A stretch of DNA of 64,000 nt. Origin: a virus. The notes under the pieces are model-generated. The model was not told the DNA's origin, made no database searches, and was given only the letters and a program-made list of their open reading frames with translations. This document shows, one piece after another, positions 1 to 64,000 of the stretch; the first letter of the stretch is position 1; each line of letters opens with the position of its first letter. The translations under genes were made by a program, and so were the position numbers. Location of the stretch: positions 62,001 through 126,000 of IMG/VR virus record IMGVR_UViG_3300027917_000020, one strand, 5' to 3'.

Positions 1-3000
1 CTCTATTTTCATCATCTCCGCCGACATTTATAGTGGTACTGCCGCCTGCTGCTGAAACATTTAACGAACTATTGATATATGAGGTTCCTTGTGGGTCAAA
101 AATTGCAATATTTCTATCATAAACACTATCGTTACCTATTAATTGAACAAGACCGCCGGAGCGATTGTTTTCAATTATAAAATTATCACCAGACCTATAA
201 ATTTGCATATAAGATGAACTTATAAAATTTAAAGTTCCACCTTGTATATTGGCATTATGACTTATAGTAAATAGTTGATTGTCTATATCACAAGATAATA
301 GATTTGTAATACCTTCTCCGTCGAAATAACCAATATCAAAAGCCCCATTAGCTCGGATTACATAATAATCATATGTGTCAAGGTCAGCTCCGTTATAAAG
401 ATAGATAATACCACCAGTTTCGGCTGCATCTCCATATACATTAATAATTCCCTGTGTTGTGTCATCTTGACCAACTGATAATCCATCAGGTATATGGACT
501 TCGCCAGCAGATAAGTGAATATCATTTGTGCTTGCTACAACAAGGTCATTTAAATTAGCACCATCTTGGCCAATAAACAAATTAGCAGGATTGGTTCCAC
601 CAATATTTAATTCTAATTTTCCTTTCCATAATTGCCATGTTTGTTCACCGTTATCAAAAAATAAATTATTTTCACCATTCCATCCTATATTAAAATCATC
701 AGTATAACTGCTTAATCTATAATTATTTACCACCTGCTGATTAGTATAAATGTTTATCTGCCCACCATTTTTGGCACCGTCTCCATAAACATTAAATATT
801 CCTCTAACACCACCATTGGACTTTCCTAAGTTTAATGTGGTGCTTGCATTGTTGGTAATGTTTACAACAGAAGCCGATACATGAATATCGTTTGCTGTAT
901 TTTCTATAACAAGGTCATTTAAGTTTGCTCCATCTTTACCGATAAATATACTTGCGGGAGATAGGTCTAAACCACCTGTACCTCCGAAATATATTGTATT
1001 ACCGGCTGATAGCCATATATTATTTGTATTGGCTACAACAAGGTCATTTGCGTTTGCCGGTTCTTTTCCGACAAAAACGTTTCCTTCAACGGCATTGCTG
1101 TTTTGAACAATCAAACCACCTTGTCTTGTTCGTGTTACTATGCTATTACCGGAATATTGCTGTACGCCACGTTCCGGTCCTAATTTCATTAGTTTATCAT
1201 ACCTACCACTTTCGGCATAGGTGATTCTGATTTGTGCTTTGTTTACACGAACATCACCAGCGGAAATGGACTGAACAATAAACATTAAATAAAGATTTTG
1301 AACATCTGTCCAAGTCCAGTTGCCTGTACCCGGAGCATTTGTATCATCTGTAATATCTATCCAATCCATCCAAGTTGGATACTCATTATAACCGCTTGAT
1401 AGGTTGAGAGCAGTTCCATCGTTTGCACCCGGGCCGAATCTTGGTTGTAAATTCATAACTGAGAAGCCAACACAAGTCATCAAGCCTCTCATTTCAACTT
1501 TGGTAATAGTTCCCAAATTAGTTCCATCACAAGGAGTGCCGTTTAGAATTAAATAACTGCCCGGACTGGTTGAGTTTGCGTATGTGGCTTCATCTGCATC
1601 GGTTGCGTTATCATGGTTATTCCAACCTTCTCCATCCGTCCATGAGGTGTAACTATATGTAATTGATTGTTCTGGGCCTAATTCATTCGGATTCCAACCG
1701 TATGCGGTAATTGAATTACCACCATATTCATAAAGGTTAACTCCGGGTGCGCCTGCGGATATTACAAGGTTGCCACCGGCATTAACTAAAAACGATTGAC
1801 CGGCTGAAATCCATATATCGTTAGTTGTATTTGATATTACAAGGTCATCAATAACGGATGCTTCTTGGCCGATAAATAAATCAGCTCTGGCTCCTGCTAA
1901 ATCATCAGATATGGAAACCTTTCTTTCTAAAAATCTCCATGTATGAGATGTTGCCTCATAACGCAATGAATCTGTTTTGATATCAGGGCCTAATGTTAAA
2001 TCTGCACGAGGTGACACTAACGCCGTACCAATATGATAATAGTCAACTATACTATCTTCAGTTGATGAATTATAAACAAGCAACCTACTACCAGTTTTAC
2101 TTGCGCCGCCATATAAATATATTTGAGATGAAGAAACACCATCCTGTCCCAAAGATAACTGTAAACCAGTGTTGCCGGGTGCTTTTAAATTAACAAGTCC
2201 ACTACTGGCTGATACCCATATAGAATTGTTATTAGTGCTTCCTAATACAAGGTCACCGCCTATTGCGGTTTCATGGCCAATGTATATATAACCTTGTGCT
2301 TGATTATCAGTATCATAAAACTCTAAACCTTTATTACCATAATCCCAATATGTACCGGCCATTTTTTGAGTTGCGCCATGATTTTCCCATAATACAACTT
2401 GATTTGTTACCGGACTGGTTTCTACATAAGAATTTCCAGTGGAACCAAAATGTATATCATTATTAGATGGGTCAATTTTAATCCATTGGTCTGTACCTGA
2501 TTGTACATAAAATTGCGGCCCGGAACCAACATCCCATCGTGCATATGTTCCGGTTTGATTTCCGATAATTAAAGAACTGGTATTACCATCAATAATTTGA
2601 GTAAAGCCAGTATCTGCATTATACCACGATACGTCAAATATGCCATTATCCATATTGATTGTGGTTTGTTGACCTGCTACTCCAGTTCCGGCTGATAGCC
2701 ATAAACCATTTGTGCTTATTAATACAAGGTCATTTGCAACAGCAGGTTCTTTACCATAAATCATACCATCATCTTGGTTTGTAATTGTAAAACCACGTCT
2801 TGTTGAAAGACGAGCCGTCCCACTATTGTATATCCATCCAATGCCAGAATTTATACCATCATGTTGAAGTTGAAAATTATTATTAGATGTTCGAAGTTGA
2901 TAATAGGTTAAATTATTATCATAATGAGGCCAGAACCATATTGACGGCCCTGTACTATTACCAAGAGCTGAACCATATATGTTAATTTGACTTGAACTTT

Positions 3001-5551
3001 GTGGTCTTGCTGTTGGTATACCTATATTAAGTATACCTTGTCCATAATCGTTATCTACAGTAGGATGAAATACAGTTAAAGCTGTATCAGAAGAATTGGC
3101 AGCTGAAAGAGCCACAGAACCAACTTGACCAAATGGGTTAGAATGTAAATTATTAAATTCTAAATAACCAGCAGATACCAATATTCTATTATTAATATTA
3201 GTACCTAATACAATATCATTATCAGATTTTAAAACGGTCGATTTGCCTATATTTTCATGTACAAATAAATGGCCTTTATTTCCTTTGGTATTTAATACAG
3301 ATAGACCGCCCACTCTTGATTGTGATACTTTATTGTTTAAATGATATGATTCATTACCGGCGGAATTAAACCTTTTTAATGTATATAAATCAGCCGGTGT
3401 AGTTTCGTTATATGTAACTAATACTTCTGTTTCATATAAATATAAAGGTGCACCGCCGCCATTATAATGAAAGAAGTGCAATTGAAGATTGGCAACATCT
3501 GCCCAAGTCCAGTTTCCTGTTCCCGGCGCATTTGTATCATCTGTAATATCGTGATAATTTCCCCAAGTTGGCGGACCACCCCAATCGGGGTCAAGAGTTG
3601 TATCGATAGCGGTTCCGGCATCAACACCATTAAAGTAAGGTGTACATGTGCTTGTTTGTCCACCTGTAAAATCGTTCTTCATAAATCTAATTTGAACTGA
3701 AACGATTTCACCAGACCCTGAACTATTATTTGTAGTTAATCTTAATTGTGTATTACTGCCACCCATGCTTGCATATGTAGATGTATTGTTATCAACAGCA
3801 TTGCCCGGATTTGTAACACTACCCACAACAGTACCATAATCAGTCCATCTGAATGTATCTTGCATTTGGACTGTGTTTTCTTCGCCCAACCCATATATAT
3901 TAATACCCGGTATACCGGCACTAACTATTAAATTTCCACCGGCACTGACTGTAAACGAATTATCAGAACTTCTGACCAATGCCCTATTGTTATTAGTGCC
4001 ATCAGTTATTCTATCATCATCAAATTCGGTTGTTATATTATCTATACGAGCATTTATAACTGCGTCATTATAATCTGAAGTAGCACTAAGAGAAGTTATT
4101 TGAGTATTAGTATAAGACCTTAATTGATTATCTGCTTCAACTGAGGCTGCCGATACTGTTGATGCCTCAACTAAAAATGAATGGTAAGAATCAAGAGTAA
4201 CATTATCATTAAATTGACCACTTATTAACATAATTCTTCCATCAAAAACAACGGCTGAATTTGCCCCGGCATTAAACATTCCGGTTGGTAAACTATTACT
4301 ATGCTGTGACCATGTTTTACCATCATCTGTATAATATACAGTGGTTTGACCTGTTGAGCCGTTAGTAGTTCCACCTATTACATAAAGCCTACCATTATAA
4401 ACAATACAATATGGATATTGTCGATTGGCTGGTAAGGTGCTTATTAGTGTCCATGTTCCGCCTTCATCATCAGAAACATATACTCTATCCGTAGCATCAT
4501 TATTTCCGTCTGTGCCACCAATTAGCCATAATCTGTTTTTCCAATCAACAAGTCCTCCGCCATTCAATCCCGGTGTCGGATAAACAGGTAAATCACCTTC
4601 TGTCCATGTTACGCCATCTTTGGTTTTTAAGAATTTAGTTGCATCTATGCCGCCTGCTTGTCCACCAGCTACAAATATTTTATTTCTATGAACGCAGTAT
4701 GAGAAAAACCTTCCGCCCGGAAAATTATTTGAAACAAGATTCCAATCTCTACCGTTTTCTGAATTATATACTCCAGTCGGAAATGAAAAATTAGTTAGCT
4801 GTCCACCAAATGTCCATAATTTATTATCAAAAGATAATAATGCGTTTTGTCTAATTTCACCTTGAGGTGCTTGAGCACCAGAAGCTTCTAATGTCCATGT
4901 TATACCATCTTTAGATGAATATATATCACCAGATGTTGCGCCATCTACAAAAAAGGCATCCCATCCACCATAATTCCATATGCGATTATTAAATACTGTT
5001 ACGGGGAATTCAGCAGCTTCAGAAGGAAGTGATGCAATAGGCAATACATTGGTATGTTTAACCCATCGTCCAGTAAACTTACCTATAACCGATTCTGTAT
5101 ATGAATTATCTTGAGGAGTATGTATACCAGCACATATTAAATGAGCATTTAAAGTTGAATTTAATTCTAAATCTGCATTTGAGCTTGCGGCACTTACAGA
5201 GGCAATTTGAGTATTTACCTGTAATATATCATTAGCATGAGCCGCACTTACAGAATTAATAGTAGAGTATATTTGTAAAACATCATTATCGTGAGCTGCG
5301 CTTACCGAAGCAATATCAGTATTATGGGCATCGGTTAATGCGGTTATATCGGCATCATGCGCCCCGCTTATCCATGCTATATTTAAAGTATTACCATCGA
5401 CTTGTGCGCCGATAACACTTCCTGTATCTATATATGTGGCAATTTCCTGTACTGTGGTACGTCTGGTTACTCCCTTTTGTACCATTTCTATCAATTCCGC
5501 ACCGGATATTGCTTGTCCTGCGGTCATTCCTGAAATTTTTAAATTAGCCAT
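1..5551 (-). CDS. Giant tail fibre with Kelch repeats and tandem fibre repeats (C-terminus off the window)
   Basis: An open frame runs from ATG at 5551 to the left edge, about 1850 residues. The start lies directly after the stop of the upstream gene, with GGAGA inside that gene's end. Residues about 50-130 hold short repeats of the type S-V-S-A-A-H-D-N-D. Residues about 185-440 hold six Kelch-like blades (N-x-I-W-x-x-G-G, then S-x-D-G-x-x-W-T). A beta-rich domain with the line D-D-T-N-A-P-G-T-G-N-W-T-W occurs twice (about 560-707 and 1284-1444). From about 760 on, at least seven copies of F-I-G-x-D-G-A-N-L-N-D-L-V, ending in x-S-A, recur. This suggests a long receptor-binding fibre. The receptor is unknown. 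Confidence 0.85.
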   Translation of the reverse strand, partial: MANLKISGMTAGQAISGAELIEMVQKGVTRRTTVQEIATYIDTGSVIGAQVDGNTLNIAWISGAHDADITALTDAHNTDIASVSAAHDNDVLQIYSTINSVSAAHANDILQVNTQIASVSAASSNADLELNSTLNAHLICAGIHTPQDNSYTESVIGKFTGRWVKHTNVLPIASLPSEAAEFPVTVFNNRIWNYGGWDAFFVDGATSGDIYSSKDGITWTLEASGAQAPQGEIRQNALLSFDNKLWTFGGQLTNFSFPTGVYNSENGRDWNLVSNNFPGGRFFSYCVHRNKIFVAGGQAGGIDATKFLKTKDGVTWTEGDLPVYPTPGLNGGGLVDWKNRLWLIGGTDGNNDATDRVYVSDDEGGTWTLISTLPANRQYPYCIVYNGRLYVIGGTTNGSTGQTTVYYTDDGKTWSQHSNSLPTGMFNAGANSAVVFDGRIMLISGQFNDNVTLDSYHSFLVEASTVSAASVEADNQLRSYTNTQITSLSATSDYNDAVINARIDNITTEFDDDRITDGTNNNRALVRSSDNSFTVSAGGNLIVSAGIPGINIYGLGEENTVQMQDTFRWTDYGTVVGSVTNPGNAVDNNTSTYASMGGSNTQLRLTTNNSSGSGEIVSVQIRFMKNDFTGGQTSTCTPYFNGVDAGTAIDTTLDPDWGGPPTWGNYHDITDDTNAPGTGNWTWADVANLQLHFFHYNGGGAPLYLYETEVLVTYNETTPADLYTLKRFNSAGNESYHLNNKVSQSRVGGLSVLNTKGNKGHLFVHENIGKSTVLKSDNDIVLGTNINNRILVSAGYLEFNNLHSNPFGQVGSVALSAANSSDTALTVFHPTVDNDYGQGILNIGIPTARPQSSSQINIYGSALGNSTGPSIWFWPHYDNNLTYYQLRTSNNNFQLQHDGINSGIGWIYNSGTARLSTRRGFTITNQDDGMIYGKEPAVANDLVLISTNGLWLSAGTGVAGQQTTINMDNGIFDVSWYNADTGFTQIIDGNTSSLIIGNQTGTYARWDVGSGPQFYVQSGTDQWIKIDPSNNDIHFGSTGNSYVETSPVTNQVVLWENHGATQKMAGTYWDYGNKGLEFYDTDNQAQGYIYIGHETAIGGDLVLGSTNNNSIWVSASSGLVNLKAPGNTGLQLSLGQDGVSSSQIYLYGGASKTGSRLLVYNSSTEDSIVDYYHIGTALVSPRADLTLGPDIKTDSLRYEATSHTWRFLERKVSISDDLAGARADLFIGQEASVIDDLVISNTTNDIWISAGQSFLVNAGGNLVISAGAPGVNLYEYGGNSITAYGWNPNELGPEQSITYSYTSWTDGEGWNNHDNATDADEATYANSTSPGSYLILNGTPCDGTNLGTITKVEMRGLMTCVGFSVMNLQPRFGPGANDGTALNLSSGYNEYPTWMDWIDITDDTNAPGTGNWTWTDVQNLYLMFIVQSISAGDVRVNKAQIRITYAESGRYDKLMKLGPERGVQQYSGNSIVTRTRQGGLIVQNSNAVEGNVFVGKEPANANDLVVANTNNIWLSAGNTIYFGGTGGLDLSPASIFIGKDGANLNDLVIENTANDIHVSASVVNITNNASTTLNLGKSNGGVRGIFNVYGDGAKNGGQINIYTNQQVVNNYRLSSYTDDFNIGWNGENNLFFDNGEQTWQLWKGKLELNIGGTNPANLFIGQDGANLNDLVVASTNDIHLSAGEVHIPDGLSVGQDDTTQGIINVYGDAAETGGIIYLYNGADLDTYDYYVIRANGAFDIGYFDGEGITNLLSCDIDNQLFTISHNANIQGGTLNFISSSYMQIYRSGDNFIIENNRSGGLVQLIGNDSVYDRNIAIFDPQGTSYINSSLNVSAAGGSTTINVGGDDENR

Positions 5552-6025
5552 TTAATCTCCTACTGTGAAAAAGTCCCATTGGGTATTGGTAACTCTTATT
5601 TTCCCATCCTCTGTTATTCTTGTTGCGTTCCCTTCGGTAATTCTTATATATCCACCCTCGGTTAATAACTCCCTAAACAATACATACATATACCATAGGG
5701 CTTTATATTGGGAATTTTGATTTATGAATTCATGTTGGTCATGTCCGGTACTGTTTCGTTTACCTAAATATGAATCACCCGGTCCTTCTATACGGAACCA
5801 TCCTTCTCGTACTTCTTGTTCTATACCGTCTTGTAAAAAAACCAAATCATCATAAAGGTCGTGGTCTATTACAAATTGTATCCAGTACCCGACTTCTGCG
5901 TTAGTTAACCCTCTTACAAAGGTACTCCAATTTATAGTGGGGTCTGTCCATGAATCATCACGGGCTATACCGACTACACGGTCTCGTCCAATACCAGACC
6001 CGAATTTTGTACCTCTTATAGCCAC
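5552..6025 (-). CDS. Probable tail-fibre adaptor or attachment protein
   Basis: The 157-residue protein starts with GTG one base after the stop of the Kelch gene, with AGAGGT upstream as ribosome binding site. The next gene, the giant fibre, starts at its stop, so the three are translationally coupled. The C-terminus carries short R-I-T-E-G / R-I-T-E-D-G / R-V-T repeats, a signature often seen in phage tail and fibre proteins. No enzyme motif is visible. Position suggests a connector between fibre and baseplate, but this is inference. Confidence 0.6.
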   Translation of the reverse strand: MAIRGTKFGSGIGRDRVVGIARDDSWTDPTINWSTFVRGLTNAEVGYWIQFVIDHDLYDDLVFLQDGIEQEVREGWFRIEGPGDSYLGKRNSTGHDQHEFINQNSQYKALWYMYVLFRELLTEGGYIRITEGNATRITEDGKIRVTNTQWDFFTVGD

Positions 6026-6026
6026 T

Positions 6027-7160
6027 TTATACCTCTGCTAAAAAGCTTCTAATTTTTGTAAGATTATCTAATTGAACCGCACCGGCAATTTGCCCGCCCA
6101 ATGAATAAATTTGATTATTAAATACAACAGGCTCAACTCCCACTCTATTTTGTGGATATGTTAAAGGAACTTCTTTCCATTTATTTCCTGTTGTATCCGA
6201 TACATAAATGGTATCTTTCATAACAGTTCCATTTCCAGTATATCCACCTAATGCCCATATCCTATTATTATAAACAACAGCTCCGAAAAAGCTTCTTGTT
6301 CCGGGCATAGAATCATGTTGAGTCCATGTTATACCATCTGTACTGCTATAAACGGTTGATAATGGGTCATTGTTTTCATTACGTCCACCTATATACCATA
6401 GCTTATCTTGATAAACCAAAAGTTGCCCTAAATCTGTTCCCTTTCCATAAGTGGGGTCGTTTACCGGACCGGCATCTGTACCGACTTCAGTCCATACTCT
6501 ACCATTGGTTGAAGTCCATACTTTTTTATAAGTGTTAACAGCATTTGAACCACCAACTATCCAGATTTTGCCTTGATATACAGTAGAGGTAAAATCATAA
6601 TTATTAGTTACTCCGGTCATATCACCCAATAAAGTCCAATTTATACCATCTGTACTGCTATATGCTTTATTATTAAAAGCAGGGCCTGTGCCAATTCCGC
6701 CGAAAACGTAAATAGTATCATTTAATACATGAGCACCGCCACCATATATACCACCTGATATTCCTGCGGAAGCCGTTTGTGTCCAATTTACTCCATCAGG
6801 GCTACTCCATACATCTGTTTTAGGAGTTGCGCCTTCTTTTCCACCTATGAGCCATATCTTACCGTTCCATACAAAAGCATGGCAATCATCTCTCGGAGTT
6901 GGTAATGCGCTATCAGTATCAGTTACGCTTGAGCATATCATAAACGTATCAAAACCGGCCTCAACGGTTTTATAATGTTGAGATTGTGATGCTAACGACA
7001 TCATTCCGGTATCTATACGGAAAAACCCATCATTAACTTCGTTTTGTTGCCATGTTGGTAATTGTTTGTAACTATATTTCAAACCATGACTATTTTTATA
7101 AGTTCTCCATATAGCGAGTTGCTCAGAATTTAAGATATGTTTGCTGTTAATGTTACTCAT
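6027..7160 (-). CDS. Kelch-repeat tail protein
   Basis: The 377-residue protein is built of Kelch-type blades from about residue 95 to the end. Each has a line like N-G-K-I-W-L-I-G-G, followed by W-S-S-x-D-G-x-N-W-T, repeated about six times, enough for one beta-propeller. The N-terminal 90 residues have no repeats and probably attach it to the virion. The same blades occur in the neighbouring giant fibre, so the two are related by duplication. It opens the leftward fibre operon: late promoter at 7197-7204 and AAAGGAGA before the ATG. Propellers of this type usually bind glycans or proteins, so a receptor-binding role is likely. Confidence 0.75.
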   Translation of the reverse strand: MSNINSKHILNSEQLAIWRTYKNSHGLKYSYKQLPTWQQNEVNDGFFRIDTGMMSLASQSQHYKTVEAGFDTFMICSSVTDTDSALPTPRDDCHAFVWNGKIWLIGGKEGATPKTDVWSSPDGVNWTQTASAGISGGIYGGGAHVLNDTIYVFGGIGTGPAFNNKAYSSTDGINWTLLGDMTGVTNNYDFTSTVYQGKIWIVGGSNAVNTYKKVWTSTNGRVWTEVGTDAGPVNDPTYGKGTDLGQLLVYQDKLWYIGGRNENNDPLSTVYSSTDGITWTQHDSMPGTRSFFGAVVYNNRIWALGGYTGNGTVMKDTIYVSDTTGNKWKEVPLTYPQNRVGVEPVVFNNQIYSLGGQIAGAVQLDNLTKIRSFLAEV

Positions 7161-7196
7161 ATAACTTTCTCCTTTATTATTTTGAGTATCATTGTA

Positions 7197-7204
7197 TATT
7201 TATA
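7197..7204 (-). promoter_or_regulatory. T4-type late promoter for the fibre operon
   Basis: TATAAATA on the minus strand, 36 nt before the start of the Kelch gene at 7160. It faces away from the host-type promoter at 7209-7237, so one 85-bp gap holds a late leftward and an early rightward start. Confidence 0.7.
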
Positions 7205-7208
7205 TTTG

Positions 7209-7237
7209 TTTACAATTTATAATCATTATGTTATTAT
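7209..7237 (+). promoter_or_regulatory. Host-type promoter driving a leaderless gene
   Basis: TTTACA (7209-7214), 17-nt spacer, TATTAT (7232-7237). The predicted start point falls at or one base before the ATG at 7245. Confidence 0.7.
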
Positions 7238-7244
7238 GGGTATT

Positions 7245-7799
7245 ATGTTTTTAGACACACGAGTAATACGAGCAAACTACCGAAATAAAATAGAACGGGA
7301 GGCTCGCATGAGTCGAAATAATGAACCACGCCCATCGTGGAAATTGGAGATATTCTTAGTCGGTCAATTTCAATGGGATAGCTGTACTGATTTTTTTATT
7401 GCCGAAGAACATTTAATGTTATACCCGACTGTAAAGAACGAACTCAGTGTCGGCAGAATATGGTGGCAGCGGCTTCATTTAAAAAAACATATACAATTTA
7501 ACCCGTTTTATGTTAAACCCGGAGTCGGGCATATGAAACGGGAAAATATTCGCAAGGATATAGAAGATAAACTTGCCGAACTTAATATAGACCCCGGAAA
7601 AGTTACGCCTTTTCAACAATGGGTACGTGATTTAAGGCAGTCATGGGAGATTGATATAAACGGCAAAAAAAGACCTATTCGCTTTACTGATGCGACCTTG
7701 GATAAAATATATCGGAAGCTGACTATAAGCCCACAGGATGTAAGGGTATGGGTTGGTAAATGGAAGTTAGAGGGGTTAGAAATACCGTGGACCGCATAG
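7245..7799 (+). CDS. Early hypothetical protein, probably leaderless
   Basis: 184 residues beginning M-F-L-D-T-R. The frame is open upstream to 7137, but the promoter at 7209-7237 would start transcription at about 7244-7245, so the ATG at 7245 is the likely true start and no ribosome binding site exists in front of it. The protein is basic and rich in Trp, with no recognised domain. It is the first gene of the rightward early region and is followed by a terminator-like hairpin at 7872-7902. Confidence 0.65.
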   Translation: MFLDTRVIRANYRNKIEREARMSRNNEPRPSWKLEIFLVGQFQWDSCTDFFIAEEHLMLYPTVKNELSVGRIWWQRLHLKKHIQFNPFYVKPGVGHMKRENIRKDIEDKLAELNIDPGKVTPFQQWVRDLRQSWEIDINGKKRPIRFTDATLDKIYRKLTISPQDVRVWVGKWKLEGLEIPWTA

Positions 7800-7871
7800 G
7801 AAGATTTATACTTGTTTAATTAATGAAAAAATATTCACCAAGTCCATTAAGAAATAAAATCATAATTGCAA

Positions 7872-7902
7872 GCCATAGACGGTCTGGCAGTCATTTTTTT
7901 TT
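7872..7902 (+). terminator. Probable intrinsic terminator after the first early gene
   Basis: An imperfect stem (GCCA...TGGC around GAC-G-GTC, 7872-7888) is followed by nine T residues (7894-7902). It lies between the early gene and the convergent 49-residue minus-strand gene. Confidence 0.5.
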
Positions 7903-7946
7903 GGAGATATTGCTGAAGGTCATCCCTGTACGAGTTATTAATCGGA

Positions 7947-8096
7947 TTACTTCGCTAAGTCTTTAATGGAACCATGACCGATATACTTTTTTTGCGCCTT
8001 TTTATCAGGGTCACCCCAGTATTGACGGTTTTTATCCTTATCCTTCTTTTTGGTTTTCTCGCCTAAAAGTTGTTCGATTCTTTCAACGATATCCAT
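7947..8096 (-). CDS. 49-residue late protein with capsid-targeting-like N-terminus
   Basis: ATG at 8096 is preceded by GGGGAGAAAC, and a late octamer TATAAATA lies 31 nt upstream at 8128-8135. The protein starts M-D-I-V-E-R-I-E-Q-L-L-G-E, like the second form of the N-terminal tag found across this genome (compare M-D-I-L-E-R-I-D at 44604). The rest is very rich in Lys and Asp. It is a single late gene embedded in the early region, which fits a head-packaged internal protein. Function is unknown. Confidence 0.65.
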   Translation of the reverse strand: MDIVERIEQLLGEKTKKKDKDKNRQYWGDPDKKAQKKYIGHGSIKDLAK

Positions 8097-8127
8097 ATGT
8101 TTCTCCCCGATTAATATTCTCATATTA

Positions 8128-8135
8128 TATTTATA
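8128..8135 (-). promoter_or_regulatory. T4-type late promoter for the 49-residue gene
   Basis: TATAAATA on the minus strand, 31 nt before the ATG at 8096. It is in a non-coding stretch. Confidence 0.65.
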
Positions 8136-8140
8136 TTTTA

Positions 8141-8169
8141 ATTACATTTTTACTCAATTATGGTATAAT
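8141..8169 (+). promoter_or_regulatory. Host-type promoter for the 8198 gene
   Basis: ATTACA (8141-8146), 17-nt spacer, TATAAT (8164-8169). The predicted start at 8176 is the A of an ATG that opens a nine-codon frame ending over the start of the 8198 gene. Confidence 0.65.
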
Positions 8170-8197
8170 CATAAAATGAGATCGATAATGGGGAATA

Positions 8198-8722
8198 ATG
8201 ATTGAAAAGTTTTCGCCTGAATTAAGCCTGCTGCAAACGATTTATATAAAGACGAGGTATGATAACATGGATGATGTATATGATAATATACACAGATTTA
8301 TAAACATGGATGATGTATTTGTTTACAGGAATGATGAATATTATAAAGATTCCGGTATGGCCAATGATACAAGGGTAAAAAAAATATATGGGGTTAATGA
8401 CCTGTATACTGATTTTAGAATCGGGGATAAAGTCCGCATACTCAAAACTGGTGGTTTTTATAGCAGTTATTCTGCTATGGCAGGTGCGATGGGTTTGGTA
8501 CATTGGAATAAAGGTGACTGGTCGCTTGATTATCAAGAACTTATAAACTGCATTGGAAAAATAGAAAGTTTAAAAATTCATGAATCAAGAAATAGTATCG
8601 TTGCCGGAGTAACTCTTATAATGGCCCCGTTTAAAATTGGGTCACAGATTTTAATAGATGATAATTGTTTGGAGTTTGTAGAGCATAATGATTTTATTAC
8701 AGATGAGGATATAGAAATATAA
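8198..8722 (+). CDS. Early hypothetical protein
   Basis: 174 residues with GGGGA five bases before the ATG. A nine-codon leader frame (8176-8205), beginning at the predicted transcription start, overlaps the start codon and could couple translation. The protein is acidic and rich in Asp and Tyr, with a stretch I-G-D-K-V-R-I-L-K at about residues 73-83 that looks like the first strand of an SH3-like barrel. No family is recognised. Confidence 0.6.
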   Translation: MIEKFSPELSLLQTIYIKTRYDNMDDVYDNIHRFINMDDVFVYRNDEYYKDSGMANDTRVKKIYGVNDLYTDFRIGDKVRILKTGGFYSSYSAMAGAMGLVHWNKGDWSLDYQELINCIGKIESLKIHESRNSIVAGVTLIMAPFKIGSQILIDDNCLEFVEHNDFITDEDIEI

Positions 8723-8733
8723 ATATATATGTT

Positions 8734-8919
8734 ATGGATAAATTGACGACACCGATGCGCCACTTCATTTTTTCAATCCAAAAGAAAGGTGCGTACTGGC
8801 ATTATTTTATTGAGGACTTGGATGGGAATGTTTTAGGCATATCTGAAAAAAAATGGAAGACAAAAAAACCTGCTGAGAACGCAATTGAAAAAATTTATAA
8901 GCAAATGGTAAACTCTTAA
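8734..8919 (+). CDS. Small protein resembling DUF1508/YegP
   Basis: 61 residues. The pattern H-F-I-F-S-I, then W-H-Y-F-I-E-D-L-D-G-N, then A-E-N-A-I-E-K-I resembles one YegP/DUF1508 repeat (a small beta-alpha unit in which a strand pair is followed by A-x-x-G-I-E). The match is from memory of the family only. It follows the 8198 gene by 11 nt. Confidence 0.5.
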   Translation: MDKLTTPMRHFIFSIQKKGAYWHYFIEDLDGNVLGISEKKWKTKKPAENAIEKIYKQMVNS

Positions 8920-9001
8920 TTGACGGGGCTTCACGGCGGATTATATCTACTCTCTAATGATTAGAATTACTTTTTAAAGAATGAATGATATTCGGTGAAA
9001 A

Positions 9002-9146
9002 CTGACCCCGAAATTGGCGTTTTTGGAGGATCCCAGTGAATAACCGTAAGTACCCGAAATTATTACACCCGAGTCCCTATATAAGAGTATTACCCTGCCT
9101 TAGAAAGACGATTGTGTGGCCTCTGACGGGGTCGGGTTTTTTCTGT
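9002..9146 (+). ncRNA. Candidate structured non-coding RNA ending in a terminator-like arm
   Basis: The 276-nt gap 8920-9195 has no credible ORF. GACCCCG at about 9004-9010 is complementary to CGGGGTC at about 9127-9133, which is followed by GGG and six T residues. The two arms would close a molecule of about 140 nt whose 3' end looks like an intrinsic terminator. A possible promoter (TTGACG, 16 nt, TATATC) lies at about 8921-8948. I recognise no known RNA family. Confidence 0.4.
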
Positions 9147-9165
9147 AATAAAATAATATATTTAC

Positions 9166-9181
9166 AACGCCGAATGGCGTT
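9166..9181. promoter_or_regulatory. Inverted repeat before the 9196 gene
   Basis: AACGCC-GAAT-GGCGTT forms a perfect 6-bp inverted repeat 14 nt before the next ATG, directly after a TTTACA hexamer. It could be an operator or a leader hairpin. Confidence 0.35.
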
Positions 9182-9195
9182 CAGTAAGTGAGGCT

Positions 9196-9402
9196 ATGAA
9201 ATTTAGACAATACATACTCGGCCCCGGTTTGGACGAGGCTTCTTATCGGGGCAATATTGGGTTTGAGGAGATGACCCAATTCTACAAAAAAGCCAACCCT
9301 AAACAAATCAAGCAAATGGAGAAAATTCTGGATGCTTCAGATTGGGACGCATTCGTCCAGCTCATCCAGCAAGTGCTTGGTACACGCCTAAAAAAATCTT
9401 AA
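9196..9402 (+). CDS. Small protein with capsid-targeting-like N-terminus
   Basis: 68 residues starting M-K-F-R-Q-Y-I and followed by L-D-E-A at residues 13-16, which fits a gp21-type cleavage site (L-x-E before a small residue). GTGAGG lies before the ATG. The remainder is a short helical domain. It is one of the few tagged proteins in the early region. An injected protein is suggested, but function is unknown. Confidence 0.6.
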   Translation: MKFRQYILGPGLDEASYRGNIGFEEMTQFYKKANPKQIKQMEKILDASDWDAFVQLIQQVLGTRLKKS

Positions 9403-9409
9403 TACCCTG

Positions 9410-9438
9410 TTTACATTTTTTAATCCATAGTATATAAT
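9410..9438 (+). promoter_or_regulatory. Host-type promoter for a leaderless gene
   Basis: TTTACA (9410-9415), 17-nt spacer, TATAAT (9433-9438). The ATG at 9446 lies 8 nt after the end of the -10 box. Confidence 0.75.
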
Positions 9439-9445
9439 GGTGGCT

Positions 9446-9769
9446 ATGTTTAATGGTACTGTAATATATCAACGTGGGAAACGTCTATTTAATTTAGGAG
9501 ACCTTTACCTTGACCTCGGCAAGGGTAAAAAGGATACGTTGTTTATAACACATATGAATTGGACGTTACGGTATAATATTAAACAACGTAAACAATTAGA
9601 AGGCAATGGCCCTTTTGACCTAAATTATAGACCGCAAGATTTTATAACCATACAACAACTTGCTGAAGTATATGGCAAGAAATTCCGCAAAAGTTCATTA
9701 AAGAGGCTTTATGATTTTCTCGGCACTAAAAAAGTTTGGGTCCATATTAAAGAGCACAACTTCAAATAA
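9446..9769 (+). CDS. Early hypothetical protein, probably leaderless
   Basis: 107 residues starting M-F-N-G-T-V. An in-frame ATG at 9437 lies inside the -10 box and cannot be in the transcript, so 9446, at the predicted transcription start, is the likely start. No ribosome binding site is present. The protein is basic. No domain is recognised. Confidence 0.6.
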   Translation: MFNGTVIYQRGKRLFNLGDLYLDLGKGKKDTLFITHMNWTLRYNIKQRKQLEGNGPFDLNYRPQDFITIQQLAEVYGKKFRKSSLKRLYDFLGTKKVWVHIKEHNFK

Positions 9770-9779
9770 GGAGACTAAA

Positions 9780-10169
9780 ATGTATTTATGGGTCATTATT
9801 AGAAATGATGACGATACCTTTACCGTGACTGAAATCGAAAATGGTACGGTTGTCTATGACGATGATGATGTTAACCTAATTACCGAAATTAAAGTCGGTA
9901 AATGGTGCGATATTTGTTTTGAAGAGGATGAGCCAGAAGGAGCGGCACCGGGTACAATAAAACGCCACCGTCTCCAGAATCGGGAAGAAGTAGAGCAAGT
10001 GCTTTCTGATTTTAATATGAAAATCGAAGATTTTGATACTGTATCTGATTTTGCCATAAGGTGCGGATTTAGTATTACACAATCTGCCGAAGACGATTTG
10101 ACGCTATGGGCGGCCGGTAAACAAGTATGGATTCATTATTATAAAAGCGATTTTGATACTGATGATTAA
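9780..10169 (+). CDS. Acidic hypothetical protein
   Basis: 129 residues. The start at 9780 is chosen because GGAG lies about 8 nt upstream, although the frame is open from 9711. The protein is strongly acidic, with runs of Asp at 8-11 and 28-31, and one C-x-x-C (W-C-D-I-C) at about residue 43. High acidity is common in DNA-mimic inhibitors, but nothing else supports that here. Confidence 0.55.
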   Translation: MYLWVIIRNDDDTFTVTEIENGTVVYDDDDVNLITEIKVGKWCDICFEEDEPEGAAPGTIKRHRLQNREEVEQVLSDFNMKIEDFDTVSDFAIRCGFSITQSAEDDLTLWAAGKQVWIHYYKSDFDTDD

Positions 10170-10479
10170 GGTATATATTACAAATAAGTCCACGGGCCGT
10201 CCATTAAAAAATGTGATAGCCCATCCACATCCAAGTAAACCGTCTATATCGTTAGAATATGAAAAGACTGATATAAGGATACGGGGCGTATGGGAAATTC
10301 TTCCTGTTGGTTATCTTAGGAGTAAAATCCCAACGAACCCACCTATGTATTCAATTGTATATCATCCCCACCTTGATAAGAATGCGATAGGGGATTATTA
10401 TCTTAGAAAGGATTTTCATATTGCAGACGGTGACCGTTCCAATTCTATCCTGCCTGACGATTTATTTGAAATTTTTTAA
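10162..10479 (+). CDS. Early hypothetical protein
   Basis: 105 residues starting M-I-K-V-Y-I-T. The ATG at 10162 overlaps the end of the previous gene, so the two are translationally coupled. A TTG at 10153 is the only alternative. It has several His-Pro pairs and no known domain. The DNA after it is followed within 25 nt by the promoter for ardC. Confidence 0.5.
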   Translation: MIKVYITNKSTGRPLKNVIAHPHPSKPSISLEYEKTDIRIRGVWEILPVGYLRSKIPTNPPMYSIVYHPHLDKNAIGDYYLRKDFHIADGDRSNSILPDDLFEIF

Positions 10480-10499
10480 AAAAAAGCTAAAGTTTTCTC

Positions 10500-10528
10500 T
10501 TGACTTGCCAATAATTAGTATATAAGAT
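10500..10528 (+). promoter_or_regulatory. Promoter for the ardC operon
   Basis: TTGACT (10500-10505), 17-nt spacer, TAAGAT (10523-10528). The bases before it (AAGTTTTCTC) match the conserved block seen before the promoters at 14290 and 16350. Confidence 0.65.
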
Positions 10529-10563
10529 AAAGGTAAACTAAAACACTAACGAAGGGAGTTAGT

Positions 10564-11454
10564 ATGAGCGGTCAAGATAAAATTTTTGAGATGGTTACGG
10601 ATACCATCGTAAACAAACTGGAAGAGGGAACGATTCCGTGGCATAAGCCGTGGACGGGTACAATCGGTATGCCTCGCAATCTGGTTAGCAACAAAAACTA
10701 TCGGGGCATTAACATCCTTTTATTAGGGCTTCAGGGTTACGGCTCACCGTACTGGGTTTCTTTTAGGCAAGCGAGTAAACTCGGTGGCCATATTAGAAAG
10801 GGTGAGGCCGGTACGATTATCGTTTTCTGGAAATGGTTTGAAAAGGAAGAAGAAGTTGTAAACCCTGATACTGGGCTTACCGAAATTAAAAAGGTTAATA
10901 TCCCGTTTTTACGTTATTACAGGGTATGGAACGTTGAGCAATGCGAAGGGCTAAAACATAAACGGTTAGAACCGCAGACCGATGGGCGAGAAGTTGAAGT
11001 TAATACCACTGCGGAAACCATCTGGGACGGATGGGAGCATCCCGAAGTAAGAACAAACGGGGGACGGGCGTTTTACCATATAGGGGATGATTATATAGGT
11101 ATGCCCGAACAAGCCACCTTCGATACCGATGACGATTATTACTCAACCCTGTTCCACGAAGGCATCCATAGTACAGGGCATCCTGACCGATTAAATAGAC
11201 CGAGTATCGTAAGGGATAAGGATTATGGCGTAGACGATTATAGCAAGGAAGAACTGGTAGCCGAAATAGGGGCTTGCTACCTTGCTACGATGGTCGGAAT
11301 CGAGCGCACGATTGATAACTCGGTTGCTTATATTAATGGATGGCTTAACAAACTTAAAAGCGACAAGCGGATGGTGGTATATGCAGCTGCTCAAGCCGAA
11401 AAAGCGGCCGAATATATTTTAAACAACGGGAAGGGAGAAACCGATAATGAGTAA
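10564..11454 (+). CDS. ardC: ArdC-like antirestriction protein (DUF1738 plus zincin metalloprotease-like domain)
   Basis: 296 residues. The N-terminal domain (about 1-125) has the DUF1738 pattern I-P-W-H-K-P-W near residue 24 and N-x-x-Y-R-G-I-N near 45, a fold that binds single-stranded DNA in plasmid ArdC. The C-terminal domain has H-E-G-I-H at 198-202, an intact H-E-x-x-H metal site, and E-L-V-A-E-I-G-A further on. Plasmid and phage ArdC proteins shield incoming DNA from restriction. The promoter at 10500 and GAAGGGAG before the ATG fit early expression. It heads an operon of small proteins and overlaps the next gene by 8 nt. Confidence 0.88.
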   Translation: MSGQDKIFEMVTDTIVNKLEEGTIPWHKPWTGTIGMPRNLVSNKNYRGINILLLGLQGYGSPYWVSFRQASKLGGHIRKGEAGTIIVFWKWFEKEEEVVNPDTGLTEIKKVNIPFLRYYRVWNVEQCEGLKHKRLEPQTDGREVEVNTTAETIWDGWEHPEVRTNGGRAFYHIGDDYIGMPEQATFDTDDDYYSTLFHEGIHSTGHPDRLNRPSIVRDKDYGVDDYSKEELVAEIGACYLATMVGIERTIDNSVAYINGWLNKLKSDKRMVVYAAAQAEKAAEYILNNGKGETDNE

Positions 11455-11719
11455 TATGCGACCTACCATAAAGGAGATGGAACAAGCGGTAATAGAGCAT
11501 CAGGAGCATATGGAAAAAATCCTTAACGAAGAACGTGCTCGAAAACTGGAAGAAGAACTGGACGCCATACCTTCCCTTGAAGAAGAACGTGACGAGATTC
11601 GGGAAGGCGCACATAAAATTATGAGGGTATGGGCTTCTAAAAAGGGACGGGAATTCTTTATCCCCAACCATCCTGACGTTATCGCAAAATACGAGAAAGA
11701 AGGATACGAGATATGTTAG
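11447..11719 (+). CDS. Charged coiled-coil hypothetical protein
   Basis: 90 residues, overlapping ardC by 8 nt. Residues about 7-60 are almost all Glu, Arg, Lys, Leu and Ile in helical spacing, predicting a coiled coil. The C-terminal part contains F-F-I-P-N-H-P-D. No known family. Confidence 0.6.
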   Translation: MSNMRPTIKEMEQAVIEHQEHMEKILNEERARKLEEELDAIPSLEEERDEIREGAHKIMRVWASKKGREFFIPNHPDVIAKYEKEGYEIC

Positions 11720-11937
11720 AATTTAAAAACAAAATGGCATCCGCAACATTCGGTATAATGCTAACGGAAGCATGGGACAGGAAAATCTGCATTAAATGCC
11801 AGAACCCGATGTGGAAGATGCGTTTAACCCAGTTCGATATAAAGGAATGGAAAATTAGTGGACTCTGCCCGACCTGTTGGGGTGAGATTATGGGCGCAAT
11901 CGAAACCATAGACGCAAATGAAGATAATAACACTTAA
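11713..11937 (+). CDS. Small zinc-ribbon protein
   Basis: 74 residues with C-I-K-C at about 27-30 and C-P-T-C at about 52-55, spaced as in a rubredoxin-like zinc ribbon. It overlaps the preceding gene by 7 nt and the next by 20 nt. This is one of at least five small two-C-x-x-C proteins in the early region. Confidence 0.6.
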   Translation: MLEFKNKMASATFGIMLTEAWDRKICIKCQNPMWKMRLTQFDIKEWKISGLCPTCWGEIMGAIETIDANEDNNT

Positions 11938-12088
11938 TCCACAATATAATATACCGGAGCTAAAGGAAAAAATCCGACAGGTCGTCCGTGAGCATACGGG
12001 TACTAAAGAAGATATATATATTAGCGTTATATATTATGAAGCGCATACGTTTAAAAAACCACCTAAAAAGAAAGGAAGAAAAAAATGA
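11918..12088 (+). CDS. 56-residue basic hypothetical protein
   Basis: Too short for a standard ORF search. It starts with ATG at 11918 inside the end of the zinc-ribbon gene and ends with TGA at 12086-12088, overlapping the ATG of the next gene, so it sits in a chain of coupled genes. It begins M-K-I-I-T-L-N-P and ends with a Lys/Pro-rich tail. It has no clear ribosome binding site of its own. Confidence 0.5.
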   Translation: MKIITLNPQYNIPELKEKIRQVVREHTGTKEDIYISVIYYEAHTFKKPPKKKGRKK

Positions 12089-12267
12089 TTAAAAAGACTA
12101 TCACGGTAACGGATTTAAGGAACGTAAACGGTGATTCGGATGCATCTTTTAAGGTTGCGAAGATTACAAATTCCGTGGATTATACAATCGATGAATATAT
12201 GTCCGTGGATGAAGTTCAGGTTCTTTGCAACAAACCCGACTGGACGGTTAACATTGTTGGACGGTAA
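12085..12267 (+). CDS. Small hypothetical protein
   Basis: 60 residues, preceded by AAAGGAAG and coupled by ATGA to the gene before. The beta-rich composition (T-I-T-V-T-D-L near the start, W-T-V-N-I-V at the end) suggests a small beta fold. No known domain. Confidence 0.5.
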   Translation: MIKKTITVTDLRNVNGDSDASFKVAKITNSVDYTIDEYMSVDEVQVLCNKPDWTVNIVGR

Positions 12268-12281
12268 GGGGGGGGATTGTT

Positions 12282-12401
12282 ATGCGGTTTACAAAAGCGG
12301 AAACCAAAATACTTAAAAAACTGGTCGCCGGATTATCGTGGGATGTTAGAAATCTATCCCAAGCCGAAAAAAGGATAATTAAAAAAATATTAGCAAAATA
12401 G
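12282..12401 (+). CDS. 39-residue basic peptide
   Basis: ATG at 12282 follows a run of G residues that provides a strong ribosome binding site. The peptide (M-R-F-T-K-A-E...) has nine lysines and is probably helical. It ends at TAG 12399-12401, just before the next promoter. Function unknown. Confidence 0.45.
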   Translation: MRFTKAETKILKKLVAGLSWDVRNLSQAEKRIIKKILAK

Positions 12402-12405
12402 TTTA

Positions 12406-12434
12406 TTTACAATTTCCTCATTATATAGTATAAT
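12406..12434 (+). promoter_or_regulatory. Host-type promoter for the DUF2828/Ro60-like gene
   Basis: TTTACA (12406-12411), 17-nt spacer, TATAAT (12429-12434). Transcription would start at about 12441, giving a leader of about 90 nt that contains the hairpin at 12450-12504. Confidence 0.75.
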
Positions 12435-12449
12435 GGTACTTTATTTCAA

Positions 12450-12504
12450 GGTTGGTTACAGCAATCAATAAAACATTACCTTTGAATAATGATGAATACC
12501 AACC
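12450..12504 (+). ncRNA. Leader hairpin, copy 1 of a recurring RNA element
   Basis: GGTTGG (12450-12455) pairs with CCAACC (12499-12504). Directly inside the 5' arm is T-TACAGCAA. An inner stem CATTA (12474-12478) pairs with TAATG (12487-12491). The same plan (six- to seven-base closing stem, then T-T-C-A-G-C-A-A, then an inner hairpin) recurs at 13999-14065 and 14093-14149 on the other side of the gene. Confidence 0.6.
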
Positions 12505-12531
12505 TGTACTCACTTCTTAGGGGGAAATATC

Positions 12532-13989
12532 ATGAAAACAAAAGAAGGTGCATTCGCACATAACCATTCTTACAACCACGCACTTGAATTTTTTAGCAAA
12601 GCCGGTTCTCTTTTTAATAAAAGGGGAAGCTTTTATGGCAAACAGGCTACGGCAGTCGAATTGTTTAAGCCTGCATGGGCTGAAGACCCAGAGGTAGCTT
12701 TAAAACTTGCCTTATGGCTTCGTGACTGCCGAGGTGGAGCAGGGAATCGTTCAGGCGGACGTGAATGCTTTCGTTATATAGCCCAAACTGACCCTGAATG
12801 GTTAGCGGTAAACCTAAAACAACTTCCCGATTTAGGTCGATGGGATGACCTACGAGCAGTATATGGTACGCAGTTAGAAGCTGATGCGGCTCAAATGTGG
12901 GCAGTTGCTATTAGGGATGAAAATGTTCTGGCTGCAAAATGGGCGGATAGAAACAAGGACAATCCAGTCCGTCAATTTATGGGTCTATCTAAAGCCGATT
13001 TTAGACGCTTACTCGCAAGGGTGCGTCAAAGCCATATCGTTGAGACCAAAATGTGCCGTAAGGAATATAACGCTATTAATTATGAGACCGTTCCGTCTGT
13101 GGCGATGTCCAGATATACTAACGCCTTTAAGAAAAACGACCCTGAACGATTTGAAGAATTTAAGAGTAAAATCGAAAAGGGTGAGGCTAAAGTACACGCC
13201 GATGTTCTGTTTCCGCACGACTGCGTTAGAACCGCAAGACACGGTGATAGAAAAATGGCCGATGCTCAATTCGATGCGTTGCCGAATTATTTAGACGGTA
13301 CGGACGAAAAGATTATCGTTATATCCGATACATCTGGCTCGATGGGAACAGTGGTGGCTGGTTCTGTATGTGCAATGGACGTATCGCAAGGTATGGCTTT
13401 ATATTGCTCAAGCAGATTGCCAGAGGATAGTCCGTTCTATAAACGCTTTATCGGATTTTGCTCTGAAGGTACGTTTAAGGAATGGCGTGGGATGACCTTC
13501 TCACAGGCTGTGCATAACCGTAAGGTATTTGATGGGGCTGTTGGCTCAACCCGTATTGACTTGGCCTTGGATTTAATTCTCGATATTGCCAAAAAACGTA
13601 ATATTGACCAGTCATTAATGCCGACAACTTTGCTTATCGTATCGGATATGCAGTTCCATCAAGGTGCTCGCCCTGCCAAATCAGCGTCCAGACATAATTA
13701 CAATTACTGGTATGATGAAGCAGATGCGAAAAGTGCCGGGGTTATAGATACCGAAGTTGAAATGTGTTTAACCCACTGGGACGAGGCCGGTTATATAAGA
13801 CCTAAAATTGTATACTGGAATACCGCAGGATATAGCGGACAACAGGCTACGGTTGAGGGCAGAAACGTGGGCTTAATATCAGGTTTTAGCCCAAGTGTAT
13901 TAAAGGCGATATTCGGTGGTACGGATTTTTCACCTTTAGGTATTATGATGAGGGCTTTAGAAAAATACCAAGTAGAATCGCCTATATAA
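12532..13989 (+). CDS. DUF2828-type protein: TROVE/Ro60-like helical domain plus von Willebrand A domain
   Basis: 485 residues with GGGG before the ATG. The N-terminal two thirds show the DUF2828 landmarks: W-L-R-D-C-R-G-G at about 62, L-G-R-W-D-D-L near 100, and Y-E-T-V-P-S-x-A-M near 184. The vWA domain carries the metal-site motif D-T-S-G-S at 266-270. DUF2828 and TROVE proteins share a HEAT-repeat ring plus vWA plan. Ro60/Rsr binds misfolded and Y RNAs and partners RNases in bacteria. An RNA-binding role here is inference, helped by structured RNA elements in the leader and directly downstream, in one transcription unit closed by a strong terminator at 14190-14216. Confidence 0.8.
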   Translation: MKTKEGAFAHNHSYNHALEFFSKAGSLFNKRGSFYGKQATAVELFKPAWAEDPEVALKLALWLRDCRGGAGNRSGGRECFRYIAQTDPEWLAVNLKQLPDLGRWDDLRAVYGTQLEADAAQMWAVAIRDENVLAAKWADRNKDNPVRQFMGLSKADFRRLLARVRQSHIVETKMCRKEYNAINYETVPSVAMSRYTNAFKKNDPERFEEFKSKIEKGEAKVHADVLFPHDCVRTARHGDRKMADAQFDALPNYLDGTDEKIIVISDTSGSMGTVVAGSVCAMDVSQGMALYCSSRLPEDSPFYKRFIGFCSEGTFKEWRGMTFSQAVHNRKVFDGAVGSTRIDLALDLILDIAKKRNIDQSLMPTTLLIVSDMQFHQGARPAKSASRHNYNYWYDEADAKSAGVIDTEVEMCLTHWDEAGYIRPKIVYWNTAGYSGQQATVEGRNVGLISGFSPSVLKAIFGGTDFSPLGIMMRALEKYQVESPI

Positions 13990-13998
13990 ACGATTTGA

Positions 13999-14065
13999 AG
14001 GATGGATTCAGCAAACCATACAACATAGAAGACTAATAATCTTTAATTGTTACCACCACCATCCT
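13999..14065 (+). ncRNA. Downstream RNA element, copy 2
   Basis: AGGATGG (13999-14005) pairs with CCATCCT (14059-14065). Inside the 5' arm is ATTCAGCAAACCA. An inner arm AAGA...TCTT, flanked by ACAA...TTGT, can form. It starts 10 nt after the stop of the Ro60-like gene. Confidence 0.6.
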
Positions 14066-14092
14066 GAAAGTTACAACCCTTAGAGATATTTA

Positions 14093-14149
14093 AGACTGGG
14101 TTCAGCAAACCACTATGACGCATAGATAGGGAACTGTCGGAACCAGTCT
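14093..14149 (+). ncRNA. Downstream RNA element, copy 3
   Basis: AGACTGG (14093-14099) pairs with CCAGTCT (14143-14149). Inside the 5' arm is GTTCAGCAAACCA, identical to copy 2 over twelve bases, then a CTATG-acg-CATAG hairpin at 14112-14124. A competing 10-bp pairing, GATAGGGAAC (14125-14134) with GTTCCCTATC (14165-14174), would break this element open. Confidence 0.6.
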
Positions 14150-14189
14150 GAGTAATACCAGATGGTTCCCTATCACTCAACTCCTTTCT

Positions 14190-14216
14190 GGGGATGGTTT
14201 CGGCCATCCCCTTTTT
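14190..14216 (+). terminator. Strong intrinsic terminator of the Ro60-like gene and RNA locus
   Basis: GGGGATGG-TTTCGG-CCATCCCC (14190-14211), a perfect 8-bp stem, followed by TTTTT. It defines the 3' end of an approximately 200-nt downstream RNA. Confidence 0.88.
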
Positions 14217-14223
14217 GTTTCTA

Positions 14224-14252
14224 TTTACAACTCCTAAAAAATATGTTACAAT
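14224..14252 (+). promoter_or_regulatory. Host-type promoter, first of two before the 14349 operon
   Basis: TTTACA (14224-14229), 17-nt spacer, TACAAT (14247-14252). Confidence 0.6.
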
Positions 14253-14257
14253 ATATA

Positions 14258-14318
14258 GAAAAAAAGTGAAAAAAGACTCAAGTTTTCTCTTGACTGGCCG
14301 ATATTCCTGTTGTAACAT
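14258..14318 (+). promoter_or_regulatory. Second promoter with conserved upstream block
   Basis: TTGACT (14290-14295), 17-nt spacer, TAACAT (14313-14318). The 30 or so bases before the -35 box are nearly identical to those before the promoter at 16350: a run of A, GTGAAAAAA, GACTCAAGTTT, then a pyrimidine stretch. Confidence 0.65.
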
Positions 14319-14348
14319 ACAGGTATAACCTAAAAAAAGGAGATAAAA

Positions 14349-14678
14349 ATGAGCCATTTAGTTGATAACGATTTAGATTATTTTTTATGCGATGACTGCG
14401 GAGCGGCTTTTTCCGTATTTAACGAGATTTTTAGCACGGGTTACGTTAAAAGAACCATTAGCCCGACTAATATGCTGTTTAGGGGAGTATGCACGGCTTG
14501 CGGTTCTCCACGTATTTTTGCTGACCCTGCCGCTGATTACGAAGATGAAGACCCGGCCGATAGCATTGCGCCTAACGAGAATGAAGAAGATGACATGAGT
14601 TACGAAGAAATGTTTGAACGGTCGGCGGCCTTTAACGATATTAATGATATGATAGCGGAGATGAGAAATGACCTATAA
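14349..14678 (+). CDS. Zinc-ribbon protein with acidic tail
   Basis: 109 residues. C-D-D-C at about 14-17 and C-T-A-C at about 48-51 form a zinc ribbon. The second half is strongly acidic. AAAGGAG lies before the ATG. It is the first gene of the operon that runs to the membrane-protein genes at 16304. Role unknown; a DNA or RNA polymerase modifier is possible but unproven. Confidence 0.6.
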   Translation: MSHLVDNDLDYFLCDDCGAAFSVFNEIFSTGYVKRTISPTNMLFRGVCTACGSPRIFADPAADYEDEDPADSIAPNENEEDDMSYEEMFERSAAFNDINDMIAEMRNDL

Positions 14679-14991
14679 CCTTTATAAAATTAGGGTACAT
14701 GATACGCTTTACCTTTGTGACGATACGACCCTTGCCGATGTTAGGGCTATCGCAATTAAAGCCTTAAAACAGGGACGGGAAGTTAAATGGTTTGACGGCA
14801 GAACCCAATGGTTAAGTTGGGATGTTGTTTTAGACCTTGACAAACACGCTTCCGATATATATACTTGGGATAAATCGTATGACAGGGTTTTGCATGAGGT
14901 GATTTTGCATACCAAAGCAAAGGATAAAAACGCACCACTCGATGGCGAAATAACCCATCGTAAAATCGGGGAAGTTTACCGTAAATTTTAA
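14668..14991 (+). CDS. Early hypothetical protein
   Basis: 107 residues, overlapping the previous gene by 11 nt, with GGAG inside it as ribosome binding site. It has alternating strands and helices and several Trp and Tyr residues. No recognised domain. Confidence 0.55.
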   Translation: MTYNLYKIRVHDTLYLCDDTTLADVRAIAIKALKQGREVKWFDGRTQWLSWDVVLDLDKHASDIYTWDKSYDRVLHEVILHTKAKDKNAPLDGEITHRKIGEVYRKF

Positions 14992-15002
14992 GGGAGATAA
15001 AA

Positions 15003-15383
15003 ATGAATACATTCGCTAAAATGACAAAAGCCAAAAAAGGCGAACTGGAAGTTGCCCTTGCGGAATATCTGCATAGGTTAACCGGACTCGATGATGTTAG
15101 GGTATCGGTTGAAGTTGACCGCACGGATAATAAGGGTGAATATTTATCCGTTGAATCCAATGAACTGGCGAGCTACCAATATCCGAAAATGTTTAAAAGC
15201 CTAAAGGTCGGTTCCTTTGGTGGGGGATGGGTTCCTGATTTTAAAAGAAATGAAGATGTATACTGGGTTCCGCTTCGATATCGCTACGAGCATTTTAGTG
15301 GTGGACGTAACGGCTCAGAAATCGCCACCTTCTGGATTGCTAAAGATGGCACCATCGTTAACTATAAAAACGAACTGGAGTAA
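15003..15383 (+). CDS. Early hypothetical protein
   Basis: 126 residues with AAGGGAG before the ATG. The N-terminal 30 residues form a Lys/Leu-rich helix. The C-terminal half is Gly- and Trp-rich and ends D-G-T-I-V-N-Y. No recognised family. Confidence 0.55.
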   Translation: MNTFAKMTKAKKGELEVALAEYLHRLTGLDDVRVSVEVDRTDNKGEYLSVESNELASYQYPKMFKSLKVGSFGGGWVPDFKRNEDVYWVPLRYRYEHFSGGRNGSEIATFWIAKDGTIVNYKNELE

Positions 15384-15385
15384 AA

Positions 15386-15568
15386 ATGGCTAAAAGAAAC
15401 GGCACATGGATTCCTGAGATTAAGGTTTATTGTAAAGAATGTGGTGACTGGGTAAAAGAGTCCGATACCGAATTTGTAGATATCGCAGAGGATATTCAAG
15501 GTGCGGACATTTTGACCTTCGTTTGCCCGTTTTGTAATACCGTACAAAAATCAAGGAGATACGGATAA
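15386..15568 (+). CDS. Small zinc-ribbon protein
   Basis: 60 residues with C-K-E-C at about 16-19 and C-P-F-C at about 48-51. The stop overlaps the ATG of the pilin-like gene by one base, so translation of the two is coupled. Confidence 0.6.
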   Translation: MAKRNGTWIPEIKVYCKECGDWVKESDTEFVDIAEDIQGADILTFVCPFCNTVQKSRRYG

Positions 15569-15933
15569 TGAATAACGAAGGATTTACCCTTATAGAGCTA
15601 ATAGCCGTTATGATAGTTTTAGCGGTTATGGCTACCATAGCCATTGTTAAGTTTATTGACTTTGACGATACGGCTGAACAACAAGCTCTTAATACGGCTA
15701 TCCGAATCCTTAACACTAACGAAAAAATGGTCTGGTCGGATATAAAGATTAGTACGGGATGGGTTGGTGATGAGGAGACGGCTTCAGCCGTGGAATATGA
15801 TTTAGGGGATAAATTCAAGTGGCTTAATGGCCCGAATCTGGATGGCGGAATTTTGGGAATGACTTCCGCAAAAGTTAACCTAAAACGGAGTCCGTCCACT
15901 AACGCAAATCCTGCTATATGGGAAAGAATATGA
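15568..15933 (+). CDS. Type IV pilin / pseudopilin-like protein with intact prepilin signal
   Basis: 121 residues. It starts with a very short charged leader, M-N-N-E-G, followed by F-T-L-I-E-L-I and a 20-residue hydrophobic helix. This is the class III signal cleaved and N-methylated by the PilD peptidase: Gly at -1, Phe at +1 and Glu at +5 are all present. The C-terminal domain is about 90 residues, without a Cys pair, the size of small minor pilins or pseudopilins. No pilus assembly ATPase or peptidase is in the window, so it would have to use host machinery. It is followed by a lipoprotein overlapping by ATGA and a membrane protein. Pilins are very unusual in phage genomes. Confidence 0.85.
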   Translation: MNNEGFTLIELIAVMIVLAVMATIAIVKFIDFDDTAEQQALNTAIRILNTNEKMVWSDIKISTGWVGDEETASAVEYDLGDKFKWLNGPNLDGGILGMTSAKVNLKRSPSTNANPAIWERI

Positions 15934-16094
15934 AAACTTTAATCGCTTTAATGTTTGCTTTTTTAATCGGGTGTGCTCATAATCCCACTCCGGTTAGTCA
16001 TGAGGTTGTTATTAAGTTTGAAAGCGAGATTCCGATTAATGTATCGGTATATAAAAGTTGTGAAGGTAATTGGAATTTTTGTAAATGGCAATAA
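15930..16094 (+). CDS. Small lipoprotein
   Basis: 54 residues. M-K-T-L-I-A-L-M-F-A-F-L-I-G-C is a lipoprotein signal with lipobox L-I-G-C and Cys at 15. The mature part is about 40 residues with two further Cys. It overlaps the pilin gene by ATGA. Small phage-encoded lipoproteins often block superinfection by masking receptors (as known for T5 Llp). Given the neighbours this is a reasonable but untested guess. Confidence 0.7.
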   Translation: MKTLIALMFAFLIGCAHNPTPVSHEVVIKFESEIPINVSVYKSCEGNWNFCKWQ

Positions 16095-16112
16095 AAGTTA
16101 AAGGAATAAAAA

Positions 16113-16304
16113 ATGGATAAAATTATTAAAACCATCAAAGCATTTTTTTGGATTTTAACACTCAAACGAGATGATGCTTATAGCGGTGGTTCAGTTCATA
16201 TTGCTTATTTGCATACTGCTGTAAAAGGGCTGATATGGCTATGGGTATGTTTTTTTGGTGCAATGTTTTTACGGATTATTATAACCATAGTGGGGTTGTT
16301 TTAA
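16113..16304 (+). CDS. Small inner-membrane protein
   Basis: 63 residues. One clear transmembrane helix at about 38-60 and a second, weaker hydrophobic stretch at about 8-18. AAAGGAAT lies before the ATG. It is the last gene of the operon that holds the pilin and the lipoprotein. Confidence 0.6.
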   Translation: MDKIIKTIKAFFWILTLKRDDAYSGGSVHIAYLHTAVKGLIWLWVCFFGAMFLRIIITIVGLF

Positions 16305-16316
16305 GGAGAAAATAAT

Positions 16317-16378
16317 CGAAAAAAAGTGAAAAAAAGACTCAAGTTTCCCTTGACTTTACCGATATTGTGTTATAGGAT
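16317..16378 (+). promoter_or_regulatory. Promoter with conserved upstream block
   Basis: TTGACT (16350-16355), 17-nt spacer, TAGGAT (16373-16378). Bases 16317-16350 repeat the block found at 14258-14290. Confidence 0.65.
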
Positions 16379-16408
16379 ATAGATATAACATACAAAAGGG
16401 AGATAAAA

Positions 16409-17680
16409 ATGCAACATACCGAAACAATATTAAAATGGAAGGTTGACAAACTTACGGCTAAAATCGACAAACTGAACCGTAAAGCGGTCAAACTCGGTTG
16501 CGAACCCATCGACCTAAAAATCGATAACGAGCACATCCTTGAATACTGGGATACCTTAGATAACGGCAAAGAGGTTAAAAAGGTTAAGGTTCTGGTTGAT
16601 GTTACGCTTACCTATAATATCCCGATAGTAGACGGATGGAAACTGGTTTGTAACTTCGATGCGGCTCCTAAAGAGGATACCGGAGAACTTGTTATTTTTA
16701 CGAGCAAGGTTCCTGACGAAGAATTACCGGAAGCCTTCCTTAATAAAAATGAAATTCACTGCGACCACTGCGGTCATAACCGTTTTCGTAAAAAATCTTA
16801 CCTGATGCGCAACATCGACTCCGGTGAATACAAAGAGGTGGGGAGCACTTGCGTAAAAGATTTTTTCGGCCATGACCCTAAAGGCTTTTTGCTATACGCC
16901 GCAATCGATTTTGAAGGCGTTATAAACGATATAGAATATGACGACCATAGAGACCCTTGCGGTTACGGTTACGATGGTGGAATCCATTTACCGACTTATT
17001 TAGCAACCGCTTCAGCCGTTATTAGAGAATACGGTTGGGTTAGCAAGGGCAAGGCTTGGAAGGTATGGCAAGAAGAAGAACGCCACATCGAATCTACCGC
17101 TTCTCAAATTATAACGGAAATTTATCCGCCTCGCCCGATTCCCCGTAACTGGAAGTTTGTTGAGGTTACGGAAGCCGATATGGAATTAGCCGAAGCCTGT
17201 ATCCTTTATTTTAAGGATATTGACCCCAAAGATAACGATTACCTTGCTAACTGCCAGAAGGTAGCCGATATCGGATACGTTATCCGCAAGATGGAAGGCG
17301 TAGCGGCTTCGATGATACCGACTTATAAACGGACTCTGCTTACCGAAGAAGAATTAAAGCGGAAACAGGAGCGCAAGGTTAGCAATTATATCGGTGAAGT
17401 AGGCCAGCGCATAGAGAACGTAAAAGTTGAATGCGTATATACCTTAGAAGTTGCGAGCGACTTCGGTACGAGCGTCCTTTACATTTTAGTAGATGAGGAC
17501 GGTAACGTATACAAAACCTTTTATAGCGGATACAAATGGAGCATGGTTAAAGGCGACAAAGGGACGCTTAAAGGTACGGTTAAAAAGCACGAAGAATATA
17601 AAAACGAAAAAAATACGATGCTTACTCGGGTACAGATTACCGATATTATTACGCCAGAAGGGGAGCACGTAGAATCATAG
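16409..17680 (+). CDS. Zinc-finger protein of the plasmid/phage ssDNA-metabolism type
   Basis: 423 residues with GGGAG before the ATG. The N-terminal 40 residues form a Lys-rich coiled coil. C-D-H-C at about 114-117 starts a finger continued by G-S-T-C-V-K-D-F near 145. Proteins with this C-x-x-C-G-x-x-R, then V-G-S-x-C-x-x-D pattern are common on plasmids and phages beside ArdC genes. The C-terminal 100 residues look like a beta barrel, possibly an OB fold. No catalytic motif is visible. Nucleic-acid binding is likely. Confidence 0.55.
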   Translation: MQHTETILKWKVDKLTAKIDKLNRKAVKLGCEPIDLKIDNEHILEYWDTLDNGKEVKKVKVLVDVTLTYNIPIVDGWKLVCNFDAAPKEDTGELVIFTSKVPDEELPEAFLNKNEIHCDHCGHNRFRKKSYLMRNIDSGEYKEVGSTCVKDFFGHDPKGFLLYAAIDFEGVINDIEYDDHRDPCGYGYDGGIHLPTYLATASAVIREYGWVSKGKAWKVWQEEERHIESTASQIITEIYPPRPIPRNWKFVEVTEADMELAEACILYFKDIDPKDNDYLANCQKVADIGYVIRKMEGVAASMIPTYKRTLLTEEELKRKQERKVSNYIGEVGQRIENVKVECVYTLEVASDFGTSVLYILVDEDGNVYKTFYSGYKWSMVKGDKGTLKGTVKKHEEYKNEKNTMLTRVQITDIITPEGEHVES

Positions 17681-17689
17681 GAGAACGGG

Positions 17690-17902
17690 ATGAGATTAAA
17701 AGACGTTAATATACCGGATACTGATTTAATCGAAAAAATGCGGAAAAAGGTAGCCGAGCGCAAAAACGTAAAAATAAAATATGTTGATTATATAGGCGCA
17801 CAGGACTATGACGATATGGGATGGGGTTTTTATTTTAACATCACAGATAAAAAACATCCCGAGTTTATGTCCACGCTTATGGAAAGGTACAGACCTTTAT
17901 AA
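17690..17902 (+). CDS. Early hypothetical protein
   Basis: 70 residues with AGGAGAACGGG before the ATG, 9 nt after the previous gene. The pattern is helix then beta strands, with D-Y-D-D-M-G-W-G in the middle. The following gap 17903-17980 holds a small palindrome (GCCAC-gt-GTGGC) without a T run. Confidence 0.5.
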   Translation: MRLKDVNIPDTDLIEKMRKKVAERKNVKIKYVDYIGAQDYDDMGWGFYFNITDKKHPEFMSTLMERYRPL

Positions 17903-17980
17903 AATAGCCTCACAAACGCCACGTGTGGCCGAATTTGGGGTTTAAAAACGACATACCTAAACCGATAAGGGGGATATTAA

Positions 17981-18205
17981 ATGTCCGAGAAACGCTTTAA
18001 AGGTTTTATTTACCTGATGGTTATGTTTTTAATGATGATGCTTATGGGAACAGTGGTTACAAAAGGTACATATATTAAAAAAACGACCAGAGCAAATCGG
18101 CAAACTACCGTTTTTGTCGGAAAGGATACGGGAGCATCGATTAAATTTAAAACTATTAAACCGATTCATAAAACCGAAACCCTAATAATGAAAAGGAGTT
18201 ATTAA
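17981..18205 (+). CDS. Single-pass membrane protein beside the PilX-like gene
   Basis: 74 residues. A Met/Leu-rich transmembrane helix at about 9-27, preceded by Lys/Arg, gives an N-in topology with about 45 basic residues outside. AAGGGGGATAT precedes the ATG. It lies 1 nt before the PilX-like gene and is probably translated with it. Confidence 0.6.
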   Translation: MSEKRFKGFIYLMVMFLMMMLMGTVVTKGTYIKKTTRANRQTTVFVGKDTGASIKFKTIKPIHKTETLIMKRSY

Positions 18206-18206
18206 A

Positions 18207-19490
18207 ATGATAGTGGAATGGTTTAAAAGGTTTATTAATAGGCATATTATTTGCACTTGTGAGCATCCCGATGTTTGTTTCGATTGTAATAAGGGCAATG
18301 AATCTTGCTATGTTCCCGGCCAGTGTGATTTAATTAAATGCCATATTGAACCCGATGAAGGATGGCCACGACCTAACCAAAAAGGATACGTCCTTATATC
18401 CGTAATGCTCATCCTCTGCCTTTTAACTATTATTGGGATAGCGTCCACCAATATAAGCAATACCGAATTGGCCATATCGGTTAACGAATCCATTTATCAA
18501 ATGAATATTTATGGCGCAGAGGCCGGTTTAGAAGTTGCTCCCGATTATTTAAAAGCAAACCTTACCCGTGCGGACTGGGATAATCCAGATTGGGAAGGCG
18601 GAGATAGTGATACTTTAGGTAATAATGTAACCTATACATATGTTATAAACCATTGGAAAGACGCTGATGGTAATATAATCCGAATGGGTGACGTGGACGG
18701 GGATTATTTATGGGAACGAAACACGACCATAGGTGTACCGTTTGAAGTGGTACAAAGTGAAGGAACCCATCCACGTGGTGGAAAAACTAAATTAGAACAT
18801 ATATGGGAACCCGTTCCGCCTTACGTTATGCCCGAAGCGGCCTTATGGGTTAATAATATGGTAAATGGTAACGGTGTATCTGGTGCGATTGTCGGGGAAG
18901 GACCGGGGGATTCTTCGTTGCTATCTAAAGATTATTACGATAGTGATTATAATTGCCCTGCCGTACCGGATATTAAATACGAGTTAATGCCACCTGATAT
19001 TAAATTCTCCGGTAATACCGGAGAAACTGAAACCTATGAATTAGCAGGGGCTACATATCCATTTCCGCAAGTAAAAGAAGCTTTAACTCATAACAAATAT
19101 TGGGAAGTTGCTTCTACATTGGGTAATAAACTTCCGGCCACAATCGATTTAGGAACGCTCGATGACCCTGTTATTATTATTATCGATACCGGAAGTGATG
19201 TTAGCCTAAATCAAAACATCGTAGGCGCAGGAATTTTATACGTTGAAGGAGATTTAACCATATCTGGTAATTTTAGTTGGGAAGGATTGGTACTGGTAAA
19301 CGGCAATGTAACTTTTAATGGTGGTGGGGCAGCAAACTCCACTATGGTACGGGGTTCGGTGGTTGCGTCAGGAGACGCTGCAGCCATAAACGGTTCCGTG
19401 GATTTGATATATGACTGCGAAGTTATGTCTAATTTACATGATAGTTTTTTAGCCTATAAGCGGACGCCAACTTGGAGATTTGTAAGATGA
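18207..19490 (+). CDS. PilX-like type IV pilus protein with cysteine-rich leader
   Basis: 427 residues, AAAGGAG before the ATG. At about residues 57-85, Q-K-G-Y-V-L-I-S-V-M-L-I-L is followed by A-S-T-N-I-S-N-T-E and, at about 107-113, G-A-E-A-G-L-E. This is the PilX N-terminal pattern of minor pilins with the A-E-A-G box. The leader before the Gly is unusually long (about 58 residues) and holds eight Cys (C-T-C, C-F-D-C and others), suggesting a metal-binding cytoplasmic head. The last 100 residues (G-D-L-T-I-S-G-N, G-N-V-T-F-N-G-G-G) resemble a beta helix. With the pilin at 15568 it forms a two-gene pilin set, in separate but adjacent operons. Confidence 0.8.
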   Translation: MIVEWFKRFINRHIICTCEHPDVCFDCNKGNESCYVPGQCDLIKCHIEPDEGWPRPNQKGYVLISVMLILCLLTIIGIASTNISNTELAISVNESIYQMNIYGAEAGLEVAPDYLKANLTRADWDNPDWEGGDSDTLGNNVTYTYVINHWKDADGNIIRMGDVDGDYLWERNTTIGVPFEVVQSEGTHPRGGKTKLEHIWEPVPPYVMPEAALWVNNMVNGNGVSGAIVGEGPGDSSLLSKDYYDSDYNCPAVPDIKYELMPPDIKFSGNTGETETYELAGATYPFPQVKEALTHNKYWEVASTLGNKLPATIDLGTLDDPVIIIIDTGSDVSLNQNIVGAGILYVEGDLTISGNFSWEGLVLVNGNVTFNGGGAANSTMVRGSVVASGDAAAINGSVDLIYDCEVMSNLHDSFLAYKRTPTWRFVR

Positions 19491-19678
19491 AAAAACGCTA
19501 TTTTATCGAACTTGTAAAAGTCCGTGATGAGCGAGTTGTTTATAAAGGCTTGGTATGGACGACCAGTATGCCCAGACTCGTTGAAGAACTCGCATATAAG
19601 GGTTATATGGTAACAACATATTACGAATGGGCTATCGGTTGTCAGCCCAAAATAATCCAGTTAGGGGAGATAAAATGA
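19487..19678 (+). CDS. Small hypothetical protein
   Basis: 63 residues starting M-K-K-R-Y-F-I. The ATG at 19487 overlaps the stop of the PilX-like gene. It has an alternating beta-alpha-beta pattern. No recognised domain. Confidence 0.5.
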   Translation: MKKRYFIELVKVRDERVVYKGLVWTTSMPRLVEELAYKGYMVTTYYEWAIGCQPKIIQLGEIK

Positions 19679-19791
19679 AAAAAATGAAAAAATGTTGTCG
19701 GGAGAATAAACCAAACGGCTATAATCCTCACCATATCTATATGTGCCCAGATTGTCAGACGGTACATCCGCCCGAAAAAAAGGAGAATTAA
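19675..19791 (+). CDS. 38-residue Cys-rich peptide
   Basis: ATG at 19675, preceded by GGGGAG and overlapping the previous stop. It carries C-C near residue 7 and C-P-D-C near 26, likely a minimal zinc knuckle. It ends just before the AAGGAG of the next gene. Confidence 0.45.
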   Translation: MKKMKKCCRENKPNGYNPHHIYMCPDCQTVHPPEKKEN

Positions 19792-19792
19792 A

Positions 19793-20044
19793 ATGAAACT
19801 CGATTTTTCAGAATTAATTACAAAGTTAAAATCTCTTGAAACGGCTTTTAATAAAGCAGAAGACCCTGTAACACGTTTCGCTATTCTTGAAACCATCAAT
19901 CATATCGGGGAAAAGGAAATTCCGATACGTGATTTTTGGTATAATCAGTATCGCAGGGCTACACTTAAAACATTCGGTGCGAACCCTGATGCAGACCCAA
20001 GTTCAGCAGAAGTATATGCATTGCGGCCTAACCGCACGGCCTGA
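19793..20044 (+). CDS. Small helical hypothetical protein
   Basis: 83 residues with AAGGAG before the ATG. The first 50 residues are amphipathic helices. No domain recognised. It ends the 16409 operon. The following gap (20045-20128) contains a small inverted repeat, TTGCT...AGCAA, next to AGCAAACCATCC, which resembles the core of the RNA elements near 14 kb. Confidence 0.5.
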   Translation: MKLDFSELITKLKSLETAFNKAEDPVTRFAILETINHIGEKEIPIRDFWYNQYRRATLKTFGANPDADPSSAEVYALRPNRTA

Positions 20045-20128
20045 AGTACCCGGAATTAAACCGTATTGCTGAATATTAATAGCAAACCATCCATCAGCTT
20101 CTTTGGCAGGTATGAAATAAAATAATTG

Positions 20129-20157
20129 TTTACAATTCCGCCTTATTATAGTATAAT
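20129..20157 (+). promoter_or_regulatory. Host-type promoter driving a leaderless gene
   Basis: TTTACA (20129-20134), 17-nt spacer, TATAAT (20152-20157). The ATG at 20164 is the seventh base after the -10 box, the usual start point. Confidence 0.78.
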
Positions 20158-20163
20158 GTATCC

Positions 20164-20403
20164 ATGATTACGCCTTCACCACCTACCGAAGACGAAAAAA
20201 TCGCTATGGTTGTTTGTAACGATAGGGTTTTATTTGAGATATCGGAGCAGAAAAACCGCAAGTGGACTTTTCTTATTAAAGGGGAAGGGCGTAAAATCAA
20301 AATGAAAGACTTACCCTTAAATAAAGCGCATAAATTGTTAATGCGAGCTATAAACATTAGAGCTGAATGGGAGAAAGAAAATGACTTGGGCAAATCAAAA
20401 TGA
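20164..20403 (+). CDS. Early hypothetical protein, leaderless
   Basis: 79 residues. The A of the ATG is the predicted transcription start, so the mRNA has no 5' leader. It is Lys-rich with a beta-hairpin-like centre. It overlaps the next gene by 23 nt. Function unknown. Confidence 0.6.
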   Translation: MITPSPPTEDEKIAMVVCNDRVLFEISEQKNRKWTFLIKGEGRKIKMKDLPLNKAHKLLMRAINIRAEWEKENDLGKSK

Positions 20404-20773
20404 CCCGACTTTTGAAAAGCAGATAGTTTTTGAACTAAACGAAGAAGCCTTAAAACGGATTCTCCAGTCATATATACGGGAAGTTAAAAAAGAACCCGTA
20501 CCGGAAATAGATGACCTTAAACTGCTTTTTCATGTTGGGGATGAGCGCACTGAAGACGGGACGGTATATTTTAGCTTTACCCAAAAGGATTTAGACGAAT
20601 ATTTAGACCCTAAAGACGATTTTAATAGCGACCCGGATGATGAGAATAGCGAGAATAGCATTGATACTTGGAATTCTGTTAGCGTACTGCCGTGCGGAAA
20701 AGATTCATGCCCAGTTGCAGAGGACAAGGTTCCACTTGAGGATGATAATTGGGAACTTGATAATACAGAATGA
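20381..20773 (+). CDS. Acidic hypothetical protein
   Basis: 130 residues, GGGAGAAA before the ATG. The second half is very rich in Asp and Glu, with a C-G-K-D-S-C pair near residue 107. It overlaps the nucleotidase gene by 4 nt (ATGA). Confidence 0.55.
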   Translation: MTWANQNDPTFEKQIVFELNEEALKRILQSYIREVKKEPVPEIDDLKLLFHVGDERTEDGTVYFSFTQKDLDEYLDPKDDFNSDPDDENSENSIDTWNSVSVLPCGKDSCPVAEDKVPLEDDNWELDNTE

Positions 20774-21351
20774 AATTAATTGATATAGCTTTTGACCTTG
20801 ACGGGTGTTTGGTTGATATAATGCCCGTTGTTAAAAAACTACTTAAAGAAAAACATGGGGCAGAAATGCTCCCCATAAAAAAATGGCGGATTTATACCGA
20901 GCCATTCCTACCGGATAATCTAATATGGGAGTGCATCCACGAATCTTACGAACAAATGGATGATATTGTTATTCTCCCCGGCGCACACGAGTTACTCTAT
21001 AAACTTTTTTGCCTGTCGGACGGGGATGACCCTGTTAAAATCATTACGGCTCGGCCACCTAAACGAGCGGCCAATGCTACCTACCAATTTTTAAGTGAAT
21101 ATTTATGCGACTTTCCTTATGAACTGGTTATCACTTCAAACCATAGTAAATTACCGTACCTTAACCGATATAAGTATTACGTGGACGATAAACGGATTAA
21201 CGCCATTGAGTTAGCCAGTGAGGGCATACACGTCTTTATGCCTAAATGGGAGTATAATACATTAGGAGTTAGAGAATATCCTAATATAACGCTAATAGAC
21301 GGGGTTAAAGACCTAATTCCACGAGCAGAGGAGTTTATTAAGACCATATGA
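20770..21351 (+). CDS. HAD-superfamily 5'(3')-deoxyribonucleotidase-like hydrolase
   Basis: 193 residues. Motif I is F-D-L-D-G-C-L-V-D at 8-16, with both catalytic Asp. Motif II is I-I-T-A-R-P near 96. A motif III/IV region reads Y-Y-V-D-D-K near 136. The length fits the NT5C branch, which removes phosphate from dNMPs. In phages these enzymes adjust nucleotide pools. It is coupled by ATGA to its neighbours on both sides. Confidence 0.78.
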   Translation: MKLIDIAFDLDGCLVDIMPVVKKLLKEKHGAEMLPIKKWRIYTEPFLPDNLIWECIHESYEQMDDIVILPGAHELLYKLFCLSDGDDPVKIITARPPKRAANATYQFLSEYLCDFPYELVITSNHSKLPYLNRYKYYVDDKRINAIELASEGIHVFMPKWEYNTLGVREYPNITLIDGVKDLIPRAEEFIKTI

Positions 21352-21593
21352 ATACTTTGGATGTGCAGGTTGGTGGAGACCATTATAAAACGATGGGCTT
21401 ACAACCTTGGGAAATTATAGAAGCGAATAAATTGGATTTTTGGGAAGGAAATGCATTAAAATATTTATTAAGATGGCGTACTGATAAAGGCAGACCCGAG
21501 GAAGACCTCGACAAGGTTATTCATTATATAGAGCATATAAAGAATTTATATAAAAAAGGATATTATGCGACTTCTCCAGAATCGCTTACTTAA
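21348..21593 (+). CDS. DUF3310 protein
   Basis: 81 residues with the DUF3310 signature: G-G-D-H-Y near 9, P-W-E-I-I-E-A near 20, then A-L-K-Y-L-L-R-W-R and D-L-D-K-V-I-H-Y-I-E. This family is common in phages near nucleotide genes. Its biochemical role is not established. It ends the rightward early block and overlaps the convergent membrane-protein gene by 8 nt. Confidence 0.8.
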   Translation: MNTLDVQVGGDHYKTMGLQPWEIIEANKLDFWEGNALKYLLRWRTDKGRPEEDLDKVIHYIEHIKNLYKKGYYATSPESLT

Positions 21594-21834
21594 TTTTGGT
21601 TGACCATGTCTGGAAGCCTATTGCCGCACCGATAATAGAAGTAAATGCAAAATATATCCAAGCCGATGCTTCGGCTATAATTTGCAATCTGGATTCAGGT
21701 ACAAAAAACCATAAAGCAATGGTAAATCCTATTAATGCTCCCATAGATACCCAAGCCAAACCTACTTTATTCTCAAATCTTTGCCTTTCTAATTTACCGT
21801 TAACCTTTTTTTCACCCAAACCAGTATCTTCCAT
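21586..21834 (-). CDS. Two-pass small membrane protein, holin-like
   Basis: 82 residues. A polar, Lys-rich N-terminus is followed by helices at about 27-48 and 58-76. Size and topology fit a class II holin. GGAG precedes the ATG. It is the last gene of the leftward virion block. No endolysin is visible next to it, so the call rests on topology only. Confidence 0.5.
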   Translation of the reverse strand: MEDTGLGEKKVNGKLERQRFENKVGLAWVSMGALIGFTIALWFFVPESRLQIIAEASAWIYFAFTSIIGAAIGFQTWSTKIK

Positions 21835-21843
21835 TTTTACTCC

Positions 21844-22788
21844 TTAGTTATTAAAGTTTTCATTAACTGTTTTATTAGTTCGTATAATATCTTGCTGTTT
21901 ACCAATAATTCTTTGGTCTGCTTGTGTTATTTCAGTTGTCGGGTTTTGTGAAGATGATGTTACATTTACGAGGCTTCCCTCTGTAATTGTGGTCTCAAAT
22001 AACGGGGACATATCCCTAAATTCTATGGTTAAATCACATACAGTCGGATAACCATCTATATATGGTGCTTTCCAAGTAGGCTGAACGCTTAAACAAGCGG
22101 CATAATCGCAATCCAATAGCCCCGGTGGGTCGGTTCTAATAGAGAATATATGCGGAAAATCGATAGCAATAGCCCCTAATGAGCGAGGAGCTGAGTATTT
22201 TTGTAATAATTTAACTGCATTAACAACTGTATTTCCACCTTCTGAGTCCGCCAGAGTAATCTCAAATTGCCATTGTCGTCTTTGAGAACCCGTATATGAT
22301 AGCGGAGTATCAACTTTAAATTTAGGAATACGATAACTTGCAAGACCGGCATTTGTTAACAATGATTTAATTCTTTGACCAGTTGGGAGTTTTTTGGTTG
22401 CGCTAAAAGCCCGTCCGACAGAACTAACGATACCGGCTACCTTTTCAACACCCGCTTCAACCGTTAAAACCTTTTCCAACAAACGAGATTGTATAGATTG
22501 ATATTCCTGCCATTCGTGCATATGCTGTTCTAAAATTGATAGAGGCGCAAGAAACTTAAATAAGGTTTTTCTTTTACCAGTTCTAATTTGACCACGACCG
22601 GCAGTTATGATAGATTCTACCTCCATAGCCTGAAAACATAACCATAATGCATTTTTAAAATTAGCATGGGGGAATCTCCGGCCCGGGATTTTTATAAACG
22701 GAACTTCTGTAAATTGATTTTTAACTTGTGCATTTCGGGCCGATATTTTTTCTTGTACCACTCTATCTTGATTTTTAAATACTGGCAT
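21844..22788 (-). CDS. Baseplate tube-cap or initiator protein (T4 gp48/gp54-like)
   Basis: 314 residues. The C-terminal 100 residues carry the pattern seen in gp48/54-type proteins: W-K-A-P-Y-I-D-G-Y-P-T, then D-L-T-I-E-F-R-D-M-S-P-L-F. These proteins sit between the baseplate hub and the first tube ring and start tail-tube polymerisation. The gene lies directly downstream of the tape-measure-like gene, with AAGGAAAT before the ATG. T4 gp54 is 320 residues, close to this length. Confidence 0.65.
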   Translation of the reverse strand: MPVFKNQDRVVQEKISARNAQVKNQFTEVPFIKIPGRRFPHANFKNALWLCFQAMEVESIITAGRGQIRTGKRKTLFKFLAPLSILEQHMHEWQEYQSIQSRLLEKVLTVEAGVEKVAGIVSSVGRAFSATKKLPTGQRIKSLLTNAGLASYRIPKFKVDTPLSYTGSQRRQWQFEITLADSEGGNTVVNAVKLLQKYSAPRSLGAIAIDFPHIFSIRTDPPGLLDCDYAACLSVQPTWKAPYIDGYPTVCDLTIEFRDMSPLFETTITEGSLVNVTSSSQNPTTEITQADQRIIGKQQDIIRTNKTVNENFNN

Positions 22789-22789
22789 T

Positions 22790-24418
22790 TTAATTTCCTT
22801 GTAAATCTAATATCGCTAAATTTTGCATTGTTGCGGGGTCATTAATACTCTCCGGTATTGATTGGCCTGCAACATCATTACGATTTAAGCCTATTGAAGC
22901 CATCGATTCTGCCGCCGCTTTCATTGCTTGATTATATAACTCTTGCTGTTGTTTAGGTAAATCTTTTATTGACCAATCTAAATCCCTTAAAGTATCCCTT
23001 AATTCTTTACGTTCTTTTTCTGCTTCTGGTCCTCTTTTATCTGATAATTCTCTTAATTTAGCACCTAAATTAGCTCTATGTCGTACTATTTCTGTCGCTT
23101 GTTCGGCTGAAGTTATACCAGTGGTTTGTACCATTGCTGTTGCTTCCCGTACCTTTCTCAATCTCACATTTGTTGTTTCTAAACCTAATTTTTCCGCAAT
23201 CCAATCTATTTTATCCTGCCACCAATCTCTTAATTTATACCACCAACCAATTGTAGCATCTATTAAATTTTGAATAGCTTTATTAGTAACGCTTAATTGC
23301 TCTCGGAAAGCATCGTCTGATAAATATTTACTTGGTTTAAAATTTATACCAAGCCAACTAAGTAAGGCATCACCTATCCATCCTAAAAGTTTACGGGGCA
23401 AACTGGTTAATGCCACCGCACCCTCAATAGATGCTTCATCCAATCCGCCTCCACCTTTAATAACTCTTATCCACGCTTTAAGTGCGTTACCTATCATATA
23501 ACCAAGTGCGCCTATAAGACCGAATCGCAAAAGCAAAGGACCGAGACCGCCCATAGAACGAAGAAGTGCGCTGACAAGCCCGCCGCCACCGGGTGCAAGC
23601 AAATCTCCAAGTTTTTCAAATATACCTTTCTTTCCTGCTTTTTTAGAAATTTTTGAAACCCTTTCTCCTTTAACAAGATACTCTATACCTTCACGCATTT
23701 TTGCAATATTTTTGGCCATGCGTTTTTCTCTATCTTCCTTTCTCCGCATTGTTATAGCATCCCAAACCGAAGATACTGCACCTTTTATAAAATTATAAGT
23801 AGTTTTAACAGCATCCAATGCCCAGTCAATAACTTCAGCAACCGGACCAAGAACTTCTCTAACGTGTCTACCAATACCCTGTGCCACTCTTACCATACCG
23901 GCCATAAACTTCTGTGTGGATTCCTTTTCCCAAAAGTTTTTGCCGATTTGATATAACTTAGAGCTATCCTTCCATCTCTGGATTCTTTCTTTAACTGATT
24001 GTTTAATACCTTCTTTCCATTCTCTAACTCTATCACCCCATTGAATCATTATAGATTCAAAACGGCTAAAACCTAATTCTCGTATAACCTCACGTTTTAA
24101 GTTAGCACCACCTTGCTCTAAAAGGATATTAGCATTTTTTATATATTTTTGAGTAGATATAACCTGTTTTTCAAGCGCAGAACGACCTTTCTTTCCTTCG
24201 TCTGCTTTTTTCTCAGCAGTCTGGGCATATTTTTTAAGTTTTTCTAAATTCTTATCAATATTTTTTTGATTCTTTTCATCTTTTTCTGCTTGTTCTTGGG
24301 CTTTTTTGGTAAGAATATCAAGATTTTTCTTCTGGTCTTGATTGGACTTTACATTCTGCCCAATTTGAACAACCAAAGTTTTAATATTTTTATCTATTGA
24401 TTGAAAATAATCAGTCAT
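22790..24418 (-). CDS. Tape-measure-like protein (T4 gp29-like position and size)
   Basis: 542 residues. The first 130 form a Lys/Glu/Gln-rich coiled coil. About 150-275 is amphipathic helix. About 275-320 is a hydrophobic Gly/Leu-rich stretch, typical of tape-measure proteins. T4 gp29 is 590 residues. It follows the hub protein, small gene and terminator and precedes the gp48/54-like gene. Confidence 0.65.
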   Translation of the reverse strand: MTDYFQSIDKNIKTLVVQIGQNVKSNQDQKKNLDILTKKAQEQAEKDEKNQKNIDKNLEKLKKYAQTAEKKADEGKKGRSALEKQVISTQKYIKNANILLEQGGANLKREVIRELGFSRFESIMIQWGDRVREWKEGIKQSVKERIQRWKDSSKLYQIGKNFWEKESTQKFMAGMVRVAQGIGRHVREVLGPVAEVIDWALDAVKTTYNFIKGAVSSVWDAITMRRKEDREKRMAKNIAKMREGIEYLVKGERVSKISKKAGKKGIFEKLGDLLAPGGGGLVSALLRSMGGLGPLLLRFGLIGALGYMIGNALKAWIRVIKGGGGLDEASIEGAVALTSLPRKLLGWIGDALLSWLGINFKPSKYLSDDAFREQLSVTNKAIQNLIDATIGWWYKLRDWWQDKIDWIAEKLGLETTNVRLRKVREATAMVQTTGITSAEQATEIVRHRANLGAKLRELSDKRGPEAEKERKELRDTLRDLDWSIKDLPKQQQELYNQAMKAAAESMASIGLNRNDVAGQSIPESINDPATMQNLAILDLQGN

Positions 24419-24432
24419 AAAATCTCCAATAA

Positions 24433-24470
24433 AAAAAGTCTAAAAGTGTTTTGTACCCTTTAGACTTTTT
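24433..24470. terminator. Bidirectional intrinsic terminator
   Basis: AAAAAGTCTAAA (24433-24444) is perfectly complementary to TTTAGACTTTTT (24459-24470). The A run on one side and T run on the other let it work in both directions. It lies just upstream of the tape-measure-like gene. Confidence 0.8.
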
Positions 24471-24484
24471 AAATCCGTTAGCCA

Positions 24485-24658
24485 TTAAAGGCTAAGTGCG
24501 GCACCTGCTTGAATCATTTCTAATTTTTGTTTCTCTCTTTTTAATGCTAAATCCACTAAAGCGTATCGTTCAAAATCTGCTAAATGGTTTGATTCTGATA
24601 TTGATATTCCGTATTCCGCTAATAAGAATTGCTCCTCCATTAACGATTCTAAATTCAT
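24485..24658 (-). CDS. 57-residue protein between hub and tape-measure genes
   Basis: Too short for a standard ORF search. ATG at 24658 lies 14 nt after the stop of the hub gene, with no strong ribosome binding site. A second ATG seven codons in is possible. The protein is a single amphipathic helix (M-N-L-E-S-L-M-E-E-Q). In T4-like phages this position often holds a small tape-measure chaperone. That is inference. Confidence 0.55.
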   Translation of the reverse strand: MNLESLMEEQFLLAEYGISISESNHLADFERYALVDLALKREKQKLEMIQAGAALSL

Positions 24659-24672
24659 ACCAAATAAACTAA

Positions 24673-25545
24673 TTATAAAAAAAAATTATCTGGCGATGTA
24701 TCTATTTCTTCAGTATGCTGGCAGGATTTACATTTAATTTCGATTTCCATATCTACGCCAAAGTCGTATATATCGTGCCATTCTAATATTTTTTCATACA
24801 AAAAAGTTGGGATGTTTTCGACAAAGTATTTTTTATTTATTAAGTCCGGTCTTTGTTTTCCATCTGGTGTTATAATTTGCTCTATACTCGCTGCCAGCAT
24901 CCACATAGCCAGTTCTGATTCTGCAACTAAATCGCTTGTTTTATCATCTGCTGCGCCTAATATTTTAAATATCTCTTTTTCATCCGAAATTTTAAGATGG
25001 CGCATGGACACAGAAATGTTCTCATCCAGTTTTACTATCGGGTTAACATCCTCTGGCATGGATGTAATTTTAACTTTATCTAAATCGATAGAAATAATGT
25101 TTTGTGAGTTACATTCTGTACAATTGTATTGAAATTGATAATTAGAACCTTTAGTTTGCTTTCTAATTTCTAAAGTTAAATATGCTCTATCTTTAATATA
25201 CAGATTATCTATATTATAATCAATTAAAAGGTCTTGTAATAGTCCATAAATAGCATCAGTCATATCCTCTATTTTAGTTGTATCTACTGTAACAAGCCTT
25301 TTAAAATGGGCGGCGGTGATTGGTTTAAATTTTACGGTTTCTCCACTACCCGGAAGTGTACAGCTAAATTTATATACGTTTAGGTATTTCCTAAAATCGG
25401 TGACCTCTGCTTCGGGAGCTTCTTCGATTTCTTCTTCCTCGATAACAGGGTCACCGAGCGTCTCCTGTATTTTTTCAGGTTGTTTTACAGGTTTCTTTTC
25501 AACCCTCTGAATCGGGCCTTTCACCTTACGAGTTCTTTGTACCAT
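24673..25545 (-). CDS. Baseplate hub subunit (T4 gp26/gp51-like)
   Basis: 290 residues. An acidic, Pro-rich N-terminal 45 residues precede F-R-K-Y-L and a folded domain. Two Cys pairs, C-T-E-C at about 142 and C-K-S-C near 275, match the zinc-binding plan of the T4 baseplate hub family. A late promoter lies 25 nt upstream and GTGAGG before the ATG. T4 gp26 and gp51 act in hub assembly. Confidence 0.7.
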   Translation of the reverse strand: MVQRTRKVKGPIQRVEKKPVKQPEKIQETLGDPVIEEEEIEEAPEAEVTDFRKYLNVYKFSCTLPGSGETVKFKPITAAHFKRLVTVDTTKIEDMTDAIYGLLQDLLIDYNIDNLYIKDRAYLTLEIRKQTKGSNYQFQYNCTECNSQNIISIDLDKVKITSMPEDVNPIVKLDENISVSMRHLKISDEKEIFKILGAADDKTSDLVAESELAMWMLAASIEQIITPDGKQRPDLINKKYFVENIPTFLYEKILEWHDIYDFGVDMEIEIKCKSCQHTEEIDTSPDNFFL

Positions 25546-25570
25546 TTTACCTCACTGCTTATTTTACTTT

Positions 25571-25578
25571 TATTTATA
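25571..25578 (-). promoter_or_regulatory. T4-type late promoter for the hub gene
   Basis: TATAAATA on the minus strand, 25 nt before the start at 25545. It overlaps the last codons of the upstream gene. Confidence 0.6.
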
Positions 25579-25945
25579 GGGCTATTGCGGCTATAATTAC
25601 GATAGCCAAAACTACGCCACCGGCTAAAATATACCACTTATATTTCTTAAAAAAGCCTTCGGCATCGTCTGCGAATTCGCCAATATCCTCTTTGATATCA
25701 TCAATTTTGCTTTCGACTTTATCCTTAATTTCGTTAAACTCCGCTTCCATTTTTTCCAAATTCTTTTTAATCTCATCTTGGAAATTTTCAGTAGCGTTTT
25801 CAAGAAGGTCTTTGTAGGTTTCAAGCAAATTTTGTAGGTCTTTAAGTTTACCCTGAAACTCTGCTTCGGCCTTTGCTTTTAACTCTTTAATTTTAGCCTC
25901 AAGCTCATCAATTTTTTCTTTTAATTCATCAATAAAATCACTCAT
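25574..25945 (-). CDS. Long coiled coil with C-terminal membrane anchor
   Basis: 123 residues. About 1-97 is an uninterrupted Lys/Glu heptad coiled coil. Residues about 103-122 are a hydrophobic helix (I-L-A-G-G-V-V-L-A-I-V) that reaches the C-terminus. AAGGAG precedes the ATG. Topology suits a tail-anchored virion or lysis protein. It lies between tube and hub genes, so a structural role is possible. Confidence 0.6.
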   Translation of the reverse strand: MSDFIDELKEKIDELEAKIKELKAKAEAEFQGKLKDLQNLLETYKDLLENATENFQDEIKKNLEKMEAEFNEIKDKVESKIDDIKEDIGEFADDAEGFFKKYKWYILAGGVVLAIVIIAAIAL

Positions 25946-25970
25946 TTAATATCTCCTTACAAAATATTTA

Positions 25971-26507
25971 TTAACTACCAGTTGGGTTTGTTATTTCATG
26001 ATACTGGTATCTAAGTGTAACGTCAAATTGCGTAATTTCTGCCGTAGCGTAGTCCAAGTTAGCGGCGGCAATATCTTGCGGCCAAGCATCGTGTAACTTA
26101 AACTCCAAAATCGGGTCGCCATCATAACCGACAAGCTGTAATCTCTGGTCTACCATATACTCACTAATTAGCGCATATTCATTCGTTACAGGATTGTGGA
26201 TTAAATTTGCCCATTTTTCAAAATTCTGACGGATATAGGCATTATAATCAGTATTAAAAGTAATTTGAATAGCGTTAAATGTATGCTTGCTCGCTATAAA
26301 AAAGTCATAGCCTTGCCAATTTAGCGTCAATTCTTCAAGAGTTGTCTGAGGCATCTGGGCGGTCTTAACCAAATATACAGACCTTTCATTATTCATATCT
26401 CCGGTAACTGCGTCCGCAGGAAATGCCGGGATGAAATAAAATAAATTAGACCTCTGGCCATCCCTAAAATTACTTTTAAATCCGTCAATTGTAAATCTGA
26501 CTGGCAT
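25971..26507 (-). CDS. gp19: Tail tube protein (T4 gp19-like)
   Basis: 178 residues, close to the 163 of T4 gp19. It follows the sheath gene, has its own late promoter at 26530-26537 and AGGAG before the ATG. It has the tube-protein composition with a late W-P-Q-D-I motif, shared in the form W-P-Q-N-I with the paralogue at 28435. Tube rings stack inside the sheath to form the DNA channel. Confidence 0.8.
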   Translation of the reverse strand: MPVRFTIDGFKSNFRDGQRSNLFYFIPAFPADAVTGDMNNERSVYLVKTAQMPQTTLEELTLNWQGYDFFIASKHTFNAIQITFNTDYNAYIRQNFEKWANLIHNPVTNEYALISEYMVDQRLQLVGYDGDPILEFKLHDAWPQDIAAANLDYATAEITQFDVTLRYQYHEITNPTGS

Positions 26508-26529
26508 GTTTCATTCTCCTATTATTAAC

Positions 26530-26537
26530 TATTTATA
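26530..26537 (-). promoter_or_regulatory. T4-type late promoter for the tail tube gene
   Basis: TATAAATA on the minus strand, 22 nt before the start at 26507. It overlaps the end of the sheath gene. Confidence 0.65.
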
Positions 26538-28374
26538 TTCCGCTTGTTGGGGTCTGACCGGCCGCTACTAATTCGGTAAATGATGCTCCCGTCTTAGTTG
26601 CTATAAAGTTAAGTACGATAAATTCTGCCGCTCTTGTCGGCTTAATATAAATATCGCACCATAATTCATTACGGTCAATCCTTTCTGCCGTATTATTTGT
26701 GCTATCACATACGACTAAGAAGTCGTAAATACCACGTCTGCTTCTAACGTCTCTTAGGAACGGCTCAATCATATTGATAAGCTGTAACCTTGTAAACGTA
26801 TCATTCGGTTCAAACAAGAAGTATTTAACCGCAGTGGCAATAGCCTTTTCCAGTACGATAAATAAACGTCTTACGTTAACACGGTTAAACGCAGAACTCT
26901 TATCGAGCATTGTTTTCTGGCCCCATATTACCTTACCTTGACCTGCGAATGATACTAACGGGTTAATACCGTTTTTATAAAGAATATCACGTTTAGCCAA
27001 GTTAGGATTAAAGGCTAATTTACGAATGTTGGTAATGATTCCACGGTTTAAACCGGCCGGTGCAAACCAAGGGTCACTTACGTCATCGGTATTAGCATAA
27101 ATACCGGCAACATGACCGGCCGCCGGAATCCAACGATAACGTCCGTTCCATTTATCGTAAATCTCAAGCCAGTTACCGTATAATGCGGCATAGCTTGTGT
27201 TTTCATTTAAGCCCGTTGATACAAAACTACCCTGTTGGAATCTCCAATCTCTACAATCGGTTGTTTCATTTCCACGGTTGTTTACGACCAAAGTTGAAGG
27301 TACGTCAAGAATTGCCATCGTATCCTTTCTGTCTTCGGCTATTTGAATAAGAGTTTGTTTAACCGTAGATGATTTATCACTATCAATAAGCAAATTGATA
27401 TCAATTTCTTCAGGGTCTTCGTAAAGCTCATAAGCCGCTATAATATCTGCATCGGTTACGTTGGTTGAGGCAGTGTTTTGTCCGCCACCAAAACTTACAT
27501 AATCCGTCATATACAATCCGCTCATATCCGTATTTGGTTTTAAACTGCTTACACTAATAGCCATTCTAACGTACTTAGAATTTTGTGCTAAGAACCTTTC
27601 GCAGAAAATGTTAGTACCTTCATCGTCAATCTTTCTGTCGTTAACAGATACAAGCCACGCTTCCCTAATAAAATAAGTAGGACTGGCGTTTTCTATCTGG
27701 TCTTGGTCAGCCGTTTTAACGATTACTAAAAATTCGGTATTAGATGATGAATCAAATGAAACATCAATCGCTTCAATATCGTCATATAACTCTGTAGACA
27801 TACCTGATATTGAATTTCCCTTTCGTACATTATCGTATGTATCACTACCGATAAGCGCAACCTTAATAAAATTGCCCCATTTACCACGAGTTGCCGCTAT
27901 TAAAGACATATTGCTACCATAATCACCTGAAGATGGGTCAAAAGGTGCACTTTCGTCACCAAATTCATCAGGGTCTTCAGAAGCAAAATCGCTTAAAATA
28001 TAAGCATTATTTGTTGTAAAAGCAGTTGCTGAAGAAGCACCACCTGAAACAGCAGGCGGATTGGAACCGGATGTTGCTATATTTAAATGATAACCGGCAA
28101 ATGTTGCACTCGGTGCCATAACTGCTGTACAGTATAGCTTATTGCCATATTTTAAGTATCCTGTTGCGGATAAGATATCTTTATATGAACCGGAAGTAGG
28201 TTCGCCAAAAATATCAATTAGCTCATCAATATTTGTAATAAGTTGCTTTTTTAATTCAGGGCCTTTATATGGGTCTCTAATTGCGAGTACACCAATAGAG
28301 GTTGCTACCGCTGGTATTGTTGTGGAAAGGTCAATTTCATTAACGTCCACAAGAGGGCTAAGATATAAAGCCAT
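26533..28374 (-). CDS. gp18: Tail sheath protein (T4 gp18-like)
   Basis: 613 residues (T4 gp18 has 659). The N-terminus has L-S-P-L-V-D-V-N-E-I-D and S-I-G-V-L-A-I-R-D-P-Y-K-G-P, and the C-terminal third reads A-G-L-N-R-G-I then R-R-L-F-I-V-L-E-K-A-I-A, characteristic of contractile sheaths. A late promoter lies 38 nt upstream and AGGAGGAG before the ATG. Tube and hub genes lie downstream. Confidence 0.92.
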   Translation of the reverse strand: MALYLSPLVDVNEIDLSTTIPAVATSIGVLAIRDPYKGPELKKQLITNIDELIDIFGEPTSGSYKDILSATGYLKYGNKLYCTAVMAPSATFAGYHLNIATSGSNPPAVSGGASSATAFTTNNAYILSDFASEDPDEFGDESAPFDPSSGDYGSNMSLIAATRGKWGNFIKVALIGSDTYDNVRKGNSISGMSTELYDDIEAIDVSFDSSSNTEFLVIVKTADQDQIENASPTYFIREAWLVSVNDRKIDDEGTNIFCERFLAQNSKYVRMAISVSSLKPNTDMSGLYMTDYVSFGGGQNTASTNVTDADIIAAYELYEDPEEIDINLLIDSDKSSTVKQTLIQIAEDRKDTMAILDVPSTLVVNNRGNETTDCRDWRFQQGSFVSTGLNENTSYAALYGNWLEIYDKWNGRYRWIPAAGHVAGIYANTDDVSDPWFAPAGLNRGIITNIRKLAFNPNLAKRDILYKNGINPLVSFAGQGKVIWGQKTMLDKSSAFNRVNVRRLFIVLEKAIATAVKYFLFEPNDTFTRLQLINMIEPFLRDVRSRRGIYDFLVVCDSTNNTAERIDRNELWCDIYIKPTRAAEFIVLNFIATKTGASFTELVAAGQTPTSGI

Positions 28375-28412
28375 GTTCTCCTCCTAAATTTCTTATAAAA
28401 ATCTTCAATTAT

Positions 28413-28420
28413 TATTTATA
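28413..28420 (-). promoter_or_regulatory. T4-type late promoter for the sheath gene
   Basis: TATAAATA on the minus strand, 38 nt before the sheath ATG, in the 60-bp gap. Confidence 0.75.
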
Positions 28421-28434
28421 TATTTTATTATTTT

Positions 28435-28950
28435 TTAGGGGTTCTCCTGAAGTTTAAAATAATCATATATAAAAGTAACGCCAGATTCGAGTAAAACTTC
28501 TGACTCTTTATGGGATAATGAAACCTCTTGAATGTTTTGAGGCCACATTCCCACAAATTGAACCCCTAATATATTGTTATTAAAGTTATCAATAATACGA
28601 AGTGAAGCATCCACTGCAAAATTCTCATACAGTTCTAACATTTTATCGCTATTATTGGATATATACGCCATCCATTTATATAACAATTTCCAGTTATTAA
28701 ATTGAGCGTCCACTATAAACTGCGTATTTAAAGTATCATAATCTAACGGGCCCTCTGCTATTTTACGTTTTGCGCCCTGCCACATCGACTCTATCGGGTT
28801 TAAATTGACGGCCGGTAATATAACGCTTGTAATGTTAAGTATAAGCGGCTCATTAGCCTGTAATGTTACCTGAGTCGGTAATAGCGGAAATGTTAACTCA
28901 AAATTAGCAGGGGTTGCTTTGTTTAGACCCAATCCTTCGCATATTGCCAT
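28435..28950 (-). CDS. Second tail-tube-like protein
   Basis: 171 residues with the same size and end pattern as the tube protein at 25971 (V-G-M-W-P-Q-N-I near 138, then a final beta strand). GGAG precedes the ATG, and its start overlaps the stop of the tagged gene before it. It may be a tube paralogue, tube terminator or minor tube ring. Confidence 0.6.
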   Translation of the reverse strand: MAICEGLGLNKATPANFELTFPLLPTQVTLQANEPLILNITSVILPAVNLNPIESMWQGAKRKIAEGPLDYDTLNTQFIVDAQFNNWKLLYKWMAYISNNSDKMLELYENFAVDASLRIIDNFNNNILGVQFVGMWPQNIQEVSLSHKESEVLLESGVTFIYDYFKLQENP

Positions 28951-29192
28951 TACATTTCTCCAAAATCATGACTAATTTCATATTCTAAATCATCAAGTAA
29001 GGATAAAATCTTTTTTATATCCCCAAGCCATTGAGTAAAATCTTGATTACGTTTCATAGTGCTTTCAAGTGTACCCACCATCCCTTGAGTTTTCATAATG
29101 CCATCCATAACTTTTTTATAAACTTTCATATTTCGAGCAAGTAAAGGATGTGCCGCTTCTGTTTTGGGTAAATATTTTTCATATGTATTCAT
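28950..29192 (-). CDS. Small helical protein with capsid-targeting-like N-terminus
   Basis: 80 residues starting M-N-T-Y-E-K-Y-L-P-K-T-E-A. The tag is slightly off consensus because the E follows at position 12. The rest is a helical bundle, similar in build to the tagged proteins at 31090 and 43880. It is coupled to the gp15-like gene by overlapping TAATG. Confidence 0.6.
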   Translation of the reverse strand: MNTYEKYLPKTEAAHPLLARNMKVYKKVMDGIMKTQGMVGTLESTMKRNQDFTQWLGDIKKILSLLDDLEYEISHDFGEM

Positions 29193-30028
29193 TATCCATA
29201 AAACTCCTCTTTAGTCTCCATATATGCGGCCGATACTCCTAACGCTTGTGTTCGGCCAATTCTATTACCAAATTGAAACAACTCGTATGTATAAAAGTGG
29301 TCTTCCGGCGTAGCCCCTGCGCTTATAGCTACAAAACGTTGAGTCTCTCCAGAAGCTCCGCTTGTAAAAGTGCTTGAATTATCCCTTGCGTTAAAAGTTG
29401 TCTCGTTTGTATAATAATTAAGGTAAATTTTACCGATGGTTCCGACTGTTTCAACGGGTCTGAATAAGTAAGTCTGCACCTGAAACTCCAAAGTCCATTT
29501 TAAAACTCTGAAATTATCGTCCGTCCACTCTAATTCAGTCTCCGGTGTTGCCGATGTAAAGATAACTTTAACGTCAAAAGTAGCATCCAACTCCTCAATA
29601 TATAGGCGCATAAAGACATATGGCTGAAAATACGGCAGTATTTGCTCTAATATCTGGTCGATATCCGTCATATATAAGCCCCAAATACCCACTTGAAAAC
29701 TAATATCATAGGGTACGGGGTTTAAAAAACGGGTTAAGTCCCCACCATCAGTCTGTGAAACGCATATAGAACGGTATTTGTTGGTTGCCCGTTCCAGTGA
29801 ATACTCTATACTGGACATCGTTACGCTTATAATCGGCAACATTTCATCGTCTTTTCGCTCATTTAGCCAGTACCAAATCTTCTCTTTCATGCCAAATTTT
29901 AAAGGCACTTCGATATATTTATCAAATACACCTTTCTGCGTGTACCGTGCTATCTTTATATCGTTAAACATATCAAGGAATTGTGTAATAGTCTTCCTTA
30001 ATGCTTTATAATAATAATATTGTTTCAT
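29192..30028 (-). CDS. gp15: Tail sheath stabiliser / tail completion protein (T4 gp15-like)
   Basis: 278 residues (T4 gp15 has 272). Characteristic stretches are Y-Y-Y-Y-K-A-L-R-K near the start, L-P-I-I-S-V-T-M-S-S-I-E-Y at about 65-77 and V-P-Y-D-I-S-F-Q-V-G-I-W near 107. gp15 caps the tail and joins it to the neck. The start overlaps the stop of the tagged gene upstream and depends on coupling. Confidence 0.82.
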   Translation of the reverse strand: MKQYYYYKALRKTITQFLDMFNDIKIARYTQKGVFDKYIEVPLKFGMKEKIWYWLNERKDDEMLPIISVTMSSIEYSLERATNKYRSICVSQTDGGDLTRFLNPVPYDISFQVGIWGLYMTDIDQILEQILPYFQPYVFMRLYIEELDATFDVKVIFTSATPETELEWTDDNFRVLKWTLEFQVQTYLFRPVETVGTIGKIYLNYYTNETTFNARDNSSTFTSGASGETQRFVAISAGATPEDHFYTYELFQFGNRIGRTQALGVSAAYMETKEEFYG

Positions 30029-30417
30029 TTGCTTACATTCATAAGAACCCTAATTAAAGTTGCTATATCTCCCTGAAGTCCTTTCCATGTTTTATCAATG
30101 TAATTTAATTTCGATGTAAAATTTTTATATCTTTTTTCAACTATATTTTTTGGCGTAGATGCATCTGGATATGAATATGCATTCTCAATTGCATTCTCAA
30201 TAGAGTTTAAAAGATTGCCCATGCTCTTATTAACATCCCCTAAAAATCTATGAGTATGTTCTATTTGTTCTTCCAATACACCTCTGCTTGATTTTTTACA
30301 TTTAGGACAAAAGCCTCTATTTTTTTCCCATGCTTTTTTGGTTGAAACCTCATCGCATTCTAAACAGGCAATTTTTTCAACCTTTTTTTCATTTAGATAT
30401 TCTTTAAATTTGCTCAT
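30025..30417 (-). CDS. Tagged zinc-finger protein (capsid-targeting-like N-terminus)
   Basis: 130 residues starting M-S-K-F-K-E-Y-L-N-E-K. Behind the tag, C-L-E-C at about 18-21 and C-P-K-C at about 37-40 form a zinc ribbon. The rest is helical. A zinc ribbon behind a head-targeting tag suggests an injected nucleic-acid-binding protein (inference). It overlaps both neighbours by a few bases. Confidence 0.65.
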   Translation of the reverse strand: MSKFKEYLNEKKVEKIACLECDEVSTKKAWEKNRGFCPKCKKSSRGVLEEQIEHTHRFLGDVNKSMGNLLNSIENAIENAYSYPDASTPKNIVEKRYKNFTSKLNYIDKTWKGLQGDIATLIRVLMNVSK

Positions 30418-31088
30418 TAGTATCCGTATATGCTGGTATCTGTATCTGTTCCATAGTCGTAGATACCGTCACTTGCCTCCTCTATTTCATCATTTTCCCC
30501 GAAAGCGGATAACGCATTAGTTAAAGTGGTTGCGTCTATTTCCAGTGTCGGTTCACGTTTATATCGTGTTATTTCTTTAGCGGATTCGCTTTGTTCGCTA
30601 AAGCGGTATGGTCTAAGTATAAAACCCCATCCCAATTTTTTAAGTTGAAATATACTCTCTTCCTCGTGAACATCCACTACCTCATAAGCTCTATCGTTCC
30701 ATATTGTAACTAAAACATCTCCGGGTTTAGGATGATAGCCTGCGCTAACGTCACGGGAAAATGTATATTTAGGTGTACTGGCGTATTGAATTATATCCTC
30801 AGAATTAGTTCCATACGCAGTTGTTAAAGTCGGCTCTTCCGATACCTCATATAAAAGTTTAGTTCTTAAAGGGGTTCGGTAAACCGTATTTTGATAACGA
30901 GGTTCCCCATAAAGATTATCGATTTGGATTCTCCCCTCGTCCCTCATATAATAATCAGTTTCTATACCGGCCACATCCGTGAACTCGACAATATATCCTT
31001 CCCATAAATCGTGTTCACGGTTCTGGCTACCTTGAGGAAGGTCGTATAGATTCCATTTAGGCTTAGTTGCCTTAGATACTGTGGTCAT
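30417..31088 (-). CDS. gp14: Neck protein (T4 gp14-like)
   Basis: 223 residues. Y-G-E-P-R-Y, K-P-G-D-V-L-V-T-I-W-N-D-R-A-Y-E-V near 130 and L-K-K-L-G-W-G-F-I-L-R-P-Y-R-F match the T4 neck family, which closes the filled head with gp13. The order (gp13-like, then gp14-like, then gp15-like) agrees with T4. Confidence 0.8.
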   Translation of the reverse strand: MTTVSKATKPKWNLYDLPQGSQNREHDLWEGYIVEFTDVAGIETDYYMRDEGRIQIDNLYGEPRYQNTVYRTPLRTKLLYEVSEEPTLTTAYGTNSEDIIQYASTPKYTFSRDVSAGYHPKPGDVLVTIWNDRAYEVVDVHEEESIFQLKKLGWGFILRPYRFSEQSESAKEITRYKREPTLEIDATTLTNALSAFGENDEIEEASDGIYDYGTDTDTSIYGY

Positions 31089-31089
31089 A

Positions 31090-31386
31090 TTATCTCATTT
31101 GGCTTCTAATAGCAGAAATTGATGCTTCCATATCCCTTGCAGTCATTGTAAACTGCCGAGCTTGGTTAACTAATTCAGCATAACCATCCTCTAACCTATA
31201 CCAATCATCATTTTGAACTGTTCGAGTAAGGCTTTTTTGTACAAATCGAGAAAACAAAGCGGTATCTGATTCGTATTTTTTAACAGATTGACCATATTGT
31301 TTGGCCATATCTATAACCTTTTGTATATTTTTAAGCATTCCGTCTAAAGATTTTTCTTCTGTTAAATATTTTTCAAAAGTATTCAT
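31090..31386 (-). CDS. Small helical protein with capsid-targeting-like N-terminus
   Basis: 98 residues starting M-N-T-F-E-K-Y-L-T-E-E. GGAG precedes the ATG. The body is an all-helical bundle, resembling the tagged proteins at 28950 and 43880 in length and pattern. Lies among neck genes. Confidence 0.65.
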   Translation of the reverse strand: MNTFEKYLTEEKSLDGMLKNIQKVIDMAKQYGQSVKKYESDTALFSRFVQKSLTRTVQNDDWYRLEDGYAELVNQARQFTMTARDMEASISAIRSQMR

Positions 31387-31718
31387 TTCTTATTCTCCAA
31401 TATTTGCATTTGCGCCTTCATCATTTCAACGAGAAGGTCTTTAATATCGTTTAGGCTTTTTTCCATTTTAGCAAGCCTATCGCCACTCATGCCACCTTCG
31501 TTAAGCATACCCTGTTGCTTACGGCTTACACGCCTATCAACTTCGGCCATAAAAGCCTTTTCCTGCGCCGACAAGCCGTCATCTATCCCTGAATCGGGGT
31601 CAGGTATACCCATTTCGTCATAAGGCGTAGGTTGCTTAATCTGCCCCGTTGTCGTTTTACGCTTATTGGGGTCTCTTAACATCTTTTCATACTTATCTGC
31701 TATTTCTAATAAACCCAT
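31383..31718 (-). CDS. Hypothetical protein among neck genes
   Basis: 111 residues with AAGGAG before the ATG. The centre is polar and disordered, the C-terminal 30 residues are a coiled coil. It overlaps the following tagged gene by 4 nt. No known family. Confidence 0.55.
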   Translation of the reverse strand: MGLLEIADKYEKMLRDPNKRKTTTGQIKQPTPYDEMGIPDPDSGIDDGLSAQEKAFMAEVDRRVSRKQQGMLNEGGMSGDRLAKMEKSLNDIKDLLVEMMKAQMQILENKK

Positions 31719-31728
31719 TAATTACTCC

Positions 31729-32070
31729 TTATATATAATTTAACGCATCTTTAAGTGCCGTATGCAAACCCTTTACTCCCCATTTTTGTCCCATATCAAT
31801 ATACAAAAAATCCCGAGGGTTTTGTAACAAAGAACCTAAAGACCAGCCAGATGGTACAACACTATATTTATTAAAACCACCTTTATCAAAAGATTGTTCA
31901 ATATACAAAAGCCATTTGCCTTTTTCTTGGACAATTACTGCTCTATAAGGTTGTTTTAAATCTTGGCCATTGGAAGTACCAACGATTTGCGCTTTCTTTA
32001 AAACAATCCCGTTAGGCAAAGCCGGTGTTCCTTCAGTTAAATAATTATCTATCCTATCTAAAGTTTTCAT
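31729..32070 (-). CDS. Tagged hypothetical protein
   Basis: 113 residues. The start at 32070 is chosen over the frame's first ATG (32106) because AAGGAGAG lies before it and because it gives the tag M-K-T-L-D-R-I-D-N-Y-L-T-E-G. The folded part is beta-rich (W-L-L-Y-I-E-Q). The end overlaps nothing. Function unknown. Confidence 0.65.
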   Translation of the reverse strand: MKTLDRIDNYLTEGTPALPNGIVLKKAQIVGTSNGQDLKQPYRAVIVQEKGKWLLYIEQSFDKGGFNKYSVVPSGWSLGSLLQNPRDFLYIDMGQKWGVKGLHTALKDALNYI

Positions 32071-32081
32071 ACTTGCTCTCC

Positions 32082-32906
32082 TTAAAATCCTATCTCTATG
32101 CCCCAACCTTCAAAGGTTTCTTCATCCTTTAGGCGTTCTTCGAGAGCATCCTTCTCCTCCTTGCCCTCGGATATAAGGTCTCCACCATCTAAAGCGACAC
32201 CCTGATTACCAATCGAGGCAAAATTCTCAAATTTTCGTCTTATTAAGCCCAATTTTATTTTACATAACGCTACAGAGTATTCCAAAATCCAATCTAAACC
32301 GTAAAAATCTTCATCCGTATCACCCGGAGACCAAAAATCCTGAAGTCCCATAGTATTATAAGTACTGCCCTCAATCATCATTGCCCGTATTAATATAAAT
32401 CCCGGGGAATCCCAAGTGCCATCTGTTAACACTAAAGCATTACCACTTGGTGGCGCAGGGTGAATTTCTAATTCATTTGTAAAACGCCGATAATGATAAT
32501 TATATTTATCCGGTGTATATTTACGAACCGTTTCTAAAAAATCCCTTGCGATATGATAAGATACCAAAGTATAGCCAGCACCGCCGGTATCATAAAGCAT
32601 TTCATACATACCTTGATTATACAAATAGTTATCTACTGTAAATAAAGTATTAATAGCACCAGTTGAACCGGCCGCTTGATAGTCTATTACTTCGGTTACT
32701 CCTATCGGCAGGTCGTAAAAGTTTTGACCGGCTGATAACATTAAAGTAAACCATTGCTCCGTTACCGCTTGCCCGATTGCCCATTTAATAAATTTCTGGC
32801 GAGCTAAATCTATGGAGTCATATATCTGGCTATCATCTAACTCCACTTTAACCATCGGGAATCCAAGCTCCCGTTTTATGCGTTCTGCGAGTTCTTTTTT
32901 AGTCAT
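32082..32906 (-). CDS. gp13: Neck / head completion protein (T4 gp13-like)
   Basis: 274 residues (T4 gp13 has 309). The start L-A-E-R-I-K-R-E-L-G-F-P, the helix L-A-R-Q-K-F-I-K-W-A-I, and F-W-S-P-G-D-T-D near 195 fit the gp13 neck family. It lies upstream of the gp14-like gene, as in T4. Confidence 0.7.
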   Translation of the reverse strand: MTKKELAERIKRELGFPMVKVELDDSQIYDSIDLARQKFIKWAIGQAVTEQWFTLMLSAGQNFYDLPIGVTEVIDYQAAGSTGAINTLFTVDNYLYNQGMYEMLYDTGGAGYTLVSYHIARDFLETVRKYTPDKYNYHYRRFTNELEIHPAPPSGNALVLTDGTWDSPGFILIRAMMIEGSTYNTMGLQDFWSPGDTDEDFYGLDWILEYSVALCKIKLGLIRRKFENFASIGNQGVALDGGDLISEGKEEKDALEERLKDEETFEGWGIEIGF

Positions 32907-33682
32907 TATCTAATTTTCCTTAAATAATGCGTAATTATTTTATACGCTTCTTTATCAGGTATCATCTTTGATAAAAATTTAGTACGTTCTTTTTTAACTA
33001 ACCTTGAAATATTAGCAATTGAAATACCCGTTTGTTGTGCTATATGTAATACCAAATCAGCATCAGTGCTTGCCTCATCGTTATGTAAAAGCGAAGCAAT
33101 AAATCTTACTTTATCCCCTGTAAATTTTGCCTCACCTAATATAACTTTAGCCTGTCCGACCTGTTTATCAAGTTCTTTAAGTTTATCCATTAATTTTTTA
33201 TTCTTTTTAATCTCTTTGGATATAGGGTCGTCCCCGAGTTTAACCTTTTCATCAATTTTATAAAAACTAATTGCGCCTACTTTTTCTGCGGTAAATCCGA
33301 TTCCACGTGCTTTTAGATTTTTACGCAATTGCGCCATCATTTTTTTATCCCATCCAGATAAATTAATAGCCAATTTCTTTTTATCCCAATATGTATTAGC
33401 CGCTTCAGCTCCGGTTTCTGAGTATTGGCTTAATTTGCCTTTCGGTCCACCCCAGACATCGGCTATTGCGGCCTTTACATCTTTGGTAACTTGACTTTCA
33501 TTCATTTTTTTTGCTGCTTTTTGAAGTAACCGTACCGCATTCGGTCCTCTAATTGATTGTAAAGTATCCAACGCTTTTTGATATTCTTGTTTAGATTTAG
33601 CGTTTAATACTGCCATATATAAAGGGTCATTGCCAAATTCTTTACGCATTTGTTGTTCATTTAAGTATTTTTTAAATCTCAT
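32906..33682 (-). CDS. Tagged protein of unknown function, 258 residues
   Basis: Start at 33682 is preferred because GGGGA precedes it and it overlaps the previous stop by ATGA; the frame extends four codons further. The tag is M-R-F-K-K-Y-L-N-E. Behind it are helices and a short alpha/beta unit around W-D-K-K-K-L-A-I-N-L-S-G-W near residue 110. The C-terminal third ends with a helix-turn-helix-like stretch (Q-Q-T-G-I-S-I-A-N-I-S-R-L). One of the largest tagged proteins. Confidence 0.65.
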   Translation of the reverse strand: MRFKKYLNEQQMRKEFGNDPLYMAVLNAKSKQEYQKALDTLQSIRGPNAVRLLQKAAKKMNESQVTKDVKAAIADVWGGPKGKLSQYSETGAEAANTYWDKKKLAINLSGWDKKMMAQLRKNLKARGIGFTAEKVGAISFYKIDEKVKLGDDPISKEIKKNKKLMDKLKELDKQVGQAKVILGEAKFTGDKVRFIASLLHNDEASTDADLVLHIAQQTGISIANISRLVKKERTKFLSKMIPDKEAYKIITHYLRKIR

Positions 33683-33972
33683 TTCTTTCCCCATTCGGCA
33701 ATATAACTTTTATCCATGCCTTGATTTAATCTAATTCCTGCCCATACAAGCTCATGTTCCGGTCCTAAATGGTCGTTTACTCCTCCGGGTTTAATTGAGT
33801 CATTATACATTTTAACCCACTTGGCTAAGTTTTGCTCTGTGGGCTTTCCTGCTTGTTTACTTTCCCAAGCAGATGGAGTGCTTGACCATTTCGGGCTTTT
33901 TAATTTAACATCGACAACGTATTTAGGGGTCGTTGACCTACCCTCGTTTAGATATTTTTCAAAAGTCTTCAT
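33679..33972 (-). CDS. Tagged hypothetical protein
   Basis: 97 residues. The start at 33972 has TTGGAG upstream and gives the tag M-K-T-F-E-K-Y-L-N-E-G, the clearest match here to the T4 internal-protein leader. The body is basic with several Trp. It ends by overlapping the next tagged gene. Confidence 0.65.
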   Translation of the reverse strand: MKTFEKYLNEGRSTTPKYVVDVKLKSPKWSSTPSAWESKQAGKPTEQNLAKWVKMYNDSIKPGGVNDHLGPEHELVWAGIRLNQGMDKSYIAEWGKK

Positions 33973-34010
33973 ATATTGCTCCAATTTATAGTTATCATAT
34001 CTATTTATTT

Positions 34011-35564
34011 TTAATCGGTAAAACTGTTTGACTGCTCAAGCCACGACCAATCTTCTATAAAATCTTCAATATCCGCCAGAATTCCCCAAACATCCTCTTC
34101 CCGGCGGTCTATAAACTTATAATTTTCATCTAAAATATTCATTTCAAAGAGGTAACATCCCCACATAAGTGCCATAACAAGGTCATCATGGGTATCTTTA
34201 CCGAAAAACTTGCCATCCTCTTCGATAAATGAGCCGAGTTCCATAAGGGTTCGCTCATCATATATGCGTAAACTGCCGTCCTCTATAATCTTTTTCATAA
34301 GCAGGGCGGCTTTTGTTTTAGTTCCCTTCTCTCCGCCTGTCGACCTGATGCCAATATTCTTTATTTTAGAACCAGAGTTAATAAGGTTTTCGTACTCATA
34401 TTCCCACCATAAGCGGTTTACAACCGGAGCACCCTCGCCATTATTCTCTACCATAATGAATGCGCTATTATAATATATGGCTAAACGATATATAACATCC
34501 GAAAAATCATATACATCCGTCATATTATCCTGAAATACGGCAATTTGCGTCATTTTAATCGGCACTACACTTTCGATTTTAAGCACATGAATACAAGAAT
34601 GGTTTTCACCAGTACCTTTTGCCGGGTCAACGCCTAAAACATATACCGCATTATCTATTGGTTTCTCCCATACTCTAAGTCGATTCTGCAAGTCAAGCAT
34701 AACAGGTGCTTTATCTTGGGTTAAAATTACCGATAAAACCTCCGGTTTAATAAGAGTATTGGTCGAACCGATAAACTCAACCGCAAATTCTTGGGCAAAC
34801 TTCTGCGGTCCTAAGTTCATTAATTGTTCTTCCGCCCATTCTTCATCACGGCCGGGAACCTCTTCCCACGAAACTCTCGTATGAGCAAACGTATTACGCT
34901 TACTTTCAGCGTCCACATATAGCTTATGGAATATGTTAAATAGACCATTCGGGGTCGAGATAATAATAATCTTGGATTTTCGGGAGGCCGAAATGGTAGG
35001 ATAGTTGGCAGCCCAGAACTCTTCCGCTTGATTTTCCGGTACAAAGGCAAACTCATCGCATACCAGTAGGTTCATTGCTTCACCACGGAATGCGTCCGCA
35101 GAGGTTGCGCTAATAACGATACGGGTTCCGTTATCAAAAACGATAGCGGTCTCCTGATATTTAACAACTCCGGGTTTTAACCAATTCGGGAGCTGTTCAT
35201 ACATACGTTTAATTCGGCTTAGTATCATTTTAGCCGATGATTCTTTATTTGATACTATACCAACGGTCTTATCCTTATGAAACATAGCAAACCACAACAC
35301 GTATGCCCCGACAATGGTCGTTTTACCACTTTGACGGCTACATAGGGCTATATTAAATCTATGTTTCTGAAATTTTTTAAGGAGTGTCCACTGATAACCA
35401 TACGGCTCAAACTGGACTTCACCCATATCTGGATTAACGATTTTTACATACTTAATAAAATACGTTACATCCTTTGAGCACTTCTGGAGTTCGGAAATTT
35501 GCTCTACATCATATTCTAACTCATCGTGCGGTCTCTTTACCGCACCGTCATACTTAATTGGCAT
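34011..35564 (-). CDS. terL: Terminase large subunit (T4 gp17-like)
   Basis: 517 residues. Walker A is S-R-Q-S-G-K-T-T near 78, Walker B is L-L-V-C-D-E-F near 165, and the coupling motif is I-S-T-P-N-G. The C-terminal nuclease has its first Asp in G-V-D-P-A-K-G-T-G near 312 and later D-T-H-D-D-L-V. It pumps DNA into the prohead and cuts the concatemer. Its ribosome binding site is inside a strong hairpin (35570-35605) that overlaps a late promoter. The gene lies immediately downstream of spoVR. Confidence 0.93.
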   Translation of the reverse strand: MPIKYDGAVKRPHDELEYDVEQISELQKCSKDVTYFIKYVKIVNPDMGEVQFEPYGYQWTLLKKFQKHRFNIALCSRQSGKTTIVGAYVLWFAMFHKDKTVGIVSNKESSAKMILSRIKRMYEQLPNWLKPGVVKYQETAIVFDNGTRIVISATSADAFRGEAMNLLVCDEFAFVPENQAEEFWAANYPTISASRKSKIIIISTPNGLFNIFHKLYVDAESKRNTFAHTRVSWEEVPGRDEEWAEEQLMNLGPQKFAQEFAVEFIGSTNTLIKPEVLSVILTQDKAPVMLDLQNRLRVWEKPIDNAVYVLGVDPAKGTGENHSCIHVLKIESVVPIKMTQIAVFQDNMTDVYDFSDVIYRLAIYYNSAFIMVENNGEGAPVVNRLWWEYEYENLINSGSKIKNIGIRSTGGEKGTKTKAALLMKKIIEDGSLRIYDERTLMELGSFIEEDGKFFGKDTHDDLVMALMWGCYLFEMNILDENYKFIDRREEDVWGILADIEDFIEDWSWLEQSNSFTD

Positions 35565-35569
35565 GAAAA

Positions 35570-35605
35570 AAATACCTCCGATATTTACAACTATCAGAGG
35601 TATTT
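35570..35605 (-). promoter_or_regulatory. Hairpin sequestering the terL ribosome binding site
   Basis: On the minus strand a 14-bp stem (one T-G pair) forms between 35605-35592 and 35583-35570, with an 8-nt loop. The GGAGG site of terL (35579-35575) is in the right arm. It is followed by a T run, so it may also terminate. Transcripts started at the late promoter 35608-35601 would lack most of the left arm. Confidence 0.75.
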
Positions 35606-35608
35606 ATA
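35601..35608 (-). promoter_or_regulatory. T4-type late promoter for terL
   Basis: TATAAATA on the minus strand, 36 nt before the terL ATG. The predicted start (about 35595) lies inside the left arm of the hairpin. Confidence 0.75.
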
Positions 35609-35629
35609 AATTAGATAAAGGTTTTTGGT

Positions 35630-37249
35630 TTATGGTGTAAAAATATTTGGATAAACTGCTTTAGCTATCAAAGGCGTTAAAGGATTGCCCGTATCAGCCG
35701 GAGCATCGGGAAGGTCTGCAGCCTCTTCAACTTCGTGTTTATTTTCTTTACGCTTAATTAATACAGGCTTTTTCTGAAATACAGTTTCAAGGATAATCTC
35801 CTTACCCCATAAATCGTAAATATGGTTTAACGTCTTTTTGGTATATTCCAGTTGAAGCTCCGCACCGGCATATTGATGTTTAAGGTATAATTTGCCTGCG
35901 CCTTCATAATCCACGTTTACTATTTCAACTTGAGGTATATGGCTATGGGCAAAACTGGCTACAATTAAATCCCGAATCTGCTTGTTATCGTGATTAGTTA
36001 CGATAAGGTCATATGACATCGGATTCTCCTTACCCACAAAAATATAAAGGTCAAGGTCATCAACCAATTCAACGGTTAAAAAGTTCTGCATAAAAAACCA
36101 ATCTTGGTATGATTTAAGCACTTTAAACATTTGATTGTGGCCGTCCATTGCTTTGGTATCCCAATTTTCTTTAACTTTTCGGTCTTGGCAATCTTCCCAA
36201 TCCCGTCCATGTCGGCCTTTATCCCATCGGGTAACTATATCTTCCCATATTTTGCTTCCGATGAGATAAGGATTCATAGCGGTTCGGTGCTTGGCCTTAA
36301 CGAGCGCATTGGCAAAATTATATTCCGCATGAGCTGTTCTATCCAGAGTACCTTCGGTAAACAGGTCACGCATTAATTTTTCATGCCAATATGTTGCGAA
36401 ACCTTCGTTCATATATTTGGTTTTAAGCTGTGGCCAAAAATACTGCCCTTCAGTCCGCAAAATCTCCAGTACATCTTTTTGCCAGTCTTCCAGTTTACGG
36501 GAATAATCTATAACATATCGGAGCAAATCACCGGCCGGTTCAATGGGCGTTTGGTTTTTAATCCTGCGCCATAGTTTTTGGTTATAAAGTTGAATATCCT
36601 GTTTAACTTTTTCTTCATCATCATGGGAAGTGGTTAAATCAGCATAATCGCTTTTATTGATTTTGTGGTCTTTGCGCTTCTGCATTTCAAATACCCGTGC
36701 CTTTTTCTCATCTTCGGTTTGGGTATCAAATGGTGAAGAATGAAATTGCAAAGAATGTCCGGCATCTATGGTCATTTCCAGTTCATCAATCCCATAGGCT
36801 TTTTCATATTCGTTTAGCCGTTTACGAGCATTATCCATAATCTGGATAATATCCTTCCGGGTATTCTGGAAGTATTTATTCATAGTAAAAAACGCCACGT
36901 GACCTATCACGTGCGCCATAACGAGGCATTGAACCCCGAAGGTATTGCTTTTCATAAGGTACGCACGTGAGGGGTCTGAATTAATTACAACCTCATACGG
37001 CAACCCATCGTACATATTTTCATTTATGGTACGAATTCGCTCATAATCCCGTCCGTATTTCCAGTTAGAAATGTTACCGGGAATGCGGTACGCCATAATC
37101 TCAAACATTTTCTGGTCTGGAATAACGTCCCATTCAATCTGGCAATAATTTAAACCGTAACCTTCGGCTAACTGGTTAAGGCGGTCTTCAATTTTAATCA
37201 GCCGTTGTAAATCATTGTTAGGAACTGGTTTATCCGGTTTATTATCCAT
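35630..37249 (-). CDS. spoVR: SpoVR family protein (YcgB-like)
   Basis: 539 residues (E. coli YcgB has 510). Recognisable stretches are L-P-Y-E-V-V-I-N-S-D-P near 85, M-A-H-V-I-G-H near 112, where cellular members have a conserved His-rich motif, and M-N-E-G-F-A-T-Y-W-H-E near 281. SpoVR is needed for the spore cortex in Bacillus. In proteobacteria it is linked with PrkA/YeaG and YeaH in stationary-phase stress responses. Here it lies 12 nt after yeaH with AAAGGAG before the ATG. The gene appears full length and undamaged. Confidence 0.9.
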   Translation of the reverse strand: MDNKPDKPVPNNDLQRLIKIEDRLNQLAEGYGLNYCQIEWDVIPDQKMFEIMAYRIPGNISNWKYGRDYERIRTINENMYDGLPYEVVINSDPSRAYLMKSNTFGVQCLVMAHVIGHVAFFTMNKYFQNTRKDIIQIMDNARKRLNEYEKAYGIDELEMTIDAGHSLQFHSSPFDTQTEDEKKARVFEMQKRKDHKINKSDYADLTTSHDDEEKVKQDIQLYNQKLWRRIKNQTPIEPAGDLLRYVIDYSRKLEDWQKDVLEILRTEGQYFWPQLKTKYMNEGFATYWHEKLMRDLFTEGTLDRTAHAEYNFANALVKAKHRTAMNPYLIGSKIWEDIVTRWDKGRHGRDWEDCQDRKVKENWDTKAMDGHNQMFKVLKSYQDWFFMQNFLTVELVDDLDLYIFVGKENPMSYDLIVTNHDNKQIRDLIVASFAHSHIPQVEIVNVDYEGAGKLYLKHQYAGAELQLEYTKKTLNHIYDLWGKEIILETVFQKKPVLIKRKENKHEVEEAADLPDAPADTGNPLTPLIAKAVYPNIFTP

Positions 37250-37261
37250 TGGTTCACTCCT

Positions 37262-38575
37262 TTACTTTTTTTGCTTTTCAAAAAGCATATGTTTTAAAGC
37301 AGGGAATACGTGGTCTCTGCTTTGAATAATGGATAGCAAAAATCGTTTTTCGTCATTCTTAAAAAAGGATGTTCCGCTATCTTTGGTCTCGCTAAAATTC
37401 CACGTCTTTTGAATCTCGTCTAAAAGAACGTGCCAGTTACCGTACATCATATCCTCTAACCTGATTTCGACATAAGATAACATATTAATATCTTTAGCAA
37501 GCATCTCTCCCATACGTCCTACTGTCAATTTGGGGTCCCAGTCTTCACCGTCTGAAATATAAACGCAATATACGTTCCATTCTTCAACGGGAAATTCGGT
37601 ATCTATAATATAGTTGCCCAATTCAAACGCACTGGCGCAAGAGGTTCCACCTGATTCGCCTTTATGGAAAAAGGTATCCTCATCAACCACTTGAGCGTCC
37701 GTTGTATGGGTAATAAATTTGATTTCCACGTTATCATAACACTTTTTAAGAAATTCAACAAGCCAAAATAACATTGAACGGGCGAGATATTTTTTATCTC
37801 GGGTCATTGAACCGGATACGTCCATCATACAAATAACAACCGCTTGTGATTGGTATTCAACATCGGGTTCAATTTGCTTATAACGCAGGTCATCATCGTT
37901 AATATAAACACCGTCCTGACGTTCCTTAACTTTATCAGCCGCAATTAATTCTAAGGCTTCGTTAATATCACCATGCGCTTGCCGTAATGCGTTATTAGCG
38001 GTATCTTCATCACAACCGGATTCTTCCATTATCTCGTGGACAAATGCGGTCATACGTTTTACGGCTTCGAGCAGGGTGCGTTTTTTATGAAGTCGTGGTC
38101 TAATACCTTTTTTGGATATGGTCTCAAATTTCCATCCTTTAGGCACGAGCTGTTTTGCCTTTGTTTTATCTTCAATCCACGGCAAACCTAAATCCTCAAA
38201 CATAATCTGGATAAGATAATCGATATCGACTTCAACATCCATATAATCAACACCGGGAATATTTCCGGGTTTATCGGGGTCACCGTCCCCGTCTCCGTCT
38301 TTGGGCTTACTATCAATTACATCGCCCGGTCCGGAATCCCCTTGACCGACTCCACCGACTCCGCCGTCGTTTTGTCCGTGTACAAAACGATAATCTTTCA
38401 AACCCCTAACTGGAATCCTTACTTTTTTACCACGCTTTTTAGTAATAATGGATTCTTCGGCAATAACATCACGGACGTTTTTGCGAATGGCATCATCTAT
38501 TTTTTCGTGGTGACGTTCGGCGTCTTTTTGTCCCTTTTCCGAAAAGTCCCACTCATCATGAACTACTATGCTCAT
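37262..38575 (-). CDS. yeaH: YeaH-like vWA protein (DUF444) with UBA-like insert
   Basis: 437 residues (E. coli YeaH has 427). The vWA metal-site motif D-V-S-G-S-M is at 252-257 and G-G-T-S follows near 311. A Gly/Asp-rich linker spans about 68-105, as in cellular YeaH. Where the cellular protein has a coiled coil, residues about 178-215 instead read G-C-D-E-D-T-A-N-N-A-L, then A-H-G-D-I-N-E-A-L-E-L-I, the pattern of a UBA/EF-Ts N-terminal three-helix domain. YeaH is the partner of the PrkA/YeaG AAA+ protein. GGAAGGAG precedes the ATG. Confidence 0.88.
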   Translation of the reverse strand: MSIVVHDEWDFSEKGQKDAERHHEKIDDAIRKNVRDVIAEESIITKKRGKKVRIPVRGLKDYRFVHGQNDGGVGGVGQGDSGPGDVIDSKPKDGDGDGDPDKPGNIPGVDYMDVEVDIDYLIQIMFEDLGLPWIEDKTKAKQLVPKGWKFETISKKGIRPRLHKKRTLLEAVKRMTAFVHEIMEESGCDEDTANNALRQAHGDINEALELIAADKVKERQDGVYINDDDLRYKQIEPDVEYQSQAVVICMMDVSGSMTRDKKYLARSMLFWLVEFLKKCYDNVEIKFITHTTDAQVVDEDTFFHKGESGGTSCASAFELGNYIIDTEFPVEEWNVYCVYISDGEDWDPKLTVGRMGEMLAKDINMLSYVEIRLEDMMYGNWHVLLDEIQKTWNFSETKDSGTSFFKNDEKRFLLSIIQSRDHVFPALKHMLFEKQKK

Positions 38576-38765
38576 CGGTATCTCCTTCCGTTTCTTTTTT
38601 ATTTGTTGCCGTAAACCCTAAAGTTCGAGTTTGTTTTTCTTCATTAAAAACTTTTACCTTTTCAATCCAAGCCGGTATCTTATCAAAATCTAAAAATTTA
38701 GCGGAATGAGTTGAAGCTTCGGCATCGCAATCTTTATTGTCTATCGTTATTTTAACTGTTATCAT
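38556..38765 (-). CDS. Small acidic protein between prkA and yeaH
   Basis: 69 residues. Start at 38765 is preferred because AGGAG is 6 nt upstream; an ATG two codons earlier is only 1 nt from it. The N-terminus reads M-I-T-V-K-I-T-I-D, a beta strand, and the C-terminal tail is Glu/Asp/Ser-rich. It overlaps yeaH by 20 nt. No homologue recognised; it may be an adaptor of the PrkA system by position. Confidence 0.55.
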   Translation of the reverse strand: MITVKITIDNKDCDAEASTHSAKFLDFDKIPAWIEKVKVFNEEKQTRTLGFTATNKKETEGDTDEHSSS

Positions 38766-38775
38766 TCTCATCTCC

Positions 38776-38838
38776 TAAAAAGAAGCCCCGCCTGCGCTTG
38801 AACATCACAGGCAGGGCTTTTATGAGACCAGTTGGACT
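38776..38838 (-). terminator. Intrinsic terminator after prkA
   Basis: On the minus strand the stem GCCCTGCCTG pairs with CAGGCGGGGC (10 bp, one T-G pair) and is followed by TTCTTTTT. A small hairpin ACCAGT-cca-ACTGGT lies just before it (about 38823-38838). The site separates prkA from the downstream small gene, yeaH and spoVR. Confidence 0.75.
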
Positions 38839-38847
38839 GGTAGGTAT

Positions 38848-40863
38848 TTAGGTCTTACGCAAAATCTCCCCGACAAAGGCCAGAAGCATATTAGCGCAAT
38901 TTTCGCAGTAGCCCTTTTCCAGAAGCGTCTTAAACGCTCGGCTCCGATGGCTTTTTGCCTTCGGGTTTGTATTGGTCGGGGATGCAATACTCAAGTTAAC
39001 GACATTCTTTAGGTCACCCATAAGTTTTTTCTCAATGGCTTCCCGTAATGGCGCATAACTATCAAACTTGAATTCTTCACCGGATTCCAGTGCCGTTGAT
39101 TTATGTACAAAGATACCATTTCTAAAGGTATCTTTTGAAGCGGCCGGTACGCCGATAAGTTCTTCAAGGCTTCGCATTAAGGTATCATCGGGGTCGCTAT
39201 ATTCGCCGGTAACGGAGTCCATAACCTTTTCCTTTTTACAGAAGGCTTCGCAGTGCTCCATATAGCGGTTAAATAGCTCTTGCGCCTGTTCGTCATAGGC
39301 GTATAAGAAGCCCCGATTAACTTCTTTTTTAGCCAGTTCTTTAAATTCCGAAACCACCGATTGTTTATCGGCCATAAGGGTATTAAGGTAATTTTTAATA
39401 TCCTCATCCTTAATACCAACGTGATGCTCGAAATTATGTTTTAAGGTACGGATAAGGTCTATCGGACTAACACAACCCTTCCAGACTCTCTTTTCCCCGT
39501 CCTTAAATTTGGCATCGGGATTTTCATTTCGACCGAGGGCGATGTTTAAGGCGTTAATAATAAAACGTGGACTGATACCTTCCATACCTTCGCCCAGTTT
39601 TTTGCCTTCTTCACGAAGGGCTTTAACGTCTATATCGGTCTTTTTAAATTCGTCCGATACTTCGCCATCATAAAGCTTCATCTTCTGGATGGGGCTTGTG
39701 ACTTTGGTCGATTTTTTAAGCCGTGATAATACGGCAAATTCGGCGGCAATCCGCAGGGTATGAGGAGCGATATGGATATCACGGAAGTCGGACTCCGCAA
39801 TCATCTTTTCGTAAATTTTAATCTCCTCGCTAACCTTGAGATTCCACGGAACCTTTACAACGTACATTCTGTCGTGTAAAGCTTCGTTTTTCTTTTCGGA
39901 ACGGAAGCTGTCATATTCCGTCTGGTTGGTATGGCTTAAAATGCTTGTATCAATATACATCTGCGGAAAACCGGGTGCTTTAATCAACTGCTCTTGGGCG
40001 GCTGAAATTAAAACGTAATGGAATTTAATATCCGCTTTTAAAATTTCGATGTATTCGATAATTCCACCATTGGCAACCTGAAGTTCGCCGTCAAACTGAT
40101 AACCACGTGGGTCGGTTTCACCGAATCGGGCAATTTTAGCCATGTTAACACGTCCGATAAGCTCGGTAACGTCTTGGCTTTTTGGGTCGGATGGCTGAAA
40201 CGTACCAATACAGGTTCGTTTCTGTTCCGATATATGAATCTGCTCTACCGGAATTTCTTCCCATTTTACAATGCCGTTTTCATCGGTGTATTTTTCTTCG
40301 ATTTCCTGTTGACAATGTGGGCATAAGAAACCTTCAATTTTAACACCTAACTGCTCTTCCCAAAAAGGTCTATCCTCTTCGGGAATAAGGTGTAAGGGTT
40401 CTTCGTGAATCGGGCATCCTTTAATGGCGTATTTTTCGGTTTCATCACGCTCAAGCCCTTTTTTAATAAGGCCTGCGATTGTTGATTTACCTGATGATAC
40501 AGGCCCCATCATAAGAAGGATACGCTTGCCCGTTTCGGTTCTTCGTGCGGCCGCTTTCATAAAGCGGAGCAAATCATGCAGGGCTTCAAGGGGACGGTCA
40601 CCGAAAATCTTGCCCTTGAAAAAATTATACTGGACAAGGTCTTCGTAACCTTGTGTTTTTAGCGCAGGGTCTACCGGACTCGTACCGTGTTTCATAATCA
40701 TATTATAAATACGTCCGGGCGCAAAGTTAGCAATTTCGGGATTTTCCTGTACCTTTTCCAGATACGCAATAACTGGCCCTTCCCAGTTAGCCCGACCTTT
40801 ACCTGTTTTTCTCTGTTCGAGAATAACCTTTCTAAAGTCGTCTGATTTCATCATTTTGTCCAT
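38848..40863 (-). CDS. prkA: PrkA/YeaG-like AAA+ serine protein kinase
   Basis: 671 residues (E. coli YeaG has 644). Start at 40863 has GGAG upstream; the frame extends five codons further. Walker A G-P-V-S-S-G-K-S is at 120-127. C-P-I-H-E-E-P-L-H-L-I-P near 155 and C-P-H-C near 189 match the PrkA core, with I-G-R-V-N near 243 and Y-I-E-I-L-K-A-D near 278. Cellular PrkA phosphorylates substrates on Ser and has been reported to act as an AAA+ protease. A host-type promoter lies upstream (40897-40925), and the gene is followed by a terminator, so it can be expressed early, on its own. Confidence 0.92.
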   Translation of the reverse strand: MDKMMKSDDFRKVILEQRKTGKGRANWEGPVIAYLEKVQENPEIANFAPGRIYNMIMKHGTSPVDPALKTQGYEDLVQYNFFKGKIFGDRPLEALHDLLRFMKAAARRTETGKRILLMMGPVSSGKSTIAGLIKKGLERDETEKYAIKGCPIHEEPLHLIPEEDRPFWEEQLGVKIEGFLCPHCQQEIEEKYTDENGIVKWEEIPVEQIHISEQKRTCIGTFQPSDPKSQDVTELIGRVNMAKIARFGETDPRGYQFDGELQVANGGIIEYIEILKADIKFHYVLISAAQEQLIKAPGFPQMYIDTSILSHTNQTEYDSFRSEKKNEALHDRMYVVKVPWNLKVSEEIKIYEKMIAESDFRDIHIAPHTLRIAAEFAVLSRLKKSTKVTSPIQKMKLYDGEVSDEFKKTDIDVKALREEGKKLGEGMEGISPRFIINALNIALGRNENPDAKFKDGEKRVWKGCVSPIDLIRTLKHNFEHHVGIKDEDIKNYLNTLMADKQSVVSEFKELAKKEVNRGFLYAYDEQAQELFNRYMEHCEAFCKKEKVMDSVTGEYSDPDDTLMRSLEELIGVPAASKDTFRNGIFVHKSTALESGEEFKFDSYAPLREAIEKKLMGDLKNVVNLSIASPTNTNPKAKSHRSRAFKTLLEKGYCENCANMLLAFVGEILRKT

Positions 40864-40896
40864 TAGGTCTCCTTTCATTTTATTTGAGGTATACCG

Positions 40897-40925
40897 ATTA
40901 TACCATTACCATAATAAAATGTAAA
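40897..40925 (-). promoter_or_regulatory. Host-type promoter for prkA
   Basis: On the minus strand TTTACA (40925-40920), 17-nt spacer, TATAAT (40902-40897). It is the same class as the promoters of the early region. Confidence 0.78.
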
Positions 40926-40942
40926 CGGCTAATTTTGTTTTA

Positions 40943-41449
40943 TTAATTATCAGTTGATTCTTTTTCTGAATCAGATTCATTGCCCCTACTTTCTAAGAGC
41001 TTGAGGACATCTTCACGGGACGCTATGATTAAATTTTGATTTTTTGGGCGGTCAATTTTATATGATTTTATTTGGACTTCCTTTTCTTTTAACAAAGCCA
41101 GTTTTTTCCGTATATCCAAATATTTGTTATAATTAGCATTATCAATTAATTTAGAACTGGCGGCAGTTATGGAGTTGATTATTTGACCGGCGACCTCCAC
41201 CAATCGGGCGGAAAAGTTACCGCTTTCCATCTCCTCTTTAACCATATCCAATATTTCATTTGCCCTTTCTATATTATTACGAAGGGCAGTTATATCAGAG
41301 GTTTCTTCTTCCCATTCTAACTCAAACGGGTCAGGCCCCTCATCCACGATTTCCGGTTCAACCACTTCGGGTTCGGCCGGAATATCAAATTGTTCTTCTA
41401 AATTTTGCCTATTCAAAGTTGGCACTACATCCTCCTCAACGCCCCACAT
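40943..41449 (-). CDS. terS: Probable terminase small subunit (T4 gp16-like)
   Basis: 168 residues from ATG at 41449. A GTG at 41425 has a better ribosome binding site (GAGGAGG) and may be the true start. An acidic, Pro-rich N-terminus (about 25-60) is followed by helices with R-L-V-E-V-A-G-Q-I-I-N, then S-K-L-I-D and K-L-A-L-L-K, the central coiled-coil pattern of gp16-type subunits. It lies between prkA and the major capsid gene, away from terL. Confidence 0.6.
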   Translation of the reverse strand: MWGVEEDVVPTLNRQNLEEQFDIPAEPEVVEPEIVDEGPDPFELEWEEETSDITALRNNIERANEILDMVKEEMESGNFSARLVEVAGQIINSITAASSKLIDNANYNKYLDIRKKLALLKEKEVQIKSYKIDRPKNQNLIIASREDVLKLLESRGNESDSEKESTDN

Positions 41450-41494
41450 CTATCTAAAAGTTCACACAAGGTTTAGAGTTCGGGGCTTCAAAGA

Positions 41495-41502
41495 TATTTA
41501 TA
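41495..41502 (-). promoter_or_regulatory. T4-type late promoter for terS
   Basis: TATAAATA on the minus strand, 45 nt before the ATG and directly beside the -10 box of an overlapping host-type promoter. Confidence 0.6.
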
Positions 41503-41531
41503 ATTATACCACAAAATTTATGGATTGTAAA
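41503..41531 (-). promoter_or_regulatory. Host-type promoter for terS
   Basis: On the minus strand TTTACA (41531-41526), 17-nt spacer, TATAAT (41508-41503). Confidence 0.7.
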
Positions 41532-41539
41532 TGAAGAGA

Positions 41540-41569
41540 AAAGCCCCGTCCCTTGCGGAACGAGGCTTT
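41540..41569 (-). terminator. Terminator after the major capsid gene
   Basis: A 13-bp stem (41569-41557 with 41552-41540) with a GCAA loop (GNRA type), followed on the minus strand by TCTC and an AT-rich stretch. The T run is weak in this direction, but the stem is perfect. Confidence 0.75.
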
Positions 41570-41600
41570 AATTTTTTTTAACTAACTAAAAATCTGGTTT

Positions 41601-42824
41601 TTACGCAGGAAGGTTAGTTAGGCTTACTTTCTGGTAATAATTCTTGCTACCAAACAAGTGGTCGTGAATTCCGTAACGGCTCATCAATCCAAGTGCAGGA
41701 TTAAAAGAATCCTCAAAGGTCGCACGAGAAGCAAGTAGCTGAATATACGGCAAATAAATAACGCCAGTATCATACTCACTTGGGCCTTTGTAACCAACGA
41801 TAAATTGGTTGCTACTCTGGAAGGTATCACGGTATACGCTTAGTCTACCGTCAAGGGAACCGATTCGAGAAATTCCAACAGCAGAAGTATTAACATTTCC
41901 GGGTACCGGCGCAATTGTAAATGCCGCCATTGACTCAAATATCGCTACTGAGTACGGGTCACCTACAATCCAGTTACCTGAACCACGTCTTGTGTTAATA
42001 GCAATCTGTTGTGCTCTGCGGAGAATGTAGTGATATAGTTCTCTATATCTTTCCATTTCCCATCTACCACCGGGTACGCCTGTTCCTGAAGCGGCTTGGT
42101 AATTCCAAGTCAAGTCATAGTTAGCACCACCGGCTACGCAGACTGCGTCAATTTTCTCGATGAGTTCACGGTCAATTTCTGCCGTAATTTCATAAGCAAG
42201 AATATCCATCATTTCCTCTTCGAGGTTAAGACCGTGCATTGCTTTAAGGTCTTGGGCTACCTCAAGAGACCAACGGCTTCTTAACTTACGGGTTTTGGCT
42301 TCAATCTGTGCCTTCTCAACGGTCATATTAATTTCATTAATATGTGTTCCGGCACCGACACCTAAACCAACGTCATTACCAACACCTGCGCCTGCTTTTG
42401 AACCCAACGCTTCACCGGCTGATGTTACATAAGAACCTGAGTAAGAGCTATCGATTGTATTGTAACCAAGTTCAGTGGTATTTGCGGTATAATTACCGGC
42501 AGTCGTACCAGCTCTAAAACGAAGAGCAAATGCCAATCCAACAGGACCGGTCATCGGCTGAACACCTACTAAATCGTGAGCTACTAATTCAGGGAATGTA
42601 CGTCTAACCATCGGTACTGCGATTTTGTGAAAAATACCTGAAGTCGGATAACCGGCTTTCGTACCGAATGAGTCATTAGGATAGGCATAGGTTGTGGCTT
42701 CTTGCAACCAGTTATGCTGATTCTCAAGCATAATTGCGGTTGACTTGCGGACATTGGTATTACGGATTTCATTGCCCTCATTAAGAACCTCTTCCCACTT
42801 TTGCATTAGTTCTCTAATGTCCAT
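41601..42824 (-). CDS. gp23: Major capsid protein (T4 gp23-like)
   Basis: 407 residues (T4 gp23 has 521). It has the gp23 order: an N-terminal delta region, then N-W-L-Q-E-A-T-T at about 39-46, where L-x-E before Ala is the expected prohead protease cut. It continues with P-M-V-R-R-T-F-P-E-L near 71, then L-D-G-R-L-S-V-Y-R-D and V-G-Y-K-G-P-S-E-Y near 345. Its own start, M-D-I-R-E-L-M, resembles the tags of the small proteins. AAGGAGG precedes the ATG. Confidence 0.93.
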   Translation of the reverse strand: MDIRELMQKWEEVLNEGNEIRNTNVRKSTAIMLENQHNWLQEATTYAYPNDSFGTKAGYPTSGIFHKIAVPMVRRTFPELVAHDLVGVQPMTGPVGLAFALRFRAGTTAGNYTANTTELGYNTIDSSYSGSYVTSAGEALGSKAGAGVGNDVGLGVGAGTHINEINMTVEKAQIEAKTRKLRSRWSLEVAQDLKAMHGLNLEEEMMDILAYEITAEIDRELIEKIDAVCVAGGANYDLTWNYQAASGTGVPGGRWEMERYRELYHYILRRAQQIAINTRRGSGNWIVGDPYSVAIFESMAAFTIAPVPGNVNTSAVGISRIGSLDGRLSVYRDTFQSSNQFIVGYKGPSEYDTGVIYLPYIQLLASRATFEDSFNPALGLMSRYGIHDHLFGSKNYYQKVSLTNLPA

Positions 42825-42874
42825 TTACTTTTTTCCTCCTTTAAATATTTGAACAGCTTTTAATTAAACGCTTT

Positions 42875-43723
42875 TTATGAAATTTTGTTTTCTTTTAAAA
42901 CTTGTAAGTACCGCTTTGTGTACTCAGCGAAGGGGCTTGTATCTTCTTTCATATCGCCCTTCTTCTTTTTGTCGCCGTCCTCATCTTCTTCATCTTCTTC
43001 ATCGAGTTCGGCCTTTCCTTTCCCTTCTTCAACTTGGTCTTCGTTGTTTTTCGGGTCAGACTTTTTCTTTTGCTTTTCGATTACGTCCTCTCCTTCATCA
43101 TCACCAACGTTTACGGGTTCAAACCGTTCACTATCGGCAATAACTTGGAATTTACGGTCAATCTCAGCTTTGTCAGTTACGCCACTTAGAATATCAAAAA
43201 TTTGTGCTTTTTGACTTTCTGTTAGCCCCTGACATTTCTTGTGCAAATAAAGTTCTGCAGCCATTTCCTGTGCATCGCCTTTAAGCTCAAGGTTTTCTTG
43301 GATTGTCTTGTCCATCTGCTTGCGGAGACCTACGATTTCTTCTTTAGCCTCTTTAAGTAGACTCTTAACTTCTTCATCAAGCAATCCTTGGTCAACGCTC
43401 AAGCGCACTTTAAATTGCTCAATAAGGTCATGATATAGCTCGCCTTTTTTCGCATACTCCAAAACCTCTTCTGGAATCTTAAGCTCTTCTTCAAAAACTC
43501 CGTCTACGAAGTTAGAAAATTTGCCGGTCATATCGTTTTTATACTCGTCAAATTTTAGCTCATATTCTTCCACGAGCTGTTCCTTCGCTTCTTCCAGTTT
43601 GGATTCGAGTAACTCTTTGGCCTTAACATCAATGACGGTATTGAGCTTCTCGGTTAAGTCAGCCTGTACTGCTTCATCAAGCTTGTCTGCACCAAGTAGT
43701 TCCAAGATTTTGGTCAAGTCCAT
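42875..43723 (-). CDS. gp22: Prohead scaffold / core protein (T4 gp22-like)
   Basis: 282 residues, almost entirely Glu/Lys/Leu/Asp helix with several L-x-E sites for cleavage (for example L-D-E-A near 16). A long run of Asp, Glu and Lys occupies about 215-265. It sits between protease and capsid genes, as in T4. A late promoter lies 39 nt upstream and AAGGAGG before the ATG. Confidence 0.85.
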   Translation of the reverse strand: MDLTKILELLGADKLDEAVQADLTEKLNTVIDVKAKELLESKLEEAKEQLVEEYELKFDEYKNDMTGKFSNFVDGVFEEELKIPEEVLEYAKKGELYHDLIEQFKVRLSVDQGLLDEEVKSLLKEAKEEIVGLRKQMDKTIQENLELKGDAQEMAAELYLHKKCQGLTESQKAQIFDILSGVTDKAEIDRKFQVIADSERFEPVNVGDDEGEDVIEKQKKKSDPKNNEDQVEEGKGKAELDEEDEEDEDGDKKKKGDMKEDTSPFAEYTKRYLQVLKENKIS

Positions 43724-43762
43724 TAAGCTAATACCTCCTTGTAAGATTTACTCAAATATATT

Positions 43763-43770
43763 TATTTATA
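43763..43770 (-). promoter_or_regulatory. T4-type late promoter for the scaffold and capsid genes
   Basis: TATAAATA on the minus strand, 39 nt before the scaffold ATG, just downstream of a terminator. Confidence 0.75.
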
Positions 43771-43817
43771 GTACCATATTTGTTAAAATTGGTTGTAAGT
43801 TAGGGATATGATAGAGA

Positions 43818-43845
43818 AAACCCGAATCCTAATGAATTCGGGTTT
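43818..43845 (-). terminator. Terminator upstream of the scaffold gene
   Basis: AAACCCGAAT pairs with ATTCGGGTTT (10 bp, 8-nt loop), followed on the minus strand by TTCTC. It ends the transcript from the tagged gene at 43880-44131 and its upstream operon. Confidence 0.7.
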
Positions 43846-43851
43846 CGTGAG

Positions 43852-43871
43852 GGATAGGGGAACTGTCGGAA
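43852..43871. repeat. Intergenic copy of a sequence in the 14-kb RNA locus
   Basis: GGGAACTGTCGGAA, preceded by GATAGG with one extra G, occurs here and at 14125-14142. Both copies are on the plus strand, so the 14-kb RNA would be antisense to the 3' untranslated end of the minus-strand transcript here. Confidence 0.6.
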
Positions 43872-43879
43872 TTTATATA

Positions 43880-44131
43880 TTATATATACTTTCCTAAAAT
43901 CATATTGTTAAAAAATTGTAAGGATTTTTTAGCATTAACAAGGTCTTTAGAAAGCATCCCTGTTTCGCCATTAAATGAATTCATTTCTCTTACTAAATTT
44001 GATATATGGTCACCAACACCATAATAAGCATCTCTTAATCTTGTAAAATCTCTACTATCCATATTTTTAAATGCTTCTCTTATATCTTTATCAGTCTCAG
44101 ACGCCTCGGTTAAATATTTTTCAAAGTTCAT
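43880..44131 (-). CDS. Small helical protein with capsid-targeting-like N-terminus
   Basis: 83 residues starting M-N-F-E-K-Y-L-T-E-A-S: tag plus ideal protease site (L-T-E before Ala). AGGAG precedes the ATG. The body is a helical bundle like those of 28950 and 31090. It lies between protease and scaffold genes, the place where T4 relatives keep head core proteins. Confidence 0.7.
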   Translation of the reverse strand: MNFEKYLTEASETDKDIREAFKNMDSRDFTRLRDAYYGVGDHISNLVREMNSFNGETGMLSKDLVNAKKSLQFFNNMILGKYI

Positions 44132-44139
44132 TTTATCTC

Positions 44140-44604
44140 CTATGCATAACTGCTTGAAAATTTAGGCTTACCGTCCCATTTAGAACACCATCCATGACCG
44201 GACGGGGAGTTAATATAAACTGAACCAGAGCTAATGCCCCATCTTTTTGTAATAGCGGAACCTTTAAATTTCCCTTTTAGTGGAGTTGTCTGGCCACTCA
44301 TAAATCCGGTTTCTTTATATTTACCGTTTATGGGTCTAATTTTAACGGATTTACCACTACCCGTAATTTGTACGACCTGCCACCAGTCTATATTAGTCTG
44401 GTCATAACCCCAAGAATCGTAAAATATATCCCCGACAGCTATCGGTACTTCAGCAGGCTCTTGTTTTACTCCGGGCTTTTTTTGGTCTCCTTGTGTTCTG
44501 GTAGTTGTAAACCCTTTAAAGTCCTTACCGACTTTACCTCTACTTCTAAGAAGGTCTATATCGGATTGGCTTAGTTTTTCATCTATCCTTTCTAATATAT
44601 CCAT
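44140..44604 (-). CDS. Tagged hypothetical protein
   Basis: 154 residues starting M-D-I-L-E-R-I-D-E-K-L-S-Q-S, the second tag form. The middle has a small beta barrel-like region (V-G-D-I-F-Y-D-S-W-G, then W-W-Q-V-V-Q-I-T-G). The C-terminus is rich in Gly, Ser and Trp. No strong ribosome binding site, likely coupled to the gene 1 nt upstream. Confidence 0.6.
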   Translation of the reverse strand: MDILERIDEKLSQSDIDLLRSRGKVGKDFKGFTTTRTQGDQKKPGVKQEPAEVPIAVGDIFYDSWGYDQTNIDWWQVVQITGSGKSVKIRPINGKYKETGFMSGQTTPLKGKFKGSAITKRWGISSGSVYINSPSGHGWCSKWDGKPKFSSSYA

Positions 44605-44605
44605 T

Positions 44606-44854
44606 TTAAGTATCCATATCCATTATAATATACCCACGGGCCTGAGCATCATGCCTTACATCCCCGACCATATCAGTTCCGGCCGGAAATTCATGACTAT
44701 TAGACCAGAGCACCTCACCGTCATTGTTTACATAAATCATCGGGCTTCGTTTATTCCAAAAATTCATCATTTCATATGACGTGCCTGCGCCACTGGACTC
44801 GTCTAATTTTTCTTTTTTAGGTGTTAGGTATTTTTCTATTAGGTCCGTTCTCAT
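44606..44854 (-). CDS. Tagged hypothetical protein
   Basis: 82 residues starting M-R-T-D-L-I-E-K-Y-L, with a possible cut at L-D-E-S near 18. The mature part contains I-Y-V-N-N-D-G-E-V-L-W-S, a short beta hairpin. The ribosome binding site is weak. Confidence 0.55.
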   Translation of the reverse strand: MRTDLIEKYLTPKKEKLDESSGAGTSYEMMNFWNKRSPMIYVNNDGEVLWSNSHEFPAGTDMVGDVRHDAQARGYIIMDMDT

Positions 44855-44876
44855 TAGGTAAAATTCTCAACCATTA

Positions 44877-45500
44877 TTAGTTTTTCTCCGTTAATTGTAA
44901 CCATTTAACAATCGTACTGGTCGGTCTTTTTAGAATTCCCTGTAAACGGTCAAGAGTATCTGCCATCTCCTGCTCTTCCGGGGTCATGCCCATAGCCATA
45001 TTAGGAAGTACCCAATCACGTCCTTCATAAACACCGTTTACCCATGACGGATGGTTACTTGGGTCTGTTACCATATCCCAAGTAATAAGATTAAAGTCCT
45101 CATTTACCGTACCATCTTCGGCCACTGAGCCAAGTCCACGACTTGAGATTCCCATAGAACCTTCTTTAATAAGGGTTTTAGCAATCTCGCCATGAGGTGT
45201 ATCGAGTACCTTAGATTTACCGTATAGGTCATTGCCTCTCCATTCCAACATAGTAGTTAGAATAGCAATTCTCTCAGGGTTGACTTCCGGGTTCGGTGGA
45301 TGACCAAGTTCACCCCATAGGGTTTTCTTTTCAATCTTTTCCTGAACCTTACCCACTTCCCTTTCAAGCACCGACTTTTTATATACACGGTTGTTATTGT
45401 TTTTGCGTTCCGCAGAACTGTAGATACCTACGATATGAACCCCTTTGCTTTTGGACTCAACGAGTTCAAAATCATAACTGGTTTCTGTTATAAGTTTCAT
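44877..45500 (-). CDS. gp21: Prohead core protease (T4 gp21-like)
   Basis: 207 residues (T4 gp21 has 212). G-E-L-G-H-P near 65-70 carries the catalytic His and G-S-M-G-I-S-S-R-G near 117 the catalytic Ser of the herpesvirus-assemblin-like fold. It would cleave scaffold, capsid protein and tagged proteins after L-x-E. Its own start M-K-L-I-T-E looks like a self-cleavage site. GGGAG precedes the ATG. Confidence 0.9.
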   Translation of the reverse strand: MKLITETSYDFELVESKSKGVHIVGIYSSAERKNNNNRVYKKSVLEREVGKVQEKIEKKTLWGELGHPPNPEVNPERIAILTTMLEWRGNDLYGKSKVLDTPHGEIAKTLIKEGSMGISSRGLGSVAEDGTVNEDFNLITWDMVTDPSNHPSWVNGVYEGRDWVLPNMAMGMTPEEQEMADTLDRLQGILKRPTSTIVKWLQLTEKN

Positions 45501-45520
45501 TTGTTTCTCCCTCTTTCTCC

Positions 45521-45868
45521 TTACTTAAACATTGCTTTGGACGTATTATAAATCCATTTTGCTTGGTCGGGTGAAAAGCTACCATTTTTCTTAAAATAAT
45601 CTCTTAACCCTCTGGCCATTTTAAGAATTTCATTTTTTGGGTCGGGTTTATCACCAGATTCCAATGCGCCGAGAATAGCATCTAAACTCTTTTTAGCATC
45701 TTCAGTGGAACCCTCGTCTACCTTTTTCTCTGCTAAATCGATTCCGGTCTTATCTTTAATCCAATCTACTTTAGCGTCCGTAATCTCCTTGCGTAAAATT
45801 TCTTGAGCATCGGTAAACTCATCGTTCTCAAAATGGTCTAATGCCTTTCTAATTCTTTCAGTATCCAT
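45521..45868 (-). CDS. Probable prohead core protein
   Basis: 115 residues, helical and acidic at the start (M-D-T-E-R-I-R-K-A-L-D). It contains E-K-K-V-D-E-G near 50. It lies between portal and protease, where T4 has the core proteins gp67 and gp68. A late promoter lies 32 nt upstream and AAGGAG before the ATG. Confidence 0.55.
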   Translation of the reverse strand: MDTERIRKALDHFENDEFTDAQEILRKEITDAKVDWIKDKTGIDLAEKKVDEGSTEDAKKSLDAILGALESGDKPDPKNEILKMARGLRDYFKKNGSFSPDQAKWIYNTSKAMFK

Positions 45869-45892
45869 ACGTTTTACTCCTTATATGATAAT

Positions 45893-47524
45893 TCAATTAT
45901 TATTTATATAAACTATATCTTCTTTTAATCTTCTATCAGACCAACTGCCGCCGCCACTATCGGCTTCTTCTTCGGCAAACCCAAGTTTTTTATCCTTTTT
46001 AAGCCCCTCCACGTTCTTCGTAATATCATCTTCCGTCCAGTGGAGCATTTCTTTCATCAGGTAATACTTGCTAATTTCAGGTCTGTCGGCTAATGCCTGA
46101 TAGTTATTAAAACGGGATTCTAAGAAGTTTTGTTCCATTTGCTCCTTGTAATTTGAAGGCGGATTTAGCGTAACTTTTATTTTTTTAATATCTAAATCAT
46201 ACTGCTTCGCCAGTCCTTTAAACTCAAGGTGGATTAAGAACAGTCTTGTAAACTCCCGGCAGAATTTATTCTGCTGACGTTCTAAAAATTTAGCCCATTT
46301 GACCTCGTCCCGGCCAATCTCTCCGGTACTATTTCCGCCAAACATAATATCCGAAGAACTCTTATTCTGTTCAGCTTCAACTCGGCTCATTGGGTATTTT
46401 AGCGCACGGTACATCTTTCGGGCGAAATAATAAATATCATCTAATTCTGCGAATCCGGCCGGGTTACCTCCTACCGTTTCAATCTGGCTACCTCTGCCTT
46501 CCGATGATTGTGGAAGATAGAAGTTTTCAAGCATCGAGAAAATCTCCGGTTCGTGCGTTAATTGACCGCTTTTCGGGTCATATGTTTGTTTACGGGTTAG
46601 TTTATTTTTAATCTTTTCAACGTATTTTAACGCCTTATCTCGTGGCATATTGCCCGTATCAATTCTAAATACGAGTCTTTCGGGGGCCCGAATAAGACGG
46701 TAAATAACGACTGAAGTTTCTAAAAGTTTTAATTGGTTATATGGAACCCTAACTTTTTCCAAATAACCGAATATTTCTTGTTTTGTCCGGCCATAAATGC
46801 CGTAATTTAAAAATCCTATCTGTTCAGGGTTAAATAGCACTACATCATTGCGCTTTTCGGCCTCCTCAATTGACTTAGGTCGGCCGCTGTCCCTTTTTAA
46901 ATACTGCATGAAAGCCAAAATCTTGCCGGTTGTCGGGTCATATATATAATCCATAGACTCTGACGGCAGTTTCTTTATATTAACTATGCCTTTTTGTTTT
47001 TTCTTAGTATTGATTACACGTTCGTAATAACATCTGCCGTCTATATAATAGGTACGGAACATATCCCACAAAATATCTAAAAAGTTATCGAGCTGTTTAT
47101 AAAACAAGTCATTAAATTCTCGTGTTATATTGTTTACGATATTCTCGTTTTTAGCTAATTCGGGGTCAACTATTTCAAGATGGATATAGCGGTCATCGTG
47201 GTCAACCTGAGTGGATTCGTTAGTGGCGTCCTCAATTACATCGGCAATTTCTGTATAATCAGCCATCTGGCGATATTCCAAAATCTTATTAAACTCATTT
47301 TCGTACATTCTATTAATATAACTATTATAGAACGTATTAAATGAGGCCAATGTAATATTCGCTACGCCCGGAATTGTGGCCAAATGCTCCCAGCCTTCAC
47401 CTCTTTCAGCGTGTAGCATATCGTCTGTACGTTTGTCCCCGACTGCGGTAAAAGCAGGAATGGATTCGTGTACCATTTCTGTGCTTTCTTCTTCGGAGTT
47501 TTTAAACCAATCTAATACACCCAT
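45893..47524 (-). CDS. gp20: Portal protein (T4 gp20-like)
   Basis: 543 residues (T4 gp20 has 524). Diagnostic stretches are R-Q-M-A-D-Y-T-E-I-A-D-V-I-E-D-A near 85, D-G-R-C-Y-Y-E-R near 165 and Y-R-L-I-R-A-P-E-R-L-V-F-R-I-D near 273. D-D-I-Y-Y-F-A-R-K-M-Y-R-A-L near 362 is also typical. The dodecameric portal is the packaging vertex and tail joint. A late promoter lies 16 nt before the ATG. Confidence 0.92.
   Translation of the reverse strand: MGVLDWFKNSEEESTEMVHESIPAFTAVGDKRTDDMLHAERGEGWEHLATIPGVANITLASFNTFYNSYINRMYENEFNKILEYRQMADYTEIADVIEDATNESTQVDHDDRYIHLEIVDPELAKNENIVNNITREFNDLFYKQLDNFLDILWDMFRTYYIDGRCYYERVINTKKKQKGIVNIKKLPSESMDYIYDPTTGKILAFMQYLKRDSGRPKSIEEAEKRNDVVLFNPEQIGFLNYGIYGRTKQEIFGYLEKVRVPYNQLKLLETSVVIYRLIRAPERLVFRIDTGNMPRDKALKYVEKIKNKLTRKQTYDPKSGQLTHEPEIFSMLENFYLPQSSEGRGSQIETVGGNPAGFAELDDIYYFARKMYRALKYPMSRVEAEQNKSSSDIMFGGNSTGEIGRDEVKWAKFLERQQNKFCREFTRLFLIHLEFKGLAKQYDLDIKKIKVTLNPPSNYKEQMEQNFLESRFNNYQALADRPEISKYYLMKEMLHWTEDDITKNVEGLKKDKKLGFAEEEADSGGGSWSDRRLKEDIVYINNN
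45901..45908 (-). promoter_or_regulatory. T4-type late promoter for core and protease genes
   Basis: TATAAATA on the minus strand, 32 nt before the start at 45868. It overlaps the end of the portal gene. Confidence 0.65.
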
Positions 47525-47540
47525 ATTTTCTCCCTAAACT

Positions 47541-47548
47541 TATTTATA
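47541..47548 (-). promoter_or_regulatory. T4-type late promoter for the portal gene
   Basis: TATAAATA on the minus strand, 16 nt before the portal ATG. A second octamer at 47591-47598 lies inside the small gene upstream and may be chance. Confidence 0.65.
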
Positions 47549-47708
47549 CAACTGATATCTCAAATGTTAAAAATTGAGTACTATTTAGTATATTTATATC
47601 GTTTGTTAGCTCAAGACTTAACGATGGCGCAGATATTTTAGGTTTTAGGTCATCATTAGTTAGCTCAAACGTGAGCAATGGCTCTTCGTTGTTATTAATC
47701 TCCATCAT
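47544..47708 (-). CDS. 54-residue acidic protein before the portal gene
   Basis: Too short for a standard ORF search. ATG at 47708 overlaps the stop of the upstream gene, with AAGGAT before it. It repeats the phrase L-T-F-E-L-T-N-D / L-S-L-E-L-T-N-D, suggesting two short beta hairpins. No family recognised. Confidence 0.5.
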   Translation of the reverse strand: MMEINNNEEPLLTFELTNDDLKPKISAPSLSLELTNDINILNSTQFLTFEISVV

Positions 47709-48226
47709 CTATCCTTGCGTTTCGGGGCCTTTCCGGTTTTACGAATCCCTTTAGCCCGTTTAAAAACTCCCCTTAGTTTATTAATAATGGATGCTTTAAC
47801 TTTCTTACTAAAATCTTTAGAATATGTGCTTACAACTGCTTTCTCAAAATCCTGAAATGGTATTTCAACGGGCTGTGATATATATGTTTTAGGACGGGTT
47901 AAATATCTGCGTACTGCGTGTTGTATATAAGGATATTTACGCTTTATTAATTCCCATCTAAATTTTGGATTATCTGTTTTGCTTAATATTTGAAGCCAAT
48001 CTTTAGCGAATTTTTTACGGTGAGCACGTGGAATATAGGTAAAATTTATAGCTTGAAATAGACTCCAATTATGTTTAGAGACATCATGTACACCTTGTAA
48101 ATGATACATTAATATAATAGTCGGTTTTGGGTCATTCTCCCATGCGGAATATTTGAACGAATACACGTGACCGCTTTTCCAGTTTACACCTTTAAATTTC
48201 TTTTTATAAACTCTGCGTACTGCCAT
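47705..48226 (-). CDS. Conserved-looking basic phage protein upstream of the portal
   Basis: 173 residues. The N-terminal part has G-H-V-Y-S-F-K-Y near 19-26, then F-T-Y-I-P-R-A-H-R-K-K-F near 62. This resembles proteins of unknown function in other T4-like phages, from memory. The C-terminal 40 residues are Lys/Arg-rich, suggesting DNA contact. No enzyme motif. Confidence 0.55.
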   Translation of the reverse strand: MAVRRVYKKKFKGVNWKSGHVYSFKYSAWENDPKPTIILMYHLQGVHDVSKHNWSLFQAINFTYIPRAHRKKFAKDWLQILSKTDNPKFRWELIKRKYPYIQHAVRRYLTRPKTYISQPVEIPFQDFEKAVVSTYSKDFSKKVKASIINKLRGVFKRAKGIRKTGKAPKRKDR

Positions 48227-48528
48227 TATCCATATCTTATATCAACTTTATTGACTCTGCCTATACTGTTATATTCAATTGTTGATTTTATTGTATCTTT
48301 AAGTTCCTTTTCACCTCGGACGGCAAACCCACCAAATCTTACTTCCAATTCAAGTTCGATTTTGTTTTTACCTTCACGACCCATAGCGTTTAATCGTATT
48401 CCGTCTTTATGTGCAAATGCCTGTCCGATTTTACGGTCAATATCAGATGGAAGTTTCATTACAGGGCTAAAAGTTACCACTGCGAATATTAATTCTGTCC
48501 CCTCTTTTATATAATCCCTAAACTTCAT
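48226..48528 (-). CDS. Tagged hypothetical protein
   Basis: 100 residues starting M-K-F-R-D-Y-I-K-E-G. The remainder is beta-rich with R-L-N-A-M-G-R near 45. It overlaps the stop of the gp4-like gene and relies on coupling. Confidence 0.6.
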   Translation of the reverse strand: MKFRDYIKEGTELIFAVVTFSPVMKLPSDIDRKIGQAFAHKDGIRLNAMGREGKNKIELELEVRFGGFAVRGEKELKDTIKSTIEYNSIGRVNKVDIRYG

Positions 48529-48977
48529 TTATTAAACAACTCCTTCTCGGTTAAAACCTTAAATTCCATACCCATCTTTTTACAATAATCAGAAGCGGCT
48601 TTAAATTTAGCCGCATTCCGTGCGTACATTAACTGTCTTTCCATTAGGGTATTCTTAGATTTTTTACCTCTCCTCGGTGGTCTGGTTTCTCTATAAGGTT
48701 TAATTTCTATTAAGTATTTACGTCCGCCAGTTTCCATATAAACATCAGGGTAATAACGCCTCAAAGCAGGCTTGCCTTTATGTAACGTGGTCGGGTCTTG
48801 ATATTTAATCTCTACGCTTTCCGAAGACCATTTATCAATTGCCGGATTTACATCACACCATTGATAAAATAGGCGTTCCCACGAACTACGCACAAGTATA
48901 GGATATTTACCTATGTATTTCTGTGGATTTTTGGGAACAAATTCTTTAGTGTTCTTCGTATGACGTTTTATATACAT
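48525..48977 (-). CDS. gp4: Head completion nuclease-fold protein (T4 gp4-like)
   Basis: 150 residues, the same length as T4 gp4. The core matches the family: Y-I-G-K-Y-P-I near 22, R-S-S-W-E-R near 30, W-S-S-E-S-V-E-I-K-Y near 50, then Y-Y-P-D-V-Y near 74 and L-I-E-I-K-P near 88. Together P-D and E-I-K form a PD-(D/E)xK nuclease site. gp4 is needed to finish filled heads. AGGGA precedes the ATG. Confidence 0.82.
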   Translation of the reverse strand: MYIKRHTKNTKEFVPKNPQKYIGKYPILVRSSWERLFYQWCDVNPAIDKWSSESVEIKYQDPTTLHKGKPALRRYYPDVYMETGGRKYLIEIKPYRETRPPRRGKKSKNTLMERQLMYARNAAKFKAASDYCKKMGMEFKVLTEKELFNK

Positions 48978-48984
48978 TATTCCC

Positions 48985-49548
48985 TTATACTTTAATTCCG
49001 AATTCTAATTGAAAATCATGTTTAGACATAGTCCACCACGGTTGCCAACCTTTACCTTTTCCTTTTTCAAAAACGGTTACAGTATCAGAAAATGCATCTT
49101 TCCACTCTGGACTTTCTGCTTCTGGATTTCCGATAACATACGCCTGAGTTGCATTTATGAGTTTAGCCCCTTTCGGCAATTTTCTTTCAGAATAATTACC
49201 TTTTAAAGCCTTCCCACGCTTTAATGCTTCCATCATACCGTCACCTTCGGTATATTCAGCATCCTCATCTTCACCATCTCCTGTATCATAAGTTAAATCA
49301 ACATTCTCTGGTGGTTCTGTTTGACCGGCACCTCTGGCGACCTGAAGCAACTTTTCTCCGGCCAATGCACTAACGACAGGGTCATCATCAAGTTCACGAT
49401 ATAAAATCTCTTGCCAAAGAACATCATCAGTCGGGTTACGTCTAAATTTAGCAAGCAGTTCTTCATCCGTATAGTCCTGTGCTATATATTCGCTAACTTG
49501 TTTAGTGGAATCCGCTAAGTATAAATTAATCTTTTTTATAACGCTCAT
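48985..49548 (-). CDS. Tagged hypothetical protein
   Basis: 187 residues. Start at 49548 is chosen because AAGGAG precedes it; the frame extends nine codons further. The tag is M-S-V-I-K-K-I-N-L-Y-L-A-D. An acidic stretch (about 95-110) is followed by a basic one. The last 60 residues carry W-Q-P-W-W-T-M and look folded. Confidence 0.6.
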   Translation of the reverse strand: MSVIKKINLYLADSTKQVSEYIAQDYTDEELLAKFRRNPTDDVLWQEILYRELDDDPVVSALAGEKLLQVARGAGQTEPPENVDLTYDTGDGEDEDAEYTEGDGMMEALKRGKALKGNYSERKLPKGAKLINATQAYVIGNPEAESPEWKDAFSDTVTVFEKGKGKGWQPWWTMSKHDFQLEFGIKV

Positions 49549-49615
49549 TTCAGTCTCCTTAATATTATTGTCCAAGCCCTCTACCCGGAGGGGTCACGCA
49601 TTTTTTTTGAACAGG

Positions 49616-50095
49616 TCACCATTTTTGTCCGGGTGGACATTTTTGGTCTTCTTCTTCTATTCCGGCATCCTTTTCCATCTTTTTTAAACGGTCATAATAG
49701 TCCGGTATTTCATCAAGGTGGTCTAAAGCAATTTCAGCCGCTAATTTTTTATCATCAACGTGCTCCATTTCAACTTTAGTTCCCATTTCAATTTGTTTTT
49801 TAATTTTATCAACCGATATGCCATGTTTTTTGGCTATATCCTCTGGTGTTTTATTATCGGCTTTTCCGCCTTTTATTTTATCCTCGGATAGGTTTTTATC
49901 AACCTTAACGTACTGCGTTAATATAGCATATATATGCTCCTCAAATTTATGAGGGTCTATACCCATATCTTCCGCAAAATCATGAACAGCATCATCTGAA
50001 GGATTAGGGTTTTTCTTAAAAAACTCTTTAATTTTAGCTTTGATATCGCCGTCTTTTTTTGCTTCTTCTTCTCTTAAAAAATTTCTTAGTTTCAT
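49616..50095 (-). CDS. Tagged protein resembling DUF5661
   Basis: 159 residues starting M-K-L-R-N-F-L-R-E-E-E. The C-terminal domain has T-P-E-D-I-A-K-K-H-G near 83, then E-M-G-T-K-V-E-M-E-H and A-L-D-H-L-D-E-I-P-D-Y-Y-D-R-L, which fits DUF5661, found widely in phages. It ends C-P-P-G-Q-K-W. A tag fused to a known phage domain supports the idea that the tag is a module. Confidence 0.65.
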   Translation of the reverse strand: MKLRNFLREEEAKKDGDIKAKIKEFFKKNPNPSDDAVHDFAEDMGIDPHKFEEHIYAILTQYVKVDKNLSEDKIKGGKADNKTPEDIAKKHGISVDKIKKQIEMGTKVEMEHVDDKKLAAEIALDHLDEIPDYYDRLKKMEKDAGIEEEDQKCPPGQKW

Positions 50096-50322
50096 GTGTT
50101 ATACTCCACTTTATGACGGCCAGTCGGGGTCTTACGTTGTTTAGCCATAATAGGTTCCATTCTATCTCGCACTTTACCATCGGCAGACCGTTCTAAATCT
50201 TTTTTCTTTTTCTTGACCTTTACCGGGTTTTGACGGTAATACTGGTCGGCATATATCTTTTTAGTTTTAGCCGTTTTTTTGGCTTTTATTTCCTCGTCTA
50301 TTAACCAGTCTCTAAACTTCAT
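50092..50322 (-). CDS. Tagged very basic protein
   Basis: 76 residues starting M-K-F-R-D-W-L-I-D-E-E. After the tag almost one residue in three is Lys or Arg (K-V-K-K-K-K-K-D). It is a good candidate for a DNA-binding protein packaged with the genome, like T4 internal proteins. Overlaps both neighbours. Confidence 0.6.
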   Translation of the reverse strand: MKFRDWLIDEEIKAKKTAKTKKIYADQYYRQNPVKVKKKKKDLERSADGKVRDRMEPIMAKQRKTPTGRHKVEYNT

Positions 50323-50858
50323 TATTTACCTTTTCTTAAATCCATCCATTGCATTTTTCCAGCAAGATTCTCAGTTGTTCCATATTTTCTAAAATCAAAA
50401 AGGTCTTCAAGCTCTTTATTCAATTTTTTAAAATTTACTTTTGAATTAAGTAAATTTAATACATCTTTTTCAGAACCATTTGCTAAACCCTCTCTATATT
50501 TAGGTGTAGTTTTTATAAAAACTTTCGGTAATGGACTTCTCATTTGCATATTGCTTATGGCCAATGGAGTTCTACTTTTATCTCTAAAACCGCCGCCCGC
50601 AAAGTCCCAGCGACCTTCAATAACTTGAGTATTAGGATTAAAATCAAAAAATAATTCTAAAGAATGATTATTCCCATACCCATCTTTAGTCGGCCAGCCC
50701 ACTTTAAAGAAATAATTATCTTTATTTTGTAAAATTATCTGATTAAGTTTATCTGCCGCTCCTTCATCATCCATCATAAAATCACGGCCGCAATGTGGAC
50801 AAACAATTTTTTGTGATGCTTCGTTTAAATGTTCATCAATTCTATCTAATATACTCAA
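50322..50858 (-). CDS. Tagged zinc-finger hypothetical protein
   Basis: 178 residues. The start codon is TTG at 50858, set by GGAGG 6 nt upstream. The tag is M-S-I-L-D-R-I-D-E-H-L-N-E-A-S, with an ideal protease site. C-P-H-C-G near 20 is half of a zinc knuckle. The rest is mixed alpha/beta. Function unknown. Confidence 0.6.
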   Translation of the reverse strand: MSILDRIDEHLNEASQKIVCPHCGRDFMMDDEGAADKLNQIILQNKDNYFFKVGWPTKDGYGNNHSLELFFDFNPNTQVIEGRWDFAGGGFRDKSRTPLAISNMQMRSPLPKVFIKTTPKYREGLANGSEKDVLNLLNSKVNFKKLNKELEDLFDFRKYGTTENLAGKMQWMDLRKGK

Positions 50859-51058
50859 AGCAAACCTCCCTCTCGTATTTCCTCTATTTTCTCTTTAACT
50901 TCTGGCATAAGACCGGATATAATCTCCTCTATCTTATCTTTAGGTGATTCGGTGATAAGCTCTAACGCCTCATCTAAGGTTAAAATTCGGTATTTAAGTT
51001 TTTCTTTAAAATCGACCTCATATAGGTATCGATTTAATCTGGTAAGAGTCGTTACCAT
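50855..51058 (-). CDS. Small tagged protein
   Basis: 67 residues starting M-V-T-T-L-T-R-L-N-R-Y-L-Y-E-V, a looser form of the second tag. The rest is an acidic amphipathic helix. GAGG precedes the ATG. It overlaps the next gene by 4 nt. Confidence 0.5.
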   Translation of the reverse strand: MVTTLTRLNRYLYEVDFKEKLKYRILTLDEALELITESPKDKIEEIISGLMPEVKEKIEEIREGGLL

Positions 51059-51342
51059 TCTTGTACCTCTAATTGTGTAATATGGTAATAGGTACTGCCG
51101 CTTTTTTTAATCTGCCATATTACCTTATAGTCACCGGCAGTTCCGGTAACTGTTGTATCTATTTTTTTAGTAACCACGTTTTCTGATACGGCCGCCGATG
51201 CCGCCACTACCGTTGTGCCGTTTTCGTTTTTAATGTTCACTGCGGCGGCACTGGGCGCAAAAGCGTTACCATCTTGGTCGTGTATGGTTAACTGTAAGTC
51301 CCTAACCTCATTTATATAAAATGCTTGGTATGTTTCGGCCAT
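51052..51342 (-). CDS. Small beta-sandwich-like protein
   Basis: 96 residues of alternating strands (L-Q-L-T-I-H-D-Q-D-G-N, then G-D-Y-K-V-I-W-Q-I-K), the pattern of an Ig-like or fibre-attached domain. Possibly a head decoration or tail appendage. It overlaps the neighbours by 7 nt and 1 nt. Confidence 0.55.
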   Translation of the reverse strand: MAETYQAFYINEVRDLQLTIHDQDGNAFAPSAAAVNIKNENGTTVVAASAAVSENVVTKKIDTTVTGTAGDYKVIWQIKKSGSTYYHITQLEVQEW

Positions 51343-51938
51343 TATGCTGATTTAACTCCATCAATATTCAAACCCCAAGTTCCTTCAGGTACAAGTTTAT
51401 TTAATGTCGAAACTGCTTTTTTTAGATTATCAATTTTTTTTCTATCACTCGCACTAAATCTTCTTTCTTGATTAGTCGGTTTTTGAATATAAGTAACAAA
51501 AAAATCGTGACCCTCGTTTGTTAATGAATATTCTATCATATCAGTTCTTTCATTTACGCCTTGTGTTTCTTCGGGCGGTCCGGGCGGTCCTTGCTCTGGT
51601 GGGTTATTTTGAAATGCAGCCCGATTTGCGAAATTAGCATGACCTTGACTGCGAGGAATTGTTTTGCCTCCGCCATCGATAGTGGCCGCTATCCGTTTCA
51701 TAGCCATTAAAAATTCTGAATGCTCTTTATTGGCGTCCGCTAACATCTGGTACAGTTTTTGCTGATAGGTCGGATTATCGTCTATTTTCTCAATTTTCTT
51801 TTCGACCTCATCAATAAAATCATCAATTTTATCGTCAAGAATCTGTACACTGCGCCTTACGCCTTTAGAGCTTTCGTTAAGAATGTTGTCCTCATATTTA
51901 CGTTGAATATCTTCATTTGCCCATTTAACTGCTCTCAT
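51342..51938 (-). CDS. Helical hypothetical protein with possible protease site
   Basis: 198 residues, TTAGGAG before the ATG. I-L-N-E-S near residue 20 could be a prohead protease site, although the N-terminus is not a typical tag. About 30-80 is a coiled coil. A Pro-rich linker (P-P-E-Q-G-P-P-G-P-P) follows near 113. It is the first gene of the long leftward virion block. Confidence 0.55.
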   Translation of the reverse strand: MRAVKWANEDIQRKYEDNILNESSKGVRRSVQILDDKIDDFIDEVEKKIEKIDDNPTYQQKLYQMLADANKEHSEFLMAMKRIAATIDGGGKTIPRSQGHANFANRAAFQNNPPEQGPPGPPEETQGVNERTDMIEYSLTNEGHDFFVTYIQKPTNQERRFSASDRKKIDNLKKAVSTLNKLVPEGTWGLNIDGVKSA

Positions 51939-51961
51939 ACTAAAATTCTCCTAATTTAGTT

Positions 51962-51976
51962 CTGATATTATATCAG
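51962..51976. promoter_or_regulatory. Perfect palindrome in the divergent gap
   Basis: CTGATAT-T-ATATCAG, between the leftward virion block and the rightward PAS operon. It could be an operator. Confidence 0.4.
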
Positions 51977-52012
51977 TCATTATTTATTTATTTATTATGT
52001 AATATAAAAAAA

Positions 52013-52020
52013 TATAAATA
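52013..52020 (+). promoter_or_regulatory. T4-type late promoter for the PAS operon
   Basis: TATAAATA, 35 nt before the GTG at 52056. The surrounding DNA is very AT-rich, so chance is more likely here than elsewhere. Confidence 0.55.
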
Positions 52021-52055
52021 TAAATTGATAAAATAGAGGTGTAGGAGTCTATCAA

Positions 52056-52505
52056 GTGAAACAAAATTGCGAAGAAATACTAAAAGAATCACCAAGCCCA
52101 ATTATCGTTTATGATTCAACCGACAAATTGGTATATGTAAACCCATCTTTTGAAATTCTAACTGGTTGGAATGAAGAAGAGGTTATAGGTCAAAAGTTAC
52201 CATTTCCGTGGTGGCCCCAAGACCTTATACCAGATATTATGACTAAATTTCGAAATGCTGTTCATAAAGGATTGCGGAATAAAGAAATGCGTTATATATC
52301 AAAATGCGGGCATGATTTTTACGTGGATGAAAATATGTCCAGAATAAACGGCAATGGTCAATGTATTTCCACTTGGACTGATATAACAAATGATGTTTTG
52401 GGAAGAATTAAAATGGAAACTATGCTTCGTAATGCTACCGCCCGAATGGAAAATTTAATAGCAGAGCAGAGAATAGTTAACGCTTCGATTATGGCACGAA
52501 TGTAA
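52056..52505 (+). CDS. PAS-domain sensor protein
   Basis: 149 residues, GTG start with GTAGGAG upstream. About 10-118 is one PAS domain: P-I-I-V-Y-D-S-T, then V-N-P-S-F-E-I-L-T-G-W-N-E-E-E-V-I-G near 28-46, and a PAC-like end W-T-D-I-T near 108. The last 30 residues are a helix. No kinase, cyclase or DNA-binding domain is attached. PAS domains sense redox, light or ligands in cells. A free-standing one in a phage is unusual. It lies 9 nt upstream of a holin-like gene. Confidence 0.82.
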   Translation: MKQNCEEILKESPSPIIVYDSTDKLVYVNPSFEILTGWNEEEVIGQKLPFPWWPQDLIPDIMTKFRNAVHKGLRNKEMRYISKCGHDFYVDENMSRINGNGQCISTWTDITNDVLGRIKMETMLRNATARMENLIAEQRIVNASIMARM

Positions 52506-52514
52506 GGAGTGGAA

Positions 52515-52931
52515 ATGGACGAAAAATTATTGGATTTATTTGGGGGTTTTTTAAATAAGACCGTGGAGTTACATACTGAATCTAAAGTAGCACTTGGTCT
52601 TATCAATAAAGATTTGGGAGAAATAAAGGAAACTTTAGGTAAAAGCGATAGAACGATTATGAGTTTACTTCATGGATTAGAGAAAAAAGGCGACTCCGAC
52701 CAAGTAAAAAACTTTATTGAAACTTATACAAAACGAAATTATACAGATAACGAAATACAGGATTTAGGGCATCACGTTGAGCAAGTTAACGATATGCACA
52801 AATTTTCTATGAAATTAAAAGGCCGACTGGCTATAACAGCCGCTTTAATTGCGGCAATTATTGGTATAGCCACGCTCGGTGAAAAAATAGTAGCCCTATG
52901 GGAATTTTTAGTTAGTTTAGGAGGAGTATAA
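52515..52931 (+). CDS. Holin-like membrane protein with coiled-coil N-terminus
   Basis: 138 residues; ATG at 52515 chosen with AAGGAG upstream (a GTG at 52509 is possible). About 1-95 is helical and polar; about 102-137 is hydrophobic (A-I-T-A-A-L-I-A-A-I-I-G-I-A and a second short stretch). The plan resembles XhlA-type lysis proteins. It is coupled to the PAS gene before it. Confidence 0.55.
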   Translation: MDEKLLDLFGGFLNKTVELHTESKVALGLINKDLGEIKETLGKSDRTIMSLLHGLEKKGDSDQVKNFIETYTKRNYTDNEIQDLGHHVEQVNDMHKFSMKLKGRLAITAALIAAIIGIATLGEKIVALWEFLVSLGGV

Positions 52932-53222
52932 ATGAAGGTTTTAGAAGAATACGTTAAAAAAGCAATGAAAGAATGTGAGCCGGTAAATGAAGAAAATCTG
53001 GGTATGAATGCTTCCGAAGCTCAAATGTGGGTTTTTTTAGAAAGAATGCCTATAAAAGAATTAGATTTTATTATTAAAGCGGTTAATAATAGTAAGAAAA
53101 TTATAAAAACTAAAAAAAATGGTTGGGGAGGTTTCAATGAGGTTATTCAGGAATTAAGTGTTATACAAAAAACCGCCGCATCATTAGAAAAAGAATTAAT
53201 GAATTATAGACGTAGGAGTTAA
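52932..53222 (+). CDS. Small helical hypothetical protein
   Basis: 96 residues with AGGAGG before the ATG. All-helical pattern; the start M-K-V-L-E-E-Y-V-K-K-A is only distantly like the tag. It follows the holin-like gene by zero bases. Function unknown. Confidence 0.5.
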   Translation: MKVLEEYVKKAMKECEPVNEENLGMNASEAQMWVFLERMPIKELDFIIKAVNNSKKIIKTKKNGWGGFNEVIQELSVIQKTAASLEKELMNYRRRS

Positions 53223-53224
53223 TT

Positions 53225-53923
53225 ATGCCAGCACCACCACGAGCCGGTGAGGAAAAAGACGATTTTTTAGGCCGGTGTATACCATTTTACGTTAAAGAGG
53301 GCAAACCTCAAGACCAAGCAGTCGCTATTTGTTATAGTATGTGGAGACGCAAGGACGAAGAACGTATTATTAAAAAAATAGATATGTTCTTAGGAGAAAC
53401 CGAAGGAGGAGCAACCACCACCGGGGACGTGGCCATAAATACATCCGGTAAGGGATACCCAATAACCAGACGAATAAAGAAAAAGAAAAAGAAAACCGAT
53501 GAAACCATTGTAACAGGCGGTCCTTATTTAAGCGGAACTTCAACTGCGGCCGGTTCTGGTCAAACCAGAGTGGTCGGGGATAAGGATAATGAAATAGACG
53601 CATTAAAAACTAAACCTAACGCACGGTTTAATAAACTATTAGGAGCATATATTAGTGAAGCAAAATATATCCCAAATATGAAATATTGGCCGGATGATGC
53701 AGATGATATTATAGATTATAAAGCGGCCGGTCGAGAGTTTGCCGAAATAGCCAGAATAGCAAAAGATTTGCCAACACAAATGAGAGATGTTACGGCTTCT
53801 ATTGGATGGGCTATGGAAAAAAATGATAAAAGAAAGGTCGCATTATTAGTAAAAAGATTTCCTAATGATATTATAGGTGGAACGGGTACTTTAAATCGAA
53901 TAATAAAATGGATTAAAAGTTAA
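53225..53923 (+). CDS. Virion-associated hypothetical protein with internal tag-like segment
   Basis: 232 residues, AGGAG before the ATG. About 13-42 (F-L-G-R-C, then D-Q-A-V-A-I-C-Y-S-M-W) matches a short Cys-containing motif seen in many phage head-gene neighbourhoods. I-I-K-K-I-D-M-F-L-G-E-T follows at about 48-59, like the tag but internal. Next come a Lys-rich run and a helical C-terminal domain. It may be a fusion in which a motif was placed before a tagged protein. Confidence 0.55.
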   Translation: MPAPPRAGEEKDDFLGRCIPFYVKEGKPQDQAVAICYSMWRRKDEERIIKKIDMFLGETEGGATTTGDVAINTSGKGYPITRRIKKKKKKTDETIVTGGPYLSGTSTAAGSGQTRVVGDKDNEIDALKTKPNARFNKLLGAYISEAKYIPNMKYWPDDADDIIDYKAAGREFAEIARIAKDLPTQMRDVTASIGWAMEKNDKRKVALLVKRFPNDIIGGTGTLNRIIKWIKS

Positions 53924-53934
53924 AGGATAAAATT

Positions 53935-54249
53935 ATGAGTGAAAAATTTAGACAATATTTAACAGAATCAAAAGTGGCGAGAACCATTTTAGACCAGATA
54001 CGGGCTTTAGATAAGTATGCTCTACCGGCTTGGGGAGCAAAGGATTTTGTAAGTTTTGATAAGGGTATCCAATTTGACGTCCGAGGTTCTAAACATCGTG
54101 GTCGGGTTATCGTGGGTTTAGATAAAGGCGACCTTTATAGTATTGAGATAGGCAAAATAAACAGAGCTAACGATTGGGTATCGATTAAGAAAAATAAAGG
54201 TATACAAGCGGCAAATTTAGTTACCGCAATAGACGAATTGGTAGGATAA
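53935..54249 (+). CDS. Tagged hypothetical protein
   Basis: 104 residues starting M-S-E-K-F-R-Q-Y-L-T-E-S, with L-T-E before Ser as cut site. AAAGGA precedes the ATG. The mature part is a small alpha/beta domain (R-G-R-V-I-V-G-L-D-K-G). Function unknown. Confidence 0.65.
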   Translation: MSEKFRQYLTESKVARTILDQIRALDKYALPAWGAKDFVSFDKGIQFDVRGSKHRGRVIVGLDKGDLYSIEIGKINRANDWVSIKKNKGIQAANLVTAIDELVG

Positions 54250-54253
54250 CCAA

Positions 54254-54261
54254 TATAAATA
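54254..54261 (+). promoter_or_regulatory. T4-type late promoter
   Basis: TATAAATA in a 46-bp gap, 34 nt before the ATG at 54296. Confidence 0.65.
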
Positions 54262-54295
54262 TAAGGGAATAACCTGTATAAGGAGACAGATAAAA

Positions 54296-54673
54296 ATGAG
54301 CGATTTAGAGGGTGCGACTCAACTGGAAACTTTTAAAAAACATTTGAATGCGCTAAAGGAAAAGGGTGTTGATATTAATCCCGAAAAAGTGGTTGACGAG
54401 GTTATGGCTCCTCCCACAGAAGCCCCTGAAAAGGATTCGTTTGATAGGAAACGATGGGCTATGCTTAAAACGCAGTTAAATAAACTGCTTGATGATTTTG
54501 AGCATTTTTATGGGGATAAAGGTAGAGGTATCGGAGTAACGGTGCATATTACTAAAGCCAATAATGCTGATAGGTTTACCGAAAAATTTGAATACGATAA
54601 AAATATGGTGTTATTACATATACAAGATATCGGTACTAAAGGTAAATATGAGCCGGTAGTGCCGGGAGAATAA
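54296..54673 (+). CDS. Hypothetical protein
   Basis: 125 residues, AAGGAG before the ATG. The N-terminus (E-T-F-K-K-H-L-N-A at 11-19) resembles the tag at a shifted position. The middle is helical, with H-I-T-K-A-N-N near 82. It precedes the YkgJ-like pair by 1 nt. Confidence 0.5.
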   Translation: MSDLEGATQLETFKKHLNALKEKGVDINPEKVVDEVMAPPTEAPEKDSFDRKRWAMLKTQLNKLLDDFEHFYGDKGRGIGVTVHITKANNADRFTEKFEYDKNMVLLHIQDIGTKGKYEPVVPGE

Positions 54674-54674
54674 A

Positions 54675-55115
54675 ATGGATTGTAATGGATGTACTTTGTG
54701 CTGTAAATTGTTATGGGTAAAACCGTTAAACAAAAAAGCAGGCGTAGAATGTGAGCATTGTGAAACGGGCAAAGGTTGTAAAATATATGAAGACCGCCCG
54801 GACGCTTGTAAAGAATATCAATGTGTTTATTATACAGCTAAAGAAGGGCCGATAGAATTAAGGCCGGATAATTGTGGGATTGTTTTTAACCAATTAACAA
54901 ATAATGTTATATCAGGGGACGTTGACCCCAAAATCGAAGAATTAAACGAATTTGTAAAAAACCAAATCCATAGTTTTTTAGATAAGGGGCTATCGGTTGT
55001 TTTATTTAATGTTAAATTCGATACGCCTTTTATTATTCCTGCCTTTGGTCGGCCATTAGATAGCGTATGGACTGAAGCCTATAATGCCATTAAGGGATGT
55101 AAAAATGGAATGTGA
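54675..55115 (+). CDS. YkgJ-family Cys-cluster protein, copy 1
   Basis: 146 residues. C-N-G-C-T-L-C-C at 3-10 is the C-x-x-C-x-x-C-C start of the YkgJ family, completed by C-E-H-C near 26, G-C-K-I-Y-E-D-R-P-D-A-C near 34 and C-V-Y-Y. The family is thought to bind zinc or an iron-sulphur cluster. GGGAG precedes the ATG. It is a tandem duplicate of the next gene. Confidence 0.75.
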   Translation: MDCNGCTLCCKLLWVKPLNKKAGVECEHCETGKGCKIYEDRPDACKEYQCVYYTAKEGPIELRPDNCGIVFNQLTNNVISGDVDPKIEELNEFVKNQIHSFLDKGLSVVLFNVKFDTPFIIPAFGRPLDSVWTEAYNAIKGCKNGM

Positions 55116-55560
55116 TGGATGTACTTTGTGCTGTAAGGTATTAGATATCCCGTGGATGAATTCACCTGCCGGGGAATATTGTAAAGAATGTGAACCCGGA
55201 GTCGGTTGTAAAATATGGGATAGCGTACCGGAACATTGTAAAAAATATAATTGCGCCTATCGTTTAGTTGAAAAGGTTAACATAAATTTAAGGCCGGATA
55301 AAAGCGGAGTGGTTTTTGAAAAAGCAACCGATAAGATATTTTTCGGGACTATTACCGAAGGTGTTTATATGTTAAATGAAGAAACAATAGCACAAATAAA
55401 TAAATTTTTAGAAAAAGGATTCTCGGTAGTTTTACGGCATTTAGAAATACGAGAACATTGTGTTTTTAATACAGAAGATAGAACGTCAGATGACGTATGG
55501 AAGGAATATAAAGAAGCGGTAAATAAATGGCAGGAATTCCAGCATATAAAACAGACTTAA
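55105..55560 (+). CDS. YkgJ-family Cys-cluster protein, copy 2
   Basis: 151 residues from ATG 55105, which has AAGGGA upstream (the frame extends to 55084). C-D-G-C-T-L-C-C at 3-10, C-K-E-C, G-C-K-I-W and C-K-K-Y-N-C repeat the layout of copy 1. The first 30 bases of the two genes are nearly identical. The start overlaps the end of copy 1. Confidence 0.75.
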   Translation: MECDGCTLCCKVLDIPWMNSPAGEYCKECEPGVGCKIWDSVPEHCKKYNCAYRLVEKVNINLRPDKSGVVFEKATDKIFFGTITEGVYMLNEETIAQINKFLEKGFSVVLRHLEIREHCVFNTEDRTSDDVWKEYKEAVNKWQEFQHIKQT

Positions 55561-57161
55561 AAGATATTAGTTTAAATGATGCGGTAGGAACTTGGGTTGA
55601 AATGCAAAACCATAAAGGTGGTGGTTCTCCCGTACAGGAACAAGACTATTTTATTCAGGGAACTGCTTGTGTATCACAATCAACTGGTACTTCTACCGGA
55701 ACAGCGGCAGGAATGGCTATGGATTATACCACACCCATACCCTCATGGCGAAGTGGATATGTTATTCTTATGTGGCAAGTTCTTTTGGCCGGTAATGCCG
55801 TTTTTCCATATGCTCAAGGTGGTTTGCGGATAGCAATAGGTTCTTCTAACACTGCTTATAATTTATGGAGAGTCGGTGGTTCAGATTTAGGAAGAAATCC
55901 ATATGGTGGATGGCAAAATATAGCAGTCGACCCAACTTTATCTCCTGATTATGTAGAGGGTACACCAGCGGCCGGTGTTTATCAATGGTTCGGGAGTTTA
56001 CCAAATTTGGCCGCTCAGATTTCTAAAGGAAATCCACATGGAGTTGATGCGTTACGTTGGGGCCGGGGTGCTCTTAATGTATCAGCCGGTGAACCAAACA
56101 ACCCTGCGACATTTAGAGGCATGGTTGCGGCAAACGATGCACAAGCTAATAGATGGGGTTTATTTCAAGGACAACCCGGTGGTTATTTATGGAAAGGAAA
56201 GATGCAAATCGGCAGTTCCTTTTCAGCGGCGACATCCGCATATTTTGTGGATGCTAACGCTAATATTACAGTAGATAATACGCCTAAAACATATCGTGAA
56301 TTTAATAAAATTGAATTCGGAAATACTGCTTCTTATATATACTGGACAGGTGTAAATGTTCAAGCCGCTTCAGCTACACAATTATCTCGTGGTATTTTTG
56401 AAATAGCAGAAGATTGTGACGCAACTTTAGATACTTGTGTTTTTACAGATATGGATTATTTTACATTCTTATCTATTAATCAGAGTATTCTTAATACCAC
56501 ATTTAGACGTTGTAATAATGTTTTACAAAGCGGTGCGGTATTTACATCTTGTGTTTTTGAAGAAAGTACCGCAGGGATTGCCTTATCAGCAAACTCTCTT
56601 AATTATATTACATACTGCGATTTCACAAGAGCAACAAATAGAGGTGGGCAAAGTCACGCTATATCTTGCAATATATCCGGTTCTTATAATTTTTACGGTA
56701 ATACATTTAATGATTATGGCGCAAGCGGAACCGTATCAGCAGCTTTTTATAACAACTCGGGTGGGCTTATAACACTAAATGTTTTTGATGGTGGTGATTC
56801 TCCGACAGTTTATAATGCCCCTAATGGCTCAACCACTGATATCGTTTTAGCGGTAAGTCATACTTTAACCGGACTCGTATCCGGTTCAGAGGTTACATAT
56901 CAACTTCAGGGAGTGACACCGAGCGCAGCAGGTGCTCAAGTTTATCATGTAGAAAATGCTAATGTCCCGGTTGATATCGGTGACCTTTCAAAAGGCTATA
57001 AAACAACTTATTCTTATAACTTTGTAGAGAATAGGGATGTAGATATATATGTACATAAAGTGGGTTATGTTTGGTATCCAATTAGAAACCAAACTCTAAC
57101 TAATGAAAATCAGACGATTCCGGTTTTTCAAACAATAGATAGAAATTATAATAATCCATAA
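55527..57161 (+). CDS. Large appendage protein, beta-helix-like
   Basis: 544 residues overlapping the YkgJ gene by 34 nt. From about 270 to 440 it has repeated short turns with N, G, T and C (A-T-L-D-T-C-V-F, then T-T-F-R-R-C-N-N, then I-T-Y-C-D-F-T-R), the pattern of a right-handed beta helix. An Ig-like C-terminal domain follows. Probably a tail spike or virion surface protein. It ends in a terminus very similar to that of the next gene (R-N-Y-x-N-P). Confidence 0.65.
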   Translation: MAGIPAYKTDLKDISLNDAVGTWVEMQNHKGGGSPVQEQDYFIQGTACVSQSTGTSTGTAAGMAMDYTTPIPSWRSGYVILMWQVLLAGNAVFPYAQGGLRIAIGSSNTAYNLWRVGGSDLGRNPYGGWQNIAVDPTLSPDYVEGTPAAGVYQWFGSLPNLAAQISKGNPHGVDALRWGRGALNVSAGEPNNPATFRGMVAANDAQANRWGLFQGQPGGYLWKGKMQIGSSFSAATSAYFVDANANITVDNTPKTYREFNKIEFGNTASYIYWTGVNVQAASATQLSRGIFEIAEDCDATLDTCVFTDMDYFTFLSINQSILNTTFRRCNNVLQSGAVFTSCVFEESTAGIALSANSLNYITYCDFTRATNRGGQSHAISCNISGSYNFYGNTFNDYGASGTVSAAFYNNSGGLITLNVFDGGDSPTVYNAPNGSTTDIVLAVSHTLTGLVSGSEVTYQLQGVTPSAAGAQVYHVENANVPVDIGDLSKGYKTTYSYNFVENRDVDIYVHKVGYVWYPIRNQTLTNENQTIPVFQTIDRNYNNP

Positions 57162-57163
57162 AA

Positions 57164-57171
57164 TATAAATA
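57164..57171 (+). promoter_or_regulatory. T4-type late promoter
   Basis: TATAAATA in a 55-bp gap, 45 nt before the ATG at 57217. Confidence 0.65.
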
Positions 57172-57216
57172 AATATTAAGGAGATTTAGTTTTTTAAATT
57201 TTAGAGGAGAGAGAAT

Positions 57217-58629
57217 ATGGCTAAAATAGTAGACCCGGATTTGCTAACCCAAGGAGAGGAAATTGTAATTTCTCCCGGTGTATCCGGCACAATTAGATTA
57301 CGTCCCGGTAAGGGGGATTTGCTTGGGGAAGATGGTATCACTTTACAGTGTATCTATTCATTTCTTAAAGAAGAATGGAAAACAGATGACCTGTTAATTA
57401 AATATCCGTTCCCATTAATCTCAATTACGGAAGAACAATTTGAATTACAGAACGGATGGAACTGGGCAAATACCACAACTATCCAAACAATTAGAGACGG
57501 CGGATGGGCTTTAAAAGCGGCCGATAACGCAACATCAAAAGCGGAATACATGAACCTAACAACTCTTGGTTCTTTTGTGGATTCCGCTAATGACCTTGCG
57601 TATTATGTTAATACATCCCCAGTATCAGCCGGTACTCCGGTTGACTTCGTATATGCCGGTCCTGTAAACGAGGCAGTACAAATTTACGGTGTTCCGGGTT
57701 ACGGTCATGGTGAAGATAGACGTGGAACTTTTGTTACCTTCTTACGTGAACAAGGCAAAACATATGACCAATACGACCTTTTAACAGAGCAGAATTTAAC
57801 GGCTTTAACGTATAAGAAATATGCATTGCCGCTATCCAATTCATCTGATGTTAAAATTAGTACCAATGACCCTCAAATTGCTTCTGGTGCAACCTATTCT
57901 GGTATTGATATTAGTTATTATACTTTACCACAAGCAAGAATAATTGGTGGTATAACATATTATTTTCATATTATTATAGATGCCGCCGGCCAAGTTGCAG
58001 AAACAGTTTATGAAAAGGTTCAATATTTACTTAGACAAACCTATAATATAAACTCCAATCCGGCAACATCGGCAGGCTTCCCAATCAGAGGTGATGTTAA
58101 CGATGAATTGCTTCAGTTTATTGGTGATACCCTCCGTACAAACTATGTAGACGGATGGGGAGGTGTTTACATTGATAATTTTGATACCGATGATATCAAT
58201 AGACTGGAATTTACCGATGATGCTGGCGAAATTAGAACATTTCCATATACTGCTACGGGTACATTGGCGTTTAACGATAACTTGGTAAACGACTCTGGAT
58301 TCCCACCTTATGGCAATGCGAGATGGTGGATGTTCTTTACGGCTATTGGTACATCTGCTTATGGTACTTCAGCTGCAATCCTTGTGGAAAACGCAAGTGG
58401 TAAACAATTATACGGTGAAGTATCAGCGGCATCAATTCCGTGGACATTTGACTATGACGGTAATGAACAAGCCGGAAGAACTAAAAAGACGAATGCAGCC
58501 GTTACGGTTGTGGCCATCGGTGTCGATACAGCACAATGGGTTAAAACAACTTCAACTATTACTCGAACAACCGGCCAAACAATATCACTTGTTGCCGCAC
58601 TCGAGAGAAATTATAGTAACCCAGCATAA
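57217..58629 (+). CDS. Virion structural protein
   Basis: 470 residues, AGAGGAG before the ATG. The start has I-V-I-S-P-G-V-S-G-T-I-R-L-R-P. The middle contains alternating strands and helices without an enzyme motif. It ends with R-N-Y-S-N-P, matching R-N-Y-N-N-P at the end of the previous gene, which suggests a shared C-terminal domain for assembly. I know similar large proteins from uncultured phages, but no named family. Confidence 0.6.
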   Translation: MAKIVDPDLLTQGEEIVISPGVSGTIRLRPGKGDLLGEDGITLQCIYSFLKEEWKTDDLLIKYPFPLISITEEQFELQNGWNWANTTTIQTIRDGGWALKAADNATSKAEYMNLTTLGSFVDSANDLAYYVNTSPVSAGTPVDFVYAGPVNEAVQIYGVPGYGHGEDRRGTFVTFLREQGKTYDQYDLLTEQNLTALTYKKYALPLSNSSDVKISTNDPQIASGATYSGIDISYYTLPQARIIGGITYYFHIIIDAAGQVAETVYEKVQYLLRQTYNINSNPATSAGFPIRGDVNDELLQFIGDTLRTNYVDGWGGVYIDNFDTDDINRLEFTDDAGEIRTFPYTATGTLAFNDNLVNDSGFPPYGNARWWMFFTAIGTSAYGTSAAILVENASGKQLYGEVSAASIPWTFDYDGNEQAGRTKKTNAAVTVVAIGVDTAQWVKTTSTITRTTGQTISLVAALERNYSNPA

Positions 58630-58649
58630 GGAAATAAGGTGATGTACTT

Positions 58650-59234
58650 ATGGCTGAATACGTTACATTCAACGGGCCAGAGAAGCTCATTATCGTTAAT
58701 GACGGTGTGACTTCTCTGGACGCTCAAAGGGATGTGTACTCTGCTTGGAAACGCTGGATGTTTTCAGAGAGTGCGCCAGTTAGTGGTGGCGACCCTGTTC
58801 ATCATGCCGCTTATTTACAAGCAGTTAGAACAATTGGTGGTGACCCGATTGGTGGTGGGCAAGTTGTATCACCATATTTCTTTTTAGTCAATGGATGGAG
58901 AATTCGGCCATATGAAGGAAACCATAGATTAGTTGTAGATGGAAACTTGTTCGTAGATGGTGGTGGAAATCCGTTTGTACCGACACAAGGTAATTATAAT
59001 GTCGTGGTAGAATTACAAACATCTTCAAAATCTATTACGACAACCGTATCTGTTAGTGGCGGAACATTGCTTACTCAAGCACAAGAAGATGCTATATTTG
59101 CTTTACCCAACGAAGCTGTAATAGCAGACGCTATATGGGATGAATTTTTAAGTCAACATACATCCGCAGGCACAGCAGGTGAAATTATAAACAAAATAAA
59201 GAGGCTTGTGTCTTTGATTCCGGCAGGTGTATAA
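58650..59234 (+). CDS. Tail appendage-type structural protein
   Basis: 194 residues. It starts with a beta-rich part and ends with I-W-D-E-F, then H-T-S-A-G-T-A-G, the I-W-D-E...H...G-T phrase typical of phage tail proteins that precede fibre genes. The same phrase occurs twice in the 60340 gene. AAGGTG precedes the ATG. Confidence 0.6.
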   Translation: MAEYVTFNGPEKLIIVNDGVTSLDAQRDVYSAWKRWMFSESAPVSGGDPVHHAAYLQAVRTIGGDPIGGGQVVSPYFFLVNGWRIRPYEGNHRLVVDGNLFVDGGGNPFVPTQGNYNVVVELQTSSKSITTTVSVSGGTLLTQAQEDAIFALPNEAVIADAIWDEFLSQHTSAGTAGEIINKIKRLVSLIPAGV

Positions 59235-60343
59235 TGGGCGTGATTGTAACCAGAAGCATAGGAACCGGAAGTACTGCCACCGCTGGATGTGGTGTCTTTA
59301 CACCGGCGGAAAAACTTGCACTCCAAATGGAGATGGAGTTTAAGACTGCCTATGCAAGTTATTATAAAGAATTTGTCTATATAGATGGCGGAGTAAATGA
59401 TGGTACTTTAGTGAGTGCCGCTATATGGATTGACCCTGTTAAAACTACCAGACTTTTTACCAAAGATTTTACATATGAAATTGGTGGTGGTGGAAAATAT
59501 AGCAATCTGGCTCAAACGCTTTTGCATAGAGATTCAGATAGTGCTCAGTTATTAAAAATATTTGGGTACGATAATGATGATAATCTGGCAAGTGTAACAA
59601 TATCGGCATCGCCTTTTGTTAGCGCAGGTGAATGTGACTGGACTGAAGTGGTTCAGGATGCTGTTGCTGACTTATTAACTGCTGGCCCTAATATCCAGTT
59701 AACCTATGATGATAATGCAGGTTCTTTAGAAATATCAGGAGCAAATTGGGGCGGATATATTAATGACCAAATAGTAGCGGCGAGCGCATCTTTAATAAGT
59801 TATATAGATACAGTTTCTGCCGCATCTGTGGAAGCTGATAATCAATTAAGAAATGAATTTGATTGGACATATACATCGATAGTTGATACAAACACTGGAG
59901 CAACTTCTTATACTTTGACGTCCTCTATTCCAAATAACGCAAAAGCGGTAGAGGTTTTGATGCTCGGTGTTAGCACAAATACAAATAGTCAACCACCTAT
60001 TGTAAGGTTAGGAGATGCTGGTGGTGTGGAAACAACCGGATATGCTGGAGTGGTCAGAGGGCCAACTGGTGAAACTGCTGTTTCGAATGGATTTTATCCT
60101 TTTAGAACAAATGCATGGAATGCAGCCGATTTGCTTGATTGTAGAATAAGATTGACGAGATGGGATGAGAATCTAAATACATGGTTTGCAGATTCTCTTG
60201 CTAATGATGGAGCGCAGCTTAGCACCTTTTCCGGTAAAAAAACAACATCGGAAGTAATGACTACAATACAGTTAACTACACCCGGTGGTACGGCAACATT
60301 TGATGCGGGTCAGGCAAGAGTTAGATATAGAAATATAAAATGA
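59234..60343 (+). CDS. Fibre or appendage protein sharing a segment with the giant fibre
   Basis: 369 residues. At about 193-209, V-S-A-A-S-V-E-A-D-N-Q-L-R is identical to a stretch of the giant fibre (around 4120-4160 on the minus strand). The C-terminal 160 residues are a beta-rich domain. The start overlaps the previous stop. It overlaps the next gene by 4 nt. Confidence 0.6.
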   Translation: MGVIVTRSIGTGSTATAGCGVFTPAEKLALQMEMEFKTAYASYYKEFVYIDGGVNDGTLVSAAIWIDPVKTTRLFTKDFTYEIGGGGKYSNLAQTLLHRDSDSAQLLKIFGYDNDDNLASVTISASPFVSAGECDWTEVVQDAVADLLTAGPNIQLTYDDNAGSLEISGANWGGYINDQIVAASASLISYIDTVSAASVEADNQLRNEFDWTYTSIVDTNTGATSYTLTSSIPNNAKAVEVLMLGVSTNTNSQPPIVRLGDAGGVETTGYAGVVRGPTGETAVSNGFYPFRTNAWNAADLLDCRIRLTRWDENLNTWFADSLANDGAQLSTFSGKKTTSEVMTTIQLTTPGGTATFDAGQARVRYRNIK

Positions 60344-62367
60344 AAATTTTAGCATTTTTTACAAATAGTGGAGTACCTGCGACCGGCCTATCTCCTACAA
60401 TTAGAATTAGAGAGTTAGCCGGGGATACACTTGTGGTCACCGATGCCGCCATGTCCGAAGTAGGGGACGGGCATTACAAATATAATTTTACCACTTATGA
60501 TGCTACTGTAGATTATTCAATTCGATGTGATGGCGGTGTAACTTTACCAACTGCGGAACGCTATACCTATGCCGGTAACGAAAATTATTTTGAGGATACA
60601 CAGGAAGCTGTATGGTCAGCACCTGTGACAGCATATTCAGGAATGAATATGACAGGCGCAATGCAATCATTAATTTATGGTGATTTAGTTCATGTTGACG
60701 AGGTTTCCGGGACGGGTGTGGGAACAGCATTTCCAGCAGGAACTTTAAGATACCCTGCTAATGATTTAAACAATGCTCTAACAATAGCGAGAACAAGAGG
60801 TTTACATACGGTTCATATTCACAATGACTTAACCATAGGTAATGGTGCTGATGCAAGTAAATTAATTTTTACTACTGATGGTTTTATGGGAACCGATGTT
60901 ACTTTAGAAGATGGTGCTGATATAGACAGATCCTCTTTTAGATATTTGAATTTACAAGGTGTGCAAACTACCGGAACGCAAATATTAGTTGAAGCGTGTA
61001 CTATTTATGATTTAGAGAATTTCCAAGGTGTTATGAACAATGTAGCATTCGGGCAAGCAAGTGAAATAACACTTAACCCAAATGGGTGGGCGCAAATTAT
61101 ACAGGCAACAGCAGCAGGGGATGCTGGAAACGAGCCTGAAATCCATATTGGAAATGCCATGTTGAATATATCAGAAATGACCGGACTCCTTAAATTAAAA
61201 GGTAAAATTGGTACTGACAGAACGGTCATAAACAGTACATCAAGTTTTATTATAATAGATTCAACTTGTGTGTCAGGTTCGATAGAACTAATTGGTACAG
61301 GTGGATTTAAAGATAATTCAGGACCAAATTGTAATGTTGACACCGATGCCTTTATTTCACTTTTGACTATCTCTGACCATGTTTGGGATGAAACAGCAAG
61401 TGAACATATAATTGCAGGGTCTACTGGACAGATATTACAAGATATTGATACTAATATAATCGGTGCTTCTGCTACACTTTATAACCAGTTAAGTACAATA
61501 ATACCATTTAATGTATGGGAAGAACAATTAGCAGACCATAATGTAGCCGGTACTTATGGAAACGAATTAGCAACTAAAGCTGATATAGTAGCCGCAACAT
61601 CAACCACAGAAACAGTAGCAACAAGCGGTGAAACTATTTTCGGAACTGAAACCGGAACATTTTTAAATACCAGATTAAGAGATGACTCATACTGGCAGAT
61701 TCAGGAAAACGCCACAACGGGTATTACGGTTGAATTATCATTTAATATACCGGATGAAGATAGAGCAGGTGTTGTAAAAACATATGGTAGATATATTGGT
61801 TTACCGGCCGCAACCCATCATATGGAATTATGGGCATATAATTATGAAGCTATGGCTTGGGAAGAATTAAAAGAAGAATATTTGCCCGGTGGAAATACAT
61901 CTGATGCTGAATATACCCATGAATATTATGAGCGAAATATAGATAGAACTAATAACAATACTGTCCGTATTAAATTCATTCATCATCCGACAACCTATAA
62001 TGCGGCTCATTATATGTATCTTGATTATGTAGTGGTAACTTCGATTGATGTTATAACCGCTAAAGATATAGCTGAAGCCGTATGGAGTGAGAAAACATCC
62101 GGTTATACTGATATAACTCGATTTGGTGGATTGGTTGCGATAGAAATTAGTAATGATTTAAAACGATTACTTGGTTTAACGCACGAAAATATATTTATCG
62201 ACAATCCGATTTATGATGGCTGGGGCAACCTAACCTCGGCAAGGGTCAGAATCTACGGAAATTCGGCCTCTGTGGGGACGTCAGGGGCAGTTATAGGGGA
62301 GTATGAGATAACCGCACCGAGCCACGAGGCAGGCCGATTTAATTCATGGAAACAAATAAAGGTATAA
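60340..62367 (+). CDS. Large tail appendage protein with beta-helix-like centre
   Basis: 675 residues, coupled by ATGA to the gene before. N-terminal 90 residues are an Ig-like domain (G-H-Y-K-Y-N-F-T). About 120-340 has the loose repeats of a beta helix (L-T-I-G-N-G-A-D, then L-N-L-Q-G-V-Q-T). Two V-W-D-E / V-W-E-E...H...G-T phrases lie near 347 and 387. About 400-570 looks like a carbohydrate-binding beta sandwich. Likely a receptor-interacting virion protein. Confidence 0.65.
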   Translation: MKILAFFTNSGVPATGLSPTIRIRELAGDTLVVTDAAMSEVGDGHYKYNFTTYDATVDYSIRCDGGVTLPTAERYTYAGNENYFEDTQEAVWSAPVTAYSGMNMTGAMQSLIYGDLVHVDEVSGTGVGTAFPAGTLRYPANDLNNALTIARTRGLHTVHIHNDLTIGNGADASKLIFTTDGFMGTDVTLEDGADIDRSSFRYLNLQGVQTTGTQILVEACTIYDLENFQGVMNNVAFGQASEITLNPNGWAQIIQATAAGDAGNEPEIHIGNAMLNISEMTGLLKLKGKIGTDRTVINSTSSFIIIDSTCVSGSIELIGTGGFKDNSGPNCNVDTDAFISLLTISDHVWDETASEHIIAGSTGQILQDIDTNIIGASATLYNQLSTIIPFNVWEEQLADHNVAGTYGNELATKADIVAATSTTETVATSGETIFGTETGTFLNTRLRDDSYWQIQENATTGITVELSFNIPDEDRAGVVKTYGRYIGLPAATHHMELWAYNYEAMAWEELKEEYLPGGNTSDAEYTHEYYERNIDRTNNNTVRIKFIHHPTTYNAAHYMYLDYVVVTSIDVITAKDIAEAVWSEKTSGYTDITRFGGLVAIEISNDLKRLLGLTHENIFIDNPIYDGWGNLTSARVRIYGNSASVGTSGAVIGEYEITAPSHEAGRFNSWKQIKV

Positions 62368-62368
62368 A

Positions 62369-62656
62369 ATGAAATATGAAAATTTTTTAAACGAAATGGG
62401 AGCATCATTACAAAAATTAGCTTTTATCACAGTTAAGGAAATATTGGCTATGGGTTTAAAAAAAGCTGATATTTCAATCTTACAAAAAGATAAAAAACTC
62501 CGGGTAAAAATGCCTGATAGACCGGCCGGTCCCACTCAAACATCTCAAAAAGGATTGGAGTTTGTCGTGGATGTTCTCGGAGAAAATAAAATTTTAATAA
62601 ATAATAAAGAGAAGGATATAAACGAGTTTATAAACGAGGTACTCGGACCAAAATAA
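62369..62656 (+). CDS. Tagged hypothetical protein
   Basis: 95 residues starting M-K-Y-E-N-F-L-N-E-M. Weak ribosome binding site and only 1 nt from the previous stop, so coupled. The rest is a helix then a beta hairpin ending in L-G-P-K. Confidence 0.6.
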   Translation: MKYENFLNEMGASLQKLAFITVKEILAMGLKKADISILQKDKKLRVKMPDRPAGPTQTSQKGLEFVVDVLGENKILINNKEKDINEFINEVLGPK

Positions 62657-62666
62657 GGAGCAAAAA

Positions 62667-62981
62667 ATGAGCGCATTAGATAATATTGAATTTTATCTGG
62701 CATCGGAAGAAGCCATAAATGGTGTAATGTCATTAATTAAGGAGGAGATTCAAATATCCTCTGCGGTAATGAAAAAGACGCTTTTCCGGTTTAATAGCTT
62801 TGTGGAAAAGGCCGCTGATATGACCAAACTCCATAATATGATTAACCTTAGAACCAAAAAAATGAATAAAGTTGATAAACTTTTGGCTTGGTTCAGGGTA
62901 CTGGAGAATGAAAACTTCCATGATGAGGCCGCATATGCAGCGATGAGACTCAGAGAACTGGGTTATAGCGGACCTTATTAA
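62667..62981 (+). CDS. Tagged hypothetical protein
   Basis: 104 residues starting M-S-A-L-D-N-I-E-F-Y-L-A-S-E-E-A, the second tag form. AAGGAG precedes the ATG. All-helical and basic body. Function unknown. Confidence 0.6.
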   Translation: MSALDNIEFYLASEEAINGVMSLIKEEIQISSAVMKKTLFRFNSFVEKAADMTKLHNMINLRTKKMNKVDKLLAWFRVLENENFHDEAAYAAMRLRELGYSGPY

Positions 62982-62992
62982 GGGGTAAAATA

Positions 62993-63304
62993 ATGAGATT
63001 TAAAGAATATTTGATAAATGAAAAACTAAAAAAACCATCTAACCTTAGTGGGGCAAGTGACGAAGAGTTAATGTCTTATGCCGGGGATTTTGAAAACACT
63101 AAATGGAATCCAGATAATAAAGCCGAAGTAATGAGAATAGCTAAAGCTATAAACAAAGAAATTAAAAAAAGAGGGTTCCGTGGTAATGAAATTAAACCGA
63201 TATTTGAAGCCAAAGGAGAAACTTGCCCAGTATGTGGTAAAAAGAACGCAAGCGGAAAGCATATTGATAAATGCTTAAAAAAATCAGGGGAGTATGACTG
63301 GTAA
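62993..63304 (+). CDS. Tagged zinc-finger protein
   Basis: 103 residues starting M-R-F-K-E-Y-L-I-N-E-K. The C-terminus has C-P-V-C-G near 77 and H-x-x-x-C near 89-93, a C2HC-type finger. AAGGGG precedes the ATG. The stop overlaps the next start. Confidence 0.65.
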   Translation: MRFKEYLINEKLKKPSNLSGASDEELMSYAGDFENTKWNPDNKAEVMRIAKAINKEIKKRGFRGNEIKPIFEAKGETCPVCGKKNASGKHIDKCLKKSGEYDW

Positions 63305-63543
63305 TGAAATTTAGAGATTATTTAAACGAGGGAAAGAATTCCATAATTGCTAAAGGCAAAGGAAAAGGCCAGCCAAGATGGGAATATTATGATAGCAGAG
63401 GAGTAAAACATTTTGGATGGGTAGAAAAAACATCAGACAGAGGGGGAACTGATGTTACCTATTTTTTCAGAGATGAAAATACTGACGAGCTTTCCGTTGT
63501 CTCAGGAAGTATTTTGAAAAAAGCAAATAGGATATGGAAATAA
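63304..63543 (+). CDS. Tagged hypothetical protein
   Basis: 79 residues starting M-K-F-R-D-Y-L-N-E-G-K. It is followed by a small beta barrel-like domain with G-K-G-K-G-Q-P-R-W-E-Y-Y. It resembles an SH3-like fold. Coupled to the previous gene. Confidence 0.65.
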   Translation: MKFRDYLNEGKNSIIAKGKGKGQPRWEYYDSRGVKHFGWVEKTSDRGGTDVTYFFRDENTDELSVVSGSILKKANRIWK

Positions 63544-63780
63544 ATGTCGATAGCAATAGCCACTATGGGAAAATATGTCCGGTATACTTTACAAACCGGC
63601 TCACGTGAAGGCGGCGGAACTTATGGTTATCCCGTATGGGAACCTTTTAGAAAAAGCAAGCCACAGGTGGTAGTGCGTTCAGTTAGCGTAGATGATAAAT
63701 TAAGGAGACAAAAACCGAGGGTAAAAATCGAGACCATTGAAAACGGTAATGGCGAGATTAATTTACAATCATTTAATTAA
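63544..63780 (+). CDS. Small basic hypothetical protein
   Basis: 78 residues. No tag. Gly-rich start, basic C-terminal half. ATG begins directly after the previous stop. No known family. Confidence 0.5.
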   Translation: MSIAIATMGKYVRYTLQTGSREGGGTYGYPVWEPFRKSKPQVVVRSVSVDDKLRRQKPRVKIETIENGNGEINLQSFN

Positions 63781-63788
63781 GGTGAGAT

Positions 63789-64000
63789 ATGGATACATAT
63801 AAAAAATATCTAAACGAAAGCAAATTGATTAGAAGCCCAAAAGATGATTTTGAAAAACGGCTTTCAGCTTTAGATTCAGAAGTAGAAGATTTTGTTATGT
63901 TTCTATTTAATCAAACAAAAAAACCAAAGAAAACAGAAGCAGATGCTTATAAAGTCCTTTATCAAACATATGCCCAAAAGATGAAGGATTTTCAAAGAGT
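63789..64000 (+). CDS. Tagged hypothetical protein, cut by the right edge
   Basis: At least 70 residues from ATG 63789 with GGTGAG upstream. It starts M-D-T-Y-K-K-Y-L-N-E-S-K: tag plus L-N-E before Ser. The rest is helical. The gene runs off the window. Confidence 0.6.
   Translation, partial: MDTYKKYLNESKLIRSPKDDFEKRLSALDSEVEDFVMFLFNQTKKPKKTEADAYKVLYQTYAQKMKDFQR

Follow-up and report, generated by a model that had tools for sequence, protein, structure and literature searches.

A prkA-yhbH-spoVR trio forms a near-fixed block between the terminase genes of a T4-like phage clade

What is a complete set of prkA, yhbH and spoVR genes doing between the two terminase genes of a phage? The three proteins are widespread in bacteria, where they are tied to starvation survival and sporulation, and they have no agreed biochemical function. 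The window analysed here (the whole stretch of 64,000 nucleotides, positions 62001–126000 of a 161.6 kb virus record) carries on its minus strand, in order of transcription, genes for a major capsid protein (MCP) of the Gp23 type, TerS, PrkA, YhbH (DUF444), SpoVR and TerL. The MCP gene (41601–42824; PF07068, 2e-92) flanks terS on its upstream side, the start of terS (40943 to about 41425; phrog_445, 1.1e-7) was picked from a GAGGAGG site, and terL (34011–35564; PF03237, 9e-20, and PF17289, 1e-8) follows the trio. The prkA gene (38848–40863) encodes an AAA+ ATPase of the PrkA/YeaG family of about 671 aa, with PF08298 (4.9e-108) and PF06798 (2e-62) both over cut-off; yhbH, or yeaH (37262–38575), encodes a von Willebrand A domain (vWA) protein (PF04285, 6.3e-95; TIGR02877, 9.6e-100); and spoVR (35630–37249) encodes a protein of 539 aa with N-terminal and C-terminal domains matching PF04293 (2.2e-97) and PF24755 (2.9e-13). 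A sequence-only reading of the locus had claimed three full-length genes, prkA, yeaH and spoVR, at 35630–40863, and this is borne out by family matches that run over the full length of each protein and lie well over the Pfam cut-offs. None of the three reaches its NCBIfam equivalog cut-off, so that they are divergent family members; PrkA is related to PDB entry 9xip (E 3e-114). The longest prkA reading frame begins at 40878, which would place the ribosome-binding site AAAGGAGA inside it, and because this site lies between the two candidate starts, 40863 is probably the better choice. Elsewhere, the window encodes an anti-restriction protein at 10564–11454, no tRNA genes were found in the DNA examined, and no PhoH was found elsewhere in the window's genome. 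A host search with the MCP profile over about 400 genomes in each of three phyla returned nothing close, with two remote matches only.

The arrangement is shared by the relatives of this phage. A PrkA query of IMG/VR gave 75 loci, about 43 of which have the order MCP-terS-prkA-yhbH-spoVR-terL as far as their contigs extend. Because these loci had been selected by PrkA, the search was redone with terL and MCP profiles. The trio-independent terL scan yielded 74 distinct terL genes, 52 of them with more than 2 kb of upstream sequence, and spoVR lies upstream of terL in 49 of these 52; the exact order terS-prkA-yhbH-spoVR is present in 24 of the 27 loci with more than 8 kb upstream. The loci that depart from this are truncated contigs, the distant L092, and L094, whose terL is unrelated, and the loci fetched by MCP agree, with few exceptions (L206, L214, L230, L231 and L234). 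Inversions of the MCP and neck genes (L036/L096 and L128/L185) leave the block intact, and the trio is retained near-universally across terL identities of about 55–100%. It is a near-fixed core block of the window's own clade, a large, uncultured group of T4-like phages. Five distant terL relatives (L092, L249, L265, L283 and L292) are without it, and the terS-terL slot is occupied by a PIN-PhoH ATPase in L249, L265 and L292 and by a transglycosylase in L283. The terL tree puts L283 within the trio carriers, which likely reflects one loss, and the PhoH phages form a branch of their own in the unresolved base.

The three genes are also maintained at the level of their proteins. Median dN/dS between pairs of relatives, which include several duplicate contigs so that about seven are independent, is 0.081 for PrkA, 0.093 for YhbH and 0.113 for SpoVR, versus 0.081 for TerL and 0.096 for MCP, and the trio is under purifying selection comparable to that on capsid and terminase genes. 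This already disfavours the weakest of the explanations considered, a very improbable one in which the trio is a passenger that does nothing specific in infection and is carried along through its linkage to the terminase genes: single stress and sporulation genes are known as phage cargo, as with spoVR in marine viromes (PMC8940887), but selection equal to that on structural genes, near-universal retention over so wide a range of terL identities and the fact that other phage groups captured all three genes independently speak against it.

Phylogenies of PrkA, SpoVR and YhbH each place the window's clade (V1) in one group with 99–100% SH-aLRT, and in all three trees its sister is the same few cellular trios, from metagenome-assembled genomes of Myxococcota/'Deltaproteobacteria' and Spirochaetota. 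On the question of a single cellular donor, which the sequence-only reading had raised, the three trees thus return one sister set, pointing to joint acquisition. PrkA identity to these cellular sisters is 54–59%, and the sister copies are sporadic, occurring in few of the approximately 300 and 250 genomes sampled from those phyla. Since all three trees agree, the simplest reading is that a bacterial prkA-yhbH-spoVR operon was captured once, as a unit, by the ancestor of a T4-like clade, although transfer of the operon in the opposite direction may also account for these trees. With cellular sisters in three trees and purifying selection, the block has the character of a host-derived and intact operon. 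Other phage groups branch elsewhere: V2 lies near Bdellovibrionota/Clostridia, V3 with Proteobacterial YeaG, and the Thermus phages apart, on long branches that leave their exact position unsure. A single phage origin is rejected by AU tests, both for V1 with V2 (p 6e-6) and for V1 with V2+V3 (p 7e-8), and the trees indicate that other phages acquired the three-gene set independently at least twice more.

The proposition that no characterised phage has all three genes does not stand. PrkA relatives are present in 16 of 50,697 phage records, mostly Thermus phages together with four huge metagenomic phages, and all three genes are present in the cultured Thermus phages YS40_Isch, phiLo, MN1 and Lalka27b. 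The trio also occurs in many environmental phage contigs, and at least two of the genes, those for SpoVR and PrkA, are known from a cultured Ralstonia jumbo phage, so that uniqueness to the window's phage is rejected. YeaG and YeaH in the record of Enterobacter phage LAU1 were set aside, as they are found right at the edge of the record, adjoining a prophage, and probably belong to a flanking host segment. Single genes of the trio in viruses were already known, and among the sporulation-type genes of a marine oxygen-minimum virome spoVR ranked first in abundance (PMC8940887). In the open-access papers searched, we came across no account of the complete trio as an operon nearly fixed within a phage clade, nor of its terS-terL position or separate promoters.

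Although the trio does lie between terL and terS in the virion block, as had been noted, it appears to form a separate transcription unit there. A predicted sigma70-type promoter, TTTACA-17-TATAAT with a TG before the -10, is located upstream of prkA (40897–40925, minus strand, as are all elements below; 11 of 12 matches), with equivalents upstream of prkA in relatives, and a second of the same form, also with the TG and 11 of 12 matches, precedes terS (41503–41531). About 34 strict sites of this type are found in the whole record, and the virion cluster holds only those before terS and prkA. Having been noticed in the window, the motif was then sought in relatives, where strict sites are present before terS in 47% (0.7% by chance), prkA in 29% and yhbH in 8%, and in 0% before spoVR and ten other virion genes (0.1–0.8% by chance), counts that ignore shared ancestry. 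In 34 of 58 relatives terS and prkA overlap or are separated by fewer than 20 nt; where they overlap the promoter is before terS, and where a gap separates them prkA usually carries a promoter of its own. Group V2 phages yielded no strict site upstream of the trio, and among trio-less relatives one of five has a site before terS, too few to judge the ancestral state.

A T4-type late motif, TATAAATA, precedes portal, scaffold, terS, terL, sheath and hub in the window. The copy before terS is at 41495–41502 (present in 51% of relatives, 7.7% by chance) and that before terL at 35601–35608 (55%, 5% by chance), where it overlaps the foot of a putative intrinsic terminator with a 14-pair stem followed by a T run (35570–35605). 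Terminators are predicted at this spoVR/terL junction in 46 of 60 relatives (77%), and another, of 13 pairs, lies between MCP and terS (41540–41569; 43 of 45 relatives, 96%); at other junctions of the relatives the frequency is 0–1%. A hairpin and T run after prkA (38780–38825; 23 of 60 relatives) is a possible internal terminator or attenuator. Again with shared ancestry ignored, the late motif is present before portal, scaffold, terS, terL, neckA and sheath in 33–85% of relatives (4–8% by chance), and before prkA, yhbH and spoVR in 0%. Because of the sigma70-type promoters, the missing late motif within the trio and the terminators before terS and after spoVR, terS and the trio look like a separate unit that could be read by a host-type RNA polymerase, presumably early or in the middle of infection, with possible late read-through from the terS motif; terL would then begin a late unit of its own. 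Membership of the trio in the late virion programme is disfavoured by the same patterns of promoters and terminators.

The motifs of the three proteins are largely intact. Aligned with phage and bacterial relatives, PrkA retains Walker A (GPVSSGKST), Walker-B-like glutamates, the sensor Asn and the Arg finger, and YhbH retains the MIDAS residues D252, S254, S256, T311 and D342, the DxSxS...T...D pattern being invariant in 25 sequences; the claim that Walker A and the vWA metal site are intact is thus confirmed. The description of PrkA as an AAA+ kinase/protease fares less well, for while the ATPase motifs are there, the position of YeaG K426 is occupied by Asn in the window's PrkA, in its phage clade, in the cellular sisters and in Bacillus PrkA. 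A change at K426 disables YeaG (PMC10954441), purified B. anthracis PrkA has negligible kinase and protease activity and has been assigned to clade III of the AAA+ proteins, and even for Bacillus there is dispute over what PrkA does biochemically (PMC13001217). In view of the Asn and the near inactivity of the B. anthracis protein, kinase activity of the window's PrkA is doubtful, and we read it as an AAA+ remodeller rather than a proven kinase. YhbH has a UBA-like insert at about residues 175–211, in common with the cellular sister L294 and not with Bacillus or Clostridium, and the best structural neighbours of its model (mean pLDDT 74) are the Rea1/MDN1 MIDAS domain and other vWA domains. 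In SpoVR, HxxxH (H113, H117) and NEGxAxxxH (281–289) are invariant over 29 phage and cell sequences, a pattern that resembles the HExxH...NEGFA signature of zinc peptidases (gluzincin type) minus the catalytic Glu; a structure search with its model (pLDDT 85) gave no significant match to a solved structure. On alignment, the signature residues of AAA+, MIDAS and SpoVR are kept, and the kinase lysine of YeaG is absent.

How might such a machine serve the phage? The explanation that we favour, at about an even chance, is that the captured operon works on the host cell, and not as part of the virion, to impose a low-activity, stress-protected state. An ancestor of the T4-like clade would have taken up the bacterial operon and kept it next to terS in the terS-terL slot. 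PrkA would form an AAA+ ATPase ring with YhbH as its vWA/MIDAS partner and SpoVR as an associated third subunit, probably metal-binding; that the three form one machine is inferred by analogy with AAA+/vWA pairs such as MoxR-vWA and Rea1. A host-type RNA polymerase would read the unit from the sigma70-type promoters, terminators would insulate it from the late virion genes, and the machine would remodel host proteins, resetting the state of the cell early in infection to one like that brought about by YeaG and YeaH in starved E. coli, and cells that grow slowly or starve would thereby survive and remain productive while infected. In starved E. coli, YeaG and YeaH jointly serve as a 'metabolic brake' (PMC10954441, PMC4664914), and YeaG is required to survive nitrogen starvation (PMC4664914). 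It is this brake, together with the host-type promoters, that leads us to favour action on the host over roles in packaging or counter-defence. The completeness of the operon, its constant slot and its apparent switching-on by the host transcription machinery suggest that phages of this clade adjust the physiological state of the infected cell.

The main alternative, though rather unlikely, is that the trio works in packaging or assembly, as an AAA+/vWA chaperone that with TerS (or with portal and terminase) would load, remodel or time the motor for packaging. This would explain the position between terS and terL and the common transcript with terS. The near-fixed position in a large clade, kept through inversions of neighbouring genes, and the inclusion of terS and the trio in one terminator-bounded unit, often translationally close, are as it would predict, as are the independently acquired trio of Thermus phage Lalka27b, between a minor head protein and terL, and the occupation of the slot in three trio-less relatives by another P-loop ATPase (PIN-PhoH). 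Co-transcription of the closely spaced terS and prkA genes would point to packaging no less than to action on the host. However, the late motif is absent before the trio genes of relatives whereas terL, portal, scaffold and sheath have it, trio-less relatives package without the trio, and in members of other phage groups (phiLo, MN1, L056 and L068) the trio is, as far as seen, away from the packaging genes. A related proposal, which we consider decidedly unlikely, is that terS-prkA-yhbH-spoVR constitutes a single module in which a dormancy-derived AAA+/MIDAS machine acts on or gates the TerS ring and so times packaging to the state of the host.

With similarly poor prospects, the machine could disarm toxin-antitoxin systems or other abortive defences of the host. 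YeaG represses mqsR/mqsA and dinJ/yafQ (PMC4664914), host-type promoters fit early action, and the anti-restriction protein at 10564–11454 would be in keeping with such a role, but the effect of E. coli YeaG on toxin-antitoxin genes is indirect, the kinase lysine is absent from the window's PrkA, and we found nothing that ties the trio directly to phage defence.

Whichever process is served, the status of the trio as core genes of a clade, together with its independent capture at least twice more by other phages, is strong evidence for one working unit that is useful in infection. The phage trio can be tested, cultured Thermus phages included, which offers a route to the function of the machine. 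If action on the host state is correct, a dormancy switch comes ready-made with these viruses, and this bears on the way phages deal with starving bacteria in nature.

Comparison with known systems brings out what is particular to this locus. According to passages of the paper on the cultured Ralstonia jumbo phage RsoM2USA, that phage is annotated with SpoVR (ORF28), placed under replication, and PrkA (ORF30), whose best match is to Alcanivorax (Proteobacterial YeaG), and these passages name no YeaH (PMC8504454). Like the window, the Thermus phages phiYS40, TMA, YS40_Isch, phiLo, MN1 and Lalka have PrkA and DUF444, with SpoVR annotated or detected in most, and in Lalka27b the trio adjoins the minor head protein and terL; they differ from the window in gene order (yhbH-spoVR-prkA), in a PrkA identity of about 31–35%, in their separate branch of the tree and in having no terS-trio-terL block. 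The PIN-PhoH protein of L249, L265 and L292 is likewise a stress-linked P-loop ATPase in the terS-terL slot, but it is an unrelated protein, and these phages have no trio there. The bacterial prkA/yeaG-yhbH/yeaH-spoVR/ycgB operon has the same three families, in many bacteria in the same order (prkA-yhbH-spoVR), and AAA+ and MIDAS residues that are intact in the window's trio too, which at the YeaG K426 position has Asn as in Bacillus; unlike that operon, the window's trio sits in a phage terminase slot behind terS with phage-type unit boundaries. MoxR-vWA and RavA-ViaA are AAA+/vWA chaperone pairs, and in these, as in Rea1/Midasin, the gene for an AAA+ ATPase stands beside that for a MIDAS protein, as in the trio. 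PrkA is nevertheless a family of its own, with YhbH as its putative partner.

In three more distant terL relatives without the trio, the position between the small and large terminase genes is filled by a PIN-PhoH protein (L249:6668-8908, L265:8459-9649 and L292:8688-9875), and the same slot is therefore taken by unrelated stress-linked ATPases. Intein/LAGLIDADG-type signals are present within the L249 protein. In the window, a small ORF of ~60 codons (38577-38765, - strand) lies between yhbH and the hairpin downstream of prkA. One trio is carried on L332, a contig binned into a bacterial genome under the title Methylococcaceae TMED69, but it groups in trees within V2, a phage group separate from that of the window, and the contig is therefore probably viral.

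An N-terminal tag resembling M-x-x-F-[KER]-x-Y-L-[NT]-E is common to ~11 small window proteins (30025-30417, 31090-31386, 31729-32106, 32906-33694, 33679-33984, 43880-44131 and 48226-48528 on the - strand; 53935-54249, 62369-62656, 63304-63543 and 63789-64000 on the + strand), with 0.15 expected by shuffling, and is absent from PrkA, YhbH and SpoVR. Internal head proteins of T4 have capsid-targeting sequences that are cleaved by the prohead protease. The tag is similar to these, a likeness suggesting that the phage may package many internal proteins. A relative of an anti-restriction protein is also encoded in the window (10564-11454; phrog_7245, 5e-72).

The window YhbH (37262-38575) contains a UBA-like insert at residues ~175-211 (PF19026, E 6e-4) that is found across the phage clade and in L294, the cellular sister of that clade, whereas the Bacillus and Clostridium YhbH proteins are without it. 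SpoVR (35630-37249) has two invariant motifs, HxxxH at residues 113-117 and NEGxAxxxH at 281-289; although the catalytic Glu is missing in SpoVR, they are similar to the HExxH...NEGFA of zinc peptidases.
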